From Acinetobacter equi (lineage in GTDB: Bacteria; Pseudomonadota; Gammaproteobacteria; Pseudomonadales; Moraxellaceae): a stretch of DNA of 64,000 bases. The stretch is from NCBI RefSeq assembly GCF_001307195.1, contig NZ_CP012808.1, positions 1,302,001 to 1,366,000 of the forward strand. The letters are read 5' to 3'. The first letter of the stretch is position 1; the number at the start of each line of letters is the position of its first letter. The notes under the pieces are model-generated. The model saw nothing but the letters and a program-made list of their open reading frames with translations, was not told the DNA's origin and did no database searches. This document shows, piece after piece, positions 1 to 64,000 of this stretch. The position numbers and the translations under genes are program-made.

Positions 1-66
1 ATTATGATGAATTTCTTATAAGTTAATTGAATAAATTATGACAAAATAGTTGATAAGGAGGGCTAG

Positions 67-324
67 ATGCTCAATCAAAATATACCATCCTTAGCTTTAT
101 TGTTTTCTCAATTAGGACTTGCTAATAGTCCAGCAGCAATTGAGTTATATGTACGGACACATCAATTATCAGCTTCTCAAAATTTACATGATGCTCCATT
201 TTGGAGTAAATCTCAGCGTGATTTTTTAATTAGCCATTTAGTTCAAGATGATGACTGGGCAATTTGGATTGATGAGTTAAATCAACAACTTCATATGGAT
301 GCATATAAAATACAGCTAAGTTAA
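67..324 (+). CDS. DUF2789 family small protein
   Basis: An 85-residue cytoplasmic protein matching the DUF2789 pattern I recall from Acinetobacter and Pseudomonas (N-terminal helix with Ser/Leu-rich segment, then a W-rich half including DDDWAIWIDEL). It has no signal peptide or membrane segment. The start is well supported: a near-perfect Shine-Dalgarno AAGGAGG at 55-61 lies 5 bases before the ATG. A terminator follows, so it is probably monocistronic. The function of the family is unknown to me. Confidence 0.85.
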   Translation: MLNQNIPSLALLFSQLGLANSPAAIELYVRTHQLSASQNLHDAPFWSKSQRDFLISHLVQDDDWAIWIDELNQQLHMDAYKIQLS

Positions 325-353
325 TTTAAATTAAGCCAATTTAAATATTGAAA

Positions 354-384
354 TAAAAAATGCCTATGAAGAGGCATTTTTTAT
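354..384. terminator. Rho-independent terminator after the DUF2789 gene
   Basis: The inverted repeat AAAAATGCCT / AGGCATTTTT with a short loop (ATGA) is followed by a T-run. It has A-tracts on the left and T-tracts on the right, so it could serve both converging genes (67-324 plus and 406-933 minus). Confidence 0.85.
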
Positions 385-405
385 ATTGTGAGTAGAGATT
401 CTGTC

Positions 406-933
406 TTAGTGCATTTTGCTCTTTAATAAATTCAGAAACCAATCTAATTTTCTATATTGATCAAAAGCAGGATGGATGTTGAATAAATCAAAATCGAACT
501 CTTTGGTTTTAAGATATTTACCTAACCAATGGCGTGTTAATGAATGTTCATTTTTTACAGCAGATGCATATGCTAAAAAGAAATAAACTTCTCCATTTAA
601 ATCGGTGGTTATAGGTTTTAAGATTTGCTGCGTAATAATGGCAAACTTTTGATCTTTAGAAATTTCATAGTAAATCATATATGCTTTGGCTAAATGCAAA
701 GAAAGTTTTAGGTACATTTCTACAGGCATTTCATCAAATTCAATACGAGCGCGTTCCAGTATAACAATAGCTTCTTGTAAAAAGTGAGTTTGTTCCTGAC
801 GAAATTGACTAAGCGTCACTAACTGTAAACGAAGATCAGCACGTTCTAGTGCAAGTTCAGGTGTATTACCATTCAAGTAAATTTGATCAGTTTCACCAAT
901 ACGTTGAATGATTGGTTGAATATTATTTCGCAT
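406..933 (-). CDS. Hypothetical protein, helical, TPR-like
   Basis: A 175-residue protein that I do not recognise as a named family. It is almost entirely predicted helix with repeated Leu/Ala/Tyr spacing (for example LKLSLHLAKAYMIYYE and GEVYFFLAYASA), which suggests a TPR-like or alpha-solenoid fold. There is no signal peptide or transmembrane segment. It sits convergent to the DUF2789 gene and just downstream of the 2OG-Fe(II) oxygenase on the same strand (57 bp gap), so the two may be co-transcribed. The start codon is ATG, preceded by a GAGGAG-type ribosome binding site. Confidence 0.7.
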   Translation of the reverse strand: MRNNIQPIIQRIGETDQIYLNGNTPELALERADLRLQLVTLSQFRQEQTHFLQEAIVILERARIEFDEMPVEMYLKLSLHLAKAYMIYYEISKDQKFAIITQQILKPITTDLNGEVYFFLAYASAVKNEHSLTRHWLGKYLKTKEFDFDLFNIHPAFDQYRKLDWFLNLLKSKMH

Positions 934-989
934 TGGATACTCCTCATAATCAGTTACCTAATATGAGGATGAATATGTAAATTTAAAGT

Positions 990-1592
990 TTAAAAAATTG
1001 TATTATCATTTCTTAGCCAAGCAGTAATGGATAAGCGTTGATGTTTGGCAACTAAAACTTCATGCATTAAATCACTTTGGAAAAGTGCAATCCGATTGGG
1101 TTTTGGTTGAATAATATGCCATTGATCATTTTTATCTTGTAAGCGTAATTCTCCGCCCCAGTCATCGTGCCATTCTTCATGTAAATAATAAACTGCTGAT
1201 ATAACACGACCATTTTTGCCTTGGGGGTTGTCTCTATGCAAGGCATAAAATTCACCTGCATTATAGCATGCAAAATGCGCTTCAACTTCATGAATTCCTG
1301 CATAAAATGCACGATTAAATTCGGTAGCTAAATTGTTCAGGGTTTGAATATGTTGTTGAGCAATGGTGAGATTTTCATCAATCCAAAGAATATGATCGCT
1401 TCGGATATTACTGACAATGCCATTCTGAATTGCGGCATTTCTAAATTCGTTAAGATGGGATGTGCATTCTGTAGCAAGTTGGTGTGTATATTCTGGTGTG
1501 TAAGCGTTATCTATAATACTGAACCCGTGTTGATCCAAATTATCTAAAATCTGGTCAACGGGTAAAGCTTTTGGAATAAGCGTTTTTTCCAT
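990..1592 (-). CDS. 2OG-Fe(II) oxygenase (prolyl 4-hydroxylase-like)
   Basis: A 200-residue non-haem iron, 2-oxoglutarate-dependent dioxygenase. The double-stranded beta-helix core carries the iron facial triad H119-x-D121...H177 and the 2-oxoglutarate-binding Arg near residue 186 (QRLSITAW). The stretch RVISAVYYLHEEW...GGELRL is typical of P4Hc/SM-20-like hydroxylases. The substrate is unknown; bacterial relatives hydroxylate proteins such as EF-Tu or ribosomal proteins, so a protein target is only an inference. It is divergent from rlmJ, with 117 bp between the start codons for both promoters. Confidence 0.85.
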   Translation of the reverse strand: MEKTLIPKALPVDQILDNLDQHGFSIIDNAYTPEYTHQLATECTSHLNEFRNAAIQNGIVSNIRSDHILWIDENLTIAQQHIQTLNNLATEFNRAFYAGIHEVEAHFACYNAGEFYALHRDNPQGKNGRVISAVYYLHEEWHDDWGGELRLQDKNDQWHIIQPKPNRIALFQSDLMHEVLVAKHQRLSITAWLRNDNTIF

Positions 1593-1709
1593 ATATAAAA
1601 CCTCAAAAAAATGTGAAAAAAAGGGTGTCGTATTCTAGAGTAAGAATAGCATCTGAATGAAACTATTTTTCATGCTAAAATACCTGTTGATATTAGGAAT
1701 TAACGAAAC

Positions 1710-2567
1710 ATGAATTACCGTCATCATTTTCATGCTGGCAACTTTGCCGATGTGATGAAGCATGTCTTACTGCTTCAATTATTAAATCGACTGAATCAAA
1801 AAGACAAACCATACCGCTATATAGATACGCATGGCGGTGCTGGTAAGTATGATTTATCTTCTTCTGAAGCGCAGAAGTCGGGTGAGTTTTTAACGGGTAT
1901 TCATCGTTTAGTGAAACTTGACGACTCAATTAAACGTAATGCGCCAGAAGGTGTTCAACAATATTTAAAAGTTGTTGAAAAAATGCGTGATAACTTTGGT
2001 AAGGGAGCTTATCCTGGATCACCATGGTTTGCACTTGATGGTCTGCGTGAGTGCGATAAAGCTACAATTTTTGAGATGCAACGCGATGTATTTCAGCAAT
2101 TACGCCATAATATTTTTGATAAGCGTGCAGGTTTACATGAACGTGATGCCTATGAAGGATTACTCGGTGTAATTCCGCCTAAAGAAAAACGCGGATTGGT
2201 GATGATTGATCCACCATATGAATTAGAGCGTAAAGATTTTCCTCAATTGGTTGAGCTGCTAGTTGCTGCATATAAAAAATGGCCAACAGGTGTGTTTGCT
2301 GTTTGGTATCCAATTAAAGACCGTGCCATGATTGAACGTTTTGAAAAGAAAATGTACAAAACAGGTATTCGTCGTCAGTTGGTTTGTGAAATTTGTGTAT
2401 GGCCAGATGATACGCCTGTTGGATTAAATGGTTGTGGTTTGCTCGTAATTAATCCACCTTGGAAGTTCTCTGAAGATGCTGATGAAGCATTACAGTGGTT
2501 ATTCCCACATTTACGCATGCAAGAAAATGGCGGTCATGCTGCTGTTCGCTGGCTTGTGGGTGAATAA
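1710..2567 (+). CDS. rlmJ: 23S rRNA (adenine(2030)-N(6))-methyltransferase RlmJ
   Basis: A 285-residue SAM-dependent methyltransferase that makes m6A2030 in 23S rRNA (E. coli RlmJ is about 280 residues). The N-terminal MNYRHHFHAGNFADVMKH signature is diagnostic. The SAM-binding loop follows at about 37-45 (YIDTHGGAG), and the catalytic N6-adenine motif DPPY lies at 167-170. It is cytoplasmic. It is the first gene of a rightward run with pssA 42 bp downstream. Confidence 0.95.
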   Translation: MNYRHHFHAGNFADVMKHVLLLQLLNRLNQKDKPYRYIDTHGGAGKYDLSSSEAQKSGEFLTGIHRLVKLDDSIKRNAPEGVQQYLKVVEKMRDNFGKGAYPGSPWFALDGLRECDKATIFEMQRDVFQQLRHNIFDKRAGLHERDAYEGLLGVIPPKEKRGLVMIDPPYELERKDFPQLVELLVAAYKKWPTGVFAVWYPIKDRAMIERFEKKMYKTGIRRQLVCEICVWPDDTPVGLNGCGLLVINPPWKFSEDADEALQWLFPHLRMQENGGHAAVRWLVGE

Positions 2568-2609
2568 AGTTAAATCAATATAAAGATAGGTCATAGTTAG
2601 GATCGAAGA

Positions 2610-3437
2610 ATGACTAGTACAAATAAGCCTGAAGGGGAAATTTCTTCAACAAAGGAAAATACTTTTGATGGTATTACGTTCGAGGTTGAAGAAGAAGAAC
2701 AGACCCAGGAAGGGAAGAAAGTGAAGCGTCGAGGCATCTATCTATGGCCTAATCTGATTACGACACTTGCGTTGTTGTCAGGTTTTTACTCAATTATTGC
2801 CAGTATGAATGGTGATTTTAGACAGGCTATATTTGCTATTTTTATTGCCGCACTTTTTGATGGTTTAGATGGGCGTGTTGCACGAGCAATTGGTGCTCAA
2901 AGTCCATTTGGTGAACAATTCGATTCATTGTCAGATTTACTTGCATTTGGTATTGCACCTGCAATTTTAATGTATAGCTGGAGTCTGCATGATTTAGGAC
3001 GAATTGGTTTGGCATGTTGTTTTGTTTACACAGCTTGTGCAGCATTTCGTTTAGCACGATTTAATGTGCAAATTGGTGTGGTTGATAAGCGTTATTTTAT
3101 TGGTGTTGCAAGTCCGCTAGCTGCAATTATTGTGATTTCTTCTGTTTTAGTCGGTTTAGATTATAGGGAAGTCTTTGATTTGCAAGATAAGGGATATCAA
3201 ATTTATAACGTTATATTAATTGTTACAGTTGGGCTCTTGATGATTTCAAATATCAAGTATTATTCTTTTAAAACCATTGATCGTAAACGTGTACCTTTTG
3301 CTGTATTGCCTCTGAGTGTATTTATTATCTCGGCGATTACATATGATATTCCTGTTGGTATTTTGATTTTATCTTTTATCTATGTACTTTCAGGTTTTGT
3401 AACGACATTTTTAGCGAGAAAAAATACGCCTGTATAA
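2610..3437 (+). CDS. pssA: CDP-diacylglycerol--serine O-phosphatidyltransferase
   Basis: A 275-residue integral membrane enzyme making phosphatidylserine from CDP-diacylglycerol and serine, en route to phosphatidylethanolamine. The CDP-alcohol phosphatidyltransferase motif DGx2ARx8Gx3Dx3D is present at 84-109 (in slightly expanded form, DG at 84-85 through D109). After a charged 45-residue N-terminal extension there are about 7-8 hydrophobic segments. This is the multi-membrane-spanning (type II, Bacillus-like) PssA, not the E. coli peripheral type. The length fits the family. Confidence 0.92.
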   Translation: MTSTNKPEGEISSTKENTFDGITFEVEEEEQTQEGKKVKRRGIYLWPNLITTLALLSGFYSIIASMNGDFRQAIFAIFIAALFDGLDGRVARAIGAQSPFGEQFDSLSDLLAFGIAPAILMYSWSLHDLGRIGLACCFVYTACAAFRLARFNVQIGVVDKRYFIGVASPLAAIIVISSVLVGLDYREVFDLQDKGYQIYNVILIVTVGLLMISNIKYYSFKTIDRKRVPFAVLPLSVFIISAITYDIPVGILILSFIYVLSGFVTTFLARKNTPV

Positions 3438-3461
3438 ATAAAAAATGATAAGGAGTTTGAT

Positions 3462-4538
3462 ATGAGGCTGTTTCAAGACTTACTCGATCAGTCTAGGCAA
3501 CTGAATCAAACTCCGCATAATAAAAAATTAAATCTGCCTTATCATGTCCCGAATCATAAATACAAAACTATTATTGTTGGTTTAAAAGTTCCAAATCTTC
3601 CAGCGCCATTACATTATTTAAATTTTTTTACTGCTATTGGAGTAGATGAATTTTCTATATTTTATAATGAAAGTGCCATCCAAACGACAGCATTAGATAC
3701 TGCTGTGACATTGGTAAGTAGTAGCCCTCATATGATTGGGCAATTGAACTCATACTCAATAAGCCACGAATGTTTTTTTAATCAACAAGAATTTCAATTT
3801 GCGCAGCGCGAACATCTTAGTGGACACTTTTCATCTTTATTGCTAGAACGAGCAAGTGATGAGTTAGGCTTTGAATTGGAAATAGAGGCGGCAAAACCTT
3901 TAAATTATTTTTCTAAGCTACGATTTAATTTAGCTGAACATTGGTCTTTAACTGCTTTTTGTCGTGGTGTAATTGTTTATAAGCAACAAGAATATAAAAT
4001 TAATGAGATAGCAAGTTTTGAGTTTGCTCGTAGTTCGTATTTATCTTATTTATCATGTGCATTTTATGTTTATCAATTAATTAATATTGGAAATGAACAA
4101 CAAATTATTTTTGTTCAATGTCGCAATACTTTAAGCCAGTTAATGTATTCAAGAATTTATTTTAAGAATATAGAAAAACAAAACATACAATATTTTGATG
4201 AGGATGTTGAATTTCATATTAGACGTCTATATCCAAAAATTAAAACACCGAATAATCAATTTATGTATTTACCCCGTGAGTTTGAATGGAGCTATTCCAA
4301 TGAAAATCTTTCAATAGTACTAGAAGGACATAGTCGAGGAGATTTTAAATTTGGATTGGGAGCAGGATTTGTCGGGAGCTTTTATTACACATTAAAAGTT
4401 AATGATGAAATATTCGAGGGGGCTAGTGGCTATGGAGAATATATTGATTGCCGTGATTTAAAGTGGCAAGAACAAAATAAAGAAGATGAAATGATGAAAA
4501 AATTTGAACAAGCTGTACCTTTAATGTTCAAAAAATAA
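3462..4538 (+). CDS. Hypothetical protein (possibly DUF6670-like)
   Basis: A 358-residue protein with no confident family assignment; it reminds me of the Acinetobacter-restricted DUF6670 group, but I cannot verify that. It has no signal peptide or clear transmembrane helix. It is rich in aromatic residues and beta-type segments, with a glycine-rich C-terminal stretch (FGLGAGFVGSFYY, EGASGYGEYIDCRDL) that looks like a structural or binding region. The start is supported by AAGGAG about 6 bases upstream of the ATG. It lies 24 bp after pssA, suggesting co-transcription, and the rrn promoter region begins right after it. Base composition is more AT-rich than in pssA. Confidence 0.65.
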   Translation: MRLFQDLLDQSRQLNQTPHNKKLNLPYHVPNHKYKTIIVGLKVPNLPAPLHYLNFFTAIGVDEFSIFYNESAIQTTALDTAVTLVSSSPHMIGQLNSYSISHECFFNQQEFQFAQREHLSGHFSSLLLERASDELGFELEIEAAKPLNYFSKLRFNLAEHWSLTAFCRGVIVYKQQEYKINEIASFEFARSSYLSYLSCAFYVYQLINIGNEQQIIFVQCRNTLSQLMYSRIYFKNIEKQNIQYFDEDVEFHIRRLYPKIKTPNNQFMYLPREFEWSYSNENLSIVLEGHSRGDFKFGLGAGFVGSFYYTLKVNDEIFEGASGYGEYIDCRDLKWQEQNKEDEMMKKFEQAVPLMFKK

Positions 4539-4608
4539 GATAAATCTGCATTTTTGCTTATAAATTACGCAAACAGACATTATTTTCAAAAAAAATAAAG
4601 AAAAGGTG

Positions 4609-4636
4609 TTGCAACGTATAGGAAATGCTGTAGAAT
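4609..4636 (+). promoter_or_regulatory. rrn P1 promoter
   Basis: -35 TTGCAA at 4609-4614, a 16-bp spacer and -10 TAGAAT at 4631-4636, directly preceded by an A-rich tract resembling an UP element. A spacer shorter than 17 bp is usual for rRNA promoters under stringent control, and relA lies elsewhere in this window. Downstream GC-rich bases (about 4647-4653) could be the discriminator/initial transcribed region. Start site not determined. Confidence 0.65.
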
Positions 4637-4747
4637 GCACATCCATCGGCGGTGATGAAGATTAAAACTTCTGATAAAACAGCAACTTAGCACAAAGTGT
4701 TGGGGTTGTGTTTTAGAAAGAAAGTTTAAAATAATTTGAATTACTAG

Positions 4748-4775
4748 TTGACTTTCTGGAAATAGAGAGTAATAT
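4748..4775 (+). promoter_or_regulatory. rrn P2 promoter
   Basis: -35 TTGACT at 4748-4753, a 16-bp spacer and -10 TAATAT at 4770-4775. The boxes are closer to consensus than P1, and the 139-bp distance from P1 is close to the usual P1-P2 arrangement of gammaproteobacterial rRNA operons. Confidence 0.65.
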
Positions 4776-4786
4776 AGCCGACCTAG

Positions 4787-4824
4787 CTTGCTACTGACGA
4801 AGTAGTAAGAAGATCATTAAGAGA
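4787..4824 (+). promoter_or_regulatory. rrn leader antitermination element (boxB hairpin plus boxA-like)
   Basis: A hairpin CTTGCTAC-loop-GTAGTAAG (4787-4809) presents CTGACGAA in the loop. It is followed by ATCATTAAGAGA (4813-4824), which resembles the boxA core of E. coli rrn (TCTTTAACA) at 7 of 9 positions. The same two blocks recur in the tRNA-23S spacer (6888-6917), as boxA does in E. coli. The function is inferred from position and recurrence. Confidence 0.5.
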
Positions 4825-4826
4825 TT

Positions 4827-4853
4827 ATGAAGAACAACTTGTGTGGATTTTTA
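4827..4853 (+). repeat. Left arm of 16S rRNA processing stem
   Basis: This arm (starting ATGAAGAACAACTTGTG) is the near-perfect reverse complement of 6534-6562 on the other side of 16S, with one mismatch and one bulged base. Pairing would form the long duplex cut by RNase III to release pre-16S rRNA. Confidence 0.8.
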
Positions 4854-4977
4854 CTAGTTGATCAATCGAATATATTTTCATTGATTGAATGGTAGAAATT
4901 ACTCGAAGTTTATTTGAGAAATATTTGTCAGAAAATTGATGAGCCAAGATTGGTAGCCATAAGCTACTACTGATTTT

Positions 4978-6514
<1,537 letters not shown>

Positions 6515-6533
6515 AACGAAAGATTGACGATTG

Positions 6534-6562
6534 GTAAGAATCCACAACAAGTTGTTCTTCAT
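6534..6562 (+). repeat. Right arm of 16S rRNA processing stem
   Basis: Reverse complement of 4827-4853, located 20 nt after the 16S 3' end and 15 nt before tRNA-Ile. It closes the stem that brings the 16S ends together for RNase III cleavage. Confidence 0.8.
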
Positions 6563-6576
6563 TATGATGTATCTGA

Positions 6577-6653
<77 letters not shown>

Positions 6654-6690
6654 TGACTTAGAAAGGTACATTGAATCTAAATGATAAGCT

Positions 6691-6766
6691 GGGGACTTAG
6701 CTTAGTTGGTAGAGCGCCTGCTTTGCACGCAGGAGGTCAGGAGTTCGACTCTCCTAGTCTCCACCA
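6691..6766 (+). tRNA. tRNA-Ala (TGC)
   Basis: A 76-nt cloverleaf. The acceptor stem GGGGACT pairs with AGTCTCC and includes the G3:U70 pair that identifies alanine tRNAs. The anticodon is TGC at 6724-6726 and CCA is encoded. It is the second tRNA of the spacer, as in most gammaproteobacterial Ile/Ala-type rrn operons. Confidence 0.97.
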
Positions 6767-7152
6767 TGTATTTGAATGAATACATAGTAAGCAAACAGTT
6801 GGATAGCTTATAGAGCTTAGTGATAAGGTGGCGTATAATGCGCGGCATTGTTATTAATCTCTGTGATTTATCACAGTTGACTGCGATCTGACGAAGACGT
6901 AGTGAATCATTAACAGAATATATTTGAGTTGAAATAATTTGTTCATACTCGTTAAAAGGAAGACTAAAGAAGTAATTCTGAAGTTGACTGATTAAATGAG
7001 TTACTAGCGAAATTAACTGAATCAAGCGTTTTGGTATATGAATCTAATTGAAGCTGTACTGTAGTTAAATCTACAAAACTCTAACTGTGGCGATTAAGTT
7101 CGCAACGCAACATTTTCACTTGTAGGAAATGGGCGACTGTTTGGGGTTGTAT
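6767..7152 (+). other. tRNA-Ala to 23S internal transcribed spacer
   Basis: A 386-bp non-coding spacer. It holds a perfect 6-bp hairpin CTGTGA-TTTA-TCACAG (6861-6876), a copy of the leader CTGACGAAG / boxA-like pair (6888-6917), and the left arm of the 23S processing stem (7134-7159). A TATAAT at 6834-6839 has no good -35 partner. Confidence 0.75.
6881..6917 (+). promoter_or_regulatory. Spacer antitermination element (boxB hairpin plus boxA-like)
   Basis: A hairpin formed by ACTGCG / CGTAGT carries CTGACGAAG (6888-6896) in its loop. It is followed by ATCATTAACAGA (6906-6917), whose TCATTAACA matches the E. coli boxA core TCTTTAACA at 8 of 9 positions. It repeats the leader element at 4787-4824, so the 23S section is probably antiterminated separately. 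Confidence 0.5.

Positions 7153-7159
<7 letters not shown>
7134..7159 (+). repeat. Left arm of 23S rRNA processing stem
   Basis: The arm CGACTGTTTGGGGTTGTATA... pairs with 10036-10062 with about two differences. It brings the 5' and 3' ends of 23S together for RNase III processing. Confidence 0.8.
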
Positions 7160-10035
<2,876 letters not shown>

Positions 10036-10045
<10 letters not shown>

Positions 10046-10062
10046 CAACACCCAAACAGTTG
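10036..10062 (+). repeat. Right arm of 23S rRNA processing stem
   Basis: Reverse complement of 7134-7159 with small differences. It spans the 23S 3' terminus. Confidence 0.8.
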
Positions 10063-10228
10063 TTGTATCAAGCATCAATTGATTCACAAATAATCAAAGA
10101 AACTTGATTTAGTTCTAAAGCTAGATACAATGAACACCTTAAATTAACTCAGATATACCTGTTAATAACTCATTTGAAGAAAGCTAGGCATCTAAGTAAG
10201 ACCATAGCAAGTAATCATAAACAGTTGT

Positions 10229-10342
10229 GCTGGCGACAATAGCAAGAGTGAACCACCTGATCCCTTCCCGAACTCAGAAGTGAAACCTCTTAGCGCTGAT
10301 GGTAGTGTGGGGTTACCCATGTGAGAGTAAGTCATCGCCAGC
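10229..10342 (+). rRNA. rrf: 5S ribosomal RNA
   Basis: About 114-116 nt. The terminal helix GCTGGCGAC pairs with GTCATCGCCAGC, and the conserved core GAACTCAGAAGTGAAACC is present. It lies 184 bp after 23S and is followed at once by the operon terminator. Ends are accurate to 1-2 bases. Confidence 0.95.
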
Positions 10343-10354
10343 TCATTAATTCTA

Positions 10355-10388
10355 AAACACCCCCTTCAGATGAAGGGGGTGTTTTTTT
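10355..10388 (+). terminator. rrn operon terminator
   Basis: A strong GC-rich stem AACACCCCCTTC / GAAGGGGGTGTT closed by a short loop and followed by a run of seven or more T. It lies 12 bases after 5S, as expected for the end of an rRNA operon. Confidence 0.95.
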
Positions 10389-10470
10389 ATGTGAAAAAAT
10401 AAATGAAAGAAATTTAAGGAATAAGTAGATCAATAAGAATTTGATAAAAATATATGGAAAATGAAAGGGA

Positions 10471-11742
10471 ATGAGTTTTAATTTTAAAGAGGAGTATACT
10501 GTGCAAAGAAATGGAGCACATATGCAAGACTCAAAACAATCTAATAACTATATTGAATATGGAACAAAATCATTTAAATCTGTTCTATTTTGTTTATTTC
10601 TAGCCGGATTTTCAATTTTTTCTTCTTTATATTGTGTTCAACCCATGATGCCAATATTGGCAGACTTTTTTAATGTAAGTGCAACTCATAGTAGTTTTCC
10701 ATTATCTATTTCTACAATCGCCTTGGCATTTGGTCTGCTCATTACTGGATTTATATCAGATAAATTTGGTCGAAAATCCATTATGACAGTAGCACTGTTG
10801 AGCGTAGCTCTTCTTTTATTAATAAGTGCATGTTTACCTTATTGGAGCTTATTTCTAATTACTCGAATTTTTGTTGGATTAGCAGTTAGTGGTGTGGCTG
10901 CTGTCGCTATGACTTATATCGGTGAAGAAATTGCAAAAAAAGATATTGGTTTAGCAATTGGGCTCTATATTTCAGGTACTGCAATTGGAGGAATGGGGGG
11001 GCGATTTATTGCTGGAGTTTTAGTTGATTTCGTGAGTTGGCAAACGGCAACAATTGTTATTGGATTAATTAATTTATTTATTGCATTAATTTTTTATAAA
11101 AAACTTCCTGCATCTCAGCATTTTAAACGTTACTCTTTTAAATTTTCAAGATTTAGCTCTTCTTTTATAGACAATTTAAAAGATTCAAAGCTTAAATTAT
11201 TATTCCTTCAAGGATTTATTTTGATGGGATGCTTTGTTTCTATTTTTAATTATATGAGTTTTCATTTACTAGATTCTCCTTTTAATTTATCTCAAGCATG
11301 GATTGGCTGTTTATCTGTTGTTTACTTAGCTGGTATCTATAGTGCGCCACGTGCTGCAGCTTGGGGACGAAAATGGGGAAGGCATAGTATTTTACCTTGG
11401 ATGCTTGTTGGCATGATTATGGGTATTTTATTAATGTTTAGTAATTTATTATTTGTTGTCTCAATAGGATTACTTATTTTTACTTTTGCCTTTTTTGCTG
11501 GACATTCAACAGCTAGCAGTTGGGTTTCAATTCAAGCATTAAGATATAAAGCAGTTGGATCTTCATTATATTTATTTAGCTATTATTTAGGTTCAAGCAT
11601 TTTAGGTAGTTTAAGTGGTATTGTGTGGGAATACGGAAAATGGAATGGTTTGCTATTTTTTATTATAATTCTTTTATTATTAGGTTTACTAATAGCATGG
11701 AAACTTAAGCAACTTACTGTGAATGAGCAGAGAAGTGCTTAA
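10471..11742 (+). CDS. MFS transporter
   Basis: A 12-transmembrane major facilitator protein of up to 423 residues, related to the YnfM/arabinose-efflux-like (DHA1-type) drug or sugar exporters. It has the MFS motif A region at the TM2-TM3 loop (GFISDKFGRKS) and an N-terminal soluble stretch before TM1. The true start is uncertain. A GTG at 10501 has a good Shine-Dalgarno (AAAGAGGAG, 10486-10494), an ATG at 10522 has GGAG just upstream, and the ATG at 10471 has a weaker AAAGGGA. I favour 10501. Substrate unknown. It is convergent with the flavoprotein gene. Confidence 0.85.
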   Translation: MSFNFKEEYTVQRNGAHMQDSKQSNNYIEYGTKSFKSVLFCLFLAGFSIFSSLYCVQPMMPILADFFNVSATHSSFPLSISTIALAFGLLITGFISDKFGRKSIMTVALLSVALLLLISACLPYWSLFLITRIFVGLAVSGVAAVAMTYIGEEIAKKDIGLAIGLYISGTAIGGMGGRFIAGVLVDFVSWQTATIVIGLINLFIALIFYKKLPASQHFKRYSFKFSRFSSSFIDNLKDSKLKLLFLQGFILMGCFVSIFNYMSFHLLDSPFNLSQAWIGCLSVVYLAGIYSAPRAAAWGRKWGRHSILPWMLVGMIMGILLMFSNLLFVVSIGLLIFTFAFFAGHSTASSWVSIQALRYKAVGSSLYLFSYYLGSSILGSLSGIVWEYGKWNGLLFFIIILLLLGLLIAWKLKQLTVNEQRSA

Positions 11743-11760
11743 GTCTTTTTAATCTTAGAA

Positions 11761-13138
11761 TTAATTTAGTTGTCGTTTTGCATGTTTTAATGCAGTCCTT
11801 AGACCTTCTTCTAGGGTCGGATGATAAAAAGGCTTCTGTAAAATTTCATTAACTGTTAACTTTTCATCTATGATCCATGCTAATAAATGAGCTAAATGTT
11901 CTGCTGATGATACGAATAATTCTGCTCCAAGAATTATTTTGGATTGTTTATCTATATAAATCTCAGCAGCACCTTTATTTTCAGACATTAGTAAAGCGCG
12001 ACCTTGCTGTTTGTAATCAATAAATCCACAGATATATTCAATTTTATTTTCTTCAAGTTGTTTCAAACTTTGTCCTATAATTGCCATTTCAGGTTGGCTA
12101 AACACAATACTTAATGGAGTTAGTATTTTTATATTATTAATCTGTGGATAATTTAAGCAATTATGAACAGCCAAACGACCTTCATGAGCAGCTTCATGTT
12201 GAATAGGTGTTGTTGTATATGCATCACCAACAATAAAAATTGGATAATTACCTAATTGCTTGGTTTGAGATGAAATATTTATTTGTTTTGAAGAAGAATA
12301 GGTTGAATCAATTTTTTGTAGGTTTAATGTGTCTAATAAACTTTTACGGCCTGTTGCTGTGAGAACGTAATCGACTTCAATATTTTTTGTCTGCTGATCC
12401 TCGGTAAAGTTTATCGAGATTTTATTTTTAACTTTTTGCATAGCATCTGGTAAAACTTCAAAATGTATATTAAGTTCCTGTGAAATTTCTTCTTGTGCAA
12501 ATTTTTGTAAACGTGGACTTGTCAGCGAACCAATTTTTTTACTTCGTGCAAAAACATCTACTTTTACACCAAGTCGTTGCATTGCTTGTGCTAGTTCAAG
12601 AGCAATAACACCACTACCAATAATAGCTAATGAGTTGGGAAGTTGTTCTAATTCAAAAATTTGATTTGAGCTAATAAGTCGACTGCCTAATTCTTGTTGC
12701 ATTGTTTGATCAATATTTGGTGTTGAGCCTACAGCTAAAATAAATGATTTTGCTTGAAAAATTTGATTGTTTACTTTAATGGTTGTTGCATTTATAAATT
12801 CAGCTTTACCTGATATTTTGTGCTCAGTTGACCATTGATCTACATCTTTTTGTGTTGCAGTTGTAAAGTGGTCTCGTAAGGCTCTTACTCTACTCATTAC
12901 ATTTGATGTGTCAATTTGTACTTGGATATCTAAACCAAGTTCATTTGCATGTAAAATATTATGCATACATACGATTAGCACTAGCAATAAGAACTTTACT
13001 GGGCATACAACCAACACGGGCACATGTCGTATCCCAAGGACCATCATTAATAATGAGAATATTTTGTGTAAATTTAATTGCTTCTTTATAGGCAGCTATA
13101 CCTGCTGTTCCTGCGCCAATAATAATAATATCGTACAT
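11761..13138 (-). pseudogene. Dihydrolipoamide dehydrogenase-like flavoprotein, frameshifted
   Basis: Read from ATG 13138, the N-terminus gives a classic class I pyridine-nucleotide disulfide oxidoreductase: MYDIIIIGAGTAGIAAYK (FAD-binding GxGxxG), then the redox disulfide CARVGC followed by MPSK. The frame hits a stop right after ASANRMYA, while the rest of the protein (NAD-binding IGSGVIALELA; C-terminal HPTLEEGL with the catalytic His) continues in another frame. The cause is a 4-bp tandem duplication (CATACATA, 12964-12971). Removing one copy restores an open frame of about 457 residues, the normal length. It may be a real pseudogene or a sequencing error. A shorter open frame from 13047 would lack the FAD domain and start in nonsense. 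Confidence 0.85.
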
Positions 13139-13221
13139 AAAATACTCTTTATTTTATAATGATGTCTTATTCATAGCATATTTATGTGAAAAATTATAAG
13201 CGATTTAAATTTTTAAAATAA

Positions 13222-13248
13222 AAAAAACGGCAATTTATGCCGTTTTTT
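13222..13248. terminator. Bidirectional Rho-independent terminator
   Basis: A stem AAAAACGGCA / TGCCGTTTTT with loop ATTTA, flanked by A- and T-runs on either side. On the minus strand it ends the DUF442/lipoprotein operon and separates it from the flavoprotein gene. Confidence 0.85.
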
Positions 13249-13254
13249 ATGCTT

Positions 13255-13359
13255 TTAGATGGACGCTCCGCCATAGATCCCAACAGTTGGACGAACATTC
13301 ATGGTGCTACATCCAATAAGTGTGAGTGAGCAGAGTAGTACAAGAAACATTTTATTCAT
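13255..13359 (-). CDS. Small lipoprotein, 34 residues
   Basis: A short reading frame that begins MNKMFLVLLCSLTLIGC: basic N-terminus, hydrophobic core and a lipobox (LIGC) cleaved before Cys17. The mature peptide would be only 18 residues, containing MNVRPTVGIYGGASI. Its ATG lies inside the end of the upstream DUF442 gene (8-bp overlap, ATGAATAA), the same geometry as the junction between the two DUF442 genes, which argues for translational coupling. A terminator follows 7 bp downstream. No homologue known to me. It resembles other entericidin-sized lipoproteins only in its layout. Confidence 0.7.
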   Translation of the reverse strand: MNKMFLVLLCSLTLIGCSTMNVRPTVGIYGGASI

Positions 13360-13774
13360 CTAATAAACCTTGTTCTTTTGCCTGATGATATAATGATGCA
13401 GAACGCGTTCCACTTTTGCAAACCATTAAAATTGGTTTTGGTAAATCATTATAGTATTCAGCAAATTCATTGATGTCTATTTGATTGATTTTTCCACTTG
13501 TAACAGGTTGATAAATAACACCAACCTGATTTGCTTCAGCAATTTCTCTTAAAGCATTGACTGAAACTTTATTGCCTGATTCTTGATCAGGACGATTTAC
13601 AATTACAGATTTAAAACCTTGCTGCATGAGCTTACTAAACTTATCAGTTGTCATATCACCAGTGACGCTAAGGCTCGGTGCTAAAGATTTACTTAAAGAA
13701 TCTTCAGCTATGACTGTTCCTGAAAAGCTGATAATAACGCTAAATATTAAGGCTTTAAAACAAAATTCAGTCAT
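13352..13774 (-). CDS. Exported DUF442 (TIGR01244-type) sulfurtransferase/phosphatase-like protein
   Basis: A 140-residue protein with an N-terminal signal peptide (hydrophobic 8-19, likely cleavage after VIA-E at about 23), so probably periplasmic. The mature part is a DUF442/beta-lactamase-hydrolase-like domain: NRPDQESG near 60-67, YQPV near 88-91, and the active-site loop CKSGTRS with nucleophile C119. The loop length (C-x4-R) is closer to rhodaneses than to the Cx5R phosphatases. It is the second of two tandem paralogues and overlaps the upstream copy by 8 bp. The biochemical activity is unproven; a role in sulfur or persulfide chemistry is an inference. Confidence 0.85.
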   Translation of the reverse strand: MTEFCFKALIFSVIISFSGTVIAEDSLSKSLAPSLSVTGDMTTDKFSKLMQQGFKSVIVNRPDQESGNKVSVNALREIAEANQVGVIYQPVTSGKINQIDINEFAEYYNDLPKPILMVCKSGTRSASLYHQAKEQGLLDE

Positions 13775-14102
13775 CTAACAAATCCATTTGTTTTGCAAGT
13801 TGGTAAAGATTATTTGATCGATTACCAGTACGGCAGAACATAAGAACAGGTTTTGGTAGTTCATTAAAATTATTTGCAAATTCACGTACGTCTAATTCAG
13901 TGATTTGCCCAGCAACTACGGGTTGATACACATAATCTAAACCAGCTTCACGTGCAGCAACTTCTAGATCTGCACTTGTTGGTTGAGAGGGGCCACCTTC
14001 AAGATCAGGACGATTATTAATTACAGATTTAAATCCTTTTTCAACAACTTGAGAAATATGTTCAGGACCAATTTGACCTGCAAAACCAACAAGATCACTC
14101 AC
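13767..14102 (-). CDS. Cytoplasmic DUF442 (TIGR01244-type) sulfurtransferase/phosphatase-like protein
   Basis: A 111-residue paralogue of the next gene without a signal peptide. It shares the same landmarks: NRPDLEGG at 30-37, YQPV at 59-62 and the active-site loop CRTGNRS with C90. It starts with GTG, with GGAG about 10 bases upstream. Its last codons overlap the ATG of the exported paralogue by 8 bp. The pair therefore looks like a duplication in which one copy gained an export signal. It is divergent from the alpha/beta hydrolase-trxC pair. Confidence 0.87.
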   Translation of the reverse strand: MSDLVGFAGQIGPEHISQVVEKGFKSVINNRPDLEGGPSQPTSADLEVAAREAGLDYVYQPVVAGQITELDVREFANNFNELPKPVLMFCRTGNRSNNLYQLAKQMDLLDD

Positions 14103-14234
14103 TGTAGGACTCCATTAGCACAAAAATAAATATAGTCTATGATAACATTAAGCATAATATTGAGCAGATTATTAAAAAAATTTATAAATCATTAAATTCG
14201 ATTAACTTAAGTATGATTATGGAATGGAGCTGAC

Positions 14235-15131
14235 ATGTTTGCGTATATGGTTGAACCGCTCTATGTCAAAAGTGGGAAAGATGTTATTGCTGCGGATTTT
14301 TATCATCCACATAATATAGATAAGCCACCTATTATTTTAATGGCTCCCGAATTTGCATCATTAAGACATTTTAAATTAGCCCAATTTGCTAAACGATTTG
14401 CTCGTGCAGGTTATGCTGTTGTTTTATTTGATTATCGCTATTGGGGAGGTAGTACAGGACGACCACGTGAGCTCGTTTCTATTGATGAGCAAATTGAAGA
14501 TTGGAAAACGATGATTTCTCACTTGATGGGAAGAAAATCAATTGATATCAACCAAATTATTTTATGGGGTTCTGGGTTAAGTGCAGGCTATGTTCTTCAT
14601 TTGGCTTCCGTGTTGAAAAATATTAAAGCTGTTATTGCACAGGTTCCATTTGTTGATGGAACCGAATATGCAAAAGTATATCCTATTCAATATATGACGA
14701 AGGCTTTAAAAATTTCTACAAAAGATTATATGGGAGCAAAAATTGCTTTAGCATCTAAACAAATACCTGTTGTAGAACCTAGCGGTTTATCTATTTTTCC
14801 TGCGCATGATTATTATGAGGGATATTTATCCATTTTAAATTTAGATGCTTTCTGGAGTGGGGAAATTCCCGCACGAGTGTTTTTTAGCTTACTTAAATTT
14901 AGACCAATTTTAGATGTTCAAAAAATTCAAATACCTACTCTGATTATTGCTGCAAAAAATGATAGTCTAATGCCGATAGAGGCTGTCCGTGAAACTGCAA
15001 CGAATCTTGCATTTTTTGCAGAATATCAAGAATGGGATATGCATCATTTTGATATTTATCATGGAAAATACTTTGAAAAAGCAATATTGACCCAATTAGA
15101 TTTTTTATCTAAAACGATAGGAACAAGCTAG
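14235..15131 (+). CDS. Alpha/beta hydrolase
   Basis: A 298-residue serine hydrolase fold. The nucleophile elbow GLSAG is at 114-118 (S116), the acid is D243 (KNDSLMP), and the His is at 270-271 (WDMHHFD). An oxyanion-side motif APEF is at 37-40. There is no signal peptide. It ends directly against trxC (TAG followed immediately by ATG), so the two are almost certainly one transcript. Substrate unknown; the sequence resembles the dienelactone-hydrolase/X-Pro peptidase-like S15 branch. Confidence 0.85.
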   Translation: MFAYMVEPLYVKSGKDVIAADFYHPHNIDKPPIILMAPEFASLRHFKLAQFAKRFARAGYAVVLFDYRYWGGSTGRPRELVSIDEQIEDWKTMISHLMGRKSIDINQIILWGSGLSAGYVLHLASVLKNIKAVIAQVPFVDGTEYAKVYPIQYMTKALKISTKDYMGAKIALASKQIPVVEPSGLSIFPAHDYYEGYLSILNLDAFWSGEIPARVFFSLLKFRPILDVQKIQIPTLIIAAKNDSLMPIEAVRETATNLAFFAEYQEWDMHHFDIYHGKYFEKAILTQLDFLSKTIGTS

Positions 15132-15560
15132 ATGATTATTGTGTGTTCGGCATGTGGTGCAAAAAATAGAGTACCTGAAGAAAAACTTTTGGAGCAACCA
15201 AGTTGTGGACAATGTCATCAAGGATTGATTCCATTAGCACCTATTGAACTGAATGAAAAAAATTTTAGTAGCTTCATTAGTTCTAGCGATTTACCTGTAT
15301 TTATTGATTTATGGGCAGATTGGTGTGGTCCTTGTAAAATGATGGCTCCACATTTTCAGCAAGTTGCAAAAGATTATCCTCATGTTGTTTTTGCAAAAAT
15401 TAATACTGAAGAGAATCCTCGTTTAAGTGCTGCATTTAATGTTCGTAGTATTCCAACCTTAGTTTTAATGAATAAAACGAATGAAGTTGCTAGAATAAGC
15501 GGTGCACTTAGATCTAGTGAGTTAAAAAAGTGGCTAGATCAACATTTGAATGCTTCCTAA
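15132..15560 (+). CDS. trxC: Thioredoxin 2 (TrxC)
   Basis: A 142-residue thioredoxin with the TrxC-specific N-terminal zinc ribbon (C5-x2-C8 ... C25-x2-C28) followed by a thioredoxin fold with active site WCGPC at 64-68 and cis-Pro in SIPTL. It reduces protein disulfides in the cytoplasm, and in E. coli it is part of the OxyR response. It is translationally adjacent to the alpha/beta hydrolase. Confidence 0.94.
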   Translation: MIIVCSACGAKNRVPEEKLLEQPSCGQCHQGLIPLAPIELNEKNFSSFISSSDLPVFIDLWADWCGPCKMMAPHFQQVAKDYPHVVFAKINTEENPRLSAAFNVRSIPTLVLMNKTNEVARISGALRSSELKKWLDQHLNAS

Positions 15561-15581
15561 TTTTATAGGCTTGGAGTTAAC

Positions 15582-16001
15582 GTGTCAGATTCTTACGTAA
15601 AACCAGAAGGTACTTTATCCCTTCAAACTATTGCAATGCCTGCGGATACAAACTGGAGTGGTGATGTCTTTGGTGGTTGGATTGTGTCACAAATGGATTT
15701 GGCAGGTGCAATTCATGCGGAACGTTTCTCGAAAGGACGTTGTGCAACAATTTCGATCAATCAAATGACTTTTCTTGTTCCTGTAAAGGTTGGTGATGTA
15801 ATTTCTTGCTATACAAAAATTTTGAAAGTAGGAAATACCTCAATTCAAATGCAAATTGAAGTATGGGATAGTCATGATAGTTCACGTCCTGCTAAACGTG
15901 TAACAGAAGGTGTATTTACCTTTGTAGCAGTAGATGTGAAGGGATCTAAACGTCAAATTCCGGAAGAGTCAAAACAGTTGTTTTTAGAAACACAATCTTA
16001 A
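15582..16001 (+). CDS. Acyl-CoA thioesterase, YciA-type hotdog protein
   Basis: A 139-residue hotdog-fold thioesterase. The N-terminus TLSLQTIAMPADTNWSGDVFGGWIVSQMD is typical of the YciA/BACH family, which hydrolyses acyl-CoAs. It starts at GTG 15582 with GGAG 6 bases upstream. It lies 21 bp after trxC, probably in the same operon, and ends before a strong terminator. Confidence 0.9.
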   Translation: MSDSYVKPEGTLSLQTIAMPADTNWSGDVFGGWIVSQMDLAGAIHAERFSKGRCATISINQMTFLVPVKVGDVISCYTKILKVGNTSIQMQIEVWDSHDSSRPAKRVTEGVFTFVAVDVKGSKRQIPEESKQLFLETQS

Positions 16002-16011
16002 ATTTGATTGT

Positions 16012-16045
16012 CAAAAAATCCCAGCATAAGTCTGGGATTTTTTAT
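16012..16045. terminator. Rho-independent terminator after the YciA-type gene
   Basis: A stem AAAAAATCCCAG / CTGGGATTTTTT with loop CATAAGT and a T-tail. It lies between convergent genes and could act in both directions. Confidence 0.9.
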
Positions 16046-16047
16046 AT

Positions 16048-16524
16048 TTAGAACATTGAATTTTGATTGGCACTTTGTTCAGGAATATTTTGAATCACAT
16101 CCCAATGCTCAACTATTTTTCCATTTTCTATCCGAAATATATCAACAATTGCTTGTCCTTTATCATGTTCATTTTGCTTTGAATGCACATGTAAAACGAC
16201 TAAATCACCGTCTGTAATTGCACGTTTAATTGTGTTCTGTGCAGTTGGGTTTTCTTTAAAGTATTGGGTGAAGTAATTTACAAAAGGTGCTTTACCATCA
16301 GATACATATGGGTTGTGCTGAATATATTGATCACCAATATAGCGGTCTGCATATGCTTTTACGTGATGCTTTTGGAACACGCCTTGATAAAAATCGAGAA
16401 CAATATTTCGGTTCTGTTCAGTTTGAGATTTAGCTTTTATCCCGCTTGTTGGGGCAGCAGCTTGAACTGTATTTAGGATTGGGAGGGTGACCAAAAGGGT
16501 AGAAGCCAATAATAATTTTTTCAT
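16048..16524 (-). CDS. Exported SnoaL/NTF2-like protein
   Basis: About 158 residues with a signal peptide (MKKLLLASTLLVTLPILN, cleavage after VQA near 22). The mature part is a SnoaL/NTF2-like cone: NRNIVLDFYQGVF, YIGDQYIQHNPYVSDG and VDIFRIENGKIVEHWDVIQ, the last being the family hallmark. I chose ATG 16524 because a TTG four codons upstream lacks a ribosome binding site. Related proteins are isomerase/cyclase-like or simple ligand binders, and the substrate is unknown. A 10-bp inverted repeat lies upstream (16608-16637). Confidence 0.85.
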   Translation of the reverse strand: MKKLLLASTLLVTLPILNTVQAAAPTSGIKAKSQTEQNRNIVLDFYQGVFQKHHVKAYADRYIGDQYIQHNPYVSDGKAPFVNYFTQYFKENPTAQNTIKRAITDGDLVVLHVHSKQNEHDKGQAIVDIFRIENGKIVEHWDVIQNIPEQSANQNSMF

Positions 16525-16607
16525 CAGAAGACTCAATATGAAAAAGAGAGAATGTCACCATATTAAGCATATTTATAGTCGTGAAAATAGCAACATTTTG
16601 TCAGCCT

Positions 16608-16637
16608 TAAGTGTAAGTCTAGTAAATCTTACACTTA
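16608..16637. repeat. Perfect 10-bp inverted repeat, possible operator
   Basis: TAAGTGTAAG and its exact reverse complement CTTACACTTA are separated by 10 bases. The repeat lies about 85 bp upstream of the SnoaL-like start and just past the end of the DUF4442 gene. There is no T-run on the minus strand after it, so it is not an obvious terminator. Confidence 0.55.
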
Positions 16638-16661
16638 CCCAACAGTAAGTTTTATTTACAT

Positions 16662-17162
16662 TTATTTGTTTTTTAGGTATGACTTTGGGATCCATGCCCA
16701 CAGCATTTCACATTGAATAGGGGCTTCACCAGATTCATCAGTTACGGTCACATGAACGATAGTTTCTCCTTTATCTGTTTGCATCAGTTGGCGTTGTTCA
16801 GGTGTAAGTGTCGCAATCGCAGTCATGGCACCTTTGGATGGCCGTTTGAAATCGACATGTAGACTTTTGATGAGCATGATGCAATTGTCAGGAACATTCA
16901 TTCCAGTTACAAAGCCAGTTGCTGTTTCAGCAAGAAGCACCATGGCACAGGCATGAACTTGACCGATATGGTTTCGCATGGCTTTGTGGTTGGCAAGGGT
17001 CACTTCCACTTTTGATTCGCTGACGTGAATGTAGCGAATCTTAGCGGAACCGACCATTGGGACGATGCGACCAAAGACCTTACTTAACAGCGTACTTTGA
17101 ATGCCACTTGGCAATTTAGAAGTGGCTTTAACGAGTTTAGAAAGTCGATTGGTCTGCGTCAT
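16662..17162 (-). CDS. DUF4442 hotdog-fold thioesterase-like protein
   Basis: A 166-residue protein of the DUF4442 type, a hotdog fold related to PaaI thioesterases. Features are the central helix with NHIGQVHACAMVLLAETATG and the C-terminal beta-strand EAPIQCEMLWAWIPKS. It has no signal peptide. The position of the HxxA...E segment suits an acyl-CoA or acyl-ACP thioesterase, but the substrate is unknown. It follows yajQ on the same strand with 29 bp between. Confidence 0.85.
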   Translation of the reverse strand: MTQTNRLSKLVKATSKLPSGIQSTLLSKVFGRIVPMVGSAKIRYIHVSESKVEVTLANHKAMRNHIGQVHACAMVLLAETATGFVTGMNVPDNCIMLIKSLHVDFKRPSKGAMTAIATLTPEQRQLMQTDKGETIVHVTVTDESGEAPIQCEMLWAWIPKSYLKNK

Positions 17163-17191
17163 AATCCCTACTTTTAAGACTTCAAATAGTC

Positions 17192-17680
17192 TTAATCTTT
17201 AAAGTTGTTGAATTGTAAAGGAACACCAAATTGTTGTTCTTTCAAGAAAGCCATAATTTGCTGTAGAGTATCGCGTTTTTTATCAGTTACACGAATTTTG
17301 TCCCCTTGAATAGAAGACTGCGCCTTTATACCGCTTTCTTTAATGGCTTTATTGATTTTTTTTGCGGTATCAGAGTCAAGACCATCTTTAAGTTTGATGA
17401 CTTGAATCACATTTTTACCTGAAGCTGTCATTTTTTGTGGATCAAGCGCTTGAATATCAACTTTACGTTTAAAGAAATGATTTTCAAGCATGGTATAAAC
17501 TTGTTCGCATTGGAAATCACTTTCAGTGGAAATTTTGATTTCTTTTGCTTTTTCATTTAGTTCAATGGAAACATCTTGACCACGGAAATCAAAACGAGTT
17601 GCGATTTCTTTTTGTGTATTTTGAACAGCATGGTTCACTTCAAAAATTTCTAATTCCGAAACAATATCAAAAGATGGCAT
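17192..17680 (-). CDS. YajQ family cyclic di-GMP-binding protein
   Basis: A 162-residue protein that begins with the YajQ signature MPSFDIVSELE...VNHAVQNTQKEIATRFDFRG and has the duplicated alpha/beta halves of the family (RNA-recognition-like folds). Members bind nucleotides; the Xanthomonas homologue is a c-di-GMP effector that modulates a LysR-type regulator. It is cytoplasmic, with length typical of the family. Confidence 0.93.
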   Translation of the reverse strand: MPSFDIVSELEIFEVNHAVQNTQKEIATRFDFRGQDVSIELNEKAKEIKISTESDFQCEQVYTMLENHFFKRKVDIQALDPQKMTASGKNVIQVIKLKDGLDSDTAKKINKAIKESGIKAQSSIQGDKIRVTDKKRDTLQQIMAFLKEQQFGVPLQFNNFKD

Positions 17681-17771
17681 AAATTAGACCTTTGCAAATA
17701 TAAACAATATCTGAGATGCTAGGGATGTTTTCTTCATTTGCCAAGTGTTGTTTACATCAAAGGAGTGCGTA

Positions 17772-18077
17772 ATGATCCGTAAACAAGAAATTACAACATT
17801 TGAGTTCCCAGAAAATGCTGTAATCTGGGATGTCCGTGATACAAATGCTTATGCTGAAGCACATTTAAAAGGTGCATTAAACCAGCCTATAGCCAGCTTA
17901 TCGGCAGATAGTTTATCTCAGGTGTCGGCGGATCAGCCAATATACATTTTATGTGGTGGTGGAAGTAAAGCACCTCGTGCTGCTGAATTATTAGAGGGGT
18001 TTGACAGTAGCCGTGAATATGTTGTGCTAATGGGTGGAACTCGAGCTGCCCGTGACGCAGGACTACCTTTAGAATAA
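17772..18077 (+). CDS. Single-domain rhodanese
   Basis: A 101-residue rhodanese with the N-terminal VIWDVRDTNAYAEAHLKGALN (CH2A-like) and a sulfur-carrying loop CGGGSKA at 61-67 (C61). I chose ATG 17772, which has AAGGAG six bases upstream, over an upstream GTG at 17745. It probably transfers sulfane sulfur in the cytoplasm. It stands alone and is followed by a terminator. Confidence 0.88.
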   Translation: MIRKQEITTFEFPENAVIWDVRDTNAYAEAHLKGALNQPIASLSADSLSQVSADQPIYILCGGGSKAPRAAELLEGFDSSREYVVLMGGTRAARDAGLPLE

Positions 18078-18087
18078 GGTAGTTATT

Positions 18088-18115
18088 AAAAAAAGCGCCG
18101 TTTGGCGCTTTTTTT
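18088..18115. terminator. Rho-independent terminator after the rhodanese gene
   Basis: A stem AAAAAAAGCGCC / GGCGCTTTTTTT with a three- to four-base loop (GTTT). It lies between convergent genes (rhodanese plus, mnmC minus) and is symmetric enough to serve both. Confidence 0.92.
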
Positions 18116-18160
18116 AATAATAATAATAAATTAAATTGTAAATAAATATTTCAACTTGTT

Positions 18161-20062
18161 TTATGATGCTGGTTTGAAATAAGGTTTTTTGTTTTTTTGC
18201 TTTTTTTGGAAACGTCGAACATTGAGTTTTTGAAATAAAGATGAAGGAATAGGGCATGCTTCACCTAAAATTGAAGCGACTAATACTTCACTACATAGTG
18301 GCGAAAATAAAAAACCTTTTGATCCTAGCCCAGCAAATGTATAAATCTCTTCATCATCTTTAAGTGAGCCAAGCAATGGAAAATAGTCCTGACTTTGTGC
18401 ACGAACAGATGCTCGACCTTGCCAATTTAGAGTTGTATCTAATGATTCCGCATATTCAGGAAATACACTGTGGATAAGTTCATAGTTATGCACATGGTCT
18501 TCAGGTAGTACCCCATGATCCTCTCTATTTGGATAAAAAGAAGCACCTAAAATAATATGATCTTGATCTAATTGCATACAATAACCACCATAACTGTAGG
18601 CTTGATCAATAGATAGAGGATGTTGAGTGTTCTGTACCCAGCTGACTTGTCCACGAATTGGTTTTAAGCTTGGAAAGTTTTCAAAAAATTGAGCACTTTC
18701 ACGTGCCGCACAAACAATGACATGATCAAAGATATCTGCTTGTTCATGATTATTTTTAAATACCTGAACCTGATTTTTTTGTTTGATTTGATAAATTTCA
18801 GCTTGTTCAAGCGTAATGTTAGGATGTTGAAGAATTTCATCACGTAATTGATGTGGATAGACAGCACCCGCTTTAAGTAGTTTTAGACTTGAAAATTGGG
18901 TTGCTAAATGACTTTGTTCAGCGGTTTGATACTTTAATACTTGAGATGGGTATTGGGTTGAAAGTTCAATTAAATCATCTGAATTTTTTAAGCCAATTTG
19001 ATTAATTTGCAGTGGGCGAAATGCTGTAAATTTTATGTAATGAGTTAATGCATATTGCCAAGCTAATGTCATTAAATGTTCGGCACTTTGTTCAATAGGA
19101 CAAAGTTTTGGATTAAGTAATGCTAGAGGATTGCCAGATCCCCCAGATAATGGCGCTGTTTTCTCGTAAATAACGACTTTATGCCCACGTTGAGCAAATG
19201 CCCATGCACAACTTAAACCCGCAATTCCAGCGCCAATAATCGCAATTTCACGTTGTTTAAATTGGGCTTGAGGAATTAAAGAAGTTTTTTTTTGAGTATC
19301 TTCTAAATTTTGTTCATTTTCAGGTGGTATTGGAGCATTCCAAATAGCCTTTAACATTTCTCGTTTATGACCAAAACCACGTGGACGAGAAATTGTAATG
19401 CCATGTTGTTTTAAGCCTCTTTTAAGAACGCCTGCAACGCTAAAGGATGCGAAAGTTGTTCCAACACCAGATAAACGAATAATATGATTTAGAACATTTT
19501 CTTCCCACATATCTGGGTTGCAAGAGGGGGCAAAGCCATCTAGAAACCATGCATTAACTTGTTGGGTTTTTATCATGGTAGGAAAAACATCATGAGCATC
19601 GCCTAGCCATAAATCTAAAGAAAAACGTTCTTCAGGAAAGTTTAAACGATGACATCCTGCAATCGCAAAAGGATATTGAGTAATGAGTTGATCAGCAAGT
19701 GGTTTTAGTTCGGGCCAAACATTGAGCGCCCGAATAAGATCTGATTTACTGAGTGGAAATTTTTCAACAGAAATTGCATGCAGATGGCTGTGATTGGTTG
19801 GACGAACTTGTTGCCAAAGTTGCCACAATGCCAAAATATTTAAACCTGTTCCAAATCCTGTTTCACCAACACTAAAGTATTCAAAAGCTTTAAGGTTTGA
19901 TAAGCGATCAGATAAATCATTGCCATTTAGAAACACATGGTGGGTTTCAAGTAAGCCATTATCTTTAGAAAAATAAACATCACCAAACTGTTTAGAAATA
20001 GGGATATCAATACCATCTACAATTTGCCAATCAAGATCAGCAGTTTGAATTGCATGAGACAA
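18161..20062 (-). CDS. mnmC: Bifunctional tRNA mnm5s2U biosynthesis protein MnmC
   Basis: A 633-residue fusion completing 5-methylaminomethyl-2-thiouridine at the tRNA wobble position. The N-terminal half (about 1-245) is the SAM methyltransferase (GETGFGTGLNILALW; WFLDGFAPSCNPDMW). The C-terminal half (about 270-620) is the FAD-dependent demodification oxidase, with IAIIGAGIAGLSCAWAFAQRG as the FAD loop. The length fits E. coli MnmC (about 668). The lysine-rich C-terminus (RRFQKKQKNKKPYFK) is a plausible RNA-contact tail. Confidence 0.95.
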   Translation of the reverse strand: MSHAIQTADLDWQIVDGIDIPISKQFGDVYFSKDNGLLETHHVFLNGNDLSDRLSNLKAFEYFSVGETGFGTGLNILALWQLWQQVRPTNHSHLHAISVEKFPLSKSDLIRALNVWPELKPLADQLITQYPFAIAGCHRLNFPEERFSLDLWLGDAHDVFPTMIKTQQVNAWFLDGFAPSCNPDMWEENVLNHIIRLSGVGTTFASFSVAGVLKRGLKQHGITISRPRGFGHKREMLKAIWNAPIPPENEQNLEDTQKKTSLIPQAQFKQREIAIIGAGIAGLSCAWAFAQRGHKVVIYEKTAPLSGGSGNPLALLNPKLCPIEQSAEHLMTLAWQYALTHYIKFTAFRPLQINQIGLKNSDDLIELSTQYPSQVLKYQTAEQSHLATQFSSLKLLKAGAVYPHQLRDEILQHPNITLEQAEIYQIKQKNQVQVFKNNHEQADIFDHVIVCAARESAQFFENFPSLKPIRGQVSWVQNTQHPLSIDQAYSYGGYCMQLDQDHIILGASFYPNREDHGVLPEDHVHNYELIHSVFPEYAESLDTTLNWQGRASVRAQSQDYFPLLGSLKDDEEIYTFAGLGSKGFLFSPLCSEVLVASILGEACPIPSSLFQKLNVRRFQKKQKNKKPYFKPAS

Positions 20063-20099
20063 ATCTTAAAGCCTTTTTAGTGAAAATGAGAATAAAAAA

Positions 20100-20606
20100 T
20101 TACCATTGACGACGACGTTTGCCGTATACATAACTTGCAATTAGAAAGCCAAGCAAAACACCTAAAGCAAGTGTAACAGCACCATAAAGGAACATTTGAG
20201 CACTACGTTCACTTTGTAGAACTTGGACCTGTACAGCAAGATTATCATTCTTTAGCTGTAGTTCTTGGTTCTGAGAAAGAGCATCTAAGTTTGCTTTTTC
20301 TAACTGTTGTAAGCGACTTTCTTGGTCTTTTACCAATGCTTTAACTTTAGCATCTTGTTGAAATTTTGTTTTTGCAAGCTGTTCGGCTGTTAATTTCTGT
20401 TCTTGAGCATTCGCTGTATTGTGAGCTGCAGAAGGAATAACCCCAGGTCTATTTGCTGGAATTGTTTGCACCGTTGCTGGCGGAGGCGGTGTTGTTGGTG
20501 GTATTTGCTGTCCTGCAGTAGGAGATGCAGGGGTCGTAGGTTCAACTGCCCAAGCAGGAGAACAAAAAAGCAATAAACTGAATACACTAGATACAACGGT
20601 GCGCAT
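20100..20606 (-). CDS. Hypothetical envelope protein: signal peptide, Pro-rich region, coiled coil, C-terminal TM
   Basis: A 168-residue protein with a clear layout: signal peptide 1-20 (cleavage AWA-V), a Pro/Thr-rich linker (about 22-60), a long heptad coiled coil (about 70-135), and a C-terminal transmembrane helix (about 138-160) with a basic tail YGKRRRQW. The coiled-coil-plus-TM tail resembles the C-terminal half of TIGR04211/YgiM-like proteins without the SH3 domain. It is probably anchored in the inner membrane facing the periplasm. It lies 5 bp after the yciI-like gene, so they are co-transcribed. Confidence 0.75.
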   Translation of the reverse strand: MRTVVSSVFSLLLFCSPAWAVEPTTPASPTAGQQIPPTTPPPPATVQTIPANRPGVIPSAAHNTANAQEQKLTAEQLAKTKFQQDAKVKALVKDQESRLQQLEKANLDALSQNQELQLKNDNLAVQVQVLQSERSAQMFLYGAVTLALGVLLGFLIASYVYGKRRRQW

Positions 20607-20611
20607 GAACC

Positions 20612-20914
20612 TTATCCTTTAGGAAATGCTTTGTTAAATGGTTTTACGTCAATATGACTGTAAACACCTTCCTTTAAAAAAGGCTCTTCTTGTAACCATG
20701 CATCAAGCGCTTCTCTAGATTCAAAGTCTACAATAATTGTGCTACCATAAAATCCTGCTTGAGGATTAGTTGGATCTTTAGGCATTGCGCCAGCGACAAT
20801 TAAACGACCTTCTTCATCAAGTTTATTTAAGCGTTCAAGATGCTGTGGACGGATAGCAAGACGCTTTTCTACAGTGCCTTCCTGATCTGTACAGCTAACA
20901 ACAAATAATGGCAT
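20612..20914 (-). CDS. YciI family protein
   Basis: A 100-residue ferredoxin-like (dimeric alpha/beta barrel) protein. The YciI signature elements are RPQHLERLNKLDEEGRLIVAGAMP with the conserved His of the putative active site, then GSTIIVDFESREALDAWLQEEPFLKEGVY. The molecular function of YciI proteins is unclear. It sits next to yciB as in E. coli, where yciI and yciB are neighbours. Confidence 0.92.
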   Translation of the reverse strand: MPLFVVSCTDQEGTVEKRLAIRPQHLERLNKLDEEGRLIVAGAMPKDPTNPQAGFYGSTIIVDFESREALDAWLQEEPFLKEGVYSHIDVKPFNKAFPKG

Positions 20915-20949
20915 ATGCGTGTTCTCTGTGCTGAAGTGAGCTGGAATTT

Positions 20950-21564
20950 CTATTGTTCAGTATTCTTAAAGTATTTTCGTAATACAATGAACTGAATAAT
21001 AATAAAGGAAAACATCACAATCATGTCACCAAAAGCTGTGAATTCTCCCCAATATTTTCCGTTCATATATAAAAAAGCGAAAAATACGTGTAAAAATGAC
21101 ATTAAGGTGAACATTGCTGCCCATGCATAGTTTAATTTTAGCCAACCTTTTTCAGTTAAGTCGAAGATTGGGCCAAATAAACGCTGAATAAGGGGCTTAC
21201 GTTCTTTGCTAAATAAAGGTGAAAGAATAAAAGCACCAGCAAAGACTAAGTTTAATAATGCCGCTTTGAGTTTGATATAGAAATCATCAGAAAGCATAAG
21301 TGTAATACCACCAAAAATTACCGTCATAAACAGTACAATCCACTGTTGTTTTTCTAAACGGAATTTTTGCATGATATATAACGCACCATATACCACGAGC
21401 ATTGAGATAATTAAGCCAGTTGTCGCAACCAAAATATTATTATTGTCTACGCCACCTGCAGAACCAATTAATTTTAATAATGGATGATTTGTATCGTTTG
21501 GCTCTACCGTTTTATATAAATAAAAGAAAATAATCAGTGGCACAAAGTCTAAAAGTGCTTTCAT
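20950..21564 (-). CDS. yciB: Inner membrane-spanning protein YciB (septation protein A)
   Basis: About 204 residues with five to six transmembrane helices, starting MKALLDFVPLIIFFYLYK, the diagnostic N-terminus of YciB/IspZ. The family affects cell envelope integrity and septation. I use the ATG at 21564; an upstream TTG would add eight residues without a ribosome binding site. It is divergent from the PHP-domain gene. Confidence 0.93.
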   Translation of the reverse strand: MKALLDFVPLIIFFYLYKTVEPNDTNHPLLKLIGSAGGVDNNNILVATTGLIISMLVVYGALYIMQKFRLEKQQWIVLFMTVIFGGITLMLSDDFYIKLKAALLNLVFAGAFILSPLFSKERKPLIQRLFGPIFDLTEKGWLKLNYAWAAMFTLMSFLHVFFAFLYMNGKYWGEFTAFGDMIVMFSFIIIQFIVLRKYFKNTEQ

Positions 21565-21606
21565 GTTAAAGTATCTAAATCTGCTCAAATAAGTGACATA
21601 GTATAA

Positions 21607-22464
21607 GTGATGGAAGGTATAGATTTACATACACATAGTAATATTTCTGATGGAACTTTGTCTCCAGAACAACTCGTGCTTGCTGCGGTTGAAAAAAATA
21701 TTCATACCTTAGCTCTAACCGACCATGACACCATGGATGGACTGATTTTGGCAGAAAAAGCAGCAGAAAAACAGCAAATAAAAATTATTTCTGGTGTAGA
21801 GATTTCAAGTCAGTGGTCTAGACCTGCAACAAAGAAATCCTATGGTGTTCATATTGTTGCATTAAACATGAAAAATCCAGAACCTTTGCAACGTATTTTA
21901 ATCGAACAAAAGAAAGTGAGAGCTGCTAGATCAAAACAAATTTGTGATTTATTAATTCCATTAATTCATGAAGATATTTATGCCGATGTGATTGCTAAAG
22001 TAGATGGTGAAGCAGATAGAGTGACTCGAACACATATTGCCAAAACTTTAGTTGAAAAAGGTTATGTTAGTCGCCCTCAACAAGCATTTGATAAATATAT
22101 TAAAGAAGGCAAAAAAGCTTATGTTAAGTTTGAAGGATTGGGTTTAGCTGAAACGATTGATGTGATTCATCAAAGTGGTGGATTTGCAGTTTTAGCTCAT
22201 CCTACAAAATATGACTTATCTGCGACGAATATTCGCTATTTAATTGAAATATTTGCACAGCATGGTGGAGATGCTGTTGAGTTACCACCAGCTATTGAGC
22301 CTGCATCAACACGACAAATGATTGACCGAAAAATTGCGGAACATGAACTTAAAGTTTCTGTGGGGAGCGATTTTCATGGAGATCATATGCCATGGATTCG
22401 ACTTGGTAATATTCCAAGATTAAAAGAAGGTCAAATTGGCATTTGGGAATCATTTAATCATTAA
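21607..22464 (+). CDS. rnm: PHP-domain 5'-3' exoribonuclease (RNase AM/YciV-like)
   Basis: About 284 residues of PHP metal-dependent phosphoesterase. Metal-binding motifs in order: DLHTHSNISDG near the N-terminus, LTDHDT, AHPTKYD in the middle and GSDFHGD near the C-terminus. It matches TrpH/YciV, shown in E. coli to be RNase AM, which matures the 5' ends of rRNAs and degrades short oligonucleotides. The start is either GTG 21607 or ATG 21610. It sits in the same yciI-yciB neighbourhood as in enteric bacteria. Confidence 0.9.
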   Translation: MMEGIDLHTHSNISDGTLSPEQLVLAAVEKNIHTLALTDHDTMDGLILAEKAAEKQQIKIISGVEISSQWSRPATKKSYGVHIVALNMKNPEPLQRILIEQKKVRAARSKQICDLLIPLIHEDIYADVIAKVDGEADRVTRTHIAKTLVEKGYVSRPQQAFDKYIKEGKKAYVKFEGLGLAETIDVIHQSGGFAVLAHPTKYDLSATNIRYLIEIFAQHGGDAVELPPAIEPASTRQMIDRKIAEHELKVSVGSDFHGDHMPWIRLGNIPRLKEGQIGIWESFNH

Positions 22465-22470
22465 GTGATT

Positions 22471-22496
22471 TACTTTATAAATTGTAAAGTATTTTT
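22471..22496. terminator. Rho-independent terminator after rnm
   Basis: A 7-bp stem TACTTTA / TAAAGTA with a 7-base loop, followed by TTTTT. AT-rich and therefore weaker than the others. It lies between convergent genes. Confidence 0.6.
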
Positions 22497-23072
22497 CTAT
22501 ATCCATAACAGGGCTGTTGCAAGAACAAGTAGTGCACCAAAAAACTTATCTTGATACTTTGAAAGAGGACTTTTAAGAATAAGTTGTGCACTAGATGCCC
22601 ATAATAGATGGGATAAAAAATTACATAAAGTAATGATGAATGCTAAAACAATTCCAAAATGATAATCTTGGGTTTCTACAGAAAATAAAGAATAAATTGT
22701 CAAAATAATAGCAATATTTTTAGGATTAAGCGCTTGAGCCATGACGCCAAAACTAAAGCTACTTTTAATTTCAGGTTTCTTTTTAATATCTGAGTCTGAT
22801 CTGAGCATACAAAATGCCAGGTACAGCATATAAATACTGCCCACTATTTTTACAATATGCGTAATATAGGCATGCTGTGTAAGAAAATAACCAGCACCAA
22901 ATGCAATAATTAAAGAATATAAAAATGGAAGAACTTGTAAACCTGCAATAAATTTTAAAGAGCCTTTAAAACCTTTTGCTGAAGCAACACTAAGACATAA
23001 AATATTGGCAGGGCCAGGAGAAAATGCAAGCGGTAAATTAACCAATAGTGCGGCTGTAATAAACGCGAACAT
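22497..23072 (-). CDS. LysE/RhtB family amino-acid exporter
   Basis: A 191-residue membrane protein with six predicted helices. The N-terminus LPLAFSPGPANILCLSVASAKGFKGSLKFIAG is the LysE/RhtB signature (SPGP motif). It is an efflux permease for an amino acid or derivative, with the exact substrate unknown. It is probably monocistronic, and the 194-bp gap upstream holds its promoter. Confidence 0.9.
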   Translation of the reverse strand: MFAFITAALLVNLPLAFSPGPANILCLSVASAKGFKGSLKFIAGLQVLPFLYSLIIAFGAGYFLTQHAYITHIVKIVGSIYMLYLAFCMLRSDSDIKKKPEIKSSFSFGVMAQALNPKNIAIILTIYSLFSVETQDYHFGIVLAFIITLCNFLSHLLWASSAQLILKSPLSKYQDKFFGALLVLATALLWI

Positions 23073-23266
23073 TGTTTTTCCTTAAAAGATTTTAAAAAAT
23101 AATCAGAGTAGATTATTTATGAGAGGAAGTAATAATAAGAAATAAATAGATATTGAGCAATTTAAAAATAGGGCGTATTTAAAATTTAATTTTGCTTTCT
23201 TTATATTATTTTAAAATCATCATAAGGTCTCATATTATATGAAATTAAAGGGTGATTAATCTCGAA

Positions 23267-24178
23267 TTAAAGTAAATTATTATTGTGTGCCTGAATAGGT
23301 GGCGGGGTTTGTTTTCCTAGTGTGCCTAATAATTCAATTTCAATTGTACGAACCATTGCATCTAAAGGAAGATCATTACTTTGTGTACCAAAAGGTTCTT
23401 CAATTTCAGAGCTAAGTGCATCTAAACCTAAGAATGTATAAGCCAAAATACCGACCAATAATGGAGTCGCTAAACCTAAGGTAGACCCTAAGCTAAATGG
23501 CAGCATAAAACAGAAAAAATATACAGTACGATTGAGCAGAACTGAATAAGCAAAAGGCAAAGGTGTTGTCGCGATACGATCACAACCTGTTTGTACAAGG
23601 CTAAGTTCAGTCACATGATTATTCATTTGCGTATAAATAATATCTGAAATTTCACCTTCTTTGAGTGCTTGCATAAGCTCCCACTGAATTAAACTTAAGG
23701 TATATTGTGGCGCATTGACCTGCTGATAAAGTTGAGAAAGTGCTTGTGGGCTCATACCACTTGTTGCAATAAGTTCGGTTGGATTGGCAGTTTGCTGTCT
23801 TAAACGATCACGAAGCACATTGGCAAAGACAATAACATGTTGAATAACACGTTCACGTCGCCCTTGACTGAGCATACGACAATCACGATCAAAATGACGT
23901 GCATTGGCAATCAGCATCCCCCAAAGTTTACGTGCTTCCCACCAACGGTCATAACATGCTGAGTTTTTAAAGCCTAAGAAAATAGAAAGAACAACCCCAA
24001 TAAGGGTAAAACCAACCAAAGGTAATTCTGGAAAATTAAAATGTCCGGCATGAGCAAGCCCGCCTACGACCGTAGATAAAAGTACAACAAAACCTAGGGG
24101 TGGAAGCACTTTGGGTAAAATGGTTCCACTCCATGAGAAGAGTATTTTAAATACGCTAGGTTGTTCGCGAACAATCAT
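23267..24178 (-). CDS. Bestrophin family ion channel
   Basis: A 303-residue bacterial bestrophin (UPF0187). Signatures are FLGFKNSACYDRWWEARKLWG at about 67-87 and the C-terminal region FLGLDALSSEIEEPFGTQSNDLPLDA near 248-273, with four main hydrophobic segments. Bacterial homologues such as KpBest form pentameric cation channels, while eukaryotic ones conduct chloride. Inner membrane. No functional link to its neighbours is visible. Confidence 0.92.
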   Translation of the reverse strand: MIVREQPSVFKILFSWSGTILPKVLPPLGFVVLLSTVVGGLAHAGHFNFPELPLVGFTLIGVVLSIFLGFKNSACYDRWWEARKLWGMLIANARHFDRDCRMLSQGRRERVIQHVIVFANVLRDRLRQQTANPTELIATSGMSPQALSQLYQQVNAPQYTLSLIQWELMQALKEGEISDIIYTQMNNHVTELSLVQTGCDRIATTPLPFAYSVLLNRTVYFFCFMLPFSLGSTLGLATPLLVGILAYTFLGLDALSSEIEEPFGTQSNDLPLDAMVRTIEIELLGTLGKQTPPPIQAHNNNLL

Positions 24179-24249
24179 TTATTAGAATCATCTATATTTT
24201 TTGCTGATATTCGTATCTTGTGATGAATTTGTCAATCCTTAAACTTTAT

Positions 24250-24945
24250 TTATAAATTGTTTTTTAGGAGAGATTGTTCAGCAAATGAAAGACATCCCTC
24301 TGAAGTGATGATGCAGTGATCAATTAATTCAATATCTACAAGCTGACAAGCCTGTTGAATTTTTTCTGTTAATGCAATATCAGCGGTTGATGGTATAGGT
24401 AGACCTAGAGGATGGTTATGTGCAATAACAATAAAAGTGGCTTGTTCTATAATGCAGTATCTAAGTAATGTATTAATAGAAATTTCACAGGAATTTAAAG
24501 ATCCAAAAAATAGCTTTTTAAAATGCAATTTTCTTAAATTTGCATCTAAGCAAAGTACAGCAAAAGTTTCATGCGTTTCTCCAAGTAATTCAAATTTTAA
24601 ATAATCTAAAAGTAATGTTGAATTGGATAGTTCTAGTTTTTCTTGTTTTAAATGTTCAGAGATATAACGTTTTCCTAATTCTTTAACTGCCATAATTTGG
24701 GCATATTTTGTAGGTCCAATACCGTGAAATTTTTTAAAATCTTCATATGGGGCATCAAGTAACGTCATGAGCTGTCCAAAATGTTGAATCAATATACGAG
24801 CCAGTTCAACAGCTGAATGTTGTTGTGAGCCTGAACGCAGAAAAATGGCAATCAATTCAGCATCGGATAAGTTAGAAGCACCAAATTGTAGAAGACGTTC
24901 ACGCGGTCTTTCATTTTCAGGCCAGTTTTTTATAGAAATGATCAT
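24250..24945 (-). CDS. radC: RadC family JAB/MPN domain protein
   Basis: A 231-residue RadC. It has an N-terminal helix-hairpin-helix (about 50-80, FHGIGPTKYAQIMAVKELGKRY) and a C-terminal JAMM metal motif with HNHPLG then PSTADIALT and an upstream Glu. It was historically named a DNA repair protein, but its actual role is not settled. The length fits. It is divergent from coaBC, the usual partner next to radC in gammaproteobacteria. Confidence 0.93.
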   Translation of the reverse strand: MIISIKNWPENERPRERLLQFGASNLSDAELIAIFLRSGSQQHSAVELARILIQHFGQLMTLLDAPYEDFKKFHGIGPTKYAQIMAVKELGKRYISEHLKQEKLELSNSTLLLDYLKFELLGETHETFAVLCLDANLRKLHFKKLFFGSLNSCEISINTLLRYCIIEQATFIVIAHNHPLGLPIPSTADIALTEKIQQACQLVDIELIDHCIITSEGCLSFAEQSLLKNNL

Positions 24946-25056
24946 GTTTTTTATACTTTTTATTATGATGAAAAGATTAATTCCAAGTACAAGTCTTGGG
25001 AAAGATTTTATTTAATGATATTGTGAGCGCCACTGCAACAGAAAGGTAGCCTGTTT

Positions 25057-26331
25057 GTGAGTTTTGATTTAAGTGTAATTCCTAATAAAAATATTGTGTT
25101 GGCTGTAACAGGTGGTATTGCTGCTTATAAAAGTGCAATTCTGGTACGTCGTTTAAAAGATGCAGGATTTAATATTCGTGTTGTTATGACTCAAGGTGCA
25201 TTGGCATTTATTACGCCTTTAACCTTTCAAGCACTTTCGGGAAATCCAGTACATACTGAATTACTTAATCCTGAAGCTGAAGCAGGAATGGGGCATATTG
25301 AATTAGCACGATGGGCCGATCTTTTATTGGTTGCACCTGCAACATGTGACACCTTAGCAAAATTTGCAACAGGGTTAGCAGATGATTTGTTATCTACATT
25401 ATATTTAGCAACAAAAGCACCTGTTTGGGTGGTGCCTGCTATGAATCAGCAGATGTGGGCGGCAAAAGCAACACAGCGTAATTTGGCGACATTGGTAGAT
25501 GATGGCGTACATGTCATTATGCCTGATTCAGGTTCACAAGCATGTGGTGATGTTGGTTTAGGTCGTATGCCTGAGCCTGAAGCAATTGCGTATCAAGTCA
25601 AAGCATATTTCCATCAAGCACAACGTGCTATTGCTGAAAAATTTGGTTTGCTGGCAGGTAAACGCGTAGCGATTACTGCGGGTCCAACAAGAGAAGCAAT
25701 TGATCCTGTACGCTATATTTCAAACCATAGTACAGGAAAAATGGGCTTTGCCTTAGCCGCTGCATGTTATGCGGCAGGTGCAAAAGTAACGCTCATAGCA
25801 GGTCCTGTGAGTTTAGATACACCAAATGGCGTACGCCGTGTAAATGTACAGTCAGCATTACAAATGCTAGATCAAAGTTTGGCGCAGTTACAAGAAGGAT
25901 GCGATATTTTTATTGCAACAGCTGCTGTGGCAGATTATCGAGTTGCGGAAGTTGCTGAGCATAAAATTAAAAAATCAGGTGATGAGCTTGCTGTAAATTT
26001 GGTGAAAAATCCAGATATTGTGGCAACGATTGCACAGCAAGAAAAACGGCCATTTATGGTGGGGTTTGCTGCTGAAACACGTCAGGTTGAAGAGTATGCG
26101 GCAGGCAAATTGGTTGCTAAAAAACTAGATATGATTGCATGTAATGATGTTTCACGTGCAGATATTGGTTTTGCATCAGATCAAAATGCTATGACTGTTT
26201 TCTTCGCAGATCAATATCAACTAGATAAACGTGATTTGGAAAAAGCATCAAAACAAGAAATTTCTCAACAACTTGTTGAAGCAATTCATGATGCATTACA
26301 TTTTAATTCATTGAAAAAAGATGAATTGTAA
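25057..26331 (+). CDS. coaBC: Bifunctional CoaBC: PPC synthetase/decarboxylase
   Basis: A 424-residue fusion of two coenzyme A pathway enzymes. The CoaC flavoprotein half (about 1-190) has TGGIAAYKS, the APATCDTLAKFA and PAMNQQMW motifs, and the active-site Cys within ACGDVGLGRMPEP. The CoaB half (about 195-420) has TAGPTREAIDPVRYISNHSTGKMG and the KIKKSG segment. It makes 4'-phosphopantetheine from phosphopantothenate and cysteine. It starts at GTG 25057. Divergent from radC. Confidence 0.95.
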   Translation: MSFDLSVIPNKNIVLAVTGGIAAYKSAILVRRLKDAGFNIRVVMTQGALAFITPLTFQALSGNPVHTELLNPEAEAGMGHIELARWADLLLVAPATCDTLAKFATGLADDLLSTLYLATKAPVWVVPAMNQQMWAAKATQRNLATLVDDGVHVIMPDSGSQACGDVGLGRMPEPEAIAYQVKAYFHQAQRAIAEKFGLLAGKRVAITAGPTREAIDPVRYISNHSTGKMGFALAAACYAAGAKVTLIAGPVSLDTPNGVRRVNVQSALQMLDQSLAQLQEGCDIFIATAAVADYRVAEVAEHKIKKSGDELAVNLVKNPDIVATIAQQEKRPFMVGFAAETRQVEEYAAGKLVAKKLDMIACNDVSRADIGFASDQNAMTVFFADQYQLDKRDLEKASKQEISQQLVEAIHDALHFNSLKKDEL

Positions 26332-26354
26332 ATTTTCTTGATGATTTTGATTTG

Positions 26355-26385
26355 AAAAAAATGCAGCTTAGGCTGCATTTTTTCT
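26355..26385. terminator. Rho-independent terminator after coaBC
   Basis: A stem AAAAAATGCAGC / GCTGCATTTTTT with a TTAG loop and T-tail. It lies between convergent coaBC and cdsA and may work both ways. Confidence 0.9.
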
Positions 26386-26403
26386 GATTTGGAAGTGATT
26401 TTC

Positions 26404-27342
26404 TCATCCCCAATAAAAACGGATAATATGGAAGAAGATTGGAGCAGAAAAGCAAATAGAATCAATACGATCTAACATACCACCATGACCTTGAATTAGA
26501 TTTCCCCAATCTTTTACACCTCGGTCTCGCTTAATTGCAGACATAACAAGTCCACCAAAGAAACCAAAAATGCAGACAATAAAGCCAATTAATGTTGCTT
26601 GCCAATAATTAAAAGGAGTGAGCCATGACATTGCTACGCCTAGAGCAACGGCTAAAAAAATTCCACCCAATAGTCCCTCTACTGTTTTTGATGGGGATAG
26701 CATTGGAGCAACTTTATGCTTACCAAAAAGTTTTCCACAAACATACTGTAGAACATCAGAAACCTGAACAACCATAATGAGCCAAATAGCGAGCCAAATT
26801 TTCTCACCACTAAAGCCTGTTACTTTCAGGTTAAGTAGGGCAGGCACATGTGAAATACAGAAAACACTAATCATTAATCCCCATTGAATTTTGGAGCTGC
26901 GCTCTAAAAAATGCGTGGTATCTTCTGCTTTTAAACTGGCAATTGGAATAAGTAAAAAAACATAGAGTGGGATAAAAATTGAATATAGACCGTACCAATT
27001 AGAATAGATTAAAAAATATTGATAAGGAATGACAAAATAAAAAGCGATCAGTAGCGGAAAATAGTCTCCACGTCGTGTGGGTAATAAACTAATAAATTCA
27101 CGTAATGCAAAAAATGAAATAATTGCAAAAAGGACAATAAATGCTGTTGTTCCTAGCGTAATTGCTACCGCTAAGATAATCACCATGACCCACCAAGCAT
27201 TAATACGGGCAATTAAATTATCAATGACTGGAGCAGGCTTTGTACCTGCCTTGCGTTTTAAAATAAAACCAATACTCGATGCAATCATTAAAATAAGTGT
27301 AAAAACACCAAATAGCATATACGTTGCTGAAAATTGAGCCAC
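26404..27342 (-). CDS. cdsA: Phosphatidate cytidylyltransferase
   Basis: A 312-residue inner-membrane enzyme with about eight helices that makes CDP-diacylglycerol from phosphatidic acid and CTP. The C-terminal CdsA signature is intact: SAIKRDRGVKDWGNLIQGHGG followed by MLDRID. It lies 2 bp downstream of an acyltransferase on the same strand, so phosphatidic acid synthesis and activation are coupled in one operon. PssA, encoded at 2610, would use its product. Confidence 0.93.
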   Translation of the reverse strand: MAQFSATYMLFGVFTLILMIASSIGFILKRKAGTKPAPVIDNLIARINAWWVMVIILAVAITLGTTAFIVLFAIISFFALREFISLLPTRRGDYFPLLIAFYFVIPYQYFLIYSNWYGLYSIFIPLYVFLLIPIASLKAEDTTHFLERSSKIQWGLMISVFCISHVPALLNLKVTGFSGEKIWLAIWLIMVVQVSDVLQYVCGKLFGKHKVAPMLSPSKTVEGLLGGIFLAVALGVAMSWLTPFNYWQATLIGFIVCIFGFFGGLVMSAIKRDRGVKDWGNLIQGHGGMLDRIDSICFSAPIFFHIIRFYWG

Positions 27343-27344
27343 GA

Positions 27345-28016
27345 TTATTGTACCTCTTGTTCTTTTAATGCAATGAGTTGTTGGCGAGCATATTCTAAAA
27401 ACTCAGCTTTTTGCATATGCGCATATGTCTGTAAAGGTGAACCAAAAATAACGGTAGATAATAGGGGGAGGGGAATAAAAGCCCCTTTAGGCATGACGCG
27501 TTTAAGATTAGAAATCCAAACAGGAACAATTTCAACTTGAGGAAATTGCTGTGCTAAATGATATAAACCGCTTTTAAAATCTAATAATTCCGTATCATCA
27601 CTTAAATTTCGTGTTCCTTCAGGAAAGAGAATAATTGAATCACCTTGGGTCAGTGCTTCGGCAATTGTGGCGAGAGGATCTATAGTTTTATTGCCTTGTC
27701 GTTGAATGACAATCCCAGTAAAAGTATCTTGAATTAAAAAGCGACGAAATCCATCTTTAAGCCAATAATCAGATGCAGCAACAGGACGAGTTTGTAGTCG
27801 TAGTGGTTTAGGTAATGATGCCCAAAGTAAAATAAAATCGATATGGCTATTATGATTTGCATAATAAATACGTTGAATTTGTTGTGGCTCACAACCAACC
27901 CATAAGCTACGCGCACCCGTTAATAGTTGAGCACTATGTCGAATAAGAAAGGAAATACCACGCGCAATAGGACGACTTTTAACATGATTTATAGATGATT
28001 GTGATGTTTTATTCAT
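27345..28016 (-). CDS. 1-acyl-sn-glycerol-3-phosphate acyltransferase-like (PlsC family)
   Basis: A 223-residue PlsC-type acyltransferase. Catalytic motif I is Hx4D (H55-D60 in NHNSHIDF), and motif III FPEGTR is near residue 137-142. The N-terminus is amphipathic, so it is likely a peripheral or monotopic inner-membrane protein. The operon with cdsA (2-bp gap) supports a phosphatidic acid product, though the acyl acceptor is inferred. Confidence 0.88.
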   Translation of the reverse strand: MNKTSQSSINHVKSRPIARGISFLIRHSAQLLTGARSLWVGCEPQQIQRIYYANHNSHIDFILLWASLPKPLRLQTRPVAASDYWLKDGFRRFLIQDTFTGIVIQRQGNKTIDPLATIAEALTQGDSIILFPEGTRNLSDDTELLDFKSGLYHLAQQFPQVEIVPVWISNLKRVMPKGAFIPLPLLSTVIFGSPLQTYAHMQKAEFLEYARQQLIALKEQEVQ

Positions 28017-28188
28017 AATATATAGCGCTATTCATAATAAATATGATTTTGAATTTTTAGGCATAAAAATATTGTTATGTATCAATCTTAGCATACATTA
28101 ATCAGGTTATTATACTTTATAAATATTGCTTGAATTTTATAGGTTTAATGTGAAATTTTAAAATAAATAATTATAAAAATAATAGAAA

Positions 28189-28224
28189 AATGGCCAATCT
28201 ATTTATTTAGATTAGCCATTTTAT
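28189..28224 (-). terminator. Rho-independent terminator after dusA
   Basis: A stem AATGGCTAATCT / AGATTGGCCATT (minus strand, one mismatch) is followed by TTTTT. It lies 5 bp past the dusA stop codon. Confidence 0.8.
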
Positions 28225-28228
28225 TTCA

Positions 28229-29233
28229 TTATTGTGTTTGTTGATTTTGAATATATTCTTCAGTACGTTGCATTGCATCTTTAATATTTTTAATTGCATT
28301 TTCAACATCTGCAAATGTTTTTGCATTACCACCACTAAGTGCTTGACGCCATTTACGTGCACCAGGAAGGTTTTGGAATAAGCCTAAAATATGACGCGTA
28401 ATAATAGAAAGAGGAGCACCTTCTTCCATACGTTTTGCAATATATGGCAGCATTTGATCCATAATATCAAAACGATTAGGCGCTTCTAAATTCCATAACT
28501 GTCCAAGCTCAGCAAGTAAATATGGATTATGGTAAGCCTCACGACCAATCATGACACCATCAATATGCTTTAAATGTGCTTCAGTTTCAGCAAAGGTTTT
28601 AATGCCGCCATTTATTTCAATCAGTAAATTTGGACGATCTTGCTTTAAACGATAAACATCTTCATAACGTAAAGGTGGAACTTCACGATTTTCTTTAGGT
28701 GATAAGCCTTGAAGTAATGCAATACGAGCGTGAACAATAAAGTTATTACATCCTGTTTTTGCAATGGTATCTACAAAATGCAGCATTTCTTCATATGACT
28801 GCATGTGATCAATACCAATACGATGTTTTACAGTTACAGGAATATCAACTGCATTTTGCATTTCAGCAATACATTCAGCGACTAAATTCGGTTCTGCCAT
28901 AAGGCAAGCACCAATTTTATTATTTTGTACGCGGTCACTTGGGCAACCAACATTTAAATTGACTTCATCATATCCCCAATCTTGTGCCATTTTGGTACAA
29001 GTCGCTAAGTCTTGAGGATTTGAACCACCTAGTTGTAAAACCAGAGGATGTTCTTCTTTATTGAAGTCTAAATGGCGTTTTGCATCGCCAAAAAGAATAG
29101 CGCCAGTTGTAACCATTTCAGTATATAAAATGATATTTGGATTAAATAAACGTGCAAAAAAACGGTAATCTTTGGTGGTCCAATCCATCATGGGTGCGAC
29201 AGAAATGCGTGGCTGAAGTGATTGGATAGACAT
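28229..29233 (-). CDS. dusA: tRNA-dihydrouridine(20/20a) synthase DusA
   Basis: A 334-residue FMN-dependent TIM-barrel enzyme reducing U20/U20a in tRNA D-loops. Diagnostic segments are SVAPMMDWTTKDYRFFARL at the N-terminus, the catalytic Cys in NVGCPSDRVQNNKIGACLM, VKHRIGID, and the DusA-specific HARIALLQGLSPKENREVPPL. The length is typical. Confidence 0.95.
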   Translation of the reverse strand: MSIQSLQPRISVAPMMDWTTKDYRFFARLFNPNIILYTEMVTTGAILFGDAKRHLDFNKEEHPLVLQLGGSNPQDLATCTKMAQDWGYDEVNLNVGCPSDRVQNNKIGACLMAEPNLVAECIAEMQNAVDIPVTVKHRIGIDHMQSYEEMLHFVDTIAKTGCNNFIVHARIALLQGLSPKENREVPPLRYEDVYRLKQDRPNLLIEINGGIKTFAETEAHLKHIDGVMIGREAYHNPYLLAELGQLWNLEAPNRFDIMDQMLPYIAKRMEEGAPLSIITRHILGLFQNLPGARKWRQALSGGNAKTFADVENAIKNIKDAMQRTEEYIQNQQTQ

Positions 29234-29400
29234 ATATTTAATCCTGAAGAGATTACAACAAGAGCGAGGATTATACGGATTTTATAAAAAAAATCGAGTT
29301 GATATCTTGAATGCTATTTGGTGAAGATTGATAAATCAAATATTTAACCATGTTCCATTCATTGATAAAGACCCATAAAATTCTCATTCATAGATTGTCA

Positions 29401-29427
29401 TAAGTAATTTTTTATTAAAATTACTTA
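29401..29427 (-). terminator. AT-rich hairpin at the 3' end of the MFS gene
   Basis: An 11-bp perfect stem TAAGTAATTTT / AAAATTACTTA overlapping the stop codon region of the 29425 gene. No T-run follows on the minus strand, so termination is only a guess. Confidence 0.35.
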
Positions 29428-30612
29428 TAATTTTAGTGTTTTTTGAGAATAGAGTTGATCAATAAAGGCAAAAATAGCAGAAAAGCCGACTAAGCTTAAA
29501 CCTGCAAGACAACTCATATTCCATCCACCATGATGCCATGCATACACCCCAATGGCTGAGCCTGTTGCACCACCAATAAAATAAGATGTCATATAAATGG
29601 AATTAATACGTGATTTGGCATCTACTCGTAAACGAAAAATAATATTTTGATTACTGCTATGAACGATAGCTAAACCTAGATTGATTATCCCAAAGCCAAT
29701 GATATAACTGATTAATGAATATTGACCGTAATATAAGAAGATCCAGCTTAACCCTAAAATTGTAATTCCAAGCCAAGTGATGAGTTGGGTATAACCACGG
29801 TCGGCAAATTTACCGACAGTTTTTGTAGATAAAGCACCGAAAACACCAACCAAGGTCACAATGCCGACAATAAAGTCGGGCAAATTAAATGTTGAACCTA
29901 AAAGTACAGCAATGGTTGAAAATAAAATACTCATTGCAGCAAATGAAAAACCACCGATTAATGATCTAAAAACTAAACGCTTTTCTTCTTTGAGCAATAC
30001 GCCCATAGATTTAAAAATATGACTATAGCTAATTTTATGAATTGGGATATACGGTAGGCGACTGCGTAATGCAATTGCAATAATAAGCATGAGAATCGCG
30101 CTTAAAAAATAGATAAGTTTCCAATGAAATAGGTTGGAAAGTACTCCGGCTAAACTGGTTGATAGTAAAATACCAACAAGTAAGCCACTCATTAATAAGC
30201 CTACAACTTCACCCAATTTATTAGGTGAAACACTCATTGTTGCAAAAGGAATGAGTACTTGTGCTGCGACAGAAAAAAGTCCTGCCATGATTGTTCCAAC
30301 CCATAGCATGGGTAAATTAATAGAAAATGCACATATAAAAAGCCCTATAGATGCAAGAACCATCAACAATGGAATAAATTTTGTTTTATTTACAATATCA
30401 CCAATAGGAACAATAAAAAGTAGTCCTAACGCATATGAAACTTGAGCAAAAGTAACAGTTAAAGCAACTTGAGATTCTGGAATCAAAAAAGATTCATGAA
30501 TAGAGTTAATTAAAGGTTGGCTATAATAGTTGGCACCTGCGCATAAACCGCAGGCAATTGCCATAAGCCAAAGTAAGGGTTTATTTTCACTGATATCATT
30601 TTTAATTTGCAT
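29425..30612 (-). CDS. MFS transporter (YnfM/YgaY-like)
   Basis: A 395-residue 12-helix major facilitator. The N-terminus has PLLWLMAIACGLCAGANYYSQPLINSI and the loop 2-3 motif IGDIVNKTKFIP, a degenerate motif A. This subgroup is annotated as sugar or drug exporters, with substrate unknown here. It is on the same strand as the EamA gene upstream, about 200 bp apart, so it probably has its own promoter. Confidence 0.88.
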   Translation of the reverse strand: MQIKNDISENKPLLWLMAIACGLCAGANYYSQPLINSIHESFLIPESQVALTVTFAQVSYALGLLFIVPIGDIVNKTKFIPLLMVLASIGLFICAFSINLPMLWVGTIMAGLFSVAAQVLIPFATMSVSPNKLGEVVGLLMSGLLVGILLSTSLAGVLSNLFHWKLIYFLSAILMLIIAIALRSRLPYIPIHKISYSHIFKSMGVLLKEEKRLVFRSLIGGFSFAAMSILFSTIAVLLGSTFNLPDFIVGIVTLVGVFGALSTKTVGKFADRGYTQLITWLGITILGLSWIFLYYGQYSLISYIIGFGIINLGLAIVHSSNQNIIFRLRVDAKSRINSIYMTSYFIGGATGSAIGVYAWHHGGWNMSCLAGLSLVGFSAIFAFIDQLYSQKTLKL

Positions 30613-30809
30613 AATCTATCCTTAATCTTAGCAATAAGCAGTGACTTCAATTTGAATAATCTTATGAAATAGCTATTCAGTGTGCTATAGAAATTAAATA
30701 TATGGGAAATATTGAGTATTATTTCACACTTTTATTAAATTAATGATGAAGAATTGTATTAAAAAATCTCTTTTCAATTTATCTATTTAGGTCGGTGTAT
30801 CAAAATATA

Positions 30810-31733
30810 TTAAGTCAGCTTTTTCTTCGCAAGTGTAATCATTAATACACCAATAATATTTAAAGCACAGCCAAACCATTGAATTAAGTTTAAGCTTTCT
30901 CCTAAAAATATTGTCGCTAAGATTAGGGTTAAAACAGGACCAACTGATGCAATCATAGCTGACTGAGCTGCACCAATTCGAGCAATACTTTGAGCCATAA
31001 GAACCGTAGGTAATACGGTCACTAAAAAACCGAGTGCAATACCATACCAAATAATATTTGTCGGAAGTTCTGTTAATAATTGAATTGGATGGGGTGTTTC
31101 AATCAGGTAATGTAAAATTGTCCCGATACAGGCGATACTTAAAGCAAGACCTGTAAAATTCCAACTACCAAATTTTTGAATTAATTTAGGTGTCAATAAT
31201 AAATAACAAGCAAAACATACAGCACTAGCAAATACGAGACTACTACCTAACCAAAAATTACTTTCATGAGGTACATTGCTTTGTTCTTGTAGCATGACTA
31301 ATACAGTGCCACCATAACTTAAGACGATCGCAAATATACTTTTAAAATTAAGCTTTTGTTTAAAAATAAAGCTAGATGCAATAACAGTTAATGTTGGATA
31401 TAAAAATAAAATAATGCGCTCTAATGAGGCACTAATATACATAAGGCCTACAAAATCAAGCCAACTTGAAAAATAATAGCCAAGTAAACCAGCCAAAAGT
31501 AATAAGGTCCAATCCTTGATTGAAATGTTTTTATTCCGATGTCGATTGAGCCAACAAAGCACAAGAAAAAAGGGTAAGGCACTACTCATTCGAAGCATCA
31601 TTAATAGTGTGCCATCGACTAAAGCAGATTCAGCATATGCTTGTTTTATGAGAATAGATTTTGTGCTAAATAAAAAAGCGGCAAGTATTGCAAATATAGA
31701 ACCTATTTGAGTTTTAGTGAGTGCTAAGGTCAT
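30810..31733 (-). CDS. EamA/DMT superfamily transporter
   Basis: About 307 residues with ten predicted transmembrane helices in two EamA repeats (repeat 1 about 8-145, repeat 2 about 155-300). Each repeat ends with a conserved helix such as LIATIFLGESLNLIQWFGCALNIIGV. I placed the start at ATG 31733 (MTLALTKTQIGSIFAILAAFLFS); an upstream ATG at 31829 would add a 32-residue non-conserved Cys/Lys-rich leader. It is a metabolite or amino-acid exporter by family. The upstream region carries repeat elements and possible NtrC sites. Confidence 0.85.
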   Translation of the reverse strand: MTLALTKTQIGSIFAILAAFLFSTKSILIKQAYAESALVDGTLLMMLRMSSALPFFLVLCWLNRHRNKNISIKDWTLLLLAGLLGYYFSSWLDFVGLMYISASLERIILFLYPTLTVIASSFIFKQKLNFKSIFAIVLSYGGTVLVMLQEQSNVPHESNFWLGSSLVFASAVCFACYLLLTPKLIQKFGSWNFTGLALSIACIGTILHYLIETPHPIQLLTELPTNIIWYGIALGFLVTVLPTVLMAQSIARIGAAQSAMIASVGPVLTLILATIFLGESLNLIQWFGCALNIIGVLMITLAKKKLT

Positions 31734-31801
31734 ATGAGCAATTACGTTTGAAGTTGGTTTTAGGTAAATTTTTAGATAATTTGAATGAAAAATAAAGCAT
31801 C

Positions 31802-31857
31802 CATCTAACCTATTTTTATAGCAACACATAAAAATAAAGAGAGAAAAGGGTTAGATG
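31802..31857. repeat. Inverted repeat upstream of the EamA gene
   Basis: CATCTAACC (31802-31810) and its exact reverse complement GGTTAGATG (31849-31857) are separated by 38 bases, about 70 and 115 bp upstream of the EamA ATG. They are possible paired operator half-sites. The left arm also overlaps a GG-N10-GC arrangement on the minus strand, the minimal sigma-54 promoter spacing. Confidence 0.4.
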
Positions 31858-31954
31858 AAAGTGCATATAGTATAAATATAAAAAGGTATTAAATAATATT
31901 TAAATAAATGAATAAATAATTGAACTAATTGGAATATAAGAACTCAAATCAATA

Positions 31955-32005
31955 TGCACATGTATGGTGCATTATTATGAATACATCACGCACCAAAATG
32001 ATGAA
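31955..32005. promoter_or_regulatory. Two NtrC-like enhancer sites
   Basis: Site 1, TGCAC-N7-GTGCA (31955-31971), matches the TGCACC-N5-GGTGCA consensus at 11 of 12 positions. Site 2, CGCACC-N5-GATGAA (31989-32005), matches 9 of 12. Their centres are 34 bp apart, about three helical turns. They lie about 220-270 bp upstream of the EamA start, an enhancer-like distance. The assignment is by consensus only. Confidence 0.4.
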
Positions 32006-32170
32006 TAAAATAATTTTAAAAAAATTAATCCGCATTTAAGACGATTTGCTAATAACTAAAAATTTCAAAATGAGCTTAATAAAAGCCTTTATTAATAAAA
32101 AGCTTATATTCTTATTTATATAGATGATGAAATATTTGATTGATATTGTATTTAATTCTTGCGTATTTTT

Positions 32171-32291
32171 GTCAATAAGGTCAATTGGAGTTATTGGGAT
32201 GTAGTGCTACGGTGAAATATTAGATAGATCAAGTCTTATAATAAAAATGAACTTTGGAAAGGTTGATTGAAATAGCGTCAATTAGGTCAAT
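32171..32291. repeat. Pair of 15-bp direct repeats
   Basis: GTCAATAAGGTCAAT at 32171-32185 and GTCAATTAGGTCAAT at 32277-32291 differ at one base and start 106 bp apart. Each copy is itself two GTCAAT units spaced 9 bp. They lie 275-400 bp upstream of pntA. Unknown function; possibly operator sites. Confidence 0.5.
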
Positions 32292-32566
32292 CAGGAAATT
32301 GGAAAATTAGATTAGTATAAAAAACAGAAGTTGACTAAAAAGAATACTAATTATAAATAAAATTTATATAAAATCTAATTAAGTATTTTTATATCTTATT
32401 ATTATTTTTATGAATGGTCAGTCTAATAAGTAGGTATTTATTAAATAAATAGTAGGTAGTAATTAGAAAAATTTTCATTAGAATCCAAAAATAATAGAAA
32501 TTTAGATCTAAAGGTAATGCTGCATTTTGCAGTGTTAATCAAAAAAACATGGCTTGAGGGATGCTC

Positions 32567-33694
32567 ATGCGAATAGGAATTCCAGCAGAAACTGTGACCG
32601 GTGAAAATCGAGTGGCGGCTACGCCAGAAACAGTAAAAAAGTTAATTAGTGCAGGACATGATGTGGTGGTTGAGCATCATGCGGGCATTAATGCTGCATA
32701 TATTGATAGTGCATATGAACAAGTCGGCGCAAAAATTGTTGATGATGCTTATATTGGTAGTCAATTAATTTTAAAAGTCCGTGCACCGCAGGGTAGTGAA
32801 ATTCAAAAAATCACAGCCAACACGACTGTTGTTGCAATGTTTGATCCTTATCGCAATACAGAGTTGGAGAGTTTTGCAAAGCAAAACATTACCTCATTTG
32901 CATTAGAGCTTTTACCTCGAACATTATCTCGTGCACAAAATATGGATGTTCTATCATCTCAAGCCAATTTAGCAGGTTATAAATCTGTGTTATTAGCCGC
33001 AAATGAATATCAGCGTATGTTCCCTATGTTAATGACAGCTGCTGGAACGGTTAAACCAGCACGTGTTGTGGTTATGGGGGTTGGTGTTGCAGGTTTACAA
33101 GCAATAGCAACAGCCAAACGTTTAGGTGCTGTGGTTGAAGCAACAGATTTACGTCCAACTGCAAAAGATCAAGTTGAGTCTTTGGGTGGCAAATGGCTTG
33201 ATATTCCAATGTCTGAAGAAGAAAAACAACGTGCTGCCGATGCTGCTAAAAATGGCTATGGATGGATGCCAGGCGAACAATATATAAAAGATCAGACAGC
33301 AATTGTTGATAAAGCTGTTTCAAATGCAGATATTGTGATTACAACTGCACTTCTACCTGGTCGTGATGCACCGCGTTTAATTCAAGCAGAAACAATTGCA
33401 AAAATGAAACCTGGTTCAGTCATTTTAGATATGGCTGTTGAAACAGGTGGAAATGTTGCATGTTCAAAATGTGGTGAAACTGTCGTTACGGATAATGGCG
33501 TAAAAATTCTAGGTATTCCAAATATTCCATCTACTGTTGCAACAGAAGCGTCTGCTTTATATGCCCGAAATGTTTTTAATTTTGTCGAAACTTTATTTGA
33601 TTCGGAAAAGAACATTTTAATTAATCAGGATGATGATATTCAAAAAGCATTACTGCTCACTTATGGCGGTCAAGTACTGCTTAAACGTGGTTAA
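32567..33694 (+). CDS. pntA1: NAD(P) transhydrogenase subunit alpha, part 1
   Basis: About 375 residues; the NAD(H)-binding domain I of proton-translocating transhydrogenase, which interconverts NADH and NADPH using the proton gradient. The N-terminus [26 protein letters not shown] is diagnostic. The NAD-binding segment [31 protein letters not shown] is at about 170-200. I chose ATG 32567 because GAGGG ends 6 bases upstream; ATG 32561 abuts that Shine-Dalgarno. As in Rhodospirillum and Acinetobacter, the alpha subunit is split into two genes. Confidence 0.93.
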
Positions 33695-33705
33695 GGAGAA
33701 CGGAC

Positions 33706-34026
33706 ATGGTTGAAACAATCACAATTTTTGTCTTAGCAATTTTTGTAGGTTATTACGTTGTTTGGGGTGTAACACCTGCATTGCATACGCCATTGATGGC
33801 AGTTACGAATGCTTTATCTTCAATTATTATTGTGGGTGCAATGATTCAAACCGTAGGAATTCCAGGTGTTATTGATGCGAGTGTGCAATTCCAAAGCATT
33901 AACATTGTTAGCGTATTGGGTGCTATAGCTGTATTTCTTGCAAGTATTAATATTTTTGGTGGTTTTGCTGTAACGGCTCGAATGCTTGAAATGTTTAAAC
34001 CAAAGCAAAAGAAAAAAGAGGGTTAA
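33706..34026 (+). CDS. pntA2: NAD(P) transhydrogenase subunit alpha, part 2
   Basis: A 106-residue membrane piece of domain II with three to four helices and a Lys-rich C-terminus ([11 protein letters not shown]). It corresponds to the C-terminal membrane part of E. coli PntA. It has AAGGAG 7 bases before the ATG, a 12-bp gap after part 1 and a 3-bp gap before pntB. Confidence 0.92.
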
Positions 34027-34029
34027 ACA

Positions 34030-35483
34030 ATGGATTTCATTCGTGAATATGCAAACTGGTTCTATTTAATTGGCGCTATTCTTTTTATTTTAACTTTACG
34101 TGGTTTATCTGGACCAAAAACAGCAATTGCAGGGAATCGTTATGGCATGATTGCTATGACGATTGCTGTTATTACGACATTTTTTGTAGCAGATCATCCT
34201 GTGGTTTGGATGATTGTTGGTGCAATGGTGTTAGGTGCAATTGTGGGGATTGCTCGTGCACGTACAGTTCCAATGACGCAGATGCCTGAAACTGTTGCAT
34301 TAATGCATTCTTTAGTCGGCTTAGCTGCTGTGCTTATTGCCATTGCTGCAATTTTACATAACAACCAATTAAGCGCTTTATTTGTACAGAATGAATCAGC
34401 ATTAACAGCAGCTGGTGTTTCTCATGTGCATATGAGTAAAGTGCATTTATTTGAACTCTTTGTGGGGTGTTTTGTAGGGGCAATTACCTTTACAGCATCT
34501 GTTTTTGCTTATGGGAAATTGGCTGCAAAAAAATGGGCAAAAACCATTTCAGGTGCTTGGGTAAAACCTGTACAAGCAGTTATTTTTATTGCCATGCTTG
34601 GCTTTGGTATAAGTTTCTTCCTAACAGGTGATATGACATCATTTTGGTTGATGACAGTCCTTGCTCTTGCTTTTGGTTGGGTTTGGATTGCACCAGTCGG
34701 CGGGGGGATATGCCTGTTGTGGTATCACTTTTGAACTCATTCTCAGGTTGGGCTGCTGCGGGTATTGGTTTTACACTTGAAAATAATATGCTCATTGTTG
34801 CAGGTTCATTGGTTGGATCTTCAGGAGCAATTCTGTCTTACATTATGTGTAAAGCAATGAACCGTTCAATCATCAATGTCTTATTTGGTGGTGCAATGGG
34901 TGGGGCTGTTGCTGCAACGGCTAATACAGGTGAACAAGTTCAGCGTAACTATCGTTCAGGTTCGGCAGATGATGCAGGATTCCTTATGTCAAATGCAGAT
35001 AGTGTGGTGATTGTACCTGGTTATGGTATGGCACAAGGTCGTGCGCAAAACGCAGTAAAAGAATTGGCAAATTTATTAAAAGAACAAGGTGTTACTGTTC
35101 GTTTTGCGATTCACCCTGTAGCAGGTCGTATGCCAGGACATATGAACGTTTTACTTGCTGAAGCGGATGTACCATACGAAGATATTTTGGAGATGGATGA
35201 AATTAACTCTGATTTCCCAGCTACAGATGTTGTATTGGTTATTGGTGCAAATGATGTGGTTAACCCAGCAGCAAAAGATGATCCGAGTTCGCCAATTTAT
35301 GGAATGCCAATTTTAGAAGCACATAAAGCGCGTACGATTATGGTGATTAAGCGTTCTATGGCAACTGGTTATGCAGGTTTAGATAATGACTTGTTCTATA
35401 ACGATAAAACCATGATGGTATTTGGTGATGCGAAGAAAGTCGTGGAAGATATGACAAAAGCCATTAATGGTACAGGTCACTAA
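34030..35483 (+). pseudogene. pntB: NAD(P) transhydrogenase subunit beta, split by a -1 frameshift
   Basis: Two overlapping frames together make one PntB. The first (34030-34734) covers the membrane domain II with about nine helices and runs into [11 protein letters not shown] before going out of frame. The second carries [24 protein letters not shown] through the NADP-binding domain III ([30 protein letters not shown]). The junction is a run of six G at 34702-34707. Seven G would restore an open frame of 484 residues, the normal length, with no other defect. It is either a sequencing error in a homopolymer, a recent mutation, or a slippage switch. Confidence 0.9.
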
Positions 35484-35495
35484 ATTTTCATTTAT

Positions 35496-35526
35496 AAAAA
35501 AACCGCCACTTTGGCGGTTTTTTTTA
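35496..35526. terminator. Rho-independent terminator after the pnt operon
   Basis: A stem AAAAAACCGCCA / TGGCGGTTTTTT with a CTT loop and a T8 tail, 12 bases past the pntB stop. Confidence 0.92.
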
Positions 35527-35575
35527 TGAGATCATTATTTTTAATAACGATAGTAAAAAATAGGATTATTAAGTA

Positions 35576-36265
35576 ATGAATTCTTGGCTAATAGTCATTT
35601 TTATCTGTTTGTTTTCAAATAGTTTATATGCTCAAATCTTTGAAATTCAGCAAGGTTCTGATTTGTATACAGCAATCATTGAGGTTGAATGTGAGGAAGA
35701 TACTTGTTCAGGGCTTGGGAAAGTTAAGTTATATAGCAAAGAAAATAAAAAATTAATTCAAAATTTTGAGTCAGAAGATCTTTATTTTTATCTCAATGAA
35801 AATCAGCAACCATCAGTCAATGTGATACAGCTATATAATGAGCAAAGTCCTTTAATTTTTGATGATTTTAATTTTGATGGAAGTATAGATTTAGCTATAC
35901 GAAATGGAAATATGGGATCATATGGTGGACCGACATATGATGTTTATGTGTATCATAAAAATAAGAAAAATTTTGTATTGAGTGAAGAGTTATCTGATTT
36001 AACTTATTTAAATTTAGGTATGTTTTATACAAATCATGAGCAAAAAAGAATAATTACATTCAATAAAAGTGGTTGTTGCTTTCATGTTACAGAAGAATAT
36101 CAAGTTGTTCCTAAAAAAGGATTAGTTCTAGTTAAAGAGTTTATTGAAGACGCAACTCACGCTGTTGGTGGAGATAGAGTAGAGGTCACAGAACGTAATT
36201 TAATTAATGGGAAATGGAACGAAACCATTAATTATTATCCAATTGATGAATATTATGAAAATTAA
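35576..36265 (+). CDS. Secreted XAC2610-like protein
   Basis: A 229-residue protein with a signal peptide (1-19, cleavage LYA-Q), followed by a beta-rich domain with a calcium-binding-like loop DFNFDGSIDLAI (ligands D97, N99, D101, D105), then YGGPTYDVYVYHKNKKNFVLSEEL. That combination is what I associate with XAC2610-related proteins. The Xanthomonas founder is an inhibitor of a type IV secretion lysozyme effector, but most relatives are uncharacterised. Four Cys are present (two adjacent, SGCCFHV), suggesting periplasmic disulfides. No effector or secretion gene is near. The start is ATG 35576 (35576-35578). Confidence 0.75.
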   Translation: MNSWLIVIFICLFSNSLYAQIFEIQQGSDLYTAIIEVECEEDTCSGLGKVKLYSKENKKLIQNFESEDLYFYLNENQQPSVNVIQLYNEQSPLIFDDFNFDGSIDLAIRNGNMGSYGGPTYDVYVYHKNKKNFVLSEELSDLTYLNLGMFYTNHEQKRIITFNKSGCCFHVTEEYQVVPKKGLVLVKEFIEDATHAVGGDRVEVTERNLINGKWNETINYYPIDEYYEN

Positions 36266-36290
36266 GATTAGATTACGAATATCATAGATA

Positions 36291-36323
36291 TAAAAAAGCG
36301 ACCTAATAAGGCCGCTTTTTTAG
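36291..36323. terminator. Rho-independent terminator between the XAC2610-like gene and rsfS
   Basis: A stem AAAAAAGCGACC / GGCCGCTTTTTT (one mismatch) with loop TAATAA and a T-tail. It lies between convergent genes and is usable in both directions. Confidence 0.8.
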
Positions 36324-36334
36324 AATAAAGAAAA

Positions 36335-36736
36335 TTATGCTACAGACTCAGGAGTTGTACGCCATAAGCTTTCTAAATCATAGAATTTACGTGCTGTTGG
36401 AAGCATAACGTGTACAACAACATAACCTAAATCGATAAGGATCCATTCAGCATCACGTTCACCTTCAACACCAATTGGGCGAAAGCCTGCTTTACGTGCT
36501 TCTTCGGCAACATTGTTAGCAAGAGACTTAATATGACGAGTTGATGTACCACTAGCGATCACAATTGCATCAGCAACGTTGCTAATTTTGCTTACATCAA
36601 GTTCAACAATTTCTTTAGCTTTTACATCTAAAAGAGCTTCATGTACAACTTTAAGACAATCTTGTACAGCAGTGTTTTGTGAGTTCATTGCGAGATCGTG
36701 AGAATTAGAAGCGCTGGGCGATGGTTCTAAATTCAT
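36335..36736 (-). CDS. rsfS: Ribosomal silencing factor RsfS
   Basis: A 133-residue RsfS/Iojap protein that binds ribosomal protein uL14 and blocks subunit joining under starvation. Conserved parts are LDVSKISNVADAIVIASGTSTRHIKSLANNV, GVEGERDAEWILIDLGYVVVHVM and ARKFYDLESLW. The first ~16 residues (Ser/Asn-rich) are variable, so ATG 36688 is a possible alternative start. Relevant physiologically to relA (45708), but the genes are not linked. Confidence 0.94.
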   Translation of the reverse strand: MNLEPSPSASNSHDLAMNSQNTAVQDCLKVVHEALLDVKAKEIVELDVSKISNVADAIVIASGTSTRHIKSLANNVAEEARKAGFRPIGVEGERDAEWILIDLGYVVVHVMLPTARKFYDLESLWRTTPESVA

Positions 36737-36826
36737 AAAAGGTTTAAATTCCGGACTATTTTCATGTTCTAATATAGCTTATTTATCGCTAAATTTCAAT
36801 CGAGCAAATAAAAAGCAATTTAATAA

Positions 36827-37606
36827 TTATGGAAAATATTTACTTTTCCATACAAAAGAATTTTCTGAATGTTCTGATGGTTTATATTCGGCTGCGATAA
36901 AGCCAGTATATGAACTTTGTTTTAACCATGAGAAGATCTCTGCGAAAGGGATGGAGCCAGTATCAGGTTCATGACGACCAATACAATCTGCAAATTGAAT
37001 ATGTCCAATTTGGTGTATATTTTTGTGTAGAGCTTGTAGAATATTTTCATCCATCATTTGCATATGATAACAATCGAATTGCATTTTTAAAGCAGGGTGT
37101 TGTACGGCATTTAATACTTGATGTGCTTGCTCAATTGTTTGGATGAGAAAATTGGGCATATCTTTGCCATTAATCATTTCAAATACAGGCTGAATATCAT
37201 GCTCGCTCAACATTACACTGGCTAATCTTAAATTTTTAACTAAGGTTTCAAAACAAGTTGAATATTCAAGATGTGTTGGCTGTTTACCTGCCAAAATATT
37301 AACACTAGGAACTTGCAGCGCTTTAGCATAATCAATCGCTTGTTCGAGTGCTAGACGAAATTCGGTTGCTTTTTCTAGAATACTTGCAAGACCACATCCT
37401 CCTTGCATTAAGTCTCCAGTAGGAACATTAATTAAACATAAGCTAAGTTCATTTTCATCTAATTGTTTTTGTATATCTGAAATGGAAAGCACATAAGGAA
37501 ATTGAATTTCTACATGTCGAAAGCCATGTTTTTTTGCTAAAGCAAAACGCTCAATGAGCGGGACTTCAGTAAAAATCATTGAAATATTCACGGCTAAGTG
37601 GTTCAT
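36827..37606 (-). CDS. Hydroxypyruvate isomerase-like TIM-barrel protein
   Basis: A 259-residue AP-endonuclease-2-type TIM barrel of the Hyi family. The N-terminus NISMIFTEVPLIERFALAKKHGFRHVEIQFPY, the metal-binding region FEMINGKDMPNF, FDCYHMQMMD and GHIQFADCIGRHEPDTGSIPF fit hydroxypyruvate isomerase, which interconverts hydroxypyruvate and tartronate semialdehyde. The next gene upstream encodes the matching reductase, 17 bp away, which supports the assignment. Confidence 0.87.
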   Translation of the reverse strand: MNHLAVNISMIFTEVPLIERFALAKKHGFRHVEIQFPYVLSISDIQKQLDENELSLCLINVPTGDLMQGGCGLASILEKATEFRLALEQAIDYAKALQVPSVNILAGKQPTHLEYSTCFETLVKNLRLASVMLSEHDIQPVFEMINGKDMPNFLIQTIEQAHQVLNAVQHPALKMQFDCYHMQMMDENILQALHKNIHQIGHIQFADCIGRHEPDTGSIPFAEIFSWLKQSSYTGFIAAEYKPSEHSENSFVWKSKYFP

Positions 37607-37622
37607 ATCACGTCCTTATGAA

Positions 37623-38495
37623 TTAGTTTTGATGCTGAATTTGAAGAATAACGCTTGCCAAATCTGCTTCAGCATAGCCCTGATTTTGATGTGCTTGTAG
37701 CTGTGATAATGCATGTTGAGCTACAGGAATATCAAGTTGGAACTGCTTGGCAAGTTTTATCGCATTATTTAAATCTTTAGATAAAGTTTGTACTTTCCAT
37801 TGCACAGGTTCAAATGTATGAGTTGCCATACGCGGAGCTAATATTTGGAAAGGTTTTGAGTCAGCAAATCCACCAGCAAGTGCAGAAGCAAGTAGTGTTG
37901 TATCAACGCCCGCTTGGCTGGCTAGTGCAACAGCTTCAGCAATCAGTGTGCTATTCGCTGCAACAATGAGCTGATTACAAATTTTTGTTGCTTGTCCAGT
38001 TCCTGTGTTTCCCATACGCGTAACACGTTGCGAAAGTACTTGATAGAGATGAGTTAAGTTTTGAATTGTATGTTCATCACCACCTGCAAAAATGACCAAT
38101 GAGCCTTGTTCTGCACCCGCTGTACCACCAGAAACAGGAGAGTCAATCCAAGTTACTTGTTTATTTTTTGCTTTATCCGCAAGTTCTAAAGTTTTATCCA
38201 CAGATAGACTTGAAAAATCGACAATGATTTGATTTGGAAGAAGCCAATCTTGTATCTGTTCATAAACTTGTTCTACAGCCTGATCATCCGCCAAACACAT
38301 TAGAATAATAGGATAGTTCTGAATTTTATTAAGTTTTAATGCATGTGCACCTTGTTCAATTAATGGCATACATGCAGATGAGGTTCTATTCCAAACACCA
38401 ACATGAAAACCTGCATCGAGTAATCTGTGACTCATGCGTTTCCCCATAAGTCCCATACCTAAGAATGCAATTTTTGTTTGTTGACTAATGTTCAT
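37623..38495 (-). CDS. Tartronate semialdehyde reductase-like (GlxR/GarR family)
   Basis: A 290-residue beta-hydroxyacid dehydrogenase. NAD(P)-binding FLGMGLMGKRMSHRLLDAG is at about 10-28, substrate-binding DSPVSGGTAGAEQGSL near 117-132, and the catalytic Lys lies in GQATKICNQ near 170. It would reduce 2-hydroxy-3-oxopropionate to glycerate, the step after Hyi. It lies 36 bp from the crotonase upstream, so a three-gene operon is likely. Related 3-hydroxyisobutyrate dehydrogenases cannot be excluded. Confidence 0.87.
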   Translation of the reverse strand: MNISQQTKIAFLGMGLMGKRMSHRLLDAGFHVGVWNRTSSACMPLIEQGAHALKLNKIQNYPIILMCLADDQAVEQVYEQIQDWLLPNQIIVDFSSLSVDKTLELADKAKNKQVTWIDSPVSGGTAGAEQGSLVIFAGGDEHTIQNLTHLYQVLSQRVTRMGNTGTGQATKICNQLIVAANSTLIAEAVALASQAGVDTTLLASALAGGFADSKPFQILAPRMATHTFEPVQWKVQTLSKDLNNAIKLAKQFQLDIPVAQHALSQLQAHQNQGYAEADLASVILQIQHQN

Positions 38496-38531
38496 TTGAA
38501 ATCCTTTTCTATCTTTGTTTTTAGAAGTTAA

Positions 38532-39320
38532 TCATTTAAATTGGCGCGGTAAAAATTGGGTATCTGGATGCTTATCTTTTTTACGTGCTAATTGACTATT
38601 TTTGCCTAAGAGAAGTTTTAGCTGCCAAATTTTTTCTAAACGTAAAGATTTTTGTGGATGATGTTCCATCGCATTTAAAACCTGTTTAGCTGCGGCTAAG
38701 GCATCAGGAGATCTTTGAAGCATTTCTTCAGAAATTTGTTGGGCATGTTTTAATGGATGATCACTCAAATGAGTGATTAGACCAATGTTTTTGGCATATT
38801 CACCATCAAAAATACGCGCAGTTAAGGTCAATTCTTTTGCTAGATCTAGTCCGATTAGGCCTTTAAGTGATTTGCTTAAGCCCATGTCTGGTACGAGACC
38901 CCAACGACTTTCCATAATTGATATTTGGGTATTTGCGTGAGCGATACGAATATCTGCAGCTAAAGCGAGTTGCATGCCAGCACCGAAACAATAGCCTTCA
39001 ATTGCTGCAATGACAGGAATGGGCAATTCTTGCCAAACTAAGAATGCTTTTTGAAATAGGCTTTGACCCGGTTTAAGAAGTTCCCATGCTGCAAATGCTT
39101 TATTTTTAGGATTATTCAAATCACTGAGATCAATACCCGCACTAAAAACTTGAGCTTCACCTGTCAAAATAATGCAACGGACATGGCGATTTTTTTTTAA
39201 TTGATGTGCTGTTTTGACTAGTTCTTTGAGTAAAGCAAAACTCATAGCATTACGTTTTTCAGGACGATTAAGTGAAACAGTGGCAATACCATTTTGAATA
39301 TCTGTACGTATTAAAGTCAT
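38532..39320 (-). CDS. Crotonase/enoyl-CoA hydratase family protein
   Basis: About 262 residues of crotonase fold: NRPEKRNAMSFALL near the N-terminus, oxyanion-hole AGIDLSDL and EGYCFGAGMQLALAADIRIA. The catalytic Glu position reads IMESRWGLVPDMG, matching hydratase/isomerase members. I use ATG 39320 because the extra 28 residues from ATG 39404 are not conserved-looking. The role with glxR/hyi is unclear; the gene may belong to fatty or aromatic acid catabolism. Confidence 0.85.
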   Translation of the reverse strand: MTLIRTDIQNGIATVSLNRPEKRNAMSFALLKELVKTAHQLKKNRHVRCIILTGEAQVFSAGIDLSDLNNPKNKAFAAWELLKPGQSLFQKAFLVWQELPIPVIAAIEGYCFGAGMQLALAADIRIAHANTQISIMESRWGLVPDMGLSKSLKGLIGLDLAKELTLTARIFDGEYAKNIGLITHLSDHPLKHAQQISEEMLQRSPDALAAAKQVLNAMEHHPQKSLRLEKIWQLKLLLGKNSQLARKKDKHPDTQFLPRQFK

Positions 39321-39422
39321 TAACTTTGCTCTTATTTTTCCTAGATTGAGCATATCACGGACGTCACTTATATAAATGACACCATAGTCATAGAAAATCA
39401 TCATGCTCTATTTTAAAATTAG

Positions 39423-42239
39423 CTATAGACTTGAATGATGATCTAAAATATGTTGAGCTACATTTTCGACTTGTTTAATGACCATTTTTAATTCATCTAA
39501 GCGAATTAAGACATCTTGAATAAATGCATCATCCGCACGCTTTTGCTCTTTTCGTAAGGTCGAAACAAAGCGTTCAAAATTTCCAGTTGTATCTTGTAAT
39601 AATGGGGTACCGACATAACGTGTAGCACCATGTAGGCGATGTAATACATGTTCAAGTTGAGGGAAATCTTCAAGTTCAATGAGTTGTTCCATTTCTTCTA
39701 AGTCGGATGGGAAGCTATCAATGAGCATTTTTAAAAGATCTAATGCCAAATCTTCTTTATTTGCTGCGAGTTGTAAGCATTGCTGCCAATTTAAAATTTG
39801 AGGGTCAAGTGCCTCAATTACAGGCGATTTATCTACATATTGATTAGCTGAAAAATCATTATTAGTCCAATGTGTTAAAATTTGAATGATTTGTTCAAGC
39901 TGAATCGGTTTGGTAACATAGTCATCCATACCTACTTTGAGTAGCTTATGTTTTTCATCGGTTAAAGCATTTGCTGTGAGTGCAATGATTGGAATCGGTT
40001 GATGATTTTCCAAAGTTGACTCTAATGAACGAATTGCTCGTGTAGTATCTACCCCTGACATTACAGGCATTTGAATATCCATAAAGATTAAGTCAAATGG
40101 CTTTTGTTGTTCATTTATCCGTGCTTGAAGAATATCTAAAGCTTCTTTACCACTAAGTGCTTTGGTCGTGGTGACATTTAATTCGCCTAATAATGCCTCA
40201 AGTACAATTAAATTAGGCAAATGGTCATCAACTGCCAAAATATGTAAGCCTTTACCATCAAACTCTTCGATTTCAGCTTCTTCAAACGTATTTTCATTGT
40301 TTAATAATTCTACCAAAGCCTTACGACTCAATGGCTGGTATAGAGCACGCGCCTTATATTCTTGCAACATATCTGGTTCTAATGACATTTGATAGCCATA
40401 AATTGCAATTTTACCTGTATATCGCGTGCGGATTTCTTTAAGTAATGCTTTTGTATCACCACTATGATCGACTATAAGCCAAGTATCTTCATCTTCAGGT
40501 AGTTGATGTAATCGGCTAAAAATATCTAAAACTGATCCTGCTTCATTGTGATGAACATGATAATTTTCTAAATACTGACGTAAAATACTTGCAGTTGCAG
40601 GATGTGCAAGATATGACAAGACATGAATTTGATTAAATTTAGGGTGAATCACCACTTCATCTTCATCAACATCAAAACGTGCTGTAAACCAAAAGGTTGA
40701 GCCTTTATCGGTTGGTGCTCTTTCCTGATTATCTTCAAATCCAATTTGTCCATGCATGAGGTGAACGAGTTGTTTTGAAATTGCTAATCCTAAGCCTGTT
40801 CCACCAAATTGACGAGTAACTGAAGCATCACCTTGTGAAAAGGATTCGAAGAGCTTTTTACGATCTGTGCCACTTAAGCCAATTCCACTATCTTGTACAC
40901 TAAAGTGAATTAAGCACTGACCAATATCATCATGTTCAATACGGGCACGAACAATAATTTCACCATCTGGCGTAAATTTAATAGCATTTGAAATAAGGTT
41001 GGTTAGAATTTGTTTAAAACGAAGTGCATCGCCAATGACGAAAATAGGTAAATCATCAGCATAATAAAATGCCATATCGATATTTTTTTGTGCTGCAAGA
41101 GGGGATAGCATATCCATGACATCATAAATTGCTTCTTCTAAATTAAAACGTGCTGTTTCGAGTTCTAATTTTCCTGCATCAATTTTTGAGAAATCTAATA
41201 CGTCATTAATTAAGGCAAGTAAATGTGCTGAAGATTTACGAATAGTTTGTAAATAAAGTTTTTGTTCATTGCTTAAGGTATCTTGGCGCAGAAGCAAGTG
41301 AATAAAGCCATCAATACTATTTAATGGTGTACGTAATTCATGACTGATATTTGCTAAAAATACAGATTTAGATTGATTAGCCGAAATTGCTTGGTCTCGT
41401 GCTTGACGATAAGTAATATTTTGGACTTCTAAGGTATCTAAGGTACGACGTAGATCATCCTCAGTTTGTTCAGTATGTTCTTTAAGTTCTAAGAAGCTGA
41501 AATGTAAGCGTTTTACCACATTGGCAATATCACGCTGCAATAGGCGAAGTTCACCTGTACTGTTAATGACCATGTGTTGGTCAAGAGTATCTGCATTAAG
41601 ACGCTGTAATTGCATACGTATTTCATACATAGGTGCAATCCAGCGTCTAGAATAAAAGTTTAGACAAAGTAAGAGTAAAAGTAAGGTTAGTAATCCTGTT
41701 GCAATTAGTACGATTAACACCCTATAGCGTGCCAATTGTAATGGCTGATTATCTAATTCAATAAGTAACCAAGAACGCTGATGGTTTTCATTTTGAATAG
41801 GAATACCATAAACATTGCTAGCTTTAGATTTGATAGGTCCAAAAAAACTATTGCTATTTTTCGGGATAGTTGGCCATGGTGCCTGTGCATCAAAACCAAT
41901 ACTAATCAGGCTAATATCATTTTCATCAATTAAGGCGGTGCGTAATAGATCCTTTTCTTTCATCATATTTTGCATAAAGTTTGTTGGTGCTTGATGAAAA
42001 GTCCAAGGCATTGAATTAATTTGTGTTAAGGCAATTTCTGCAGGAATTTCATTTCTTGTTAGAATTGCAATTGCCATTTGTTTTTGTTGAGATTTTGCAG
42101 CATTTGATGTTTCAGTTAAAACTAAAGCTGCACCGACACAAGCTAAAATGGTAATAGGTACAAAAATGAGCGCAATAAGTTGCCCATAAGCATGATTTAA
42201 ATCCAGTCTTTTAAATAACTTTTTATTGATATTTGACAT
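39423..42239 (-). CDS. gacS: Hybrid sensor histidine kinase GacS (BarA-like)
   Basis: A 938-residue tripartite kinase. It has TM1 at about 20-42, a periplasmic sensor of about 130 residues, TM2 at about 172-195 and HAMP to about 250. HisKA follows with H300 (ANISHELRTPLN), then HATPase with N-box near 412-421 and G-boxes (DSGIGL, GGTGLGL) to about 500. A degenerate receiver lies at about 535-640, a true receiver with D721 at about 665-785, and a C-terminal HPt with H867 (LHRLHGATRYVG). This is the GacS/BarA architecture that signals to GacA and controls Csr/Rsm small RNAs. The gacA partner is not in the window. Divergent from cysM, as in Pseudomonas. Confidence 0.92.
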   Translation of the reverse strand: MSNINKKLFKRLDLNHAYGQLIALIFVPITILACVGAALVLTETSNAAKSQQKQMAIAILTRNEIPAEIALTQINSMPWTFHQAPTNFMQNMMKEKDLLRTALIDENDISLISIGFDAQAPWPTIPKNSNSFFGPIKSKASNVYGIPIQNENHQRSWLLIELDNQPLQLARYRVLIVLIATGLLTLLLLLLCLNFYSRRWIAPMYEIRMQLQRLNADTLDQHMVINSTGELRLLQRDIANVVKRLHFSFLELKEHTEQTEDDLRRTLDTLEVQNITYRQARDQAISANQSKSVFLANISHELRTPLNSIDGFIHLLLRQDTLSNEQKLYLQTIRKSSAHLLALINDVLDFSKIDAGKLELETARFNLEEAIYDVMDMLSPLAAQKNIDMAFYYADDLPIFVIGDALRFKQILTNLISNAIKFTPDGEIIVRARIEHDDIGQCLIHFSVQDSGIGLSGTDRKKLFESFSQGDASVTRQFGGTGLGLAISKQLVHLMHGQIGFEDNQERAPTDKGSTFWFTARFDVDEDEVVIHPKFNQIHVLSYLAHPATASILRQYLENYHVHHNEAGSVLDIFSRLHQLPEDEDTWLIVDHSGDTKALLKEIRTRYTGKIAIYGYQMSLEPDMLQEYKARALYQPLSRKALVELLNNENTFEEAEIEEFDGKGLHILAVDDHLPNLIVLEALLGELNVTTTKALSGKEALDILQARINEQQKPFDLIFMDIQMPVMSGVDTTRAIRSLESTLENHQPIPIIALTANALTDEKHKLLKVGMDDYVTKPIQLEQIIQILTHWTNNDFSANQYVDKSPVIEALDPQILNWQQCLQLAANKEDLALDLLKMLIDSFPSDLEEMEQLIELEDFPQLEHVLHRLHGATRYVGTPLLQDTTGNFERFVSTLRKEQKRADDAFIQDVLIRLDELKMVIKQVENVAQHILDHHSSL

Positions 42240-42523
42240 AAGTTAAGCAAGCTATCCCTTCTAAAAAGGAGTGTAGCATGCTTTTTCTATTCGACTCATA
42301 ATCGGTTATAGATTTATCGGTATCATTTAAAAAATTAATCTAAAAATATCATCTCTCAAGCGCATAAAAAAGAAATAAGCCAATTAAATAGAGCAAGATC
42401 AATATGAAAAATTGACTAATGGGTTGATGGTTAATTGATCATGTTTAATAAATATTAGTGCAAAAGGGTGCAGGGGTAAGGTTTTTTTCATACAATATGC
42501 GCACCTCGATATAGGTGCACATA
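42240..42523. promoter_or_regulatory. gacS-cysM divergent intergenic region with an RBS-occluding hairpin
   Basis: A 284-bp gap. At 42497-42522 a 10-bp stem (ATGCGCACCT / AGGTGCACAT, one mismatch, 6-base loop) ends one base before the cysM ATG and contains the AGGTG Shine-Dalgarno. A possible -10 (TACAAT, 42491-42496) lies just upstream but has no clear -35. The rest shows no structure I can name. Confidence 0.55.
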
Positions 42524-43444
42524 ATGAGTAACATGACCCCAGATTTTAAAGCAGATGAATTTTTGTTAGACCATTATGTAGGTAAAACCCCACTAGTGCG
42601 TTTACAGCGTCTTGCAAATCACACTCAAGCAACAGTATTAGCAAAACTTGAAGGCAATAATCCAGCAGGATCGGTAAAAGATCGACCAGCATATAATATG
42701 ATTATGCAAGCAGAAAAGCGTGGTCAAATTCAGCCAGGCGATACGTTAATTGAAGCGACGAGTGGGAATACTGGAATTGCATTGGCAATGGTTGCGGCAA
42801 TGCGCGGTTATAAAATGATACTGATTATGCCAGCGAGCTCTAGTCAAGAACGTAAAGATGCAATGCGTGCATATGGTGCCGAACTTATTGAGTCTGAAAA
42901 TATGGAGCAAGCACGAGATCTTGCGCTTCAGATGGAAAAAGAAGGAAAAGGTTTAGTCCTTAACCAATTTGGTAATCCTGATAATGTTGAAGCACATTAT
43001 CTCACAACAGGTCCTGAAATTTGGGAACAAACAGGTGGGAAAATTACTCATTTTGTGAGTTCAATGGGAACGACTGGTACGATTATGGGAATTTCAAAAT
43101 TCCTAAAAGAAAAAAATCCAGAGATTCAAATTGTCGGTTTACAGCCTTCAGAAGGCTCAAATATTGCGGGTATTCGTCGTTGGCCACAAGAATATCTTCC
43201 AACGATTTTTGATGCAAAACGTGTTGACCGTATTATGGATATTCCGCAAATTGAAGCGGAAAAAACAGCGCGTAAATTGGCACGCAAAGAAGGGATTAGT
43301 GCAGGAACTTCATCGGGTGGTGCTGTTTGGGCATCAATTAAACTTGCTGAAGAAAATCCAGATGCAGTGATTGTATGTATTGTTTGTGATCGTGGTGATC
43401 GCTATTTATCTACAGGATTATTTTCTGTAGTAGATCCAGAATAA
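42524..43444 (+). CDS. cysM: Cysteine synthase CysM
   Basis: About 306 residues of PLP-dependent cysteine synthase B. The PLP Lys is K52 in NPAGSVKDRPAYNM, the substrate loop is EATSGNTGIALA, and the phosphate-binding loop is SSMGTTGTIMG. The second-half sequence IAGIRRWPQEYLPTIF is typical of CysM rather than CysK. It uses O-acetylserine with sulfide or thiosulfate. I use ATG 42524; the GTG at 42515 lies within the hairpin stem. It begins the conserved run cysM-exonuclease-rlmD-relA. Confidence 0.93.
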   Translation: MSNMTPDFKADEFLLDHYVGKTPLVRLQRLANHTQATVLAKLEGNNPAGSVKDRPAYNMIMQAEKRGQIQPGDTLIEATSGNTGIALAMVAAMRGYKMILIMPASSSQERKDAMRAYGAELIESENMEQARDLALQMEKEGKGLVLNQFGNPDNVEAHYLTTGPEIWEQTGGKITHFVSSMGTTGTIMGISKFLKEKNPEIQIVGLQPSEGSNIAGIRRWPQEYLPTIFDAKRVDRIMDIPQIEAEKTARKLARKEGISAGTSSGGAVWASIKLAEENPDAVIVCIVCDRGDRYLSTGLFSVVDPE

Positions 43445-43457
43445 TAAGAGTCTAATT

Positions 43458-44279
43458 ATGCGCTTACCTGTTTTAGTTTTTGATATCGAAACTGTTACCG
43501 ATCTAAAATCGGGGGCGCATTTATATCAATTAGATTTGCCAGAAGCAGACCTTGAACAAGCATTGATGAAATTACGCCGTCAAGATACTGGAACTGATTT
43601 TCAGCGCTTGGCATTACATGAAATTGTATGTATTTCGGGCTTGTGGATTGATGAATTAGGTGCAATGAAGTTATTTTCATTTAGCCGTGAAAAGTTTAAT
43701 GAAGCTGAAATTTTAAGAAAATTTTTATCCATTTTTGATAAACGTCATCCAACATTAGTGAGTTGGAATGGAATGCAGTTTGATTTACCTGTGATTTTAT
43801 TCCGCGCAATGTATCATGGGCTTTCTGCACCTAGCTTATTTGATCAGGGCGAAATTGATACTCAGAAACGCTATAATAATTACCAAAATCGATATCATCA
43901 TCGTCATATTGATTTAATGGATGTTATGGCAATGTTTAATGGTCGTCATTTCCAAAAATTAGATGATATTGCTCATTTACTAGGGTTTCCGGGTAAACGA
44001 GGTGAGGTAGGTTATCATGTGCCTGAATATATTCGTTTACAGCAATGGCTACGTTTAACGAGTTACTGCGAAGGTGATGTATTAAATACATGGTTGATCT
44101 ATATTCGTTGGTTATTGTTAAAAGGGCAATTAACGAGTGAGGATCATCGTTTATGGGTACAAGCAACTATTGAGTATTTGAAAACTCAAGCGCAACATGC
44201 TGAGTTTTTAGAAATATGGTCTAAAACCTCTCAACAGACAACTTTTACCTCTTCAGATTTTTTATCTTCCCAATATTAG
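43458..44279 (+). CDS. Predicted 3'-5' exonuclease (PolB-exonuclease-like)
   Basis: A 273-residue DEDD-type exonuclease resembling the PF10108 group. Exo I is VFDIETVTD (D9, E11), exo II is SWNGMQFDLPVI near 110, and exo III is in YCEGDVLNTWLIY near 205-217. The region HHRHIDLMDVMAMFNGRHFQKLDDIAHLLGFPGK is typical. It probably acts on DNA or RNA ends. It is inserted between cysM and rlmD, with 13 bp and 6 bp gaps, so it is part of that operon. Confidence 0.85.
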   Translation: MRLPVLVFDIETVTDLKSGAHLYQLDLPEADLEQALMKLRRQDTGTDFQRLALHEIVCISGLWIDELGAMKLFSFSREKFNEAEILRKFLSIFDKRHPTLVSWNGMQFDLPVILFRAMYHGLSAPSLFDQGEIDTQKRYNNYQNRYHHRHIDLMDVMAMFNGRHFQKLDDIAHLLGFPGKRGEVGYHVPEYIRLQQWLRLTSYCEGDVLNTWLIYIRWLLLKGQLTSEDHRLWVQATIEYLKTQAQHAEFLEIWSKTSQQTTFTSSDFLSSQY

Positions 44280-44285
44280 GTATAC

Positions 44286-45677
44286 ATGAAACATAGAGCC
44301 AAACCTCGTACCACTCAACACGGAACATATATTTTTACAGTTGAGTCACTATCACACGAGGGACGTGGTATAGCGCACTATGGATCACATCCAGAGCATC
44401 CTGCTGAAAAGCATGGAAAAAAAGTTTTTATTGAAGCTGCTTTGCCAGGTGAAACTGTTAAAGCAAAGATTACAAAAGTTGTTTCAAAGCTAGAAGAAGC
44501 AGAATGCTTGGAAATATTAAGCCATCCTTCAGAAGTTCGTGTTGAACCACAGTGTCCACATTATGGACATTGTGGTGGTTGTAATATGCAACATATTCAT
44601 AAAGATGAGCAAATTCGTTTAAAACAAAATGTTTTGAAATCTCATTTAGAGCATTTTGCTGGTATTCAAGCCGAATCATGGTTGGAGCCTTTACGTTCAA
44701 CACGTGACGATTATCGTAGAAAGGCGCGTATTGGGGTTCGTTATATTCCAAAACAAAATAAGCTTGTGGTTGGTTTTCGTGAAAAATCTAGTAATTATTT
44801 AACATCAATTGATCGTTGTATGATCTTGGATCAAGAGTTCGGCTCAATTACTCGCTTAAAGCAATTACTCCAAAGTCTAAAAGGCAAAGCGAACATAGGT
44901 CATATAGAATTAGCGATGGGTGATCATGAGTGTGCGCTTGTGATTAGACAAACAGCCCCTTTAGCTGAAGATGATATTACGTTACTTAAACAATTTGCAT
45001 TACAGAAAAACTGGCAACTTTATTTACAGCCAACAGATGTGGAGAGTTTAACGCGTGTGGATCATGCAGAAGAAATGCGACTACATTATGCATTAGATGA
45101 TTTTGATGTGAGATTTGCATTTCATCCGTACGATTTTACGCAAGTTAACTCAACAATTAACCCTCAAATGGTTAAGATGGCATGCAATTTGCTTAAGCTT
45201 CAGCCGGGCGAACGGGTTCTTGATTTATTTTGTGGATTAGGAAATTTTTCATTACCTTTAGCGCGCTGTGTTGGTCCAACAGGATCAGTGATTGCTGTTG
45301 AGGGTTCAGAAGAAATGGTTCAACGTGGTCAGGAAAATGCACGATTAAATCATTTGGATAATATTCAATTTTATTCACAAGATTTAACGCAAGATTTTTC
45401 GAATCAATCATGGGCGAGTTTAGCATTTGATGCGCTTTTGATTGATCCACCACGCTCTGGTGCCGAAGAAGTGATGACATATTTGTCAAAATTCGGTGCT
45501 AGAAAAATTGTTTATGTTTCATGTAATCCTGCAACTTTAGCTAGAGATGCAGGTTTATTGGTAAAACAAGGCTATAGATTGAAAAAAGTAGGAATAATGG
45601 ATATGTTTACACATACTGCTCACGTTGAATCAATCGCGTTGTTTGAACAAAGCATGGAAAATGTAAGCGGTTTATAA
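44286..45677 (+). CDS. rlmD: 23S rRNA (uracil(1939)-C(5))-methyltransferase RlmD
   Basis: A 463-residue SAM enzyme. It has an N-terminal TRAM domain (about 12-70), an Fe-S cluster motif with C90, C96 and C99 ([10 protein letters not shown]) plus a later Cys near 178, a methyltransferase fold with [16 protein letters not shown], and the catalytic Cys in [12 protein letters not shown]. It makes m5U1939 in 23S rRNA. Located between cysM and relA as in Pseudomonas. Confidence 0.94.
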
Positions 45678-45707
45678 TAATGATGTATAAAACAACAGGA
45701 GATGGGT

Positions 45708-48011
45708 ATGGTCACAGTACGTGAACAACTTCCAGGACGCTTGACTGAGCTGTCTGAGGAAACGACTGTAGAACATGCCGAGCAAGCACGACAAGACATT
45801 GCAAAATGGCTTGATAGAGTTCGTGATATTTTAGATGGGGCTGCATTAAAGCGACTTGAAGAAGTGGCTAGTTATACTTTGCAAAAAGAGCTAGAGACAA
45901 CGGTTAGTCATCGTTCCAATACACTTTATACGGGTATTGAGATGGCTGATATTCTTGCACATTTACATGTTGATGAAGATACTTTGTCAGCCTCTCTATT
46001 GTACCGAGGCGTACGTGAAGGTGTAATCCCACTAGAAGATGTGAAAGAGCTATTTGGTGAAGGAGTTTATGGGCTTGTCAAAGGTACTTTGGCAATGGGT
46101 AAACTATCTGATCTGATTGAAAAGAATAAGCGTCTAGAAGATCATTTTAATAATAATCAACGCGAACATTTAACAGGCATTTATAAAATGCTGATCTCTG
46201 TGACAGAAGATGTTCGAGTCGTATTAATTAAACTTGCGGAACGTACTTTTGCTTTACGTGAATTAGCTCATTCTTCAAAAGAACGACAAGAGCGAGTTGC
46301 TCGAGAAATTTTAACGATTTATGCCCCTTTGGCACATCGTTTAGGCATTGCTCAGCTTAAATGGGAGTTAGAAGATCTTGCATTCCGTTATTTAGCACCA
46401 GATCGTTATAAAGAAATAGCATCTTTACTGAATGAAAAACGCTTAGAACGTGAACAATATATTCAATTTGTTATTGATAAATTAAAGAATGAATTGGCTG
46501 AAAATGGTATTGAAGCTGAGATTAATGGACGAGTAAAACACATTTATTCGATTTATCGAAAAATGAAAAGCAAAAACCTTAGCTTTGACCAGCTTTATGA
46601 TATTCGTGCAGTTCGTGTTTTGGTTAAAAGTGTTCCAGAGTGTTATCACTCTTTGGGGATTGTTCATCAGATTTGGCGTCATATTCCGCATCAGTTTGAT
46701 GATTATATTACCAATCCAAAAGCCAATGGTTATCGTTCATTGCATACAGCCGTGATTGCTGAAAATAAATCTTTGGAAGTACAAATTCGTACTAAAGATA
46801 TGCATGAAGAAGCTGAGTTAGGGGTATGTTCACACTTTAATTATAAAGAAGGAGCGAAAACGACAGATCGCTCCTTCAATCATCGTTTACATTCTTTAAG
46901 ATCGGTTCTTGAGCATTATCAAGAGCGTAATGATGCAAGTGCACATAAAGATGAAGATGTAGATGATTTTGAGCAAATTCAAGAGTTTGAAGATTTTGAG
47001 AAAATTTATGTGTTTAGCCGAGATGGTGATATTAAAGAATTACCACGTGGCTCAACAGTTTTAGATTTTGCATTCCATGTGCATACAGAAGTTGGAAATA
47101 AGTGTTATGCAGCACGTGTCAACCAACGTTATGTTCCTTTAACTTATACGCTAAAAACTGGTGAGCAAGTTGAAATTTTGACCAAAAAAGATCGTGAACC
47201 TAACCGTGATTGGTTGGTGAACTCTTTAGGTTATATTAAAACTGCGCGTGCGCGAGATAAGTTACGTCATTGGTTTAGACAACAAGATCGAAGCAAAAAC
47301 TTAGAAGTTGGGCGTGAGATTCTAAACAAAGAACTTTCTCGTTTAGCTATTCATCCTAAAAGCATTGATTTAAATGATTACTGTAATCATTTTAATGTAA
47401 AACATGGTGAAGATATTCTGATTGGATTGGTGAGTGGTGATATTAGTCTACATTCACTGATTAATCAGGTTAATCGTCATATGCATCTTGATCAAGATGA
47501 GCCAGAACTTGTTCTAAAACCAGCATTAAATCCACGTGCTAGCCATACTTTATCTGCACATGGTATTTTAATTGATGGTTTAGATAACGTTGAATTACAT
47601 GTGGCACAGTGTTGCCAGCCTGTTCATGGTGAATCAATTGCTGGCTACATCACCTTAAATCGTGGTGTGAGTATTCATAAAGTTATATGTTCTGACTATG
47701 TACGTATGATTTCTCAAGAGCCTGAGCGCGCGGTTGAAGCAGATTGGGAAATGCAACCAACACGTGGGCAAAGTGTCCAAATTGTGGTTGAAGCTTACGA
47801 TCGCCGTGGTCTATTGAAAGATTTAACGCAAGTCATTTTTGCTGATCAAATTAATATACGACAAGTAAATACCATTTCAGAAGCAGATGGTATTGCCAAT
47901 ATGAAGTTGTTAATCGAAGTTAAAGGTTTAGCACAATTGTCTAAATTATTAGCTCGCCTTGAGCAGCAACCCGGCATTATTAGTGCAAGAAGGCTTGTAC
48001 AAGGAAACTAA
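45708..48011 (+). CDS. relA: GTP pyrophosphokinase RelA
   Basis: A 767-residue (p)ppGpp synthetase. The N-terminal pseudo-hydrolase has lost the metal-binding HD (Y99-R100 in SLLYRGVREG), marking it as RelA rather than SpoT. The synthetase follows with LYDIRAVRVLV and PKANGYRSLHTAV. Then come a TGS domain (YVFSRDGDIKELPRGSTVLDFAFHVHTEVG), a helical region, a zinc-finger-like AQCCQPVHGESIAGYIT and a C-terminal ACT domain. ATG 45708 has AGGAG six bases upstream, better than ATG 45702. It ends the cysM operon and is followed by a terminator. Confidence 0.94.
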   Translation: MVTVREQLPGRLTELSEETTVEHAEQARQDIAKWLDRVRDILDGAALKRLEEVASYTLQKELETTVSHRSNTLYTGIEMADILAHLHVDEDTLSASLLYRGVREGVIPLEDVKELFGEGVYGLVKGTLAMGKLSDLIEKNKRLEDHFNNNQREHLTGIYKMLISVTEDVRVVLIKLAERTFALRELAHSSKERQERVAREILTIYAPLAHRLGIAQLKWELEDLAFRYLAPDRYKEIASLLNEKRLEREQYIQFVIDKLKNELAENGIEAEINGRVKHIYSIYRKMKSKNLSFDQLYDIRAVRVLVKSVPECYHSLGIVHQIWRHIPHQFDDYITNPKANGYRSLHTAVIAENKSLEVQIRTKDMHEEAELGVCSHFNYKEGAKTTDRSFNHRLHSLRSVLEHYQERNDASAHKDEDVDDFEQIQEFEDFEKIYVFSRDGDIKELPRGSTVLDFAFHVHTEVGNKCYAARVNQRYVPLTYTLKTGEQVEILTKKDREPNRDWLVNSLGYIKTARARDKLRHWFRQQDRSKNLEVGREILNKELSRLAIHPKSIDLNDYCNHFNVKHGEDILIGLVSGDISLHSLINQVNRHMHLDQDEPELVLKPALNPRASHTLSAHGILIDGLDNVELHVAQCCQPVHGESIAGYITLNRGVSIHKVICSDYVRMISQEPERAVEADWEMQPTRGQSVQIVVEAYDRRGLLKDLTQVIFADQINIRQVNTISEADGIANMKLLIEVKGLAQLSKLLARLEQQPGIISARRLVQGN

Positions 48012-48018
48012 GGTTTTG

Positions 48019-48052
48019 AAAAACCAGTGTCTTTTGATGCTGGTTTTTTTTA
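48019..48052 (+). terminator. Rho-independent terminator after relA
   Basis: A stem AAAACCAG / CTGGTTTT with extra T-run (T8). It separates relA from the aryl polyene cluster. Confidence 0.85.
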
Positions 48053-48219
48053 TTTAGAATTTGTGAAATAATGCTTAAGCTGCTTTTTATGATTTTATTT
48101 TAATCATTGAGTTTATTTTGTTTTTTGTATATTTTTTGTTTTCATAATTGCATTTATATTATTAAAATAGACAATGCAGCTTGGATAAGCCTTGTGGGAA
48201 AGGTGTGGAAGGTGACTTT
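48053..48219 (+). promoter_or_regulatory. Probable promoter region of the aryl polyene cluster
   Basis: A 167-bp, very T-rich stretch upstream of the first cluster gene. A weak promoter candidate is TTCATA (48141-48146), a 16-bp spacer and TAAAAT (48163-48168). It is the only sizeable non-coding gap before about 16 kb of tightly packed co-directional genes, so the main promoter should be here. No regulator gene lies nearby. Confidence 0.4.
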
Positions 48220-48846
48220 ATGATATACATAAATGTATCTGAGCTTTATTTAAGTTCAGAGGAATCATTATTCCCAGAATTAAAACAAATTCCTGCAATG
48301 CAACGTCGCCGTTTATCTACAATTGCAAAACTTGCAATAAATAGTGCATTAAGTGCGTTAAAGAATACATCAGTTGATTATATTATTTGGGTTTCCCAAT
48401 ATGGCGATGAGCATAAAACATTTAAAATTCTAGCTGATGTTTTACAAGATCAGACACCATCTCCCACACAATTTTCTACGTCTGTTCATAATGCAATTTC
48501 AGGGCTTTATTCAATTTTATGTCAAGATGCAACTCAATCAACAAGTTTAGCTGCGACTTGGAATGATGCACTAATAGAAGCTTATAGTTGGTTAAAAACA
48601 ACAAAAGTTGAAAATGCCAAAGTCTTGACTGTATTTTATGAAGAGAGCATGCCAAGCGTATATATTGAAAGTCATCCTTTTGATGCTTTTGCATTAGCGG
48701 GTATTATTTCTTTAGGAAATGAAAATTTAGCACTTTCATTTACTCCAGAACATGTTGCTAAAAATTATTATGAAGATGTTTTAGCTTTTTATCATTTTTG
48801 GGAGCAGACATCGGATGTTCAGTTTAAAGAATGGAAGAAAATTTAA
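48220..48846 (+). CDS. apeC: Ketosynthase-like chain length factor, aryl polyene cluster
   Basis: 208 residues of the beta-ketoacyl synthase N-terminal-like type (PF13723-like), with FSTSVHNAISGLYSI as its hallmark. Where active ketosynthases have the catalytic Cys (TACASG), this protein has SLAATW with Ala at about residue 111. It is therefore a non-catalytic partner like the chain length factor ApeC that pairs with ApeO. The start is ATG 48220 with GGAAGGTGA just upstream; a TTG at 48181 is less likely. It overlaps the next gene by 16 bp. Confidence 0.82.
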   Translation: MIYINVSELYLSSEESLFPELKQIPAMQRRRLSTIAKLAINSALSALKNTSVDYIIWVSQYGDEHKTFKILADVLQDQTPSPTQFSTSVHNAISGLYSILCQDATQSTSLAATWNDALIEAYSWLKTTKVENAKVLTVFYEESMPSVYIESHPFDAFALAGIISLGNENLALSFTPEHVAKNYYEDVLAFYHFWEQTSDVQFKEWKKI

Positions 48847-49652
48847 AAATGGATTTTATAAGAAAAAAAGCAAACTTTTGTTGGCGAGTGGGTGCCACAG
48901 GATTTAGTTTTGCAAGTTTTGGAATTGGTGGTGTGATTTTAGGTGGTTTAATTGCACCTCTTGTGAAGGCTTCCACAACGGATCAAAACCTAAGACAGAA
49001 ACGAACACAGAAAGTCATTAAATATACGTTTAAAGGTTTTACTAAAATGATGGTAAAGCTTGGAATTATGACGTATGAAATTGAAGGTTTGGAACAATTA
49101 AAAAATAGTCGTCAAGAACTAGTGATTGCAAACCATCCTACTTTAATTGATGTTGTTGTACTCATTGGTCTTATGGAACAAGCTAATTGTGTTGTTAAAC
49201 AAGCACTATGGCAAAATCCATTTACTAAAGGTGCTGTACAAAATGCAGGTTATATTTTAAATGCAGGTTCAGAACAGTTTATTCAAGATTGCGTAGATAA
49301 ACTTAATCAAGAACAAGCTGCTTCTTTATTAATTTTTCCGGAAGGCACTAGAACTGAAAAAGATACATTTTTGAATGAATTTCAAAGAGGTGCTGCAAAT
49401 ATTGCACTACGTGCAAAAGTTCCAATACGTCCAATTTTGATTCATTGTACGCCATCAACACTAACGAAAAATGAAAAGTGGTATCACGTTCCGAGTGAGC
49501 CTTTTCATATTCAAATTAAAGTGATGGATGCACTTGAGATCGATGATCTTTTAAATGATGATTGTATTAATCCTAAAAATGTTCGTCATTTGAATCACCA
49601 GTTATTCCAATATTTTAGTCAAGAGTTATGTAACGATGAGCAATCTCGCTGA
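48831..49652 (+). CDS. apeD: Acyltransferase (PlsC-like), aryl polyene cluster
   Basis: A 273-residue PlsC-type acyltransferase. The Hx4D motif is H102-D107 (NHPTLIDV), FPEGTRTEKD lies near 170, and a hydrophobic segment at about 22-45 anchors it in the membrane. APE loci encode such a protein next to the ACPs, perhaps to transfer the polyene or a fatty acyl to a lipid acceptor. An alternative start is ATG 48849. The 16- and 17-bp overlaps at its two ends indicate translational coupling. Confidence 0.83.
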   Translation: MEENLKMDFIRKKANFCWRVGATGFSFASFGIGGVILGGLIAPLVKASTTDQNLRQKRTQKVIKYTFKGFTKMMVKLGIMTYEIEGLEQLKNSRQELVIANHPTLIDVVVLIGLMEQANCVVKQALWQNPFTKGAVQNAGYILNAGSEQFIQDCVDKLNQEQAASLLIFPEGTRTEKDTFLNEFQRGAANIALRAKVPIRPILIHCTPSTLTKNEKWYHVPSEPFHIQIKVMDALEIDDLLNDDCINPKNVRHLNHQLFQYFSQELCNDEQSR

Positions 49653-49896
49653 TGAATTAAAGCAAATGATTATTGATGTGCTCGTATTAGAAGACATCCG
49701 TATCGAAGATATTGATAGTGAAGCTCCATTATTTGGAGATGGCTTAGGGCTAGATTCTATTGATGCTTTGGAACTTGGTTTAGCACTTAAGAAGCGTTAT
49801 AACGTGCATTTAAATGCAGAATCTGCTGAAACAAAGCAACATTTTAAGTCAATTCAAAGTTTAGTTGCTTTGGTTGAAGCACAAAAAACGGCATAA
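49636..49896 (+). CDS. apeE: Acyl carrier protein, aryl polyene cluster
   Basis: An 86-residue ACP with the phosphopantetheine Ser at S41 in LGLDSIDALEL. It starts 17 bp inside the upstream acyltransferase gene. It is the first of two dissimilar ACPs; in studied APE systems the two carry different stages (starter versus elongation), which I infer here without direct evidence. Confidence 0.9.
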   Translation: MSNLADELKQMIIDVLVLEDIRIEDIDSEAPLFGDGLGLDSIDALELGLALKKRYNVHLNAESAETKQHFKSIQSLVALVEAQKTA

Positions 49897-49906
49897 AGAG
49901 GTTGTC

Positions 49907-50155
49907 ATGCTGACTCAAGAAGAAGTTCTCGAAAAGTTAAGAGAGTGGATGGAAGATCTATTTGAAATTTCACCAGAAGATATTCAGTTGGATTCAAATT
50001 TAGCAACTGATTTAGATGTAGATAGTATTGATGCTATTGATTTGGTAGTAAAAATTAAAGAACTGACGGGAAAACAAGTTAATCCTGAAGATTTTAAAAG
50101 TGTAAGAACCATTCAGGATGTTGTTATTGTTATTCAAAATATGACAGTTGAATGA
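49907..50155 (+). CDS. apeF: Second acyl carrier protein, aryl polyene cluster
   Basis: An 82-residue ACP with S40 in LDVDSIDAIDL. ATG 49907 is preceded by AAAGAGG and gives the normal ACP start; a longer upstream start in the ApeE 3' end is an artefact. The stop overlaps the next gene's start as ATGA. Confidence 0.92.
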   Translation: MLTQEEVLEKLREWMEDLFEISPEDIQLDSNLATDLDVDSIDAIDLVVKIKELTGKQVNPEDFKSVRTIQDVVIVIQNMTVE

Positions 50156-50700
50156 AGAAAGTTTTTAAAGGGATATTGATAATTGGATTTATTTTTTATC
50201 CTTTTTTAGCGGGTTATTGTTTGGCGGAAGGACAATATGTATGGGTAGGTCTTTTATTAATCACATTAGGTTGCCTAAAGTTGTTTAGTAAAGGTAATGC
50301 ATTACTTTTGCCTCTAACCACTTTTGCTATTTTATGTGGTGCATTAAGTTTAATTTTGAAGGATGAAGCATGGCTAAAACTTTATCCTGTGTTTATGAGT
50401 CTTGGTGCTCTCATTATTTTTGCATTAACACTCATTAAACCACCTTCAATGATTGAGCGATTTGCACGTATTGTAGAACCAGATTTGCCACATGAAGGTG
50501 TGATATGGACTAAGAAAGTCACCATGGTGTGGTGTTTATTTTTTCTCTGTAATTCACTGATAGCTACATATACTGTATTTATGACATCTATGGAAATTTG
50601 GGTGTTATATAACGGATTTATTTCTTATTTTCTCATGGGTATTTTATTTGTCGTAGAATTTATTTTACGTAAAAGACAACAGCGTAAGCACCAATTATAA
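50152..50700 (+). CDS. apeG: COG4648-type membrane protein, aryl polyene cluster
   Basis: A 182-residue inner-membrane protein with about five hydrophobic segments, including MVWCLFFLCNSLIATYTVFM and a C-terminal RKRQQRKHQL tail. COG4648 proteins are a fixed part of APE and related loci, but their role is unknown. It is coupled to the preceding ACP by an ATGA overlap. Confidence 0.85.
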   Translation: MKKVFKGILIIGFIFYPFLAGYCLAEGQYVWVGLLLITLGCLKLFSKGNALLLPLTTFAILCGALSLILKDEAWLKLYPVFMSLGALIIFALTLIKPPSMIERFARIVEPDLPHEGVIWTKKVTMVWCLFFLCNSLIATYTVFMTSMEIWVLYNGFISYFLMGILFVVEFILRKRQQRKHQL

Positions 50701-50719
50701 AAATGGATGATGTTTAAAA

Positions 50720-52390
50720 ATGAAAAAATGGTGTCTGTTCGAACCTTACTTTCAATCAGCTCAAGTGCTATGTATTCGAGAAGATTTTAGTCACGTTTCA
50801 TTTCAAGCATTTTGGCAAGATGTTGCTCAACAAAGTGTTGAAATTAAAAAATTACATCATTCAGTGTGGGCATTATGGGAAAAAAATAGTTATGACTTTT
50901 TAGTTTTACTTTTTGCTGCACTTCAGGCGGGGAAGGATGTTCTATTACCTCCACATCGTATTCGTGATTTAGAAAAAGAATTAGCAGAACAAGATATTTA
51001 TTTTTTAAGTCGTCAAAATTTAGTCACTACACAGGATGAGCTAGTTGAGTTAAAGTTTGATGAAACTTTTTTTAATCAAGCAAAATTGTATTTTTATACA
51101 TCTGGTTCTACAGGACAACCTAAACGTATTCCAAGAACGTTAAAACAATTATTAAATGAAGTAAAAGGCTTAAATGATAGTTTTGAACTTCCATCTCAAG
51201 TGACCGCAATTTCGACCGTCAGTCATCAGCATATTTATGGATTATTATTTAAATTACTTTGGCCTTTAGCAAGTGGACGCAGTTTTTATGAGGTACAAGT
51301 TGCCTTTCCTGAAGATGTTATTGCGTTACAAAAAAAGCTTTCTGAGTGTGGAATTCAAAATTATTTCATTGCTAGCCCAGCATTGCTAAAGCGTTGGACT
51401 TCAGATTTAAAACTCCAAAATTGTGCCAAAATTTATTCTTCAGGGGGTAAGTTGGATGCTGGTATACGTCCATTTTTAAATGTGAGCATAGCTGAAATAT
51501 TTGGGAGTTCTGAAACAGGTGGAATTGCATATCGATATCAAGATAATGATGTATGGACACCTTTTGCAAATGTTGAAATTCAAGCTCAAACACATAATGA
51601 ATTAGCCGTAAAAGCAAATCATGCTTTTACTGAAGATTGGATTTTAACAGGTGATCAGGTTGACCTTGTAGTTCCAAATAATTTGAAAAGTTCATTTAAA
51701 TTATTAGGACGTTTAGATCGCTTAGTCAAACTTGAAGAAAAAAGAATAAGCTTGGATGCAATTGAGCAAAAGTTAATGGCTTTGCCTTTTATTGAACAAT
51801 GTCATGTTTTAGTTTTAGAGCAAGATGGTCGACAACGTTTAGCAAGTATTGTGGTTCTAAATTTACTAGGACGCACAGCGTTACATCAAAAAGGGAAAGC
51901 GAAATTTGTTGCTGAATTAAAAGCAACTTTAATCCATCAATTAGAGACAATTGCCATACCCAAACAATGGCGTTTTATAGCTAAACTTCCTAAAAATGCG
52001 CAATCTAAATTGAATAAGCACTATATGAAATCGTTATTTAATTCATTAACACTTCCTGTTGTTTTAGAAAAAAATGTTATAGAGAATGGTCATGAGTATC
52101 AATTAGAATTTATTCCAGAGTTGGAGTGTTTTAAAGGTCATTTTTCACAAAAGCCAATTTACCCAGGGGTAGGGCAAATTGCATTTATTCAACATTTTTC
52201 TAAAGAAAATTGGGCAGATTTGCAATGGTGTAATGGATATGAGCAATTAAAATTCCAAGACTTGATTCAGCCCTTTATGCAAGTCAATTTGTCTTTAAAA
52301 CGTCTAGACCATAAAGTGTCTTTTGAACTTAAAACTGAAGATAAAATTTTGGCATCTGGACGGCTATTATTTGCTGTGCAATCTATATAA
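50720..52390 (+). CDS. AMP-dependent ligase fused to a hotdog dehydratase, aryl polyene cluster
   Basis: A 556-residue two-domain protein. Residues about 1-445 form an adenylate-forming ligase (P-loop TSGSTGQPKRIP at 127-138; SSETGG near 265; LTGDQVDL near 312) that should activate an aryl acid. Residues about 455-556 form a FabZ/ApeI-like hotdog dehydratase with H474 in FKGHFSQKPIYPGV. In E. coli APE loci these are separate genes, apeH and apeI. The end of the ligase domain appears to retain its C-terminal lid (PKQWRFIAKLPKNAQSKLNK). Confidence 0.87.
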   Translation: MKKWCLFEPYFQSAQVLCIREDFSHVSFQAFWQDVAQQSVEIKKLHHSVWALWEKNSYDFLVLLFAALQAGKDVLLPPHRIRDLEKELAEQDIYFLSRQNLVTTQDELVELKFDETFFNQAKLYFYTSGSTGQPKRIPRTLKQLLNEVKGLNDSFELPSQVTAISTVSHQHIYGLLFKLLWPLASGRSFYEVQVAFPEDVIALQKKLSECGIQNYFIASPALLKRWTSDLKLQNCAKIYSSGGKLDAGIRPFLNVSIAEIFGSSETGGIAYRYQDNDVWTPFANVEIQAQTHNELAVKANHAFTEDWILTGDQVDLVVPNNLKSSFKLLGRLDRLVKLEEKRISLDAIEQKLMALPFIEQCHVLVLEQDGRQRLASIVVLNLLGRTALHQKGKAKFVAELKATLIHQLETIAIPKQWRFIAKLPKNAQSKLNKHYMKSLFNSLTLPVVLEKNVIENGHEYQLEFIPELECFKGHFSQKPIYPGVGQIAFIQHFSKENWADLQWCNGYEQLKFQDLIQPFMQVNLSLKRLDHKVSFELKTEDKILASGRLLFAVQSI

Positions 52391-52412
52391 ACAGGCGACT
52401 TAGAGATTACCT

Positions 52413-53150
52413 ATGAAATATTGCTTTGTGATTCCTGTTTATAATCATCCCCATTATTTAAACGCGTTGGTTGAGCATTTAGAACATTATCAATTGCCTA
52501 TTATTATGGTGAATGATGGTAGTGATGTCGAATGTAGTGATCTTTTGAGAAAAATTGCACAAGAGCATAGCTGTGTGGATTTAATTGAACATTCGCAAAA
52601 TCTAGGTAAGGGACAGGCGGTTATTACAGGCATACAACATGCTTATAAACTTGGATTTAGCCACGCGATTCAATTGGATTCAGATGGTCAGCATCGTTGG
52701 GATGATATTTCAAAATTTTTAGAAGCATCTCAACAGAATCCTGAAGCAATGATTATTGGTCAACCTGAGTTTGATGATTCTGTTCCGAAAAAGCGCTTAT
52801 ATGGACGTTACGCTACGCACATTTGGGTTTGGATTAATACTTTATCTTTTGAGATTAAAGACAGTATGTGTGGGTTTAGAATTTATCCATTAGCATCGAC
52901 AATTGATCTTTTAAATACTGCAAAGTTTCAGCTTCGAATGGGGTTTGATACTGAAATTTTAGTGCGATTAAAATGGAATAATGTTCCTTTTGTTAATGTA
53001 CCAACCAAAGTGATTTATCCTGAAAATGGAATTTCACACTTTAATGCACTTAGAGATAATATTGGTATCAGTAAAGCGCATACACGCCTTTTCTTTGGGA
53101 TGTTAATACGACTCCCTCAATTACTATCGCGTAAAGTAAAAGGGTCGTAA
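52413..53150 (+). CDS. Family 2 glycosyltransferase, aryl polyene cluster
   Basis: A 245-residue GT-A fold: FVIPVYNHPHYLNALVEHL, VNDGSD, and the metal-binding DSDGQH near residue 90, with a C-terminal PTKVIYPENGISHFN. It is dolichol-phosphate-mannose-synthase-like. It corresponds to the N-terminal half of the E. coli ApeJ glycosyltransferase/acyltransferase. The stop and the next start overlap by one base, so the fusion is split only by a stop. Confidence 0.87.
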   Translation: MKYCFVIPVYNHPHYLNALVEHLEHYQLPIIMVNDGSDVECSDLLRKIAQEHSCVDLIEHSQNLGKGQAVITGIQHAYKLGFSHAIQLDSDGQHRWDDISKFLEASQQNPEAMIIGQPEFDDSVPKKRLYGRYATHIWVWINTLSFEIKDSMCGFRIYPLASTIDLLNTAKFQLRMGFDTEILVRLKWNNVPFVNVPTKVIYPENGISHFNALRDNIGISKAHTRLFFGMLIRLPQLLSRKVKGS

Positions 53151-54076
53151 TGTCTGCATTAAATACGGAAAAATGGAACAATATTAAAGAGCGTGGCGGT
53201 ATGTTGCCATTGCTTATAATGTTGGCAATTTACCGATTTGGCGGTAGATGGTTATGCCGTTTTGTTTTGTATTTTATCATTTTGTGGTATTGGCTTTTTT
53301 CTAAAATTGCACGTGAAGCTTCTTTATTATATCTTTCGAATTTACATCAATTTGCACAAGAAAAATCTCCTTTTTCTAAAGCACCTTCTTTGAAAAATAC
53401 CTACCATCATTTAATGGCTTTTGGCGAGTGTATTTTAGATAAAATTGAAGGTTGGTTAGGGCATATTCCTGAGCACCAATTAGAATTACATGGTCATGAG
53501 CATTTTCGAGAGCATTATCAAAAAGGTGCTATTTTATTGGTATCTCATTTTGGAAATATTGAATTATTACGTGCTGTTAAATCAGAGCATGTGCAAAAAG
53601 TAAATATTTTGGTTTATCAGAAACATGCGACTAAATTTAACCAATTTTTAAAAAAATTAAATAAAAATGTTGATGTAAATTTAATTGCTGTAGATGAGCT
53701 AGGTGTTGAAACAGCAATGATTCTTGAGGAAAAATTAGCTCAAGGTGAGTGGATTATTATTGCTGCAGATCGGACACCTGTTGAGTCAAATCGAGTACAA
53801 CATATTTCATTTTTAGGTGAAATTGCAGCTTGGCCACAAGGTGCTTGGATTTTAGCTAATTTATTAAAAGCACCAGTTTTGGCTGTATTTTGTTATCGAA
53901 AAAAAGCAAAAATTCAAGTTCATATTCATTCTATTGCTGCGATTGTAAGTTTGCCAAGGCAAGGACGTTTAGAGGCAATGAAAGAATTTACACAAAAGTT
54001 TATAGCACTTTTGGAATATCACTGTATGCAAGAGCCGTATCAATGGTTCAATTTTTACAAATTTTGGAATAAATAA
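53150..54076 (+). CDS. LpxL-like lipid acyltransferase, aryl polyene cluster
   Basis: A 308-residue protein of the lipid A lauroyl/myristoyl acyltransferase family. A membrane anchor lies at about 32-52, the active site is Hx4E (H133-E138 in VSHFGNIELL), and ADRTPVES follows near 205. Its lipid acceptor is not determined; in APE models it helps attach the polyene to a lipid. Start ATG 53150 shares one base with the upstream stop. Confidence 0.86.
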   Translation: MSALNTEKWNNIKERGGMLPLLIMLAIYRFGGRWLCRFVLYFIILWYWLFSKIAREASLLYLSNLHQFAQEKSPFSKAPSLKNTYHHLMAFGECILDKIEGWLGHIPEHQLELHGHEHFREHYQKGAILLVSHFGNIELLRAVKSEHVQKVNILVYQKHATKFNQFLKKLNKNVDVNLIAVDELGVETAMILEEKLAQGEWIIIAADRTPVESNRVQHISFLGEIAAWPQGAWILANLLKAPVLAVFCYRKKAKIQVHIHSIAAIVSLPRQGRLEAMKEFTQKFIALLEYHCMQEPYQWFNFYKFWNK

Positions 54077-54078
54077 GA

Positions 54079-55623
54079 ATGGAACACTTAATTATCGGTG
54101 AATTATCTTTAACGATAGAAGATGTGATTGCTGTTGCTCGTGGTGAACAAAGAGTAGAGCTCTCATCATCAAAAGAATGGGTTGAACTCATTCATAAAGG
54201 TGCTGCATTTTTAGATCAATTATTAGAAGAAGAAGGTGTGATCTATGGTGTGACAACAGGATATGGTGATTCTTGTTTAGTTAATATTCCAGCACATCAG
54301 GTACATGAACTTCCTTTACATCTTTCTCGTTTTCATGGCTGTGGGTTGGGAGAAAATCTCGATTTAGTCAGTGCACGAGCAGTTGTGATTACTCGTTTAT
54401 GTTCTTTAGCTCGAGGTTATTCGGGCGTTTCATTTGAACTTTTGGAACGCTTGGTATGGATGCTCAATGAAAATGTAATACCAGTTATTCCATCTGAAGG
54501 TTCTGTTGGTGCAAGTGGTGATTTAACGCCTTTATCTTATATTGCAGGGGCGTTAGTAGGTGAGCGCGATGTGTACTACCAAGGAAAAATAGTTCCTATT
54601 GCAGATGTTTATGCTGAAAAAAATATGCAGGCTTTGATATTAAGACCAAAGGAAGGTTTGGCTTTAATGAATGGTACTGCAGTTATGACAGCGTTGGCTT
54701 GTTTAAATTATAAAAAAGCGGAACAAATTGCTTTAGCGAGTACTTATATTACGGCATTAAATGTATTGGCATTGGAAGGTAATGCGAGTCATTTTGACGA
54801 AGTTCTATTTGCACAAAAACCACATCAAGGGCAGCAGTATATTGCGCATCAATTACGTGATTGGTTGAATTATCAAGTTCAAACAGAACATCAAACTTCT
54901 CGTTTACAAGACCGTTATTCACTTCGTTGTGCACCACATATTATTGGGGTATTTGAAGACTCAAAAACATGGTTACGTCAATTTATTGAAAATGAATTGA
55001 ACTCCAGTAATGATAATCCGTTGATCGATCCTATTCATTTACGAGTTTTACATGGTGGGCATTTTTATGGTGGTCATATTGCACAAGCCATGGATAGCTT
55101 AAAAATTATGATTGCCAATATTGCAGATTTAATGGATCGTCAATTGGCACAGCTTGTTGATTATAAAATGAATAATGGTCTGCCTCGTAATTTGACAGGA
55201 TCAACAGCAGATCGATTACCGTTAAATCATGGGTTTAAAGCAGTGCAAATTGGGGTTTCTGCATGGACAGCAGAAGCACTAAAACAAACTGTTGCAGCTT
55301 CTATTTTTTCACGCTCAACCGAATGTCATAACCAAGATAAAGTAAGCATGGGAACAATTGCAGCACGAGATGCGAGTCGAGTGATTCTTTTAACTGAACA
55401 AGTGATTGCTGCTTTAAGTTGTGCCAGTGTACAAGCTGTAAAATTGAAAAATTTAAATTCACAATTAGGTCGAGTTTTAACAGCATTTCAACAATGGGTT
55501 CTTCAAAGCTTCAAGTATGTAGAGGAAGATCGACCATTACGAAAAGAGTTGCAGATGTTGGTCGATCGTTTTGAAAATCTAGAACTCATTCAAAGCTCAA
55601 TTTTGACTGAGAATAAGGAATGA
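54079..55623 (+). CDS. MIO aromatic amino acid ammonia-lyase, aryl polyene cluster
   Basis: A 514-residue HAL/TAL/PAL family protein. The MIO-forming Ala-Ser-Gly triad is at 145-147 (VGASGDLTPLSY), the catalytic Tyr lies in IYGVTTGYG near 56, and YSLRCAPHIIG and NSSNDNPLID are typical. The substrate selectivity pair reads Phe85-His86. Canonical tyrosine lyases often have His-Leu or Ser-His and histidine lyases Ser-His, so substrate cannot be called. In APE loci the enzyme is expected to make an aryl starter acid (for example coumarate). Confidence 0.88.
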   Translation: MEHLIIGELSLTIEDVIAVARGEQRVELSSSKEWVELIHKGAAFLDQLLEEEGVIYGVTTGYGDSCLVNIPAHQVHELPLHLSRFHGCGLGENLDLVSARAVVITRLCSLARGYSGVSFELLERLVWMLNENVIPVIPSEGSVGASGDLTPLSYIAGALVGERDVYYQGKIVPIADVYAEKNMQALILRPKEGLALMNGTAVMTALACLNYKKAEQIALASTYITALNVLALEGNASHFDEVLFAQKPHQGQQYIAHQLRDWLNYQVQTEHQTSRLQDRYSLRCAPHIIGVFEDSKTWLRQFIENELNSSNDNPLIDPIHLRVLHGGHFYGGHIAQAMDSLKIMIANIADLMDRQLAQLVDYKMNNGLPRNLTGSTADRLPLNHGFKAVQIGVSAWTAEALKQTVAASIFSRSTECHNQDKVSMGTIAARDASRVILLTEQVIAALSCASVQAVKLKNLNSQLGRVLTAFQQWVLQSFKYVEEDRPLRKELQMLVDRFENLELIQSSILTENKE

Positions 55624-56045
55624 TGATGCATGCTGATGTAATAATAGAAGTTCCATTTCATGATGTAGATACCATGGAGGTTGTTTGGCATGGGCATTAT
55701 TTGAAATACTTTGAAATTGCGCGTTGTAAGCTGTTAGATCAGTTTGATTATAATTATAAGCAAATGCGTGATTCAGGTTATGCATGGCCAATTATTGAAA
55801 GTCATGTCCGTTATGCACATGGAATTTTGTTTGAACAAAAAATTCGTATACGTGCGACTTTAAAAGAATGGGAAAATCGCCTAAAAATTGAATATCAAAT
55901 TTTTGATGCAAAATCTGGGAAGCGATTGACCAAAGGTTATACCACTCAAGTGGCTGTTGATATGCACACTAAAGAGATGTGTTATCAATCACCACAAATT
56001 CTGTTTGAGCGTTTAAATGCTTGGGCAGAGTTTAAGGCAGAGTAA
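55620..56045 (+). CDS. apeK: 4HBT-type thioesterase, aryl polyene cluster
   Basis: A 141-residue hotdog thioesterase with the family signature DVDTMEVVWHGHYLKYFEIAR (catalytic Asp region) and KIEYQIFDAKSGKRLTKGYT. It is linked to the ammonia-lyase by an ATGA overlap. ApeK proteins probably release or edit the aryl-polyene acyl chain. The first two codons are ATG ATG, so the start may be 55620 or 55623. Confidence 0.87.
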   Translation: MMMHADVIIEVPFHDVDTMEVVWHGHYLKYFEIARCKLLDQFDYNYKQMRDSGYAWPIIESHVRYAHGILFEQKIRIRATLKEWENRLKIEYQIFDAKSGKRLTKGYTTQVAVDMHTKEMCYQSPQILFERLNAWAEFKAE

Positions 56046-56047
56046 AG

Positions 56048-56689
56048 ATGAAGTATCAAAATTTATTTCGATCGACCATTTTAGCTTTAGCGAGCTCTAT
56101 GGCAATAGTACCTATCATGTCGGTGCATGCTCAAAATGTAGAATTACAAAAGGTATTTCAGCAATTATCTGCAATGCCAGTGGTAAGAGCAAATTTTGAA
56201 CAGCAAAAGAAATTAGCTTCTCTTAATAAAACTTATGTGTCTAAAGGAACTGTTTTATTTTCTAAAAATGCAGGTGTTTTGTGGCAAATACAAACACCAG
56301 TTAAAGCAGATTTAATTGTTACACCAAAGAAATTGATTCAAAAAACTCAGCGCACGTATAGCCAAATTGAAGTTGAAAAAACACCTTATGGCTCTGTTGC
56401 GACAATGTTTTTACAGCTTATGTCTGGAAATGAAACGGCTTTGGCAAAAAACTTTAATGTAGTTTCCGCAGAATATTCGCCAACTGCATGGAATGTTGTT
56501 TTAACGCCAAAAAGTAATTTATTTAAGAAGCTGTTTGATCGAGTTGATGCACAAGGTCAACGTTATGTAAATAAAATTGTGATTCAAGAAAAAGCAGGAA
56601 ATAGCACTACAATTCGGTTTACGCAGCAAACATCACAACCTCAAACTTTAACGGCCAATGAGAATGAACTTTTCCAATTGGCAAAATAA
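56048..56689 (+). CDS. apeL: LolA-like periplasmic carrier, aryl polyene cluster
   Basis: 213 residues with a signal peptide (cleavage after VHA near 29) and a LolA-like hydrophobic barrel-and-lid domain (VRANFEQQKKLASLNKTYVSKGTVLFSKNAGVLWQI). It likely carries the lipid-linked polyene across the periplasm. Its 3' end overlaps the exporter gene by 32 bp. It starts 2 bp after apeK. Confidence 0.86.
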   Translation: MKYQNLFRSTILALASSMAIVPIMSVHAQNVELQKVFQQLSAMPVVRANFEQQKKLASLNKTYVSKGTVLFSKNAGVLWQIQTPVKADLIVTPKKLIQKTQRTYSQIEVEKTPYGSVATMFLQLMSGNETALAKNFNVVSAEYSPTAWNVVLTPKSNLFKKLFDRVDAQGQRYVNKIVIQEKAGNSTTIRFTQQTSQPQTLTANENELFQLAK

Positions 56690-58985
56690 AGCCACCGCAA
56701 TTTGGCTCATTATACTTACAGTTACTGCATTAGTTTTAGGTGTAGCATGGCTAAAAAAAGAGATTCATATTGAATCTAATATTTTTGCATTATTACCAGA
56801 GACTCATCAGGATGAACGCCTTGAACAAGCTCAAAATTATGTAAGTGATCAACTTAATGATAAAATTTTTTTGCTGATTGATGCAGCAACGGATGAAAAA
56901 CTTCAAGTTGCAACTCAGACATTAAAACAACAGGTAGATCAAAGTGGTTTATTTAATCCATTAAAACCTCAGTTTGATGGTGAAGCTTTTGCAAGAATGC
57001 TGTATCAACATAAAGTGGGTTTATTGACAGAAAGTGATCGTCAGTTATTACGTGATGGCGATTATGATGCATTGGCAGAGCAAAGTTTACTTCAGTTAAT
57101 GAGTCCTGGAATGCCTGTAACGGCAGACTTATTAAACTCAGATCCGTTTTTATTTTTTCCAAGATATGTTGCAAACTTAGCTGCACTTAATACCCATAAT
57201 ATTGAGCTTGAAGATGGTTTTGCGACGTTAAAAGATGAGCAAGGAATTTCTCGCCTATTTGTTTTGGAGCTAAAGCAAAGTCCTTATAATATTGAATATC
57301 AAGAAAAAACGACTGTATTTATTGATCAAATTAATAAAAAAATGACAAATTTAGGTGTAAATCCACATTGGACAGGAACACTTTTATTTGCTCAGTTTGG
57401 AACAAATTCTGCTAAAAATGAAATTTCGACTATTGGTGTAGGTTCAACTCTCGGTATTTTATTACTCGTTTGGTTTGGCTTTCGTTCAGTACGTCCTATG
57501 TTGACGGAAATGATTGCTGTTAGCACAGGCTGTTTATTGGCATTTGCTGTGACATATTGGATTTTTGGTGAAATTCATTTAATGACCTTAGTTTTTGGCG
57601 CAAGCTTAATTGGTGTTTGTGTTGATTTCTCATTTTATTTTATGGCAATGCAGTCACAGCATCGTAATGTTGATGGATTTGCAGTACTTAAACCTGTGTT
57701 GCCAAGTTTATTTGTTGGTTTATTAACAACTTTAATGGCATATGTCGTTTTAAGTTTTACACCATTTCCAGGATTTAAACAGATTGCTGTGTTTTCAATG
57801 GTTGGTTTAACTGCTGCATGGATTACAAGCATTTTACTTTTACCAAGATTACCTGCATTAAACGCTGAACCTGCAATTCGAACCTTGGCATTTATTGGCA
57901 ATATTCGGACTTATGTTCAATCCAAAAAAAACTTACGTTATGGATTAATTGCGGGAATTATAGTTGTTACGGGAAGCAGTTTATTCTTTTTGCAAAGTAA
58001 TGATGACATACGTAATTTACAAAGTATGGATCAACACTTAAAACAAGAAGATCAATATATTCGTGAAAAATTTGCCCAACAGCAGGGAAGTGAATACTTT
58101 GTTGTACATGGGAAAAATTCAGCTGAATTATTGTTAAATGAACAAAAGCTTATTCAGCAATTACAGCAACTTCAAAGCGAAAATAAGCTTGCAGGTTTTC
58201 AGTCTTTAGCTCAATGGCTACCAAGTGAACAGACACAAAAAGAAAATATTCAACTATTAACACAAATTCCACGTGGAACATTAGCGTTTTATGCAGAAGC
58301 AATGCAGTTAGATGTAAATGATCTTCAAACTTGGCAAGTACAATTAAAGCAACAACCTATCTTCGATTTTAATGCTTTTTCAACGCATCCATTGGCATTT
58401 TTGCAAATCAATCCAACGACAAGATTGGTGATGTTGCAAAATATTCAAGATTTAAATGCTGTTGAAAAATTGCAAACCAATGAGATCAAGTTATTACGTC
58501 CTGTAAATCAATTATCTGAACTTTTCTCTGAACATCGCTTACATGCACAGTGGCTACTTGTTTCTGCACTTGTGATTTTAGCAGTGGGTTTAGGTGCACT
58601 ATATGGACGAAGATCAATTTTGCCATTGGTTTTACCCGTAACAATGGCTTTAATGACAACCTTTGCTATTCAGGCATGGCTTGGTGTTGAAATTAATCTT
58701 TTTAGCATTATGGGAACATTTCTTATTATTGGTATTGGTGTTGATTACGCAATTTTTTATCGACATGGACATGATCATCCGCAAGTCGTTGGTATGGCTT
58801 TATTCTTATGTATGATGTCAACCTTTTTAGGTTTCGGGTTATTGGCTTTTAGCCAAACTTATGCCATTCATTGCTTTGGATTAACTGTTTTACTCGGGGT
58901 TGTTTTTGCTTTCGTTTATGCAACCTTGTTTACAACTTCTGATGAAAAACATATTGTTATTGAACAATATCAAACAAAAAATTAA
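56658..58985 (+). CDS. apeM: MMPL/RND-family exporter, aryl polyene cluster
   Basis: A 775-residue inner-membrane pump with two sets of about six helices and two periplasmic loops (about 30-250 and 455-620). Segments such as LVFGASLIGVCVDFSFYFMAM and MGTFLIIGIGVDYAIFYRHGH are the MMPL sterol-sensing-like signatures, with Asp residues suited to proton coupling. It probably extracts the aryl polyene lipid. The start is ATG 56658 or 56664. Confidence 0.88.
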   Translation: MRMNFSNWQNKATAIWLIILTVTALVLGVAWLKKEIHIESNIFALLPETHQDERLEQAQNYVSDQLNDKIFLLIDAATDEKLQVATQTLKQQVDQSGLFNPLKPQFDGEAFARMLYQHKVGLLTESDRQLLRDGDYDALAEQSLLQLMSPGMPVTADLLNSDPFLFFPRYVANLAALNTHNIELEDGFATLKDEQGISRLFVLELKQSPYNIEYQEKTTVFIDQINKKMTNLGVNPHWTGTLLFAQFGTNSAKNEISTIGVGSTLGILLLVWFGFRSVRPMLTEMIAVSTGCLLAFAVTYWIFGEIHLMTLVFGASLIGVCVDFSFYFMAMQSQHRNVDGFAVLKPVLPSLFVGLLTTLMAYVVLSFTPFPGFKQIAVFSMVGLTAAWITSILLLPRLPALNAEPAIRTLAFIGNIRTYVQSKKNLRYGLIAGIIVVTGSSLFFLQSNDDIRNLQSMDQHLKQEDQYIREKFAQQQGSEYFVVHGKNSAELLLNEQKLIQQLQQLQSENKLAGFQSLAQWLPSEQTQKENIQLLTQIPRGTLAFYAEAMQLDVNDLQTWQVQLKQQPIFDFNAFSTHPLAFLQINPTTRLVMLQNIQDLNAVEKLQTNEIKLLRPVNQLSELFSEHRLHAQWLLVSALVILAVGLGALYGRRSILPLVLPVTMALMTTFAIQAWLGVEINLFSIMGTFLIIGIGVDYAIFYRHGHDHPQVVGMALFLCMMSTFLGFGLLAFSQTYAIHCFGLTVLLGVVFAFVYATLFTTSDEKHIVIEQYQTKN

Positions 58986-59003
58986 ACATAAGGCATACGG
59001 TTT

Positions 59004-60302
59004 ATGAGCATTATACAACAAACGGATATTTTGATTATTGGGGCAGGACCTTCAGGTAGTTCAGCAGCCGCTTTATTAAAGAAAAAAGGCTATGACGTTA
59101 CGATTATTGAAAAACAACATTTTCCACGGTTTTCAATTGGCGAGTCATTATTACCACAATCTATGGTTTTTCTTGAAGAAGCAGGGCTATTAGAGTGTGT
59201 TCGTGACCATGTTGATGAATTTGCATTCCAATATAAAAATGGCGCGGCTTTTTTAAAAGGAAAACAGCGTAGTTTTTATGATTTTAGAGAAAAATTTAGT
59301 GAAGGTCCTGGAACAACTTGGCAAGTTCGTCGTGCGCCATTTGACCATTTACTTGCATCTCAAGCTGAAAAAATGGGTGCAGAAATTCGCTTTGGGCATG
59401 AAGTTATTGCGGTTAATGTAGAAAGTCATCAGCCAATATTAACGGTTAAAAATGAACAAGATGAAATCTATCAAATTCAAGCAAAGTTTTTGCTTGATGC
59501 GAGTGGTTTTGGACGCATACTTCCTAAATTTTTAGATTTAGAAAGCCCATCTGATTTTCCAGTACGCCGTGCGGTATTTACTCATATTGAAGATGGGATT
59601 TTAGATGATCCTGATTTTGATCGTGAAAAAATCTTAATTACCGTACATGAAAAAGATCCACGTGCTTGGTATTGGCTAATTCCATTTGCAGATGGTCGAT
59701 CATCTTTTGGTGTGGTTGCTGAACAAGACTTTTTTGAAAAACATGGTTTTGATCATAGTACAGAATATGATTTAGAGTCATTACTGAAACGAATTTTGGC
59801 AGATGATCCTGCACTTTCACATGTACTTCGAAATGCTCAATTTGATACGCCTGTACGAACTTTAGTTGGCTATTCTGCTAACGTAAAACATCTTGCAGAT
59901 CGTAATTATGCATTGCTTGGAAATGCAGGTGAGTTTTTAGATCCTGTATTTTCATCAGGTGTAACGATTGCATTAAAATCATCAAGTTTAGTTGTTCCTT
60001 TGGTAGAAAAGGTTCTACAAGGGGAAGAGGTAAATTGGATGGAAGAATATGAAAAACCACTTCGTAAAGGCATTCAAGTTTTCCGTGCTTATGTGGAAGC
60101 ATGGTATTCGGGTGAATTTCAAGATGTTGTATTTTCTCAATATCAAGAAGAAAAAATTAGACTGATGATTTCTTCACTTTTAGCGGGTTATGCATGGGAT
60201 GAAGAAAATCCAATTCATCGTAATGCGAAACAACGATTACATGTGATTTCACAATATTGCCAAGAGCAAATGCAGCGAGTAACTCAGGAAGATGTCACCT
60301 AA
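59004..60302 (+). CDS. FAD-dependent oxidoreductase, flavin-halogenase-like, aryl polyene cluster
   Basis: 432 residues. FAD loop GAGPSG is at 13-18, then FPRFSIGESLLP near 40-51, a Lys at K78 in FQYKNGAAF, and WYWLIP at 222-227, matching the WxWxIP motif of flavin-dependent halogenases. The K78 position is comparable to the catalytic lysine of those enzymes. Most proteins of this type in APE loci are annotated only as oxidoreductases; geranylgeranyl-reductase-like activity is the main alternative. It overlaps the DUF3261 gene by 11 bp. Confidence 0.83.
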   Translation: MSIIQQTDILIIGAGPSGSSAAALLKKKGYDVTIIEKQHFPRFSIGESLLPQSMVFLEEAGLLECVRDHVDEFAFQYKNGAAFLKGKQRSFYDFREKFSEGPGTTWQVRRAPFDHLLASQAEKMGAEIRFGHEVIAVNVESHQPILTVKNEQDEIYQIQAKFLLDASGFGRILPKFLDLESPSDFPVRRAVFTHIEDGILDDPDFDREKILITVHEKDPRAWYWLIPFADGRSSFGVVAEQDFFEKHGFDHSTEYDLESLLKRILADDPALSHVLRNAQFDTPVRTLVGYSANVKHLADRNYALLGNAGEFLDPVFSSGVTIALKSSSLVVPLVEKVLQGEEVNWMEEYEKPLRKGIQVFRAYVEAWYSGEFQDVVFSQYQEEKIRLMISSLLAGYAWDEENPIHRNAKQRLHVISQYCQEQMQRVTQEDVT

Positions 60303-60843
60303 AATTCATTTGAAAATTGTTGGAATTTTATTGGCGAGCGCACTGCTATGCAGTGCGTGTCAAAGTTTTATACCTACTGCTCAAGGTTTGAAATCCACAG
60401 CTTGGGTGGATCAATCGTATTTACGCCAAGATCAAATTGAAGTTCAATGGAAAGATAAAAGTTTTAGCTTTTTATTGTATCAACAGCAGCAAGGTAAAAA
60501 TTTAGACATGATTGCACTCAGTTTGACTGGTCAGCAATTATTTAAACTGTCATTTAATGGGGAAAAGGTGACAGTAGAGCAAAGAATTGATCAAATGAAG
60601 TTATTGCCATTTGAATATGTTGTACGAGATTTATTGTATGCAACTTATCCAAATTATTTAACAGAGGCAAAAATTGAACAACAAGATCAAATGAAAATGG
60701 TATTGATACAAAATCAAGCAGTATTAAAAATCACTCAACAAGAGAATGAAGTTGAGTTACAGAATATTCAGGTTCCATATTTAATGATGATTAGTCCAAT
60801 TGATGCAGCTTTAGAAAGTGATGGTGTGCTGAATGCTCAATAA
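60292..60843 (+). CDS. apeN: DUF3261 lipoprotein, aryl polyene cluster
   Basis: 183 residues with a lipoprotein signal (LLCSAC lipobox, Cys about 23) and a beta-rich mature domain with RQDQIEVQWKDKSFSFLLYQ. DUF3261 proteins accompany LolA/MMPL in APE loci and may receive the lipid at the outer membrane, similar to LolB. Eleven-bp overlaps at each end. Confidence 0.85.
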   Translation: MSPKIHLKIVGILLASALLCSACQSFIPTAQGLKSTAWVDQSYLRQDQIEVQWKDKSFSFLLYQQQQGKNLDMIALSLTGQQLFKLSFNGEKVTVEQRIDQMKLLPFEYVVRDLLYATYPNYLTEAKIEQQDQMKMVLIQNQAVLKITQQENEVELQNIQVPYLMMISPIDAALESDGVLNAQ

Positions 60844-62029
60844 AATTGATTCCAATCAAACAGCAGTTGGTATTCAGTATGCTGTGGGATTATCTGCATT
60901 AGGTGAGAGTTCGGATCAAATTCGACAATCACTTACTATGCAATCTCAGACATTAACAGCAAGTAAAGACTATATTTTAGAGAAGCAAGTATGGGTAGGA
61001 GCATATCAATCAGCTTTAGTTGATAGTGTTCCAGATCATTTAAAGTATTTAGATTCAAGAAATTTACGTTTTGCATTGACGGCTTTGCAAAAAATTGAAG
61101 CACAAGTTAAAGCTTATACATCTCAGTTTGAGACACAGCGTTTAGCCATTGTTTTAGGAACATCAACATCTGGCATTTCAACCAATGAACCTTTAATTCA
61201 GCAACACTTTTTGAATCAGAGTACAAAATTAATTGGGCATGAAAAACAAGAAATGGGCAGTCTTGCTAAATCGATTCAATCTTATTTAGGTTGGAAAGGA
61301 CCAGCTTATACAATTTCTACAGCATGTTCTTCGAGTGCAAAAGCGATGGCAGCAGGGCAACGATTAATTCATGCAGGATTAGCCGATGCTGTTTTGGTTG
61401 GTGGTGTCGATACTTTATGTAAACTTACTTTAAATGGTTTTAATAGCCTTGAAAGTTTATCTGATGATATTTGCCGACCATGTGGCTTTAAACGAGATGG
61501 TATTAATATTGGTGAAGCAGCTGCATTGTTTTTAATTTCAAAAGAAACTGCGCCTGTTATGCTTCTTTCCGCTGGTGAATCAATGGATGCTTGGCATATA
61601 TCTGCGCCACATCCTGAAGGTCGAGGTGCGGCAGAGGCAATGCAAAAAGCTTTAGATACAGCTAACTTAAATGCTACAGATATTCATTATTTAAATTTGC
61701 ATGGAACATCGACACCTCAAAATGATGCTATGGAAATTAATGCGGTAAGAACTGTATTTAAAGATTATGATGTTCCATTAAGCAGTACCAAACATAAAAC
61801 TGGACATTGTTTAGGGGCAGCAGGTGCGATTGAAGCCTTAATTTGTCACCAAGTTTTATTAGATCAATCATGGTTGCCTTTACATCATGATGGCGTGATT
61901 GATCCTGATTTAGATGATCAAAATTATATTTTGACTTCAAATCATTCGCAGCCTATTCAATATGTCATGAGTAATTCATTTGCTTTTGGTGGAAGTAATA
62001 TTAGTTTGATTTTTGGACTATCTAAATGA
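60833..62029 (+). CDS. apeO: Beta-ketoacyl-ACP synthase, aryl polyene cluster
   Basis: 398 residues of thiolase fold with an intact triad: C165 in ISTACSSSAKAM, H290 in NLHGTSTPQND and H325 in STKHKTGHCLGAAG. It is the elongating ketosynthase that pairs with the Cys-less partner at 48220 in characterised APE systems. It overlaps the DUF3261 gene by 11 bp and apeP by 4 bp. Confidence 0.9.
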   Translation: MLNKIDSNQTAVGIQYAVGLSALGESSDQIRQSLTMQSQTLTASKDYILEKQVWVGAYQSALVDSVPDHLKYLDSRNLRFALTALQKIEAQVKAYTSQFETQRLAIVLGTSTSGISTNEPLIQQHFLNQSTKLIGHEKQEMGSLAKSIQSYLGWKGPAYTISTACSSSAKAMAAGQRLIHAGLADAVLVGGVDTLCKLTLNGFNSLESLSDDICRPCGFKRDGINIGEAAALFLISKETAPVMLLSAGESMDAWHISAPHPEGRGAAEAMQKALDTANLNATDIHYLNLHGTSTPQNDAMEINAVRTVFKDYDVPLSSTKHKTGHCLGAAGAIEALICHQVLLDQSWLPLHHDGVIDPDLDDQNYILTSNHSQPIQYVMSNSFAFGGSNISLIFGLSK

Positions 62030-62445
62030 TGGATGCACTGCAATTTATTCCACACGAAAAGCCGATGGTTTTTATTAACCATCTTATAGAAGCGAATGAA
62101 ACTTCTGCTATTGCAGAATTAATCATTACATCTGATTTAATGTTTTGTGAACAACAAGGTTTACCCACTTGGACAAGTATTGAATTGATGGCGCAAACGG
62201 TCAGTGCATATGCAGGTCATCGAGCTAAAGAAACAGGTGGAAAACCTAAAATTGGATTTTTATTAGGTACAAGAAAGTTAACTTTTCCCATTCCTTTTTT
62301 TGAATTGGGTGAAACAGTTAAAATTCATGTAGAACAAAATTATGTTCATGAAGGATTGGGGCAATTTAGTTGTCAAATTGAATATCAAACCTACGTATTC
62401 AACGCGATGATTAATGTATTTGAACCAAATGATGAAATGGAATGA
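62026..62445 (+). CDS. apeP: Hotdog dehydratase, aryl polyene cluster
   Basis: A 139-residue 3-hydroxyacyl-ACP dehydratase-like protein: IPHEKPMVFINHLIEANETSA (hotdog start with His) and the helix TWTSIELMAQTVSAYAGHRA, with Glu where FabA/FabZ have Asp/Glu. It is the second dehydratase of the locus; the first is fused to the ligase. Coupled to apeO by an ATGA overlap. Confidence 0.87.
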   Translation: MMDALQFIPHEKPMVFINHLIEANETSAIAELIITSDLMFCEQQGLPTWTSIELMAQTVSAYAGHRAKETGGKPKIGFLLGTRKLTFPIPFFELGETVKIHVEQNYVHEGLGQFSCQIEYQTYVFNAMINVFEPNDEME

Positions 62446-62458
62446 TTAGAGAATCACT

Positions 62459-63184
62459 GTGAATAAAAGAATTTTAGTAACGGGTTCAAGCCGTGGTATT
62501 GGAAAAGCGATTGCTTTGGAACTAGCAAAATCAGGTTTTGATGTAACTGTTCATGCAAGATCAAGACAACAAGAAGCAGAGCAGGTATGCGAAGAAATAC
62601 GAATGCTTGGACGTGAAAGTCATGTTCTTATGTTCGATGTGAATGACCGTGAATTAATTATTCAGCATCTTGAAAATGATATAGCTCAATTTGGGGCTTT
62701 TTATGGTGTTGTTTTAAATGCAGGTTTAACACGTGATGGAGCTTTTCCTGCATTAACAGATGATGATTGGGATGATGTGATTTCAACGTCATTAAACGGA
62801 TTTTATAATGTTTTAAAACCATTAATGATGCCAATGATTCGCATGAAAAAGGGAGGGCGTATTGTCACGCTTTCTTCAGTGTCGGGCGTAATGGGAAATC
62901 GTGGGCAGGTCAATTATAGCGCAGCTAAAGCAGGCTTAATTGGTGCAACTAAGGCACTTGCTTTGGAGCTTGCAAAGCGAAAAATTACGGTTAATTGTGT
63001 CGCACCGGGTTTGATTGAAACAGAAATGGTGACAGAAGAAGTCAAAGAACACGCATTAAAAATGATTCCAATGCAACGCATGGGGCAAGTTGAAGAAGTT
63101 GCAAAAGTGGTAAGATTTTTATGTAGTGATGATGCAAGTTATATCACCCGCCAAGTGATTTCAGTCAATGGAGGGCTGATTTAA
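62459..63184 (+). CDS. apeQ: 3-ketoacyl-ACP reductase (FabG-like), aryl polyene cluster
   Basis: A 241-residue short-chain dehydrogenase. The nucleotide loop is TGSSRGIGKAIA at 8-19, NAGLTRDGA follows near 87, and the catalytic S140, Y153, K157 lie in TLSSVSGVMGNRGQVNYSAAKAG. It starts with GTG 62459. The stop and the apeR start overlap by one base. Confidence 0.92.
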   Translation: MNKRILVTGSSRGIGKAIALELAKSGFDVTVHARSRQQEAEQVCEEIRMLGRESHVLMFDVNDRELIIQHLENDIAQFGAFYGVVLNAGLTRDGAFPALTDDDWDDVISTSLNGFYNVLKPLMMPMIRMKKGGRIVTLSSVSGVMGNRGQVNYSAAKAGLIGATKALALELAKRKITVNCVAPGLIETEMVTEEVKEHALKMIPMQRMGQVEEVAKVVRFLCSDDASYITRQVISVNGGLI

Positions 63185-64000
63185 TGAAACGTGTTGTCGT
63201 TACAGGAATGTCAGGAATCACATCATTAGGTGAAACGGCAGATCAAATTTTTGAACAGTTTAAATTAGGAAAAAGTGGCATTCGTTATATGTCAGATTGG
63301 GCTGTTTATACCGATTTACGAAGTAAATTGGGTGCTCCTGTGAGTTCATTTACCATTCCAAAGCATTTTAACCGTAAAGTGACACGTGGAATGGGACGTG
63401 TTGCTTTAATGTCTGTTATTAGTGCAGAAAAAGCATTAGAAAATGCAGGATTGTTAAATCATCCAATCCTTTCAAGTGGTGAGGCGGGTGTTGCTTATGG
63501 TTCATCTGCTGGTAGTGTAGATGCGGTTAAAGAGTTTGGTGCAATGCTACTCGATAACAATATGAATCAGCTAAATGCAACGACTTATATTCGAATGATG
63601 TCGCATACCAGTGCTGTGAATATGACGGTTTATTTTGGTTTAAAAGGGCTGACATTACCAACTTCTAGTGCATGTACATCAGGCTCAATGGCAATTGGTC
63701 AGGCATATGAAGCAATTAAATATGGCAAGCAAACATTAATGATTGCAGGTGGTGCAGAAGAAATTAGTGCAGCAGGATCAGCGGTGTTTGATGTGCTGCT
63801 CGCAACAAGTGTGCAAAATGATCATCCTGAAAAAACACCACGACCATTTGATAAAGCACGAGATGGTTTAGTGATTGGTGAAGGTGCAGGTACGTTAATT
63901 TTAGAAGAATACGAACATGCTATTGCACGAGGTGCAACTATTTATGCAGAAATTATCGGTTATGGTAGTAATACTGATGGTCAGCATGTAACGCGTCCAA
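63184..64000 (+). CDS. apeR: Beta-ketoacyl-ACP synthase, 3'-truncated by the window, aryl polyene cluster
   Basis: An open frame from ATG 63184 to the window edge (272 codons), too close to the edge to close. It encodes MKRVVVTGMSGITSLGETADQI, then PTSSACTSGSMAIGQAY with catalytic C164, and RPFDKARDGLVIGEGAGTLIL. This is a complete FabF-like N-terminal half; the His residues lie beyond the window. In APE systems ApeR is the second ketosynthase, thought to act in the initial condensation. Confidence 0.9.
   Translation, partial: MKRVVVTGMSGITSLGETADQIFEQFKLGKSGIRYMSDWAVYTDLRSKLGAPVSSFTIPKHFNRKVTRGMGRVALMSVISAEKALENAGLLNHPILSSGEAGVAYGSSAGSVDAVKEFGAMLLDNNMNQLNATTYIRMMSHTSAVNMTVYFGLKGLTLPTSSACTSGSMAIGQAYEAIKYGKQTLMIAGGAEEISAAGSAVFDVLLATSVQNDHPEKTPRPFDKARDGLVIGEGAGTLILEEYEHAIARGATIYAEIIGYGSNTDGQHVTRP

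Follow-up and report, generated by a model that had tools for sequence, protein, structure and literature searches.

An aryl polyene operon of Acinetobacter equi with genes for an ammonia-lyase and a halogenase-like flavoprotein

Genes and borders of the operon

The window (the whole stretch of 64,000 nucleotides of the Acinetobacter equi chromosome that was analysed) contains, according to the ORF list, a run of 18 tightly packed genes on the + strand, extending from position 48220 to the window end, which cuts the 18th gene. The spacing between neighbours ranges from -32 to +22 bases. The genes and the gap preceding them are the following (percentages refer to the pairwise comparison with the Ape proteins of Escherichia coli CFT073):

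48012..48219, no strand: gap between relA and the operon, with a terminator-like hairpin of relA (48018-48049) and, at 48139-48168, a weak candidate promoter resembling sigma-70 sites
48220..48846, +: apeC, chain-length-factor-like partner of ApeO; PF13723 (1e-41); best PDB match 7f28_A, A. baumannii ApeC (2e-59); CFT073 ApeC 29%
48831..49652, +: apeD, lysophospholipid acyltransferase family; PF01553; CFT073 ApeD 39% over 186 aa
49636..49896, +: apeE, acyl carrier protein 1; PF00550; CFT073 ApeE 56%
49907..50155, +: apeF, acyl carrier protein 2; PF00550; CFT073 ApeF 42%
50152..50700, +: apeG, COG4648-type membrane protein; PF04279, IspA-like (5e-8); CFT073 ApeG 38% over 120 aa
50720..52390, +: fused apeH-apeI gene for an aryl-acid adenylation/ligase part and an ApeI dehydratase domain; above cut-off for PF00501 and PF13193
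52413..53150, +: glycosyltransferase half of apeJ; PF00535; CFT073 ApeJ 52%
53150..54076, +: acyltransferase half of apeJ (LpxL-like); PF03279; CFT073 ApeJ 33%
54079..55623, +: aromatic amino-acid ammonia-lyase, predicted tyrosine-specific; PF00221 (1e-154)
55620..56045, +: apeK, thioesterase; PF13279; CFT073 ApeK 58%
56048..56689, +: apeL, LolA-like periplasmic carrier; PF03548; CFT073 ApeL 28%
56658..58985, +: apeM, MMPL/RND-type exporter; CFT073 ApeM 27% over 771 aa (pairwise match only)
59004..60302, +: FAD-dependent halogenase-like protein (motifs, fold comparison)
60292..60843, +: apeN, DUF3261 lipoprotein (LolB-like by E. coli naming); PF11659 (1e-19)
60833..62029, +: apeO, ketosynthase of the KS-CLF pair; PDB 7f28_B, A. 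baumannii ApeO (602 bits); CFT073 ApeO 42%
62026..62445, +: apeP, dehydratase; PF22817, ApeP-like (3e-17); CFT073 ApeP 29%
62459..63184, +: apeQ, ketoreductase; PF13561; CFT073 ApeQ 60%
63184..64000, continuing to window-equivalent 64407 in locus L005, +: apeR, second ketosynthase; PDB 7f27_A, A. baumannii ApeR (725 bits); CFT073 ApeR 57%

At a cut-off of 0.001, a fitting Pfam domain was found for 17 of the 18 genes, the exception being the MMPL-like protein ApeM, which is matched by HpnN-type RND models below their cut-off. In the fusion protein, residues 33-441 match CFT073 ApeH and residues 459-526 match ApeI; its C-terminal part is matched by 6qsr_A, and PF22818 (ApeI-like) reaches 28.2 bits, slightly below the 28.5-bit cut-off. 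The similarity of ApeN to its CFT073 namesake is weak (phmmer 4e-5 in the 18-protein set, no blastp match below 0.1). The second PDB match of ApeO is 6qsp_A from X. doucetiae (296 bits). The start of apeC is most likely the ATG at 48220, since its product and A. baumannii ApeC (7f28_A) align from residue 1 of each.

Past the window, apeR is followed by a gene for a 145-aa secreted protein (window-equivalent 64487-64924), a phosphopantetheinyl transferase gene (65022-65660) and then secF on the other strand; the operon, lying between relA and secF, is probably composed of the 18 core genes plus the first two of these. Its end adjoins secF in all 17 loci of named Acinetobacter (16 genomes, A. 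rathckeae being represented twice), whose 10-kb flanks stop short of apeC. The scan of the region gave 49 promoter-like matches versus a mean of 62.2 in shuffles, i.e., no excess, and 21 terminator-like sites versus 9.3, nearly all of them inside genes; the Rfam search gave no match within the operon. The reading of the operon as a recent island found no support, its GC content resembling that of the surroundings and its end keeping its place beside secF throughout the 17 loci.

Relation to known aryl polyene clusters

The locus is identified as an operon for aryl polyene (APE) synthesis, which is a known type, from the genes that it contains, their order and the named Ape proteins that they match best. 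The hallmarks are a ketosynthase (ApeO) with a half-size chain-length-factor partner (ApeC), a second ketosynthase (ApeR), two stand-alone acyl carrier proteins, a ketoreductase, two dehydratases and a ligase, together with the acyltransferases, the thioesterase and the LolA/MMPL/DUF3261 transport set in conserved order; no enoyl reductase gene is present in the operon. The preliminary description had proposed a same-strand run of APE genes in Acinetobacter, and this is borne out: 16 of the 18 ape genes of E. coli CFT073 (C to R) recur in the same order, and for ApeO, ApeC and ApeR the best matches are the structures solved from A. baumannii. Among the secondary metabolites of Gram-negative bacteria, APEs are some of the most widespread (PMC8358021), and work on E. 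coli describes their membrane attachment and protection against oxidative stress (PMC8253772). The further claim that the Acinetobacter version is less studied requires some qualification: ApeQ, ApeO-ApeC and ApeR of A. baumannii have been crystallised and assayed for polyene formation in vitro (PMC8041823, PMC8358021).

The window operon differs from the CFT073 cluster in the fusion of ApeH with ApeI and in the splitting of ApeJ, a single gene in E. coli, into two. ApeA and ApeB are found in the CFT073 cluster only: the comparison with the 18 CFT073 ape proteins revealed no counterpart of either in the operon, and a search of the genome (run without a positive control) gave no ApeB match. We regard the two as a trait of the E. 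coli cluster rather than as defining APEs. Conversely, the CFT073 cluster is devoid of the phosphopantetheinyl transferase, the ammonia-lyase and the flavoprotein; the last two, both in the gene list of the preliminary description, are confirmed and set the Acinetobacter version apart. Gene content, order, conservation and motifs are here read directly.

ApeO was found in 78 of 149 Acinetobacter genomes, the flavoprotein in the same 78 and the ammonia-lyase in 75. A. baylyi DSM 14961, a strain of a common laboratory species, has the operon together with both of these genes. The three clusters without the lyase belong to genomes G076, G097 and G113, the last one lying close to a contig end; a TAG had raised the suspicion that ApeO is broken in G076, but its frame of 390 aa is intact. 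Thirty of the 71 APE-negative genomes were inspected downstream of relA: a relA match was present in 29, with secF no more than 1.5 kb downstream in 14 (a phosphopantetheinyl transferase lying between in 2 of these), while of the others one was at a contig end and the rest had other genes.

The operon also occupies a second site. In G007 and G135 the same gene order lies between der/engA and a phosphopantetheinyl transferase gene adjoining secB, which fits the published engA-acpS site of the A. baumannii (global clone 2) cluster (PMC8041823), as opposed to relA-secF in the window. Proteins named from A. baumannii share 97-98% identity with the lyase of G007 (names only, given without genomic context). 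The words "halogenase" and "ammonia-lyase" do not occur in the main texts, supplements aside, of PMC8041823 and PMC8358021.

Predicted product and the halogenase-like flavoprotein

The explanation that we consider probable as a whole is that the operon directs the synthesis of a tyrosine-derived, possibly ring-halogenated and unmethylated APE, each reaction, the product and its location being transferred from relatives. The ammonia-lyase most likely converts tyrosine into p-coumarate, which the ApeH half of the fusion protein would load on ApeE. ApeO-ApeC, with ApeQ, ApeP and the ApeI domain and assisted by ApeR, would add malonyl units to it, omitting enoyl reduction, and ApeK would free the finished chain. 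ApeD and the split ApeJ would then join the chain to a larger membrane lipid, to be carried to the outer membrane by ApeM, ApeL and ApeN. No ApeB-like methyltransferase having been found, the predicted product is unmethylated.

The most likely role of the flavoprotein is the halogenation of the 4-hydroxyphenyl ring. The GxGxxG motif (GAGPSG or GAGPAG) is present in 72 of 75 rows, not de-duplicated, and gapped in three, whereas WxWxIP, which has been proposed to bar hydroxylation (PMC10696468), is found in all 75. The predicted model (pLDDT 90.8) is closer to most of the listed halogenases than to hydroxylases among the 50 fold matches listed. The phenol halogenase PltM is absent among these 50, its sequence match to the flavoprotein being 55 bits; the closest solved relative, 3nix, is an uncharacterised protein, and no NCBIfam cut-off was reached. 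It is a real possibility, if short of the probable, that the protein instead hydroxylates or dehydrogenates the aryl polyene or a precursor. None of the 78 sampled Acinetobacter clusters lacks the gene, which would be unusual if it served an optional decoration and speaks against halogenation; the hydroxylase or dehydrogenase function is opposed by the eight halogenase entries that outrank every hydroxylase in the listed fold matches, and by the conservation, in 20 of 20 aligned sequences, of both WxWxIP and the putative catalytic lysine, Lys78, which aligns with residue 76 of the CndH chain.

Ammonia-lyase and starter unit

The ammonia-lyase carries Ala-Ser-Gly at 145-147 (MIO-forming), Phe85-His86 and Asn418-Gln419, all invariant in 13 of 13 sequences; its structure model, weak at the active-site loops, was left aside. 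The position of the second selectivity motif distinguishes HAL from TAL/PAL. This motif is of TAL/PAL type: all 28 APE-type rows, among which the window protein and A. rathckeae each appear twice, read HNQDKVSMG, versus NQEDHVSMA in the genome's own HutH-like protein, which differs at both motifs, so that tyrosine to p-coumarate appears to be the likely starter route. The first motif is Phe-His, as opposed to Phe-Leu in the PAL chains and Ser-His in the aminomutase and HutH, so that the specificity is uncertain; the counterpart of His86 in the alignment with tyrosine aminomutase 2qve is likewise a His. The same reading of the second motif is given in PMC3992019, where FlxA of the flexirubin cluster is a TAL with a HAL-like motif 1 and a TAL/PAL motif 2. 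The NCBIfam model that scores best, with 404 bits but still under its cut-off, is that of the tyrosine ammonia-lyase BagA/FevW, closely followed by HutH models (391 and 382 bits), none reaching its cut-off. The best NCBIfam model of the ligase, 4-coumarate--CoA ligase, was dropped as evidence for coumarate, because CFT073 ApeH has the same one.

It is conceivable, though unlikely, that, as in E. coli, the ubiquinone pathway provides 4-hydroxybenzoate as the starter, with the lyase being only a supplementary or conditional supply. Chorismate lyase is encoded in this genome and in G007, G076, G097 and G134, A. baumannii ApeH loads 4-hydroxybenzoate in vitro, the polyene having been made from the supplied compound (PMC8358021), and G076 and G097 keep the operon with no lyase-family match anywhere in either genome. 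Against this stand the retention of the lyase in 75 of 78 sampled Acinetobacter clusters and its position inside the operon, 2 bases past the preceding gene and with a 4-base overlap with the next. That the enzyme is a histidine ammonia-lyase or an aminomutase feeding something else seems very improbable: close homologues are named histidine ammonia-lyase (often so in public records), tyrosine 2,3-aminomutase or phenylalanine ammonia-lyase and HutH models score only slightly under the best one, but the second motif is of TAL/PAL type, and HAL-type motifs are found in another gene of the genome, a HutH-like one with 32% identity.

A tyrosine-derived start has parallels elsewhere. The flexirubin cluster of Chitinophaga pinensis likewise begins an aryl polyene with a TAL and a ligase (PMC3992019), whereas its dialkylresorcinol genes (DarA/DarB) were not seen by eye in the window operon or its next neighbours. 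In Pseudoalteromonas, the alterochromide (alt) pathway begins with coumarate that AltA makes from tyrosine, and the aryl polyene is no longer brominated when altN is lost (PMC5577590); the likeness is one of described functions, and the chain there passes to an NRPS, in contrast with the ape transport genes of the window. The xanthomonadin/arcuflavin clusters, also aryl polyene clusters, include a halogenase-annotated gene, arcA (PMC3949708), but their starter derives from a XanB2-type chorismate enzyme, unlike the route proposed here.

The finding is largely ordinary, with a refinement concerning the starter route and possible halogenation; among the matches listed (titles and abstract openings, outside subscription papers), none dealt with Acinetobacter APEs being started from tyrosine or halogenated. 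A bolder and rather doubtful extension is that in Acinetobacter, A. baumannii included, the native APE lipid is tyrosine-derived and ring-halogenated, the in vitro pigment started from 4-hydroxybenzoate not being the native one. If p-coumarate were the starter and the ring halogenated, the published A. baumannii assays would have been without the way in which the starter is natively made and without one tailoring reaction; a halogenated pigment would be recognisable by its isotope pattern.

In a class-wide sample of 321 genomes, ApeO was over cut-off in 72. Within 15 kb of it on the same contig, the lyase was found in 14, the flavoprotein in 14 and both in 7 (hand count), a co-occurrence with a one-sided Fisher p of 0.004 (0.010 without the window genome). 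In this sample, the lyase and the flavoprotein look like additions that can occur one without the other, which offers natural comparison strains.

Structure and identity of the aryl polyene operon

The source genome consists of one contig of 3.05 Mb, whose positions 1302001-1366000 were analyzed. In window coordinates, the relevant features are the following:

4978..10343 (+), complete rRNA operon (16S, tRNA-Ile, tRNA-Ala, 23S, 5S)
48220..window end (+), 18 consecutive genes from apeC to apeR, the latter crossing the window end
54079..55623 (+), ammonia-lyase gene, between the acyltransferase half of the split apeJ and apeK
59004..60302 (+), gene of a FAD-dependent halogenase-like flavoprotein, between apeM and apeN

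The 18 genes are separated by intergenic gaps of -32 to +22 bases, and the first of them lies 3' of the terminator-like hairpin of relA. Counterparts were found for 16 of the 18 genes of the aryl polyene (APE) cluster of E. coli CFT073 (C to R), arranged in the same relative order, the match between the two ApeN proteins being weak. The best PDB matches of the ketosynthase ApeO and of its chain-length-factor-like partner ApeC are 7f28_B (602 bits) and 7f28_A (205 bits), respectively, and that of the second ketosynthase ApeR is 7f27_A (725 bits); these structures correspond to ApeO-ApeC and ApeR of A. baumannii (PMC8358021). Hence, this is a genuine APE operon of a known kind. Compared with the CFT073 cluster, the ligase ApeH and the dehydratase ApeI are fused, whereas ApeJ is divided into two genes. 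No counterpart of ApeA or ApeB was detected within the operon, and ApeB gave no match across the genome in a search run without a positive control.

Distribution of the two additional genes

Two genes of this operon, those of the ammonia-lyase and the flavoprotein, lack an equivalent in the cluster of CFT073. Their distribution was analyzed in a sample of 149 Acinetobacter genomes, taken out of a larger group. ApeO was retrieved in 78 of them and the flavoprotein in the identical set of 78, while the ammonia-lyase, at 70% identity or more, was found in 75. Three ApeO-positive genomes lack it at this threshold. In one of them, G113, the APE cluster lies close to a contig end; the other two, G076 and G097, retain the remaining operon genes, and the lyase family gave no match anywhere in either genome. 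In G076, an additional full-length AMP-binding ligase gene (locus L073, 7125-8780, - strand) is located between the flavoprotein gene and apeN, and it might be involved in the loading of another starter. In G097, genes for ApeI-like and ApeP-like dehydratases (locus L072, 103-922) are located upstream of the cluster.

Outside Acinetobacter, both genes are embedded in the APE clusters of two Pseudoalteromonas genomes and in those of the genomes G310 and G303. Among 321 genomes sampled from the class, ApeO exceeded the cut-off in 72; within 15 kb of it, the ammonia-lyase was found in 14, the flavoprotein in 14, and both in 7 (counted by hand).

Putative substrate of the ammonia-lyase

The Ala-Ser-Gly triad is retained in the ammonia-lyase. 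The second selectivity motif is HNQDKVSMG in all 28 APE-type rows (among which the window protein and the A. rathckeae protein occur twice each); the separate HutH-like protein that this genome also encodes has NQEDHVSMA instead. The first motif is Phe-His in the same 28 rows and Ser-His in the HutH-like protein; at this position of the PDB alignments, the PAL chains 2nyn and 5ltm carry Phe-Leu, and the tyrosine aminomutase 2qve carries Ser-His. FlxA, a TAL preferring tyrosine over phenylalanine by about 1000-fold, combines a HAL-like first motif with a TAL/PAL-type second one (PMC3992019). The top NCBIfam model was tyrosine ammonia-lyase (404 bits, below its cut-off), followed by the HutH models (391 and 382 bits, cut-offs not reached). 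Since the triad is conserved, the second motif is of the TAL/PAL type as in FlxA, and the tyrosine ammonia-lyase model ranks first, the sequence suggests that tyrosine is the likely substrate; the authors of the FlxA study regard specificity as not predictable from sequence alone (PMC3992019). The pigment predicted for much of the genus is an unmethylated aryl polyene that derives from tyrosine and may be halogenated.

The APE enzymes of A. baumannii are already known, the starter used in the assay being 4-hydroxybenzoate, loaded by ApeH (PMC8358021). The ammonia-lyase of the compared genome G007 lies within its APE cluster; among the best 120 of 5724 matches, which carry names free of genomic context, it is 97-98% identical to proteins named from A. 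baumannii and its near relatives, often labelled histidine ammonia-lyase.

Genomic location of the operon

The published site of the A. baumannii APE cluster, between engA and acpS (PMC8041823), is consistent with the gene arrangement in G007 and G135, whereas the operon described here adjoins secF, as do 17 of the 17 named Acinetobacter APE loci. Beyond the window end, the remainder of apeR is followed, 79 bases further, by the gene of a 145-aa secreted protein and, after another 97 bases, by a phosphopantetheinyl transferase gene, next to which secF lies on the opposite strand. In two APE-negative genomes (loci L090 and L104), the phosphopantetheinyl transferase gene is the sole gene between relA and secF; thus, it may be either part of the site or a leftover of a lost APE cluster. 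In another APE-negative genome (G025), the relA match is split into two separate pieces (L117 and L118). Lastly, A. rathckeae EC24 harbors the operon twice on one contig (L046 and L047), in opposite orientations and with equal identities, the outcome of either a duplication or an assembly artefact.
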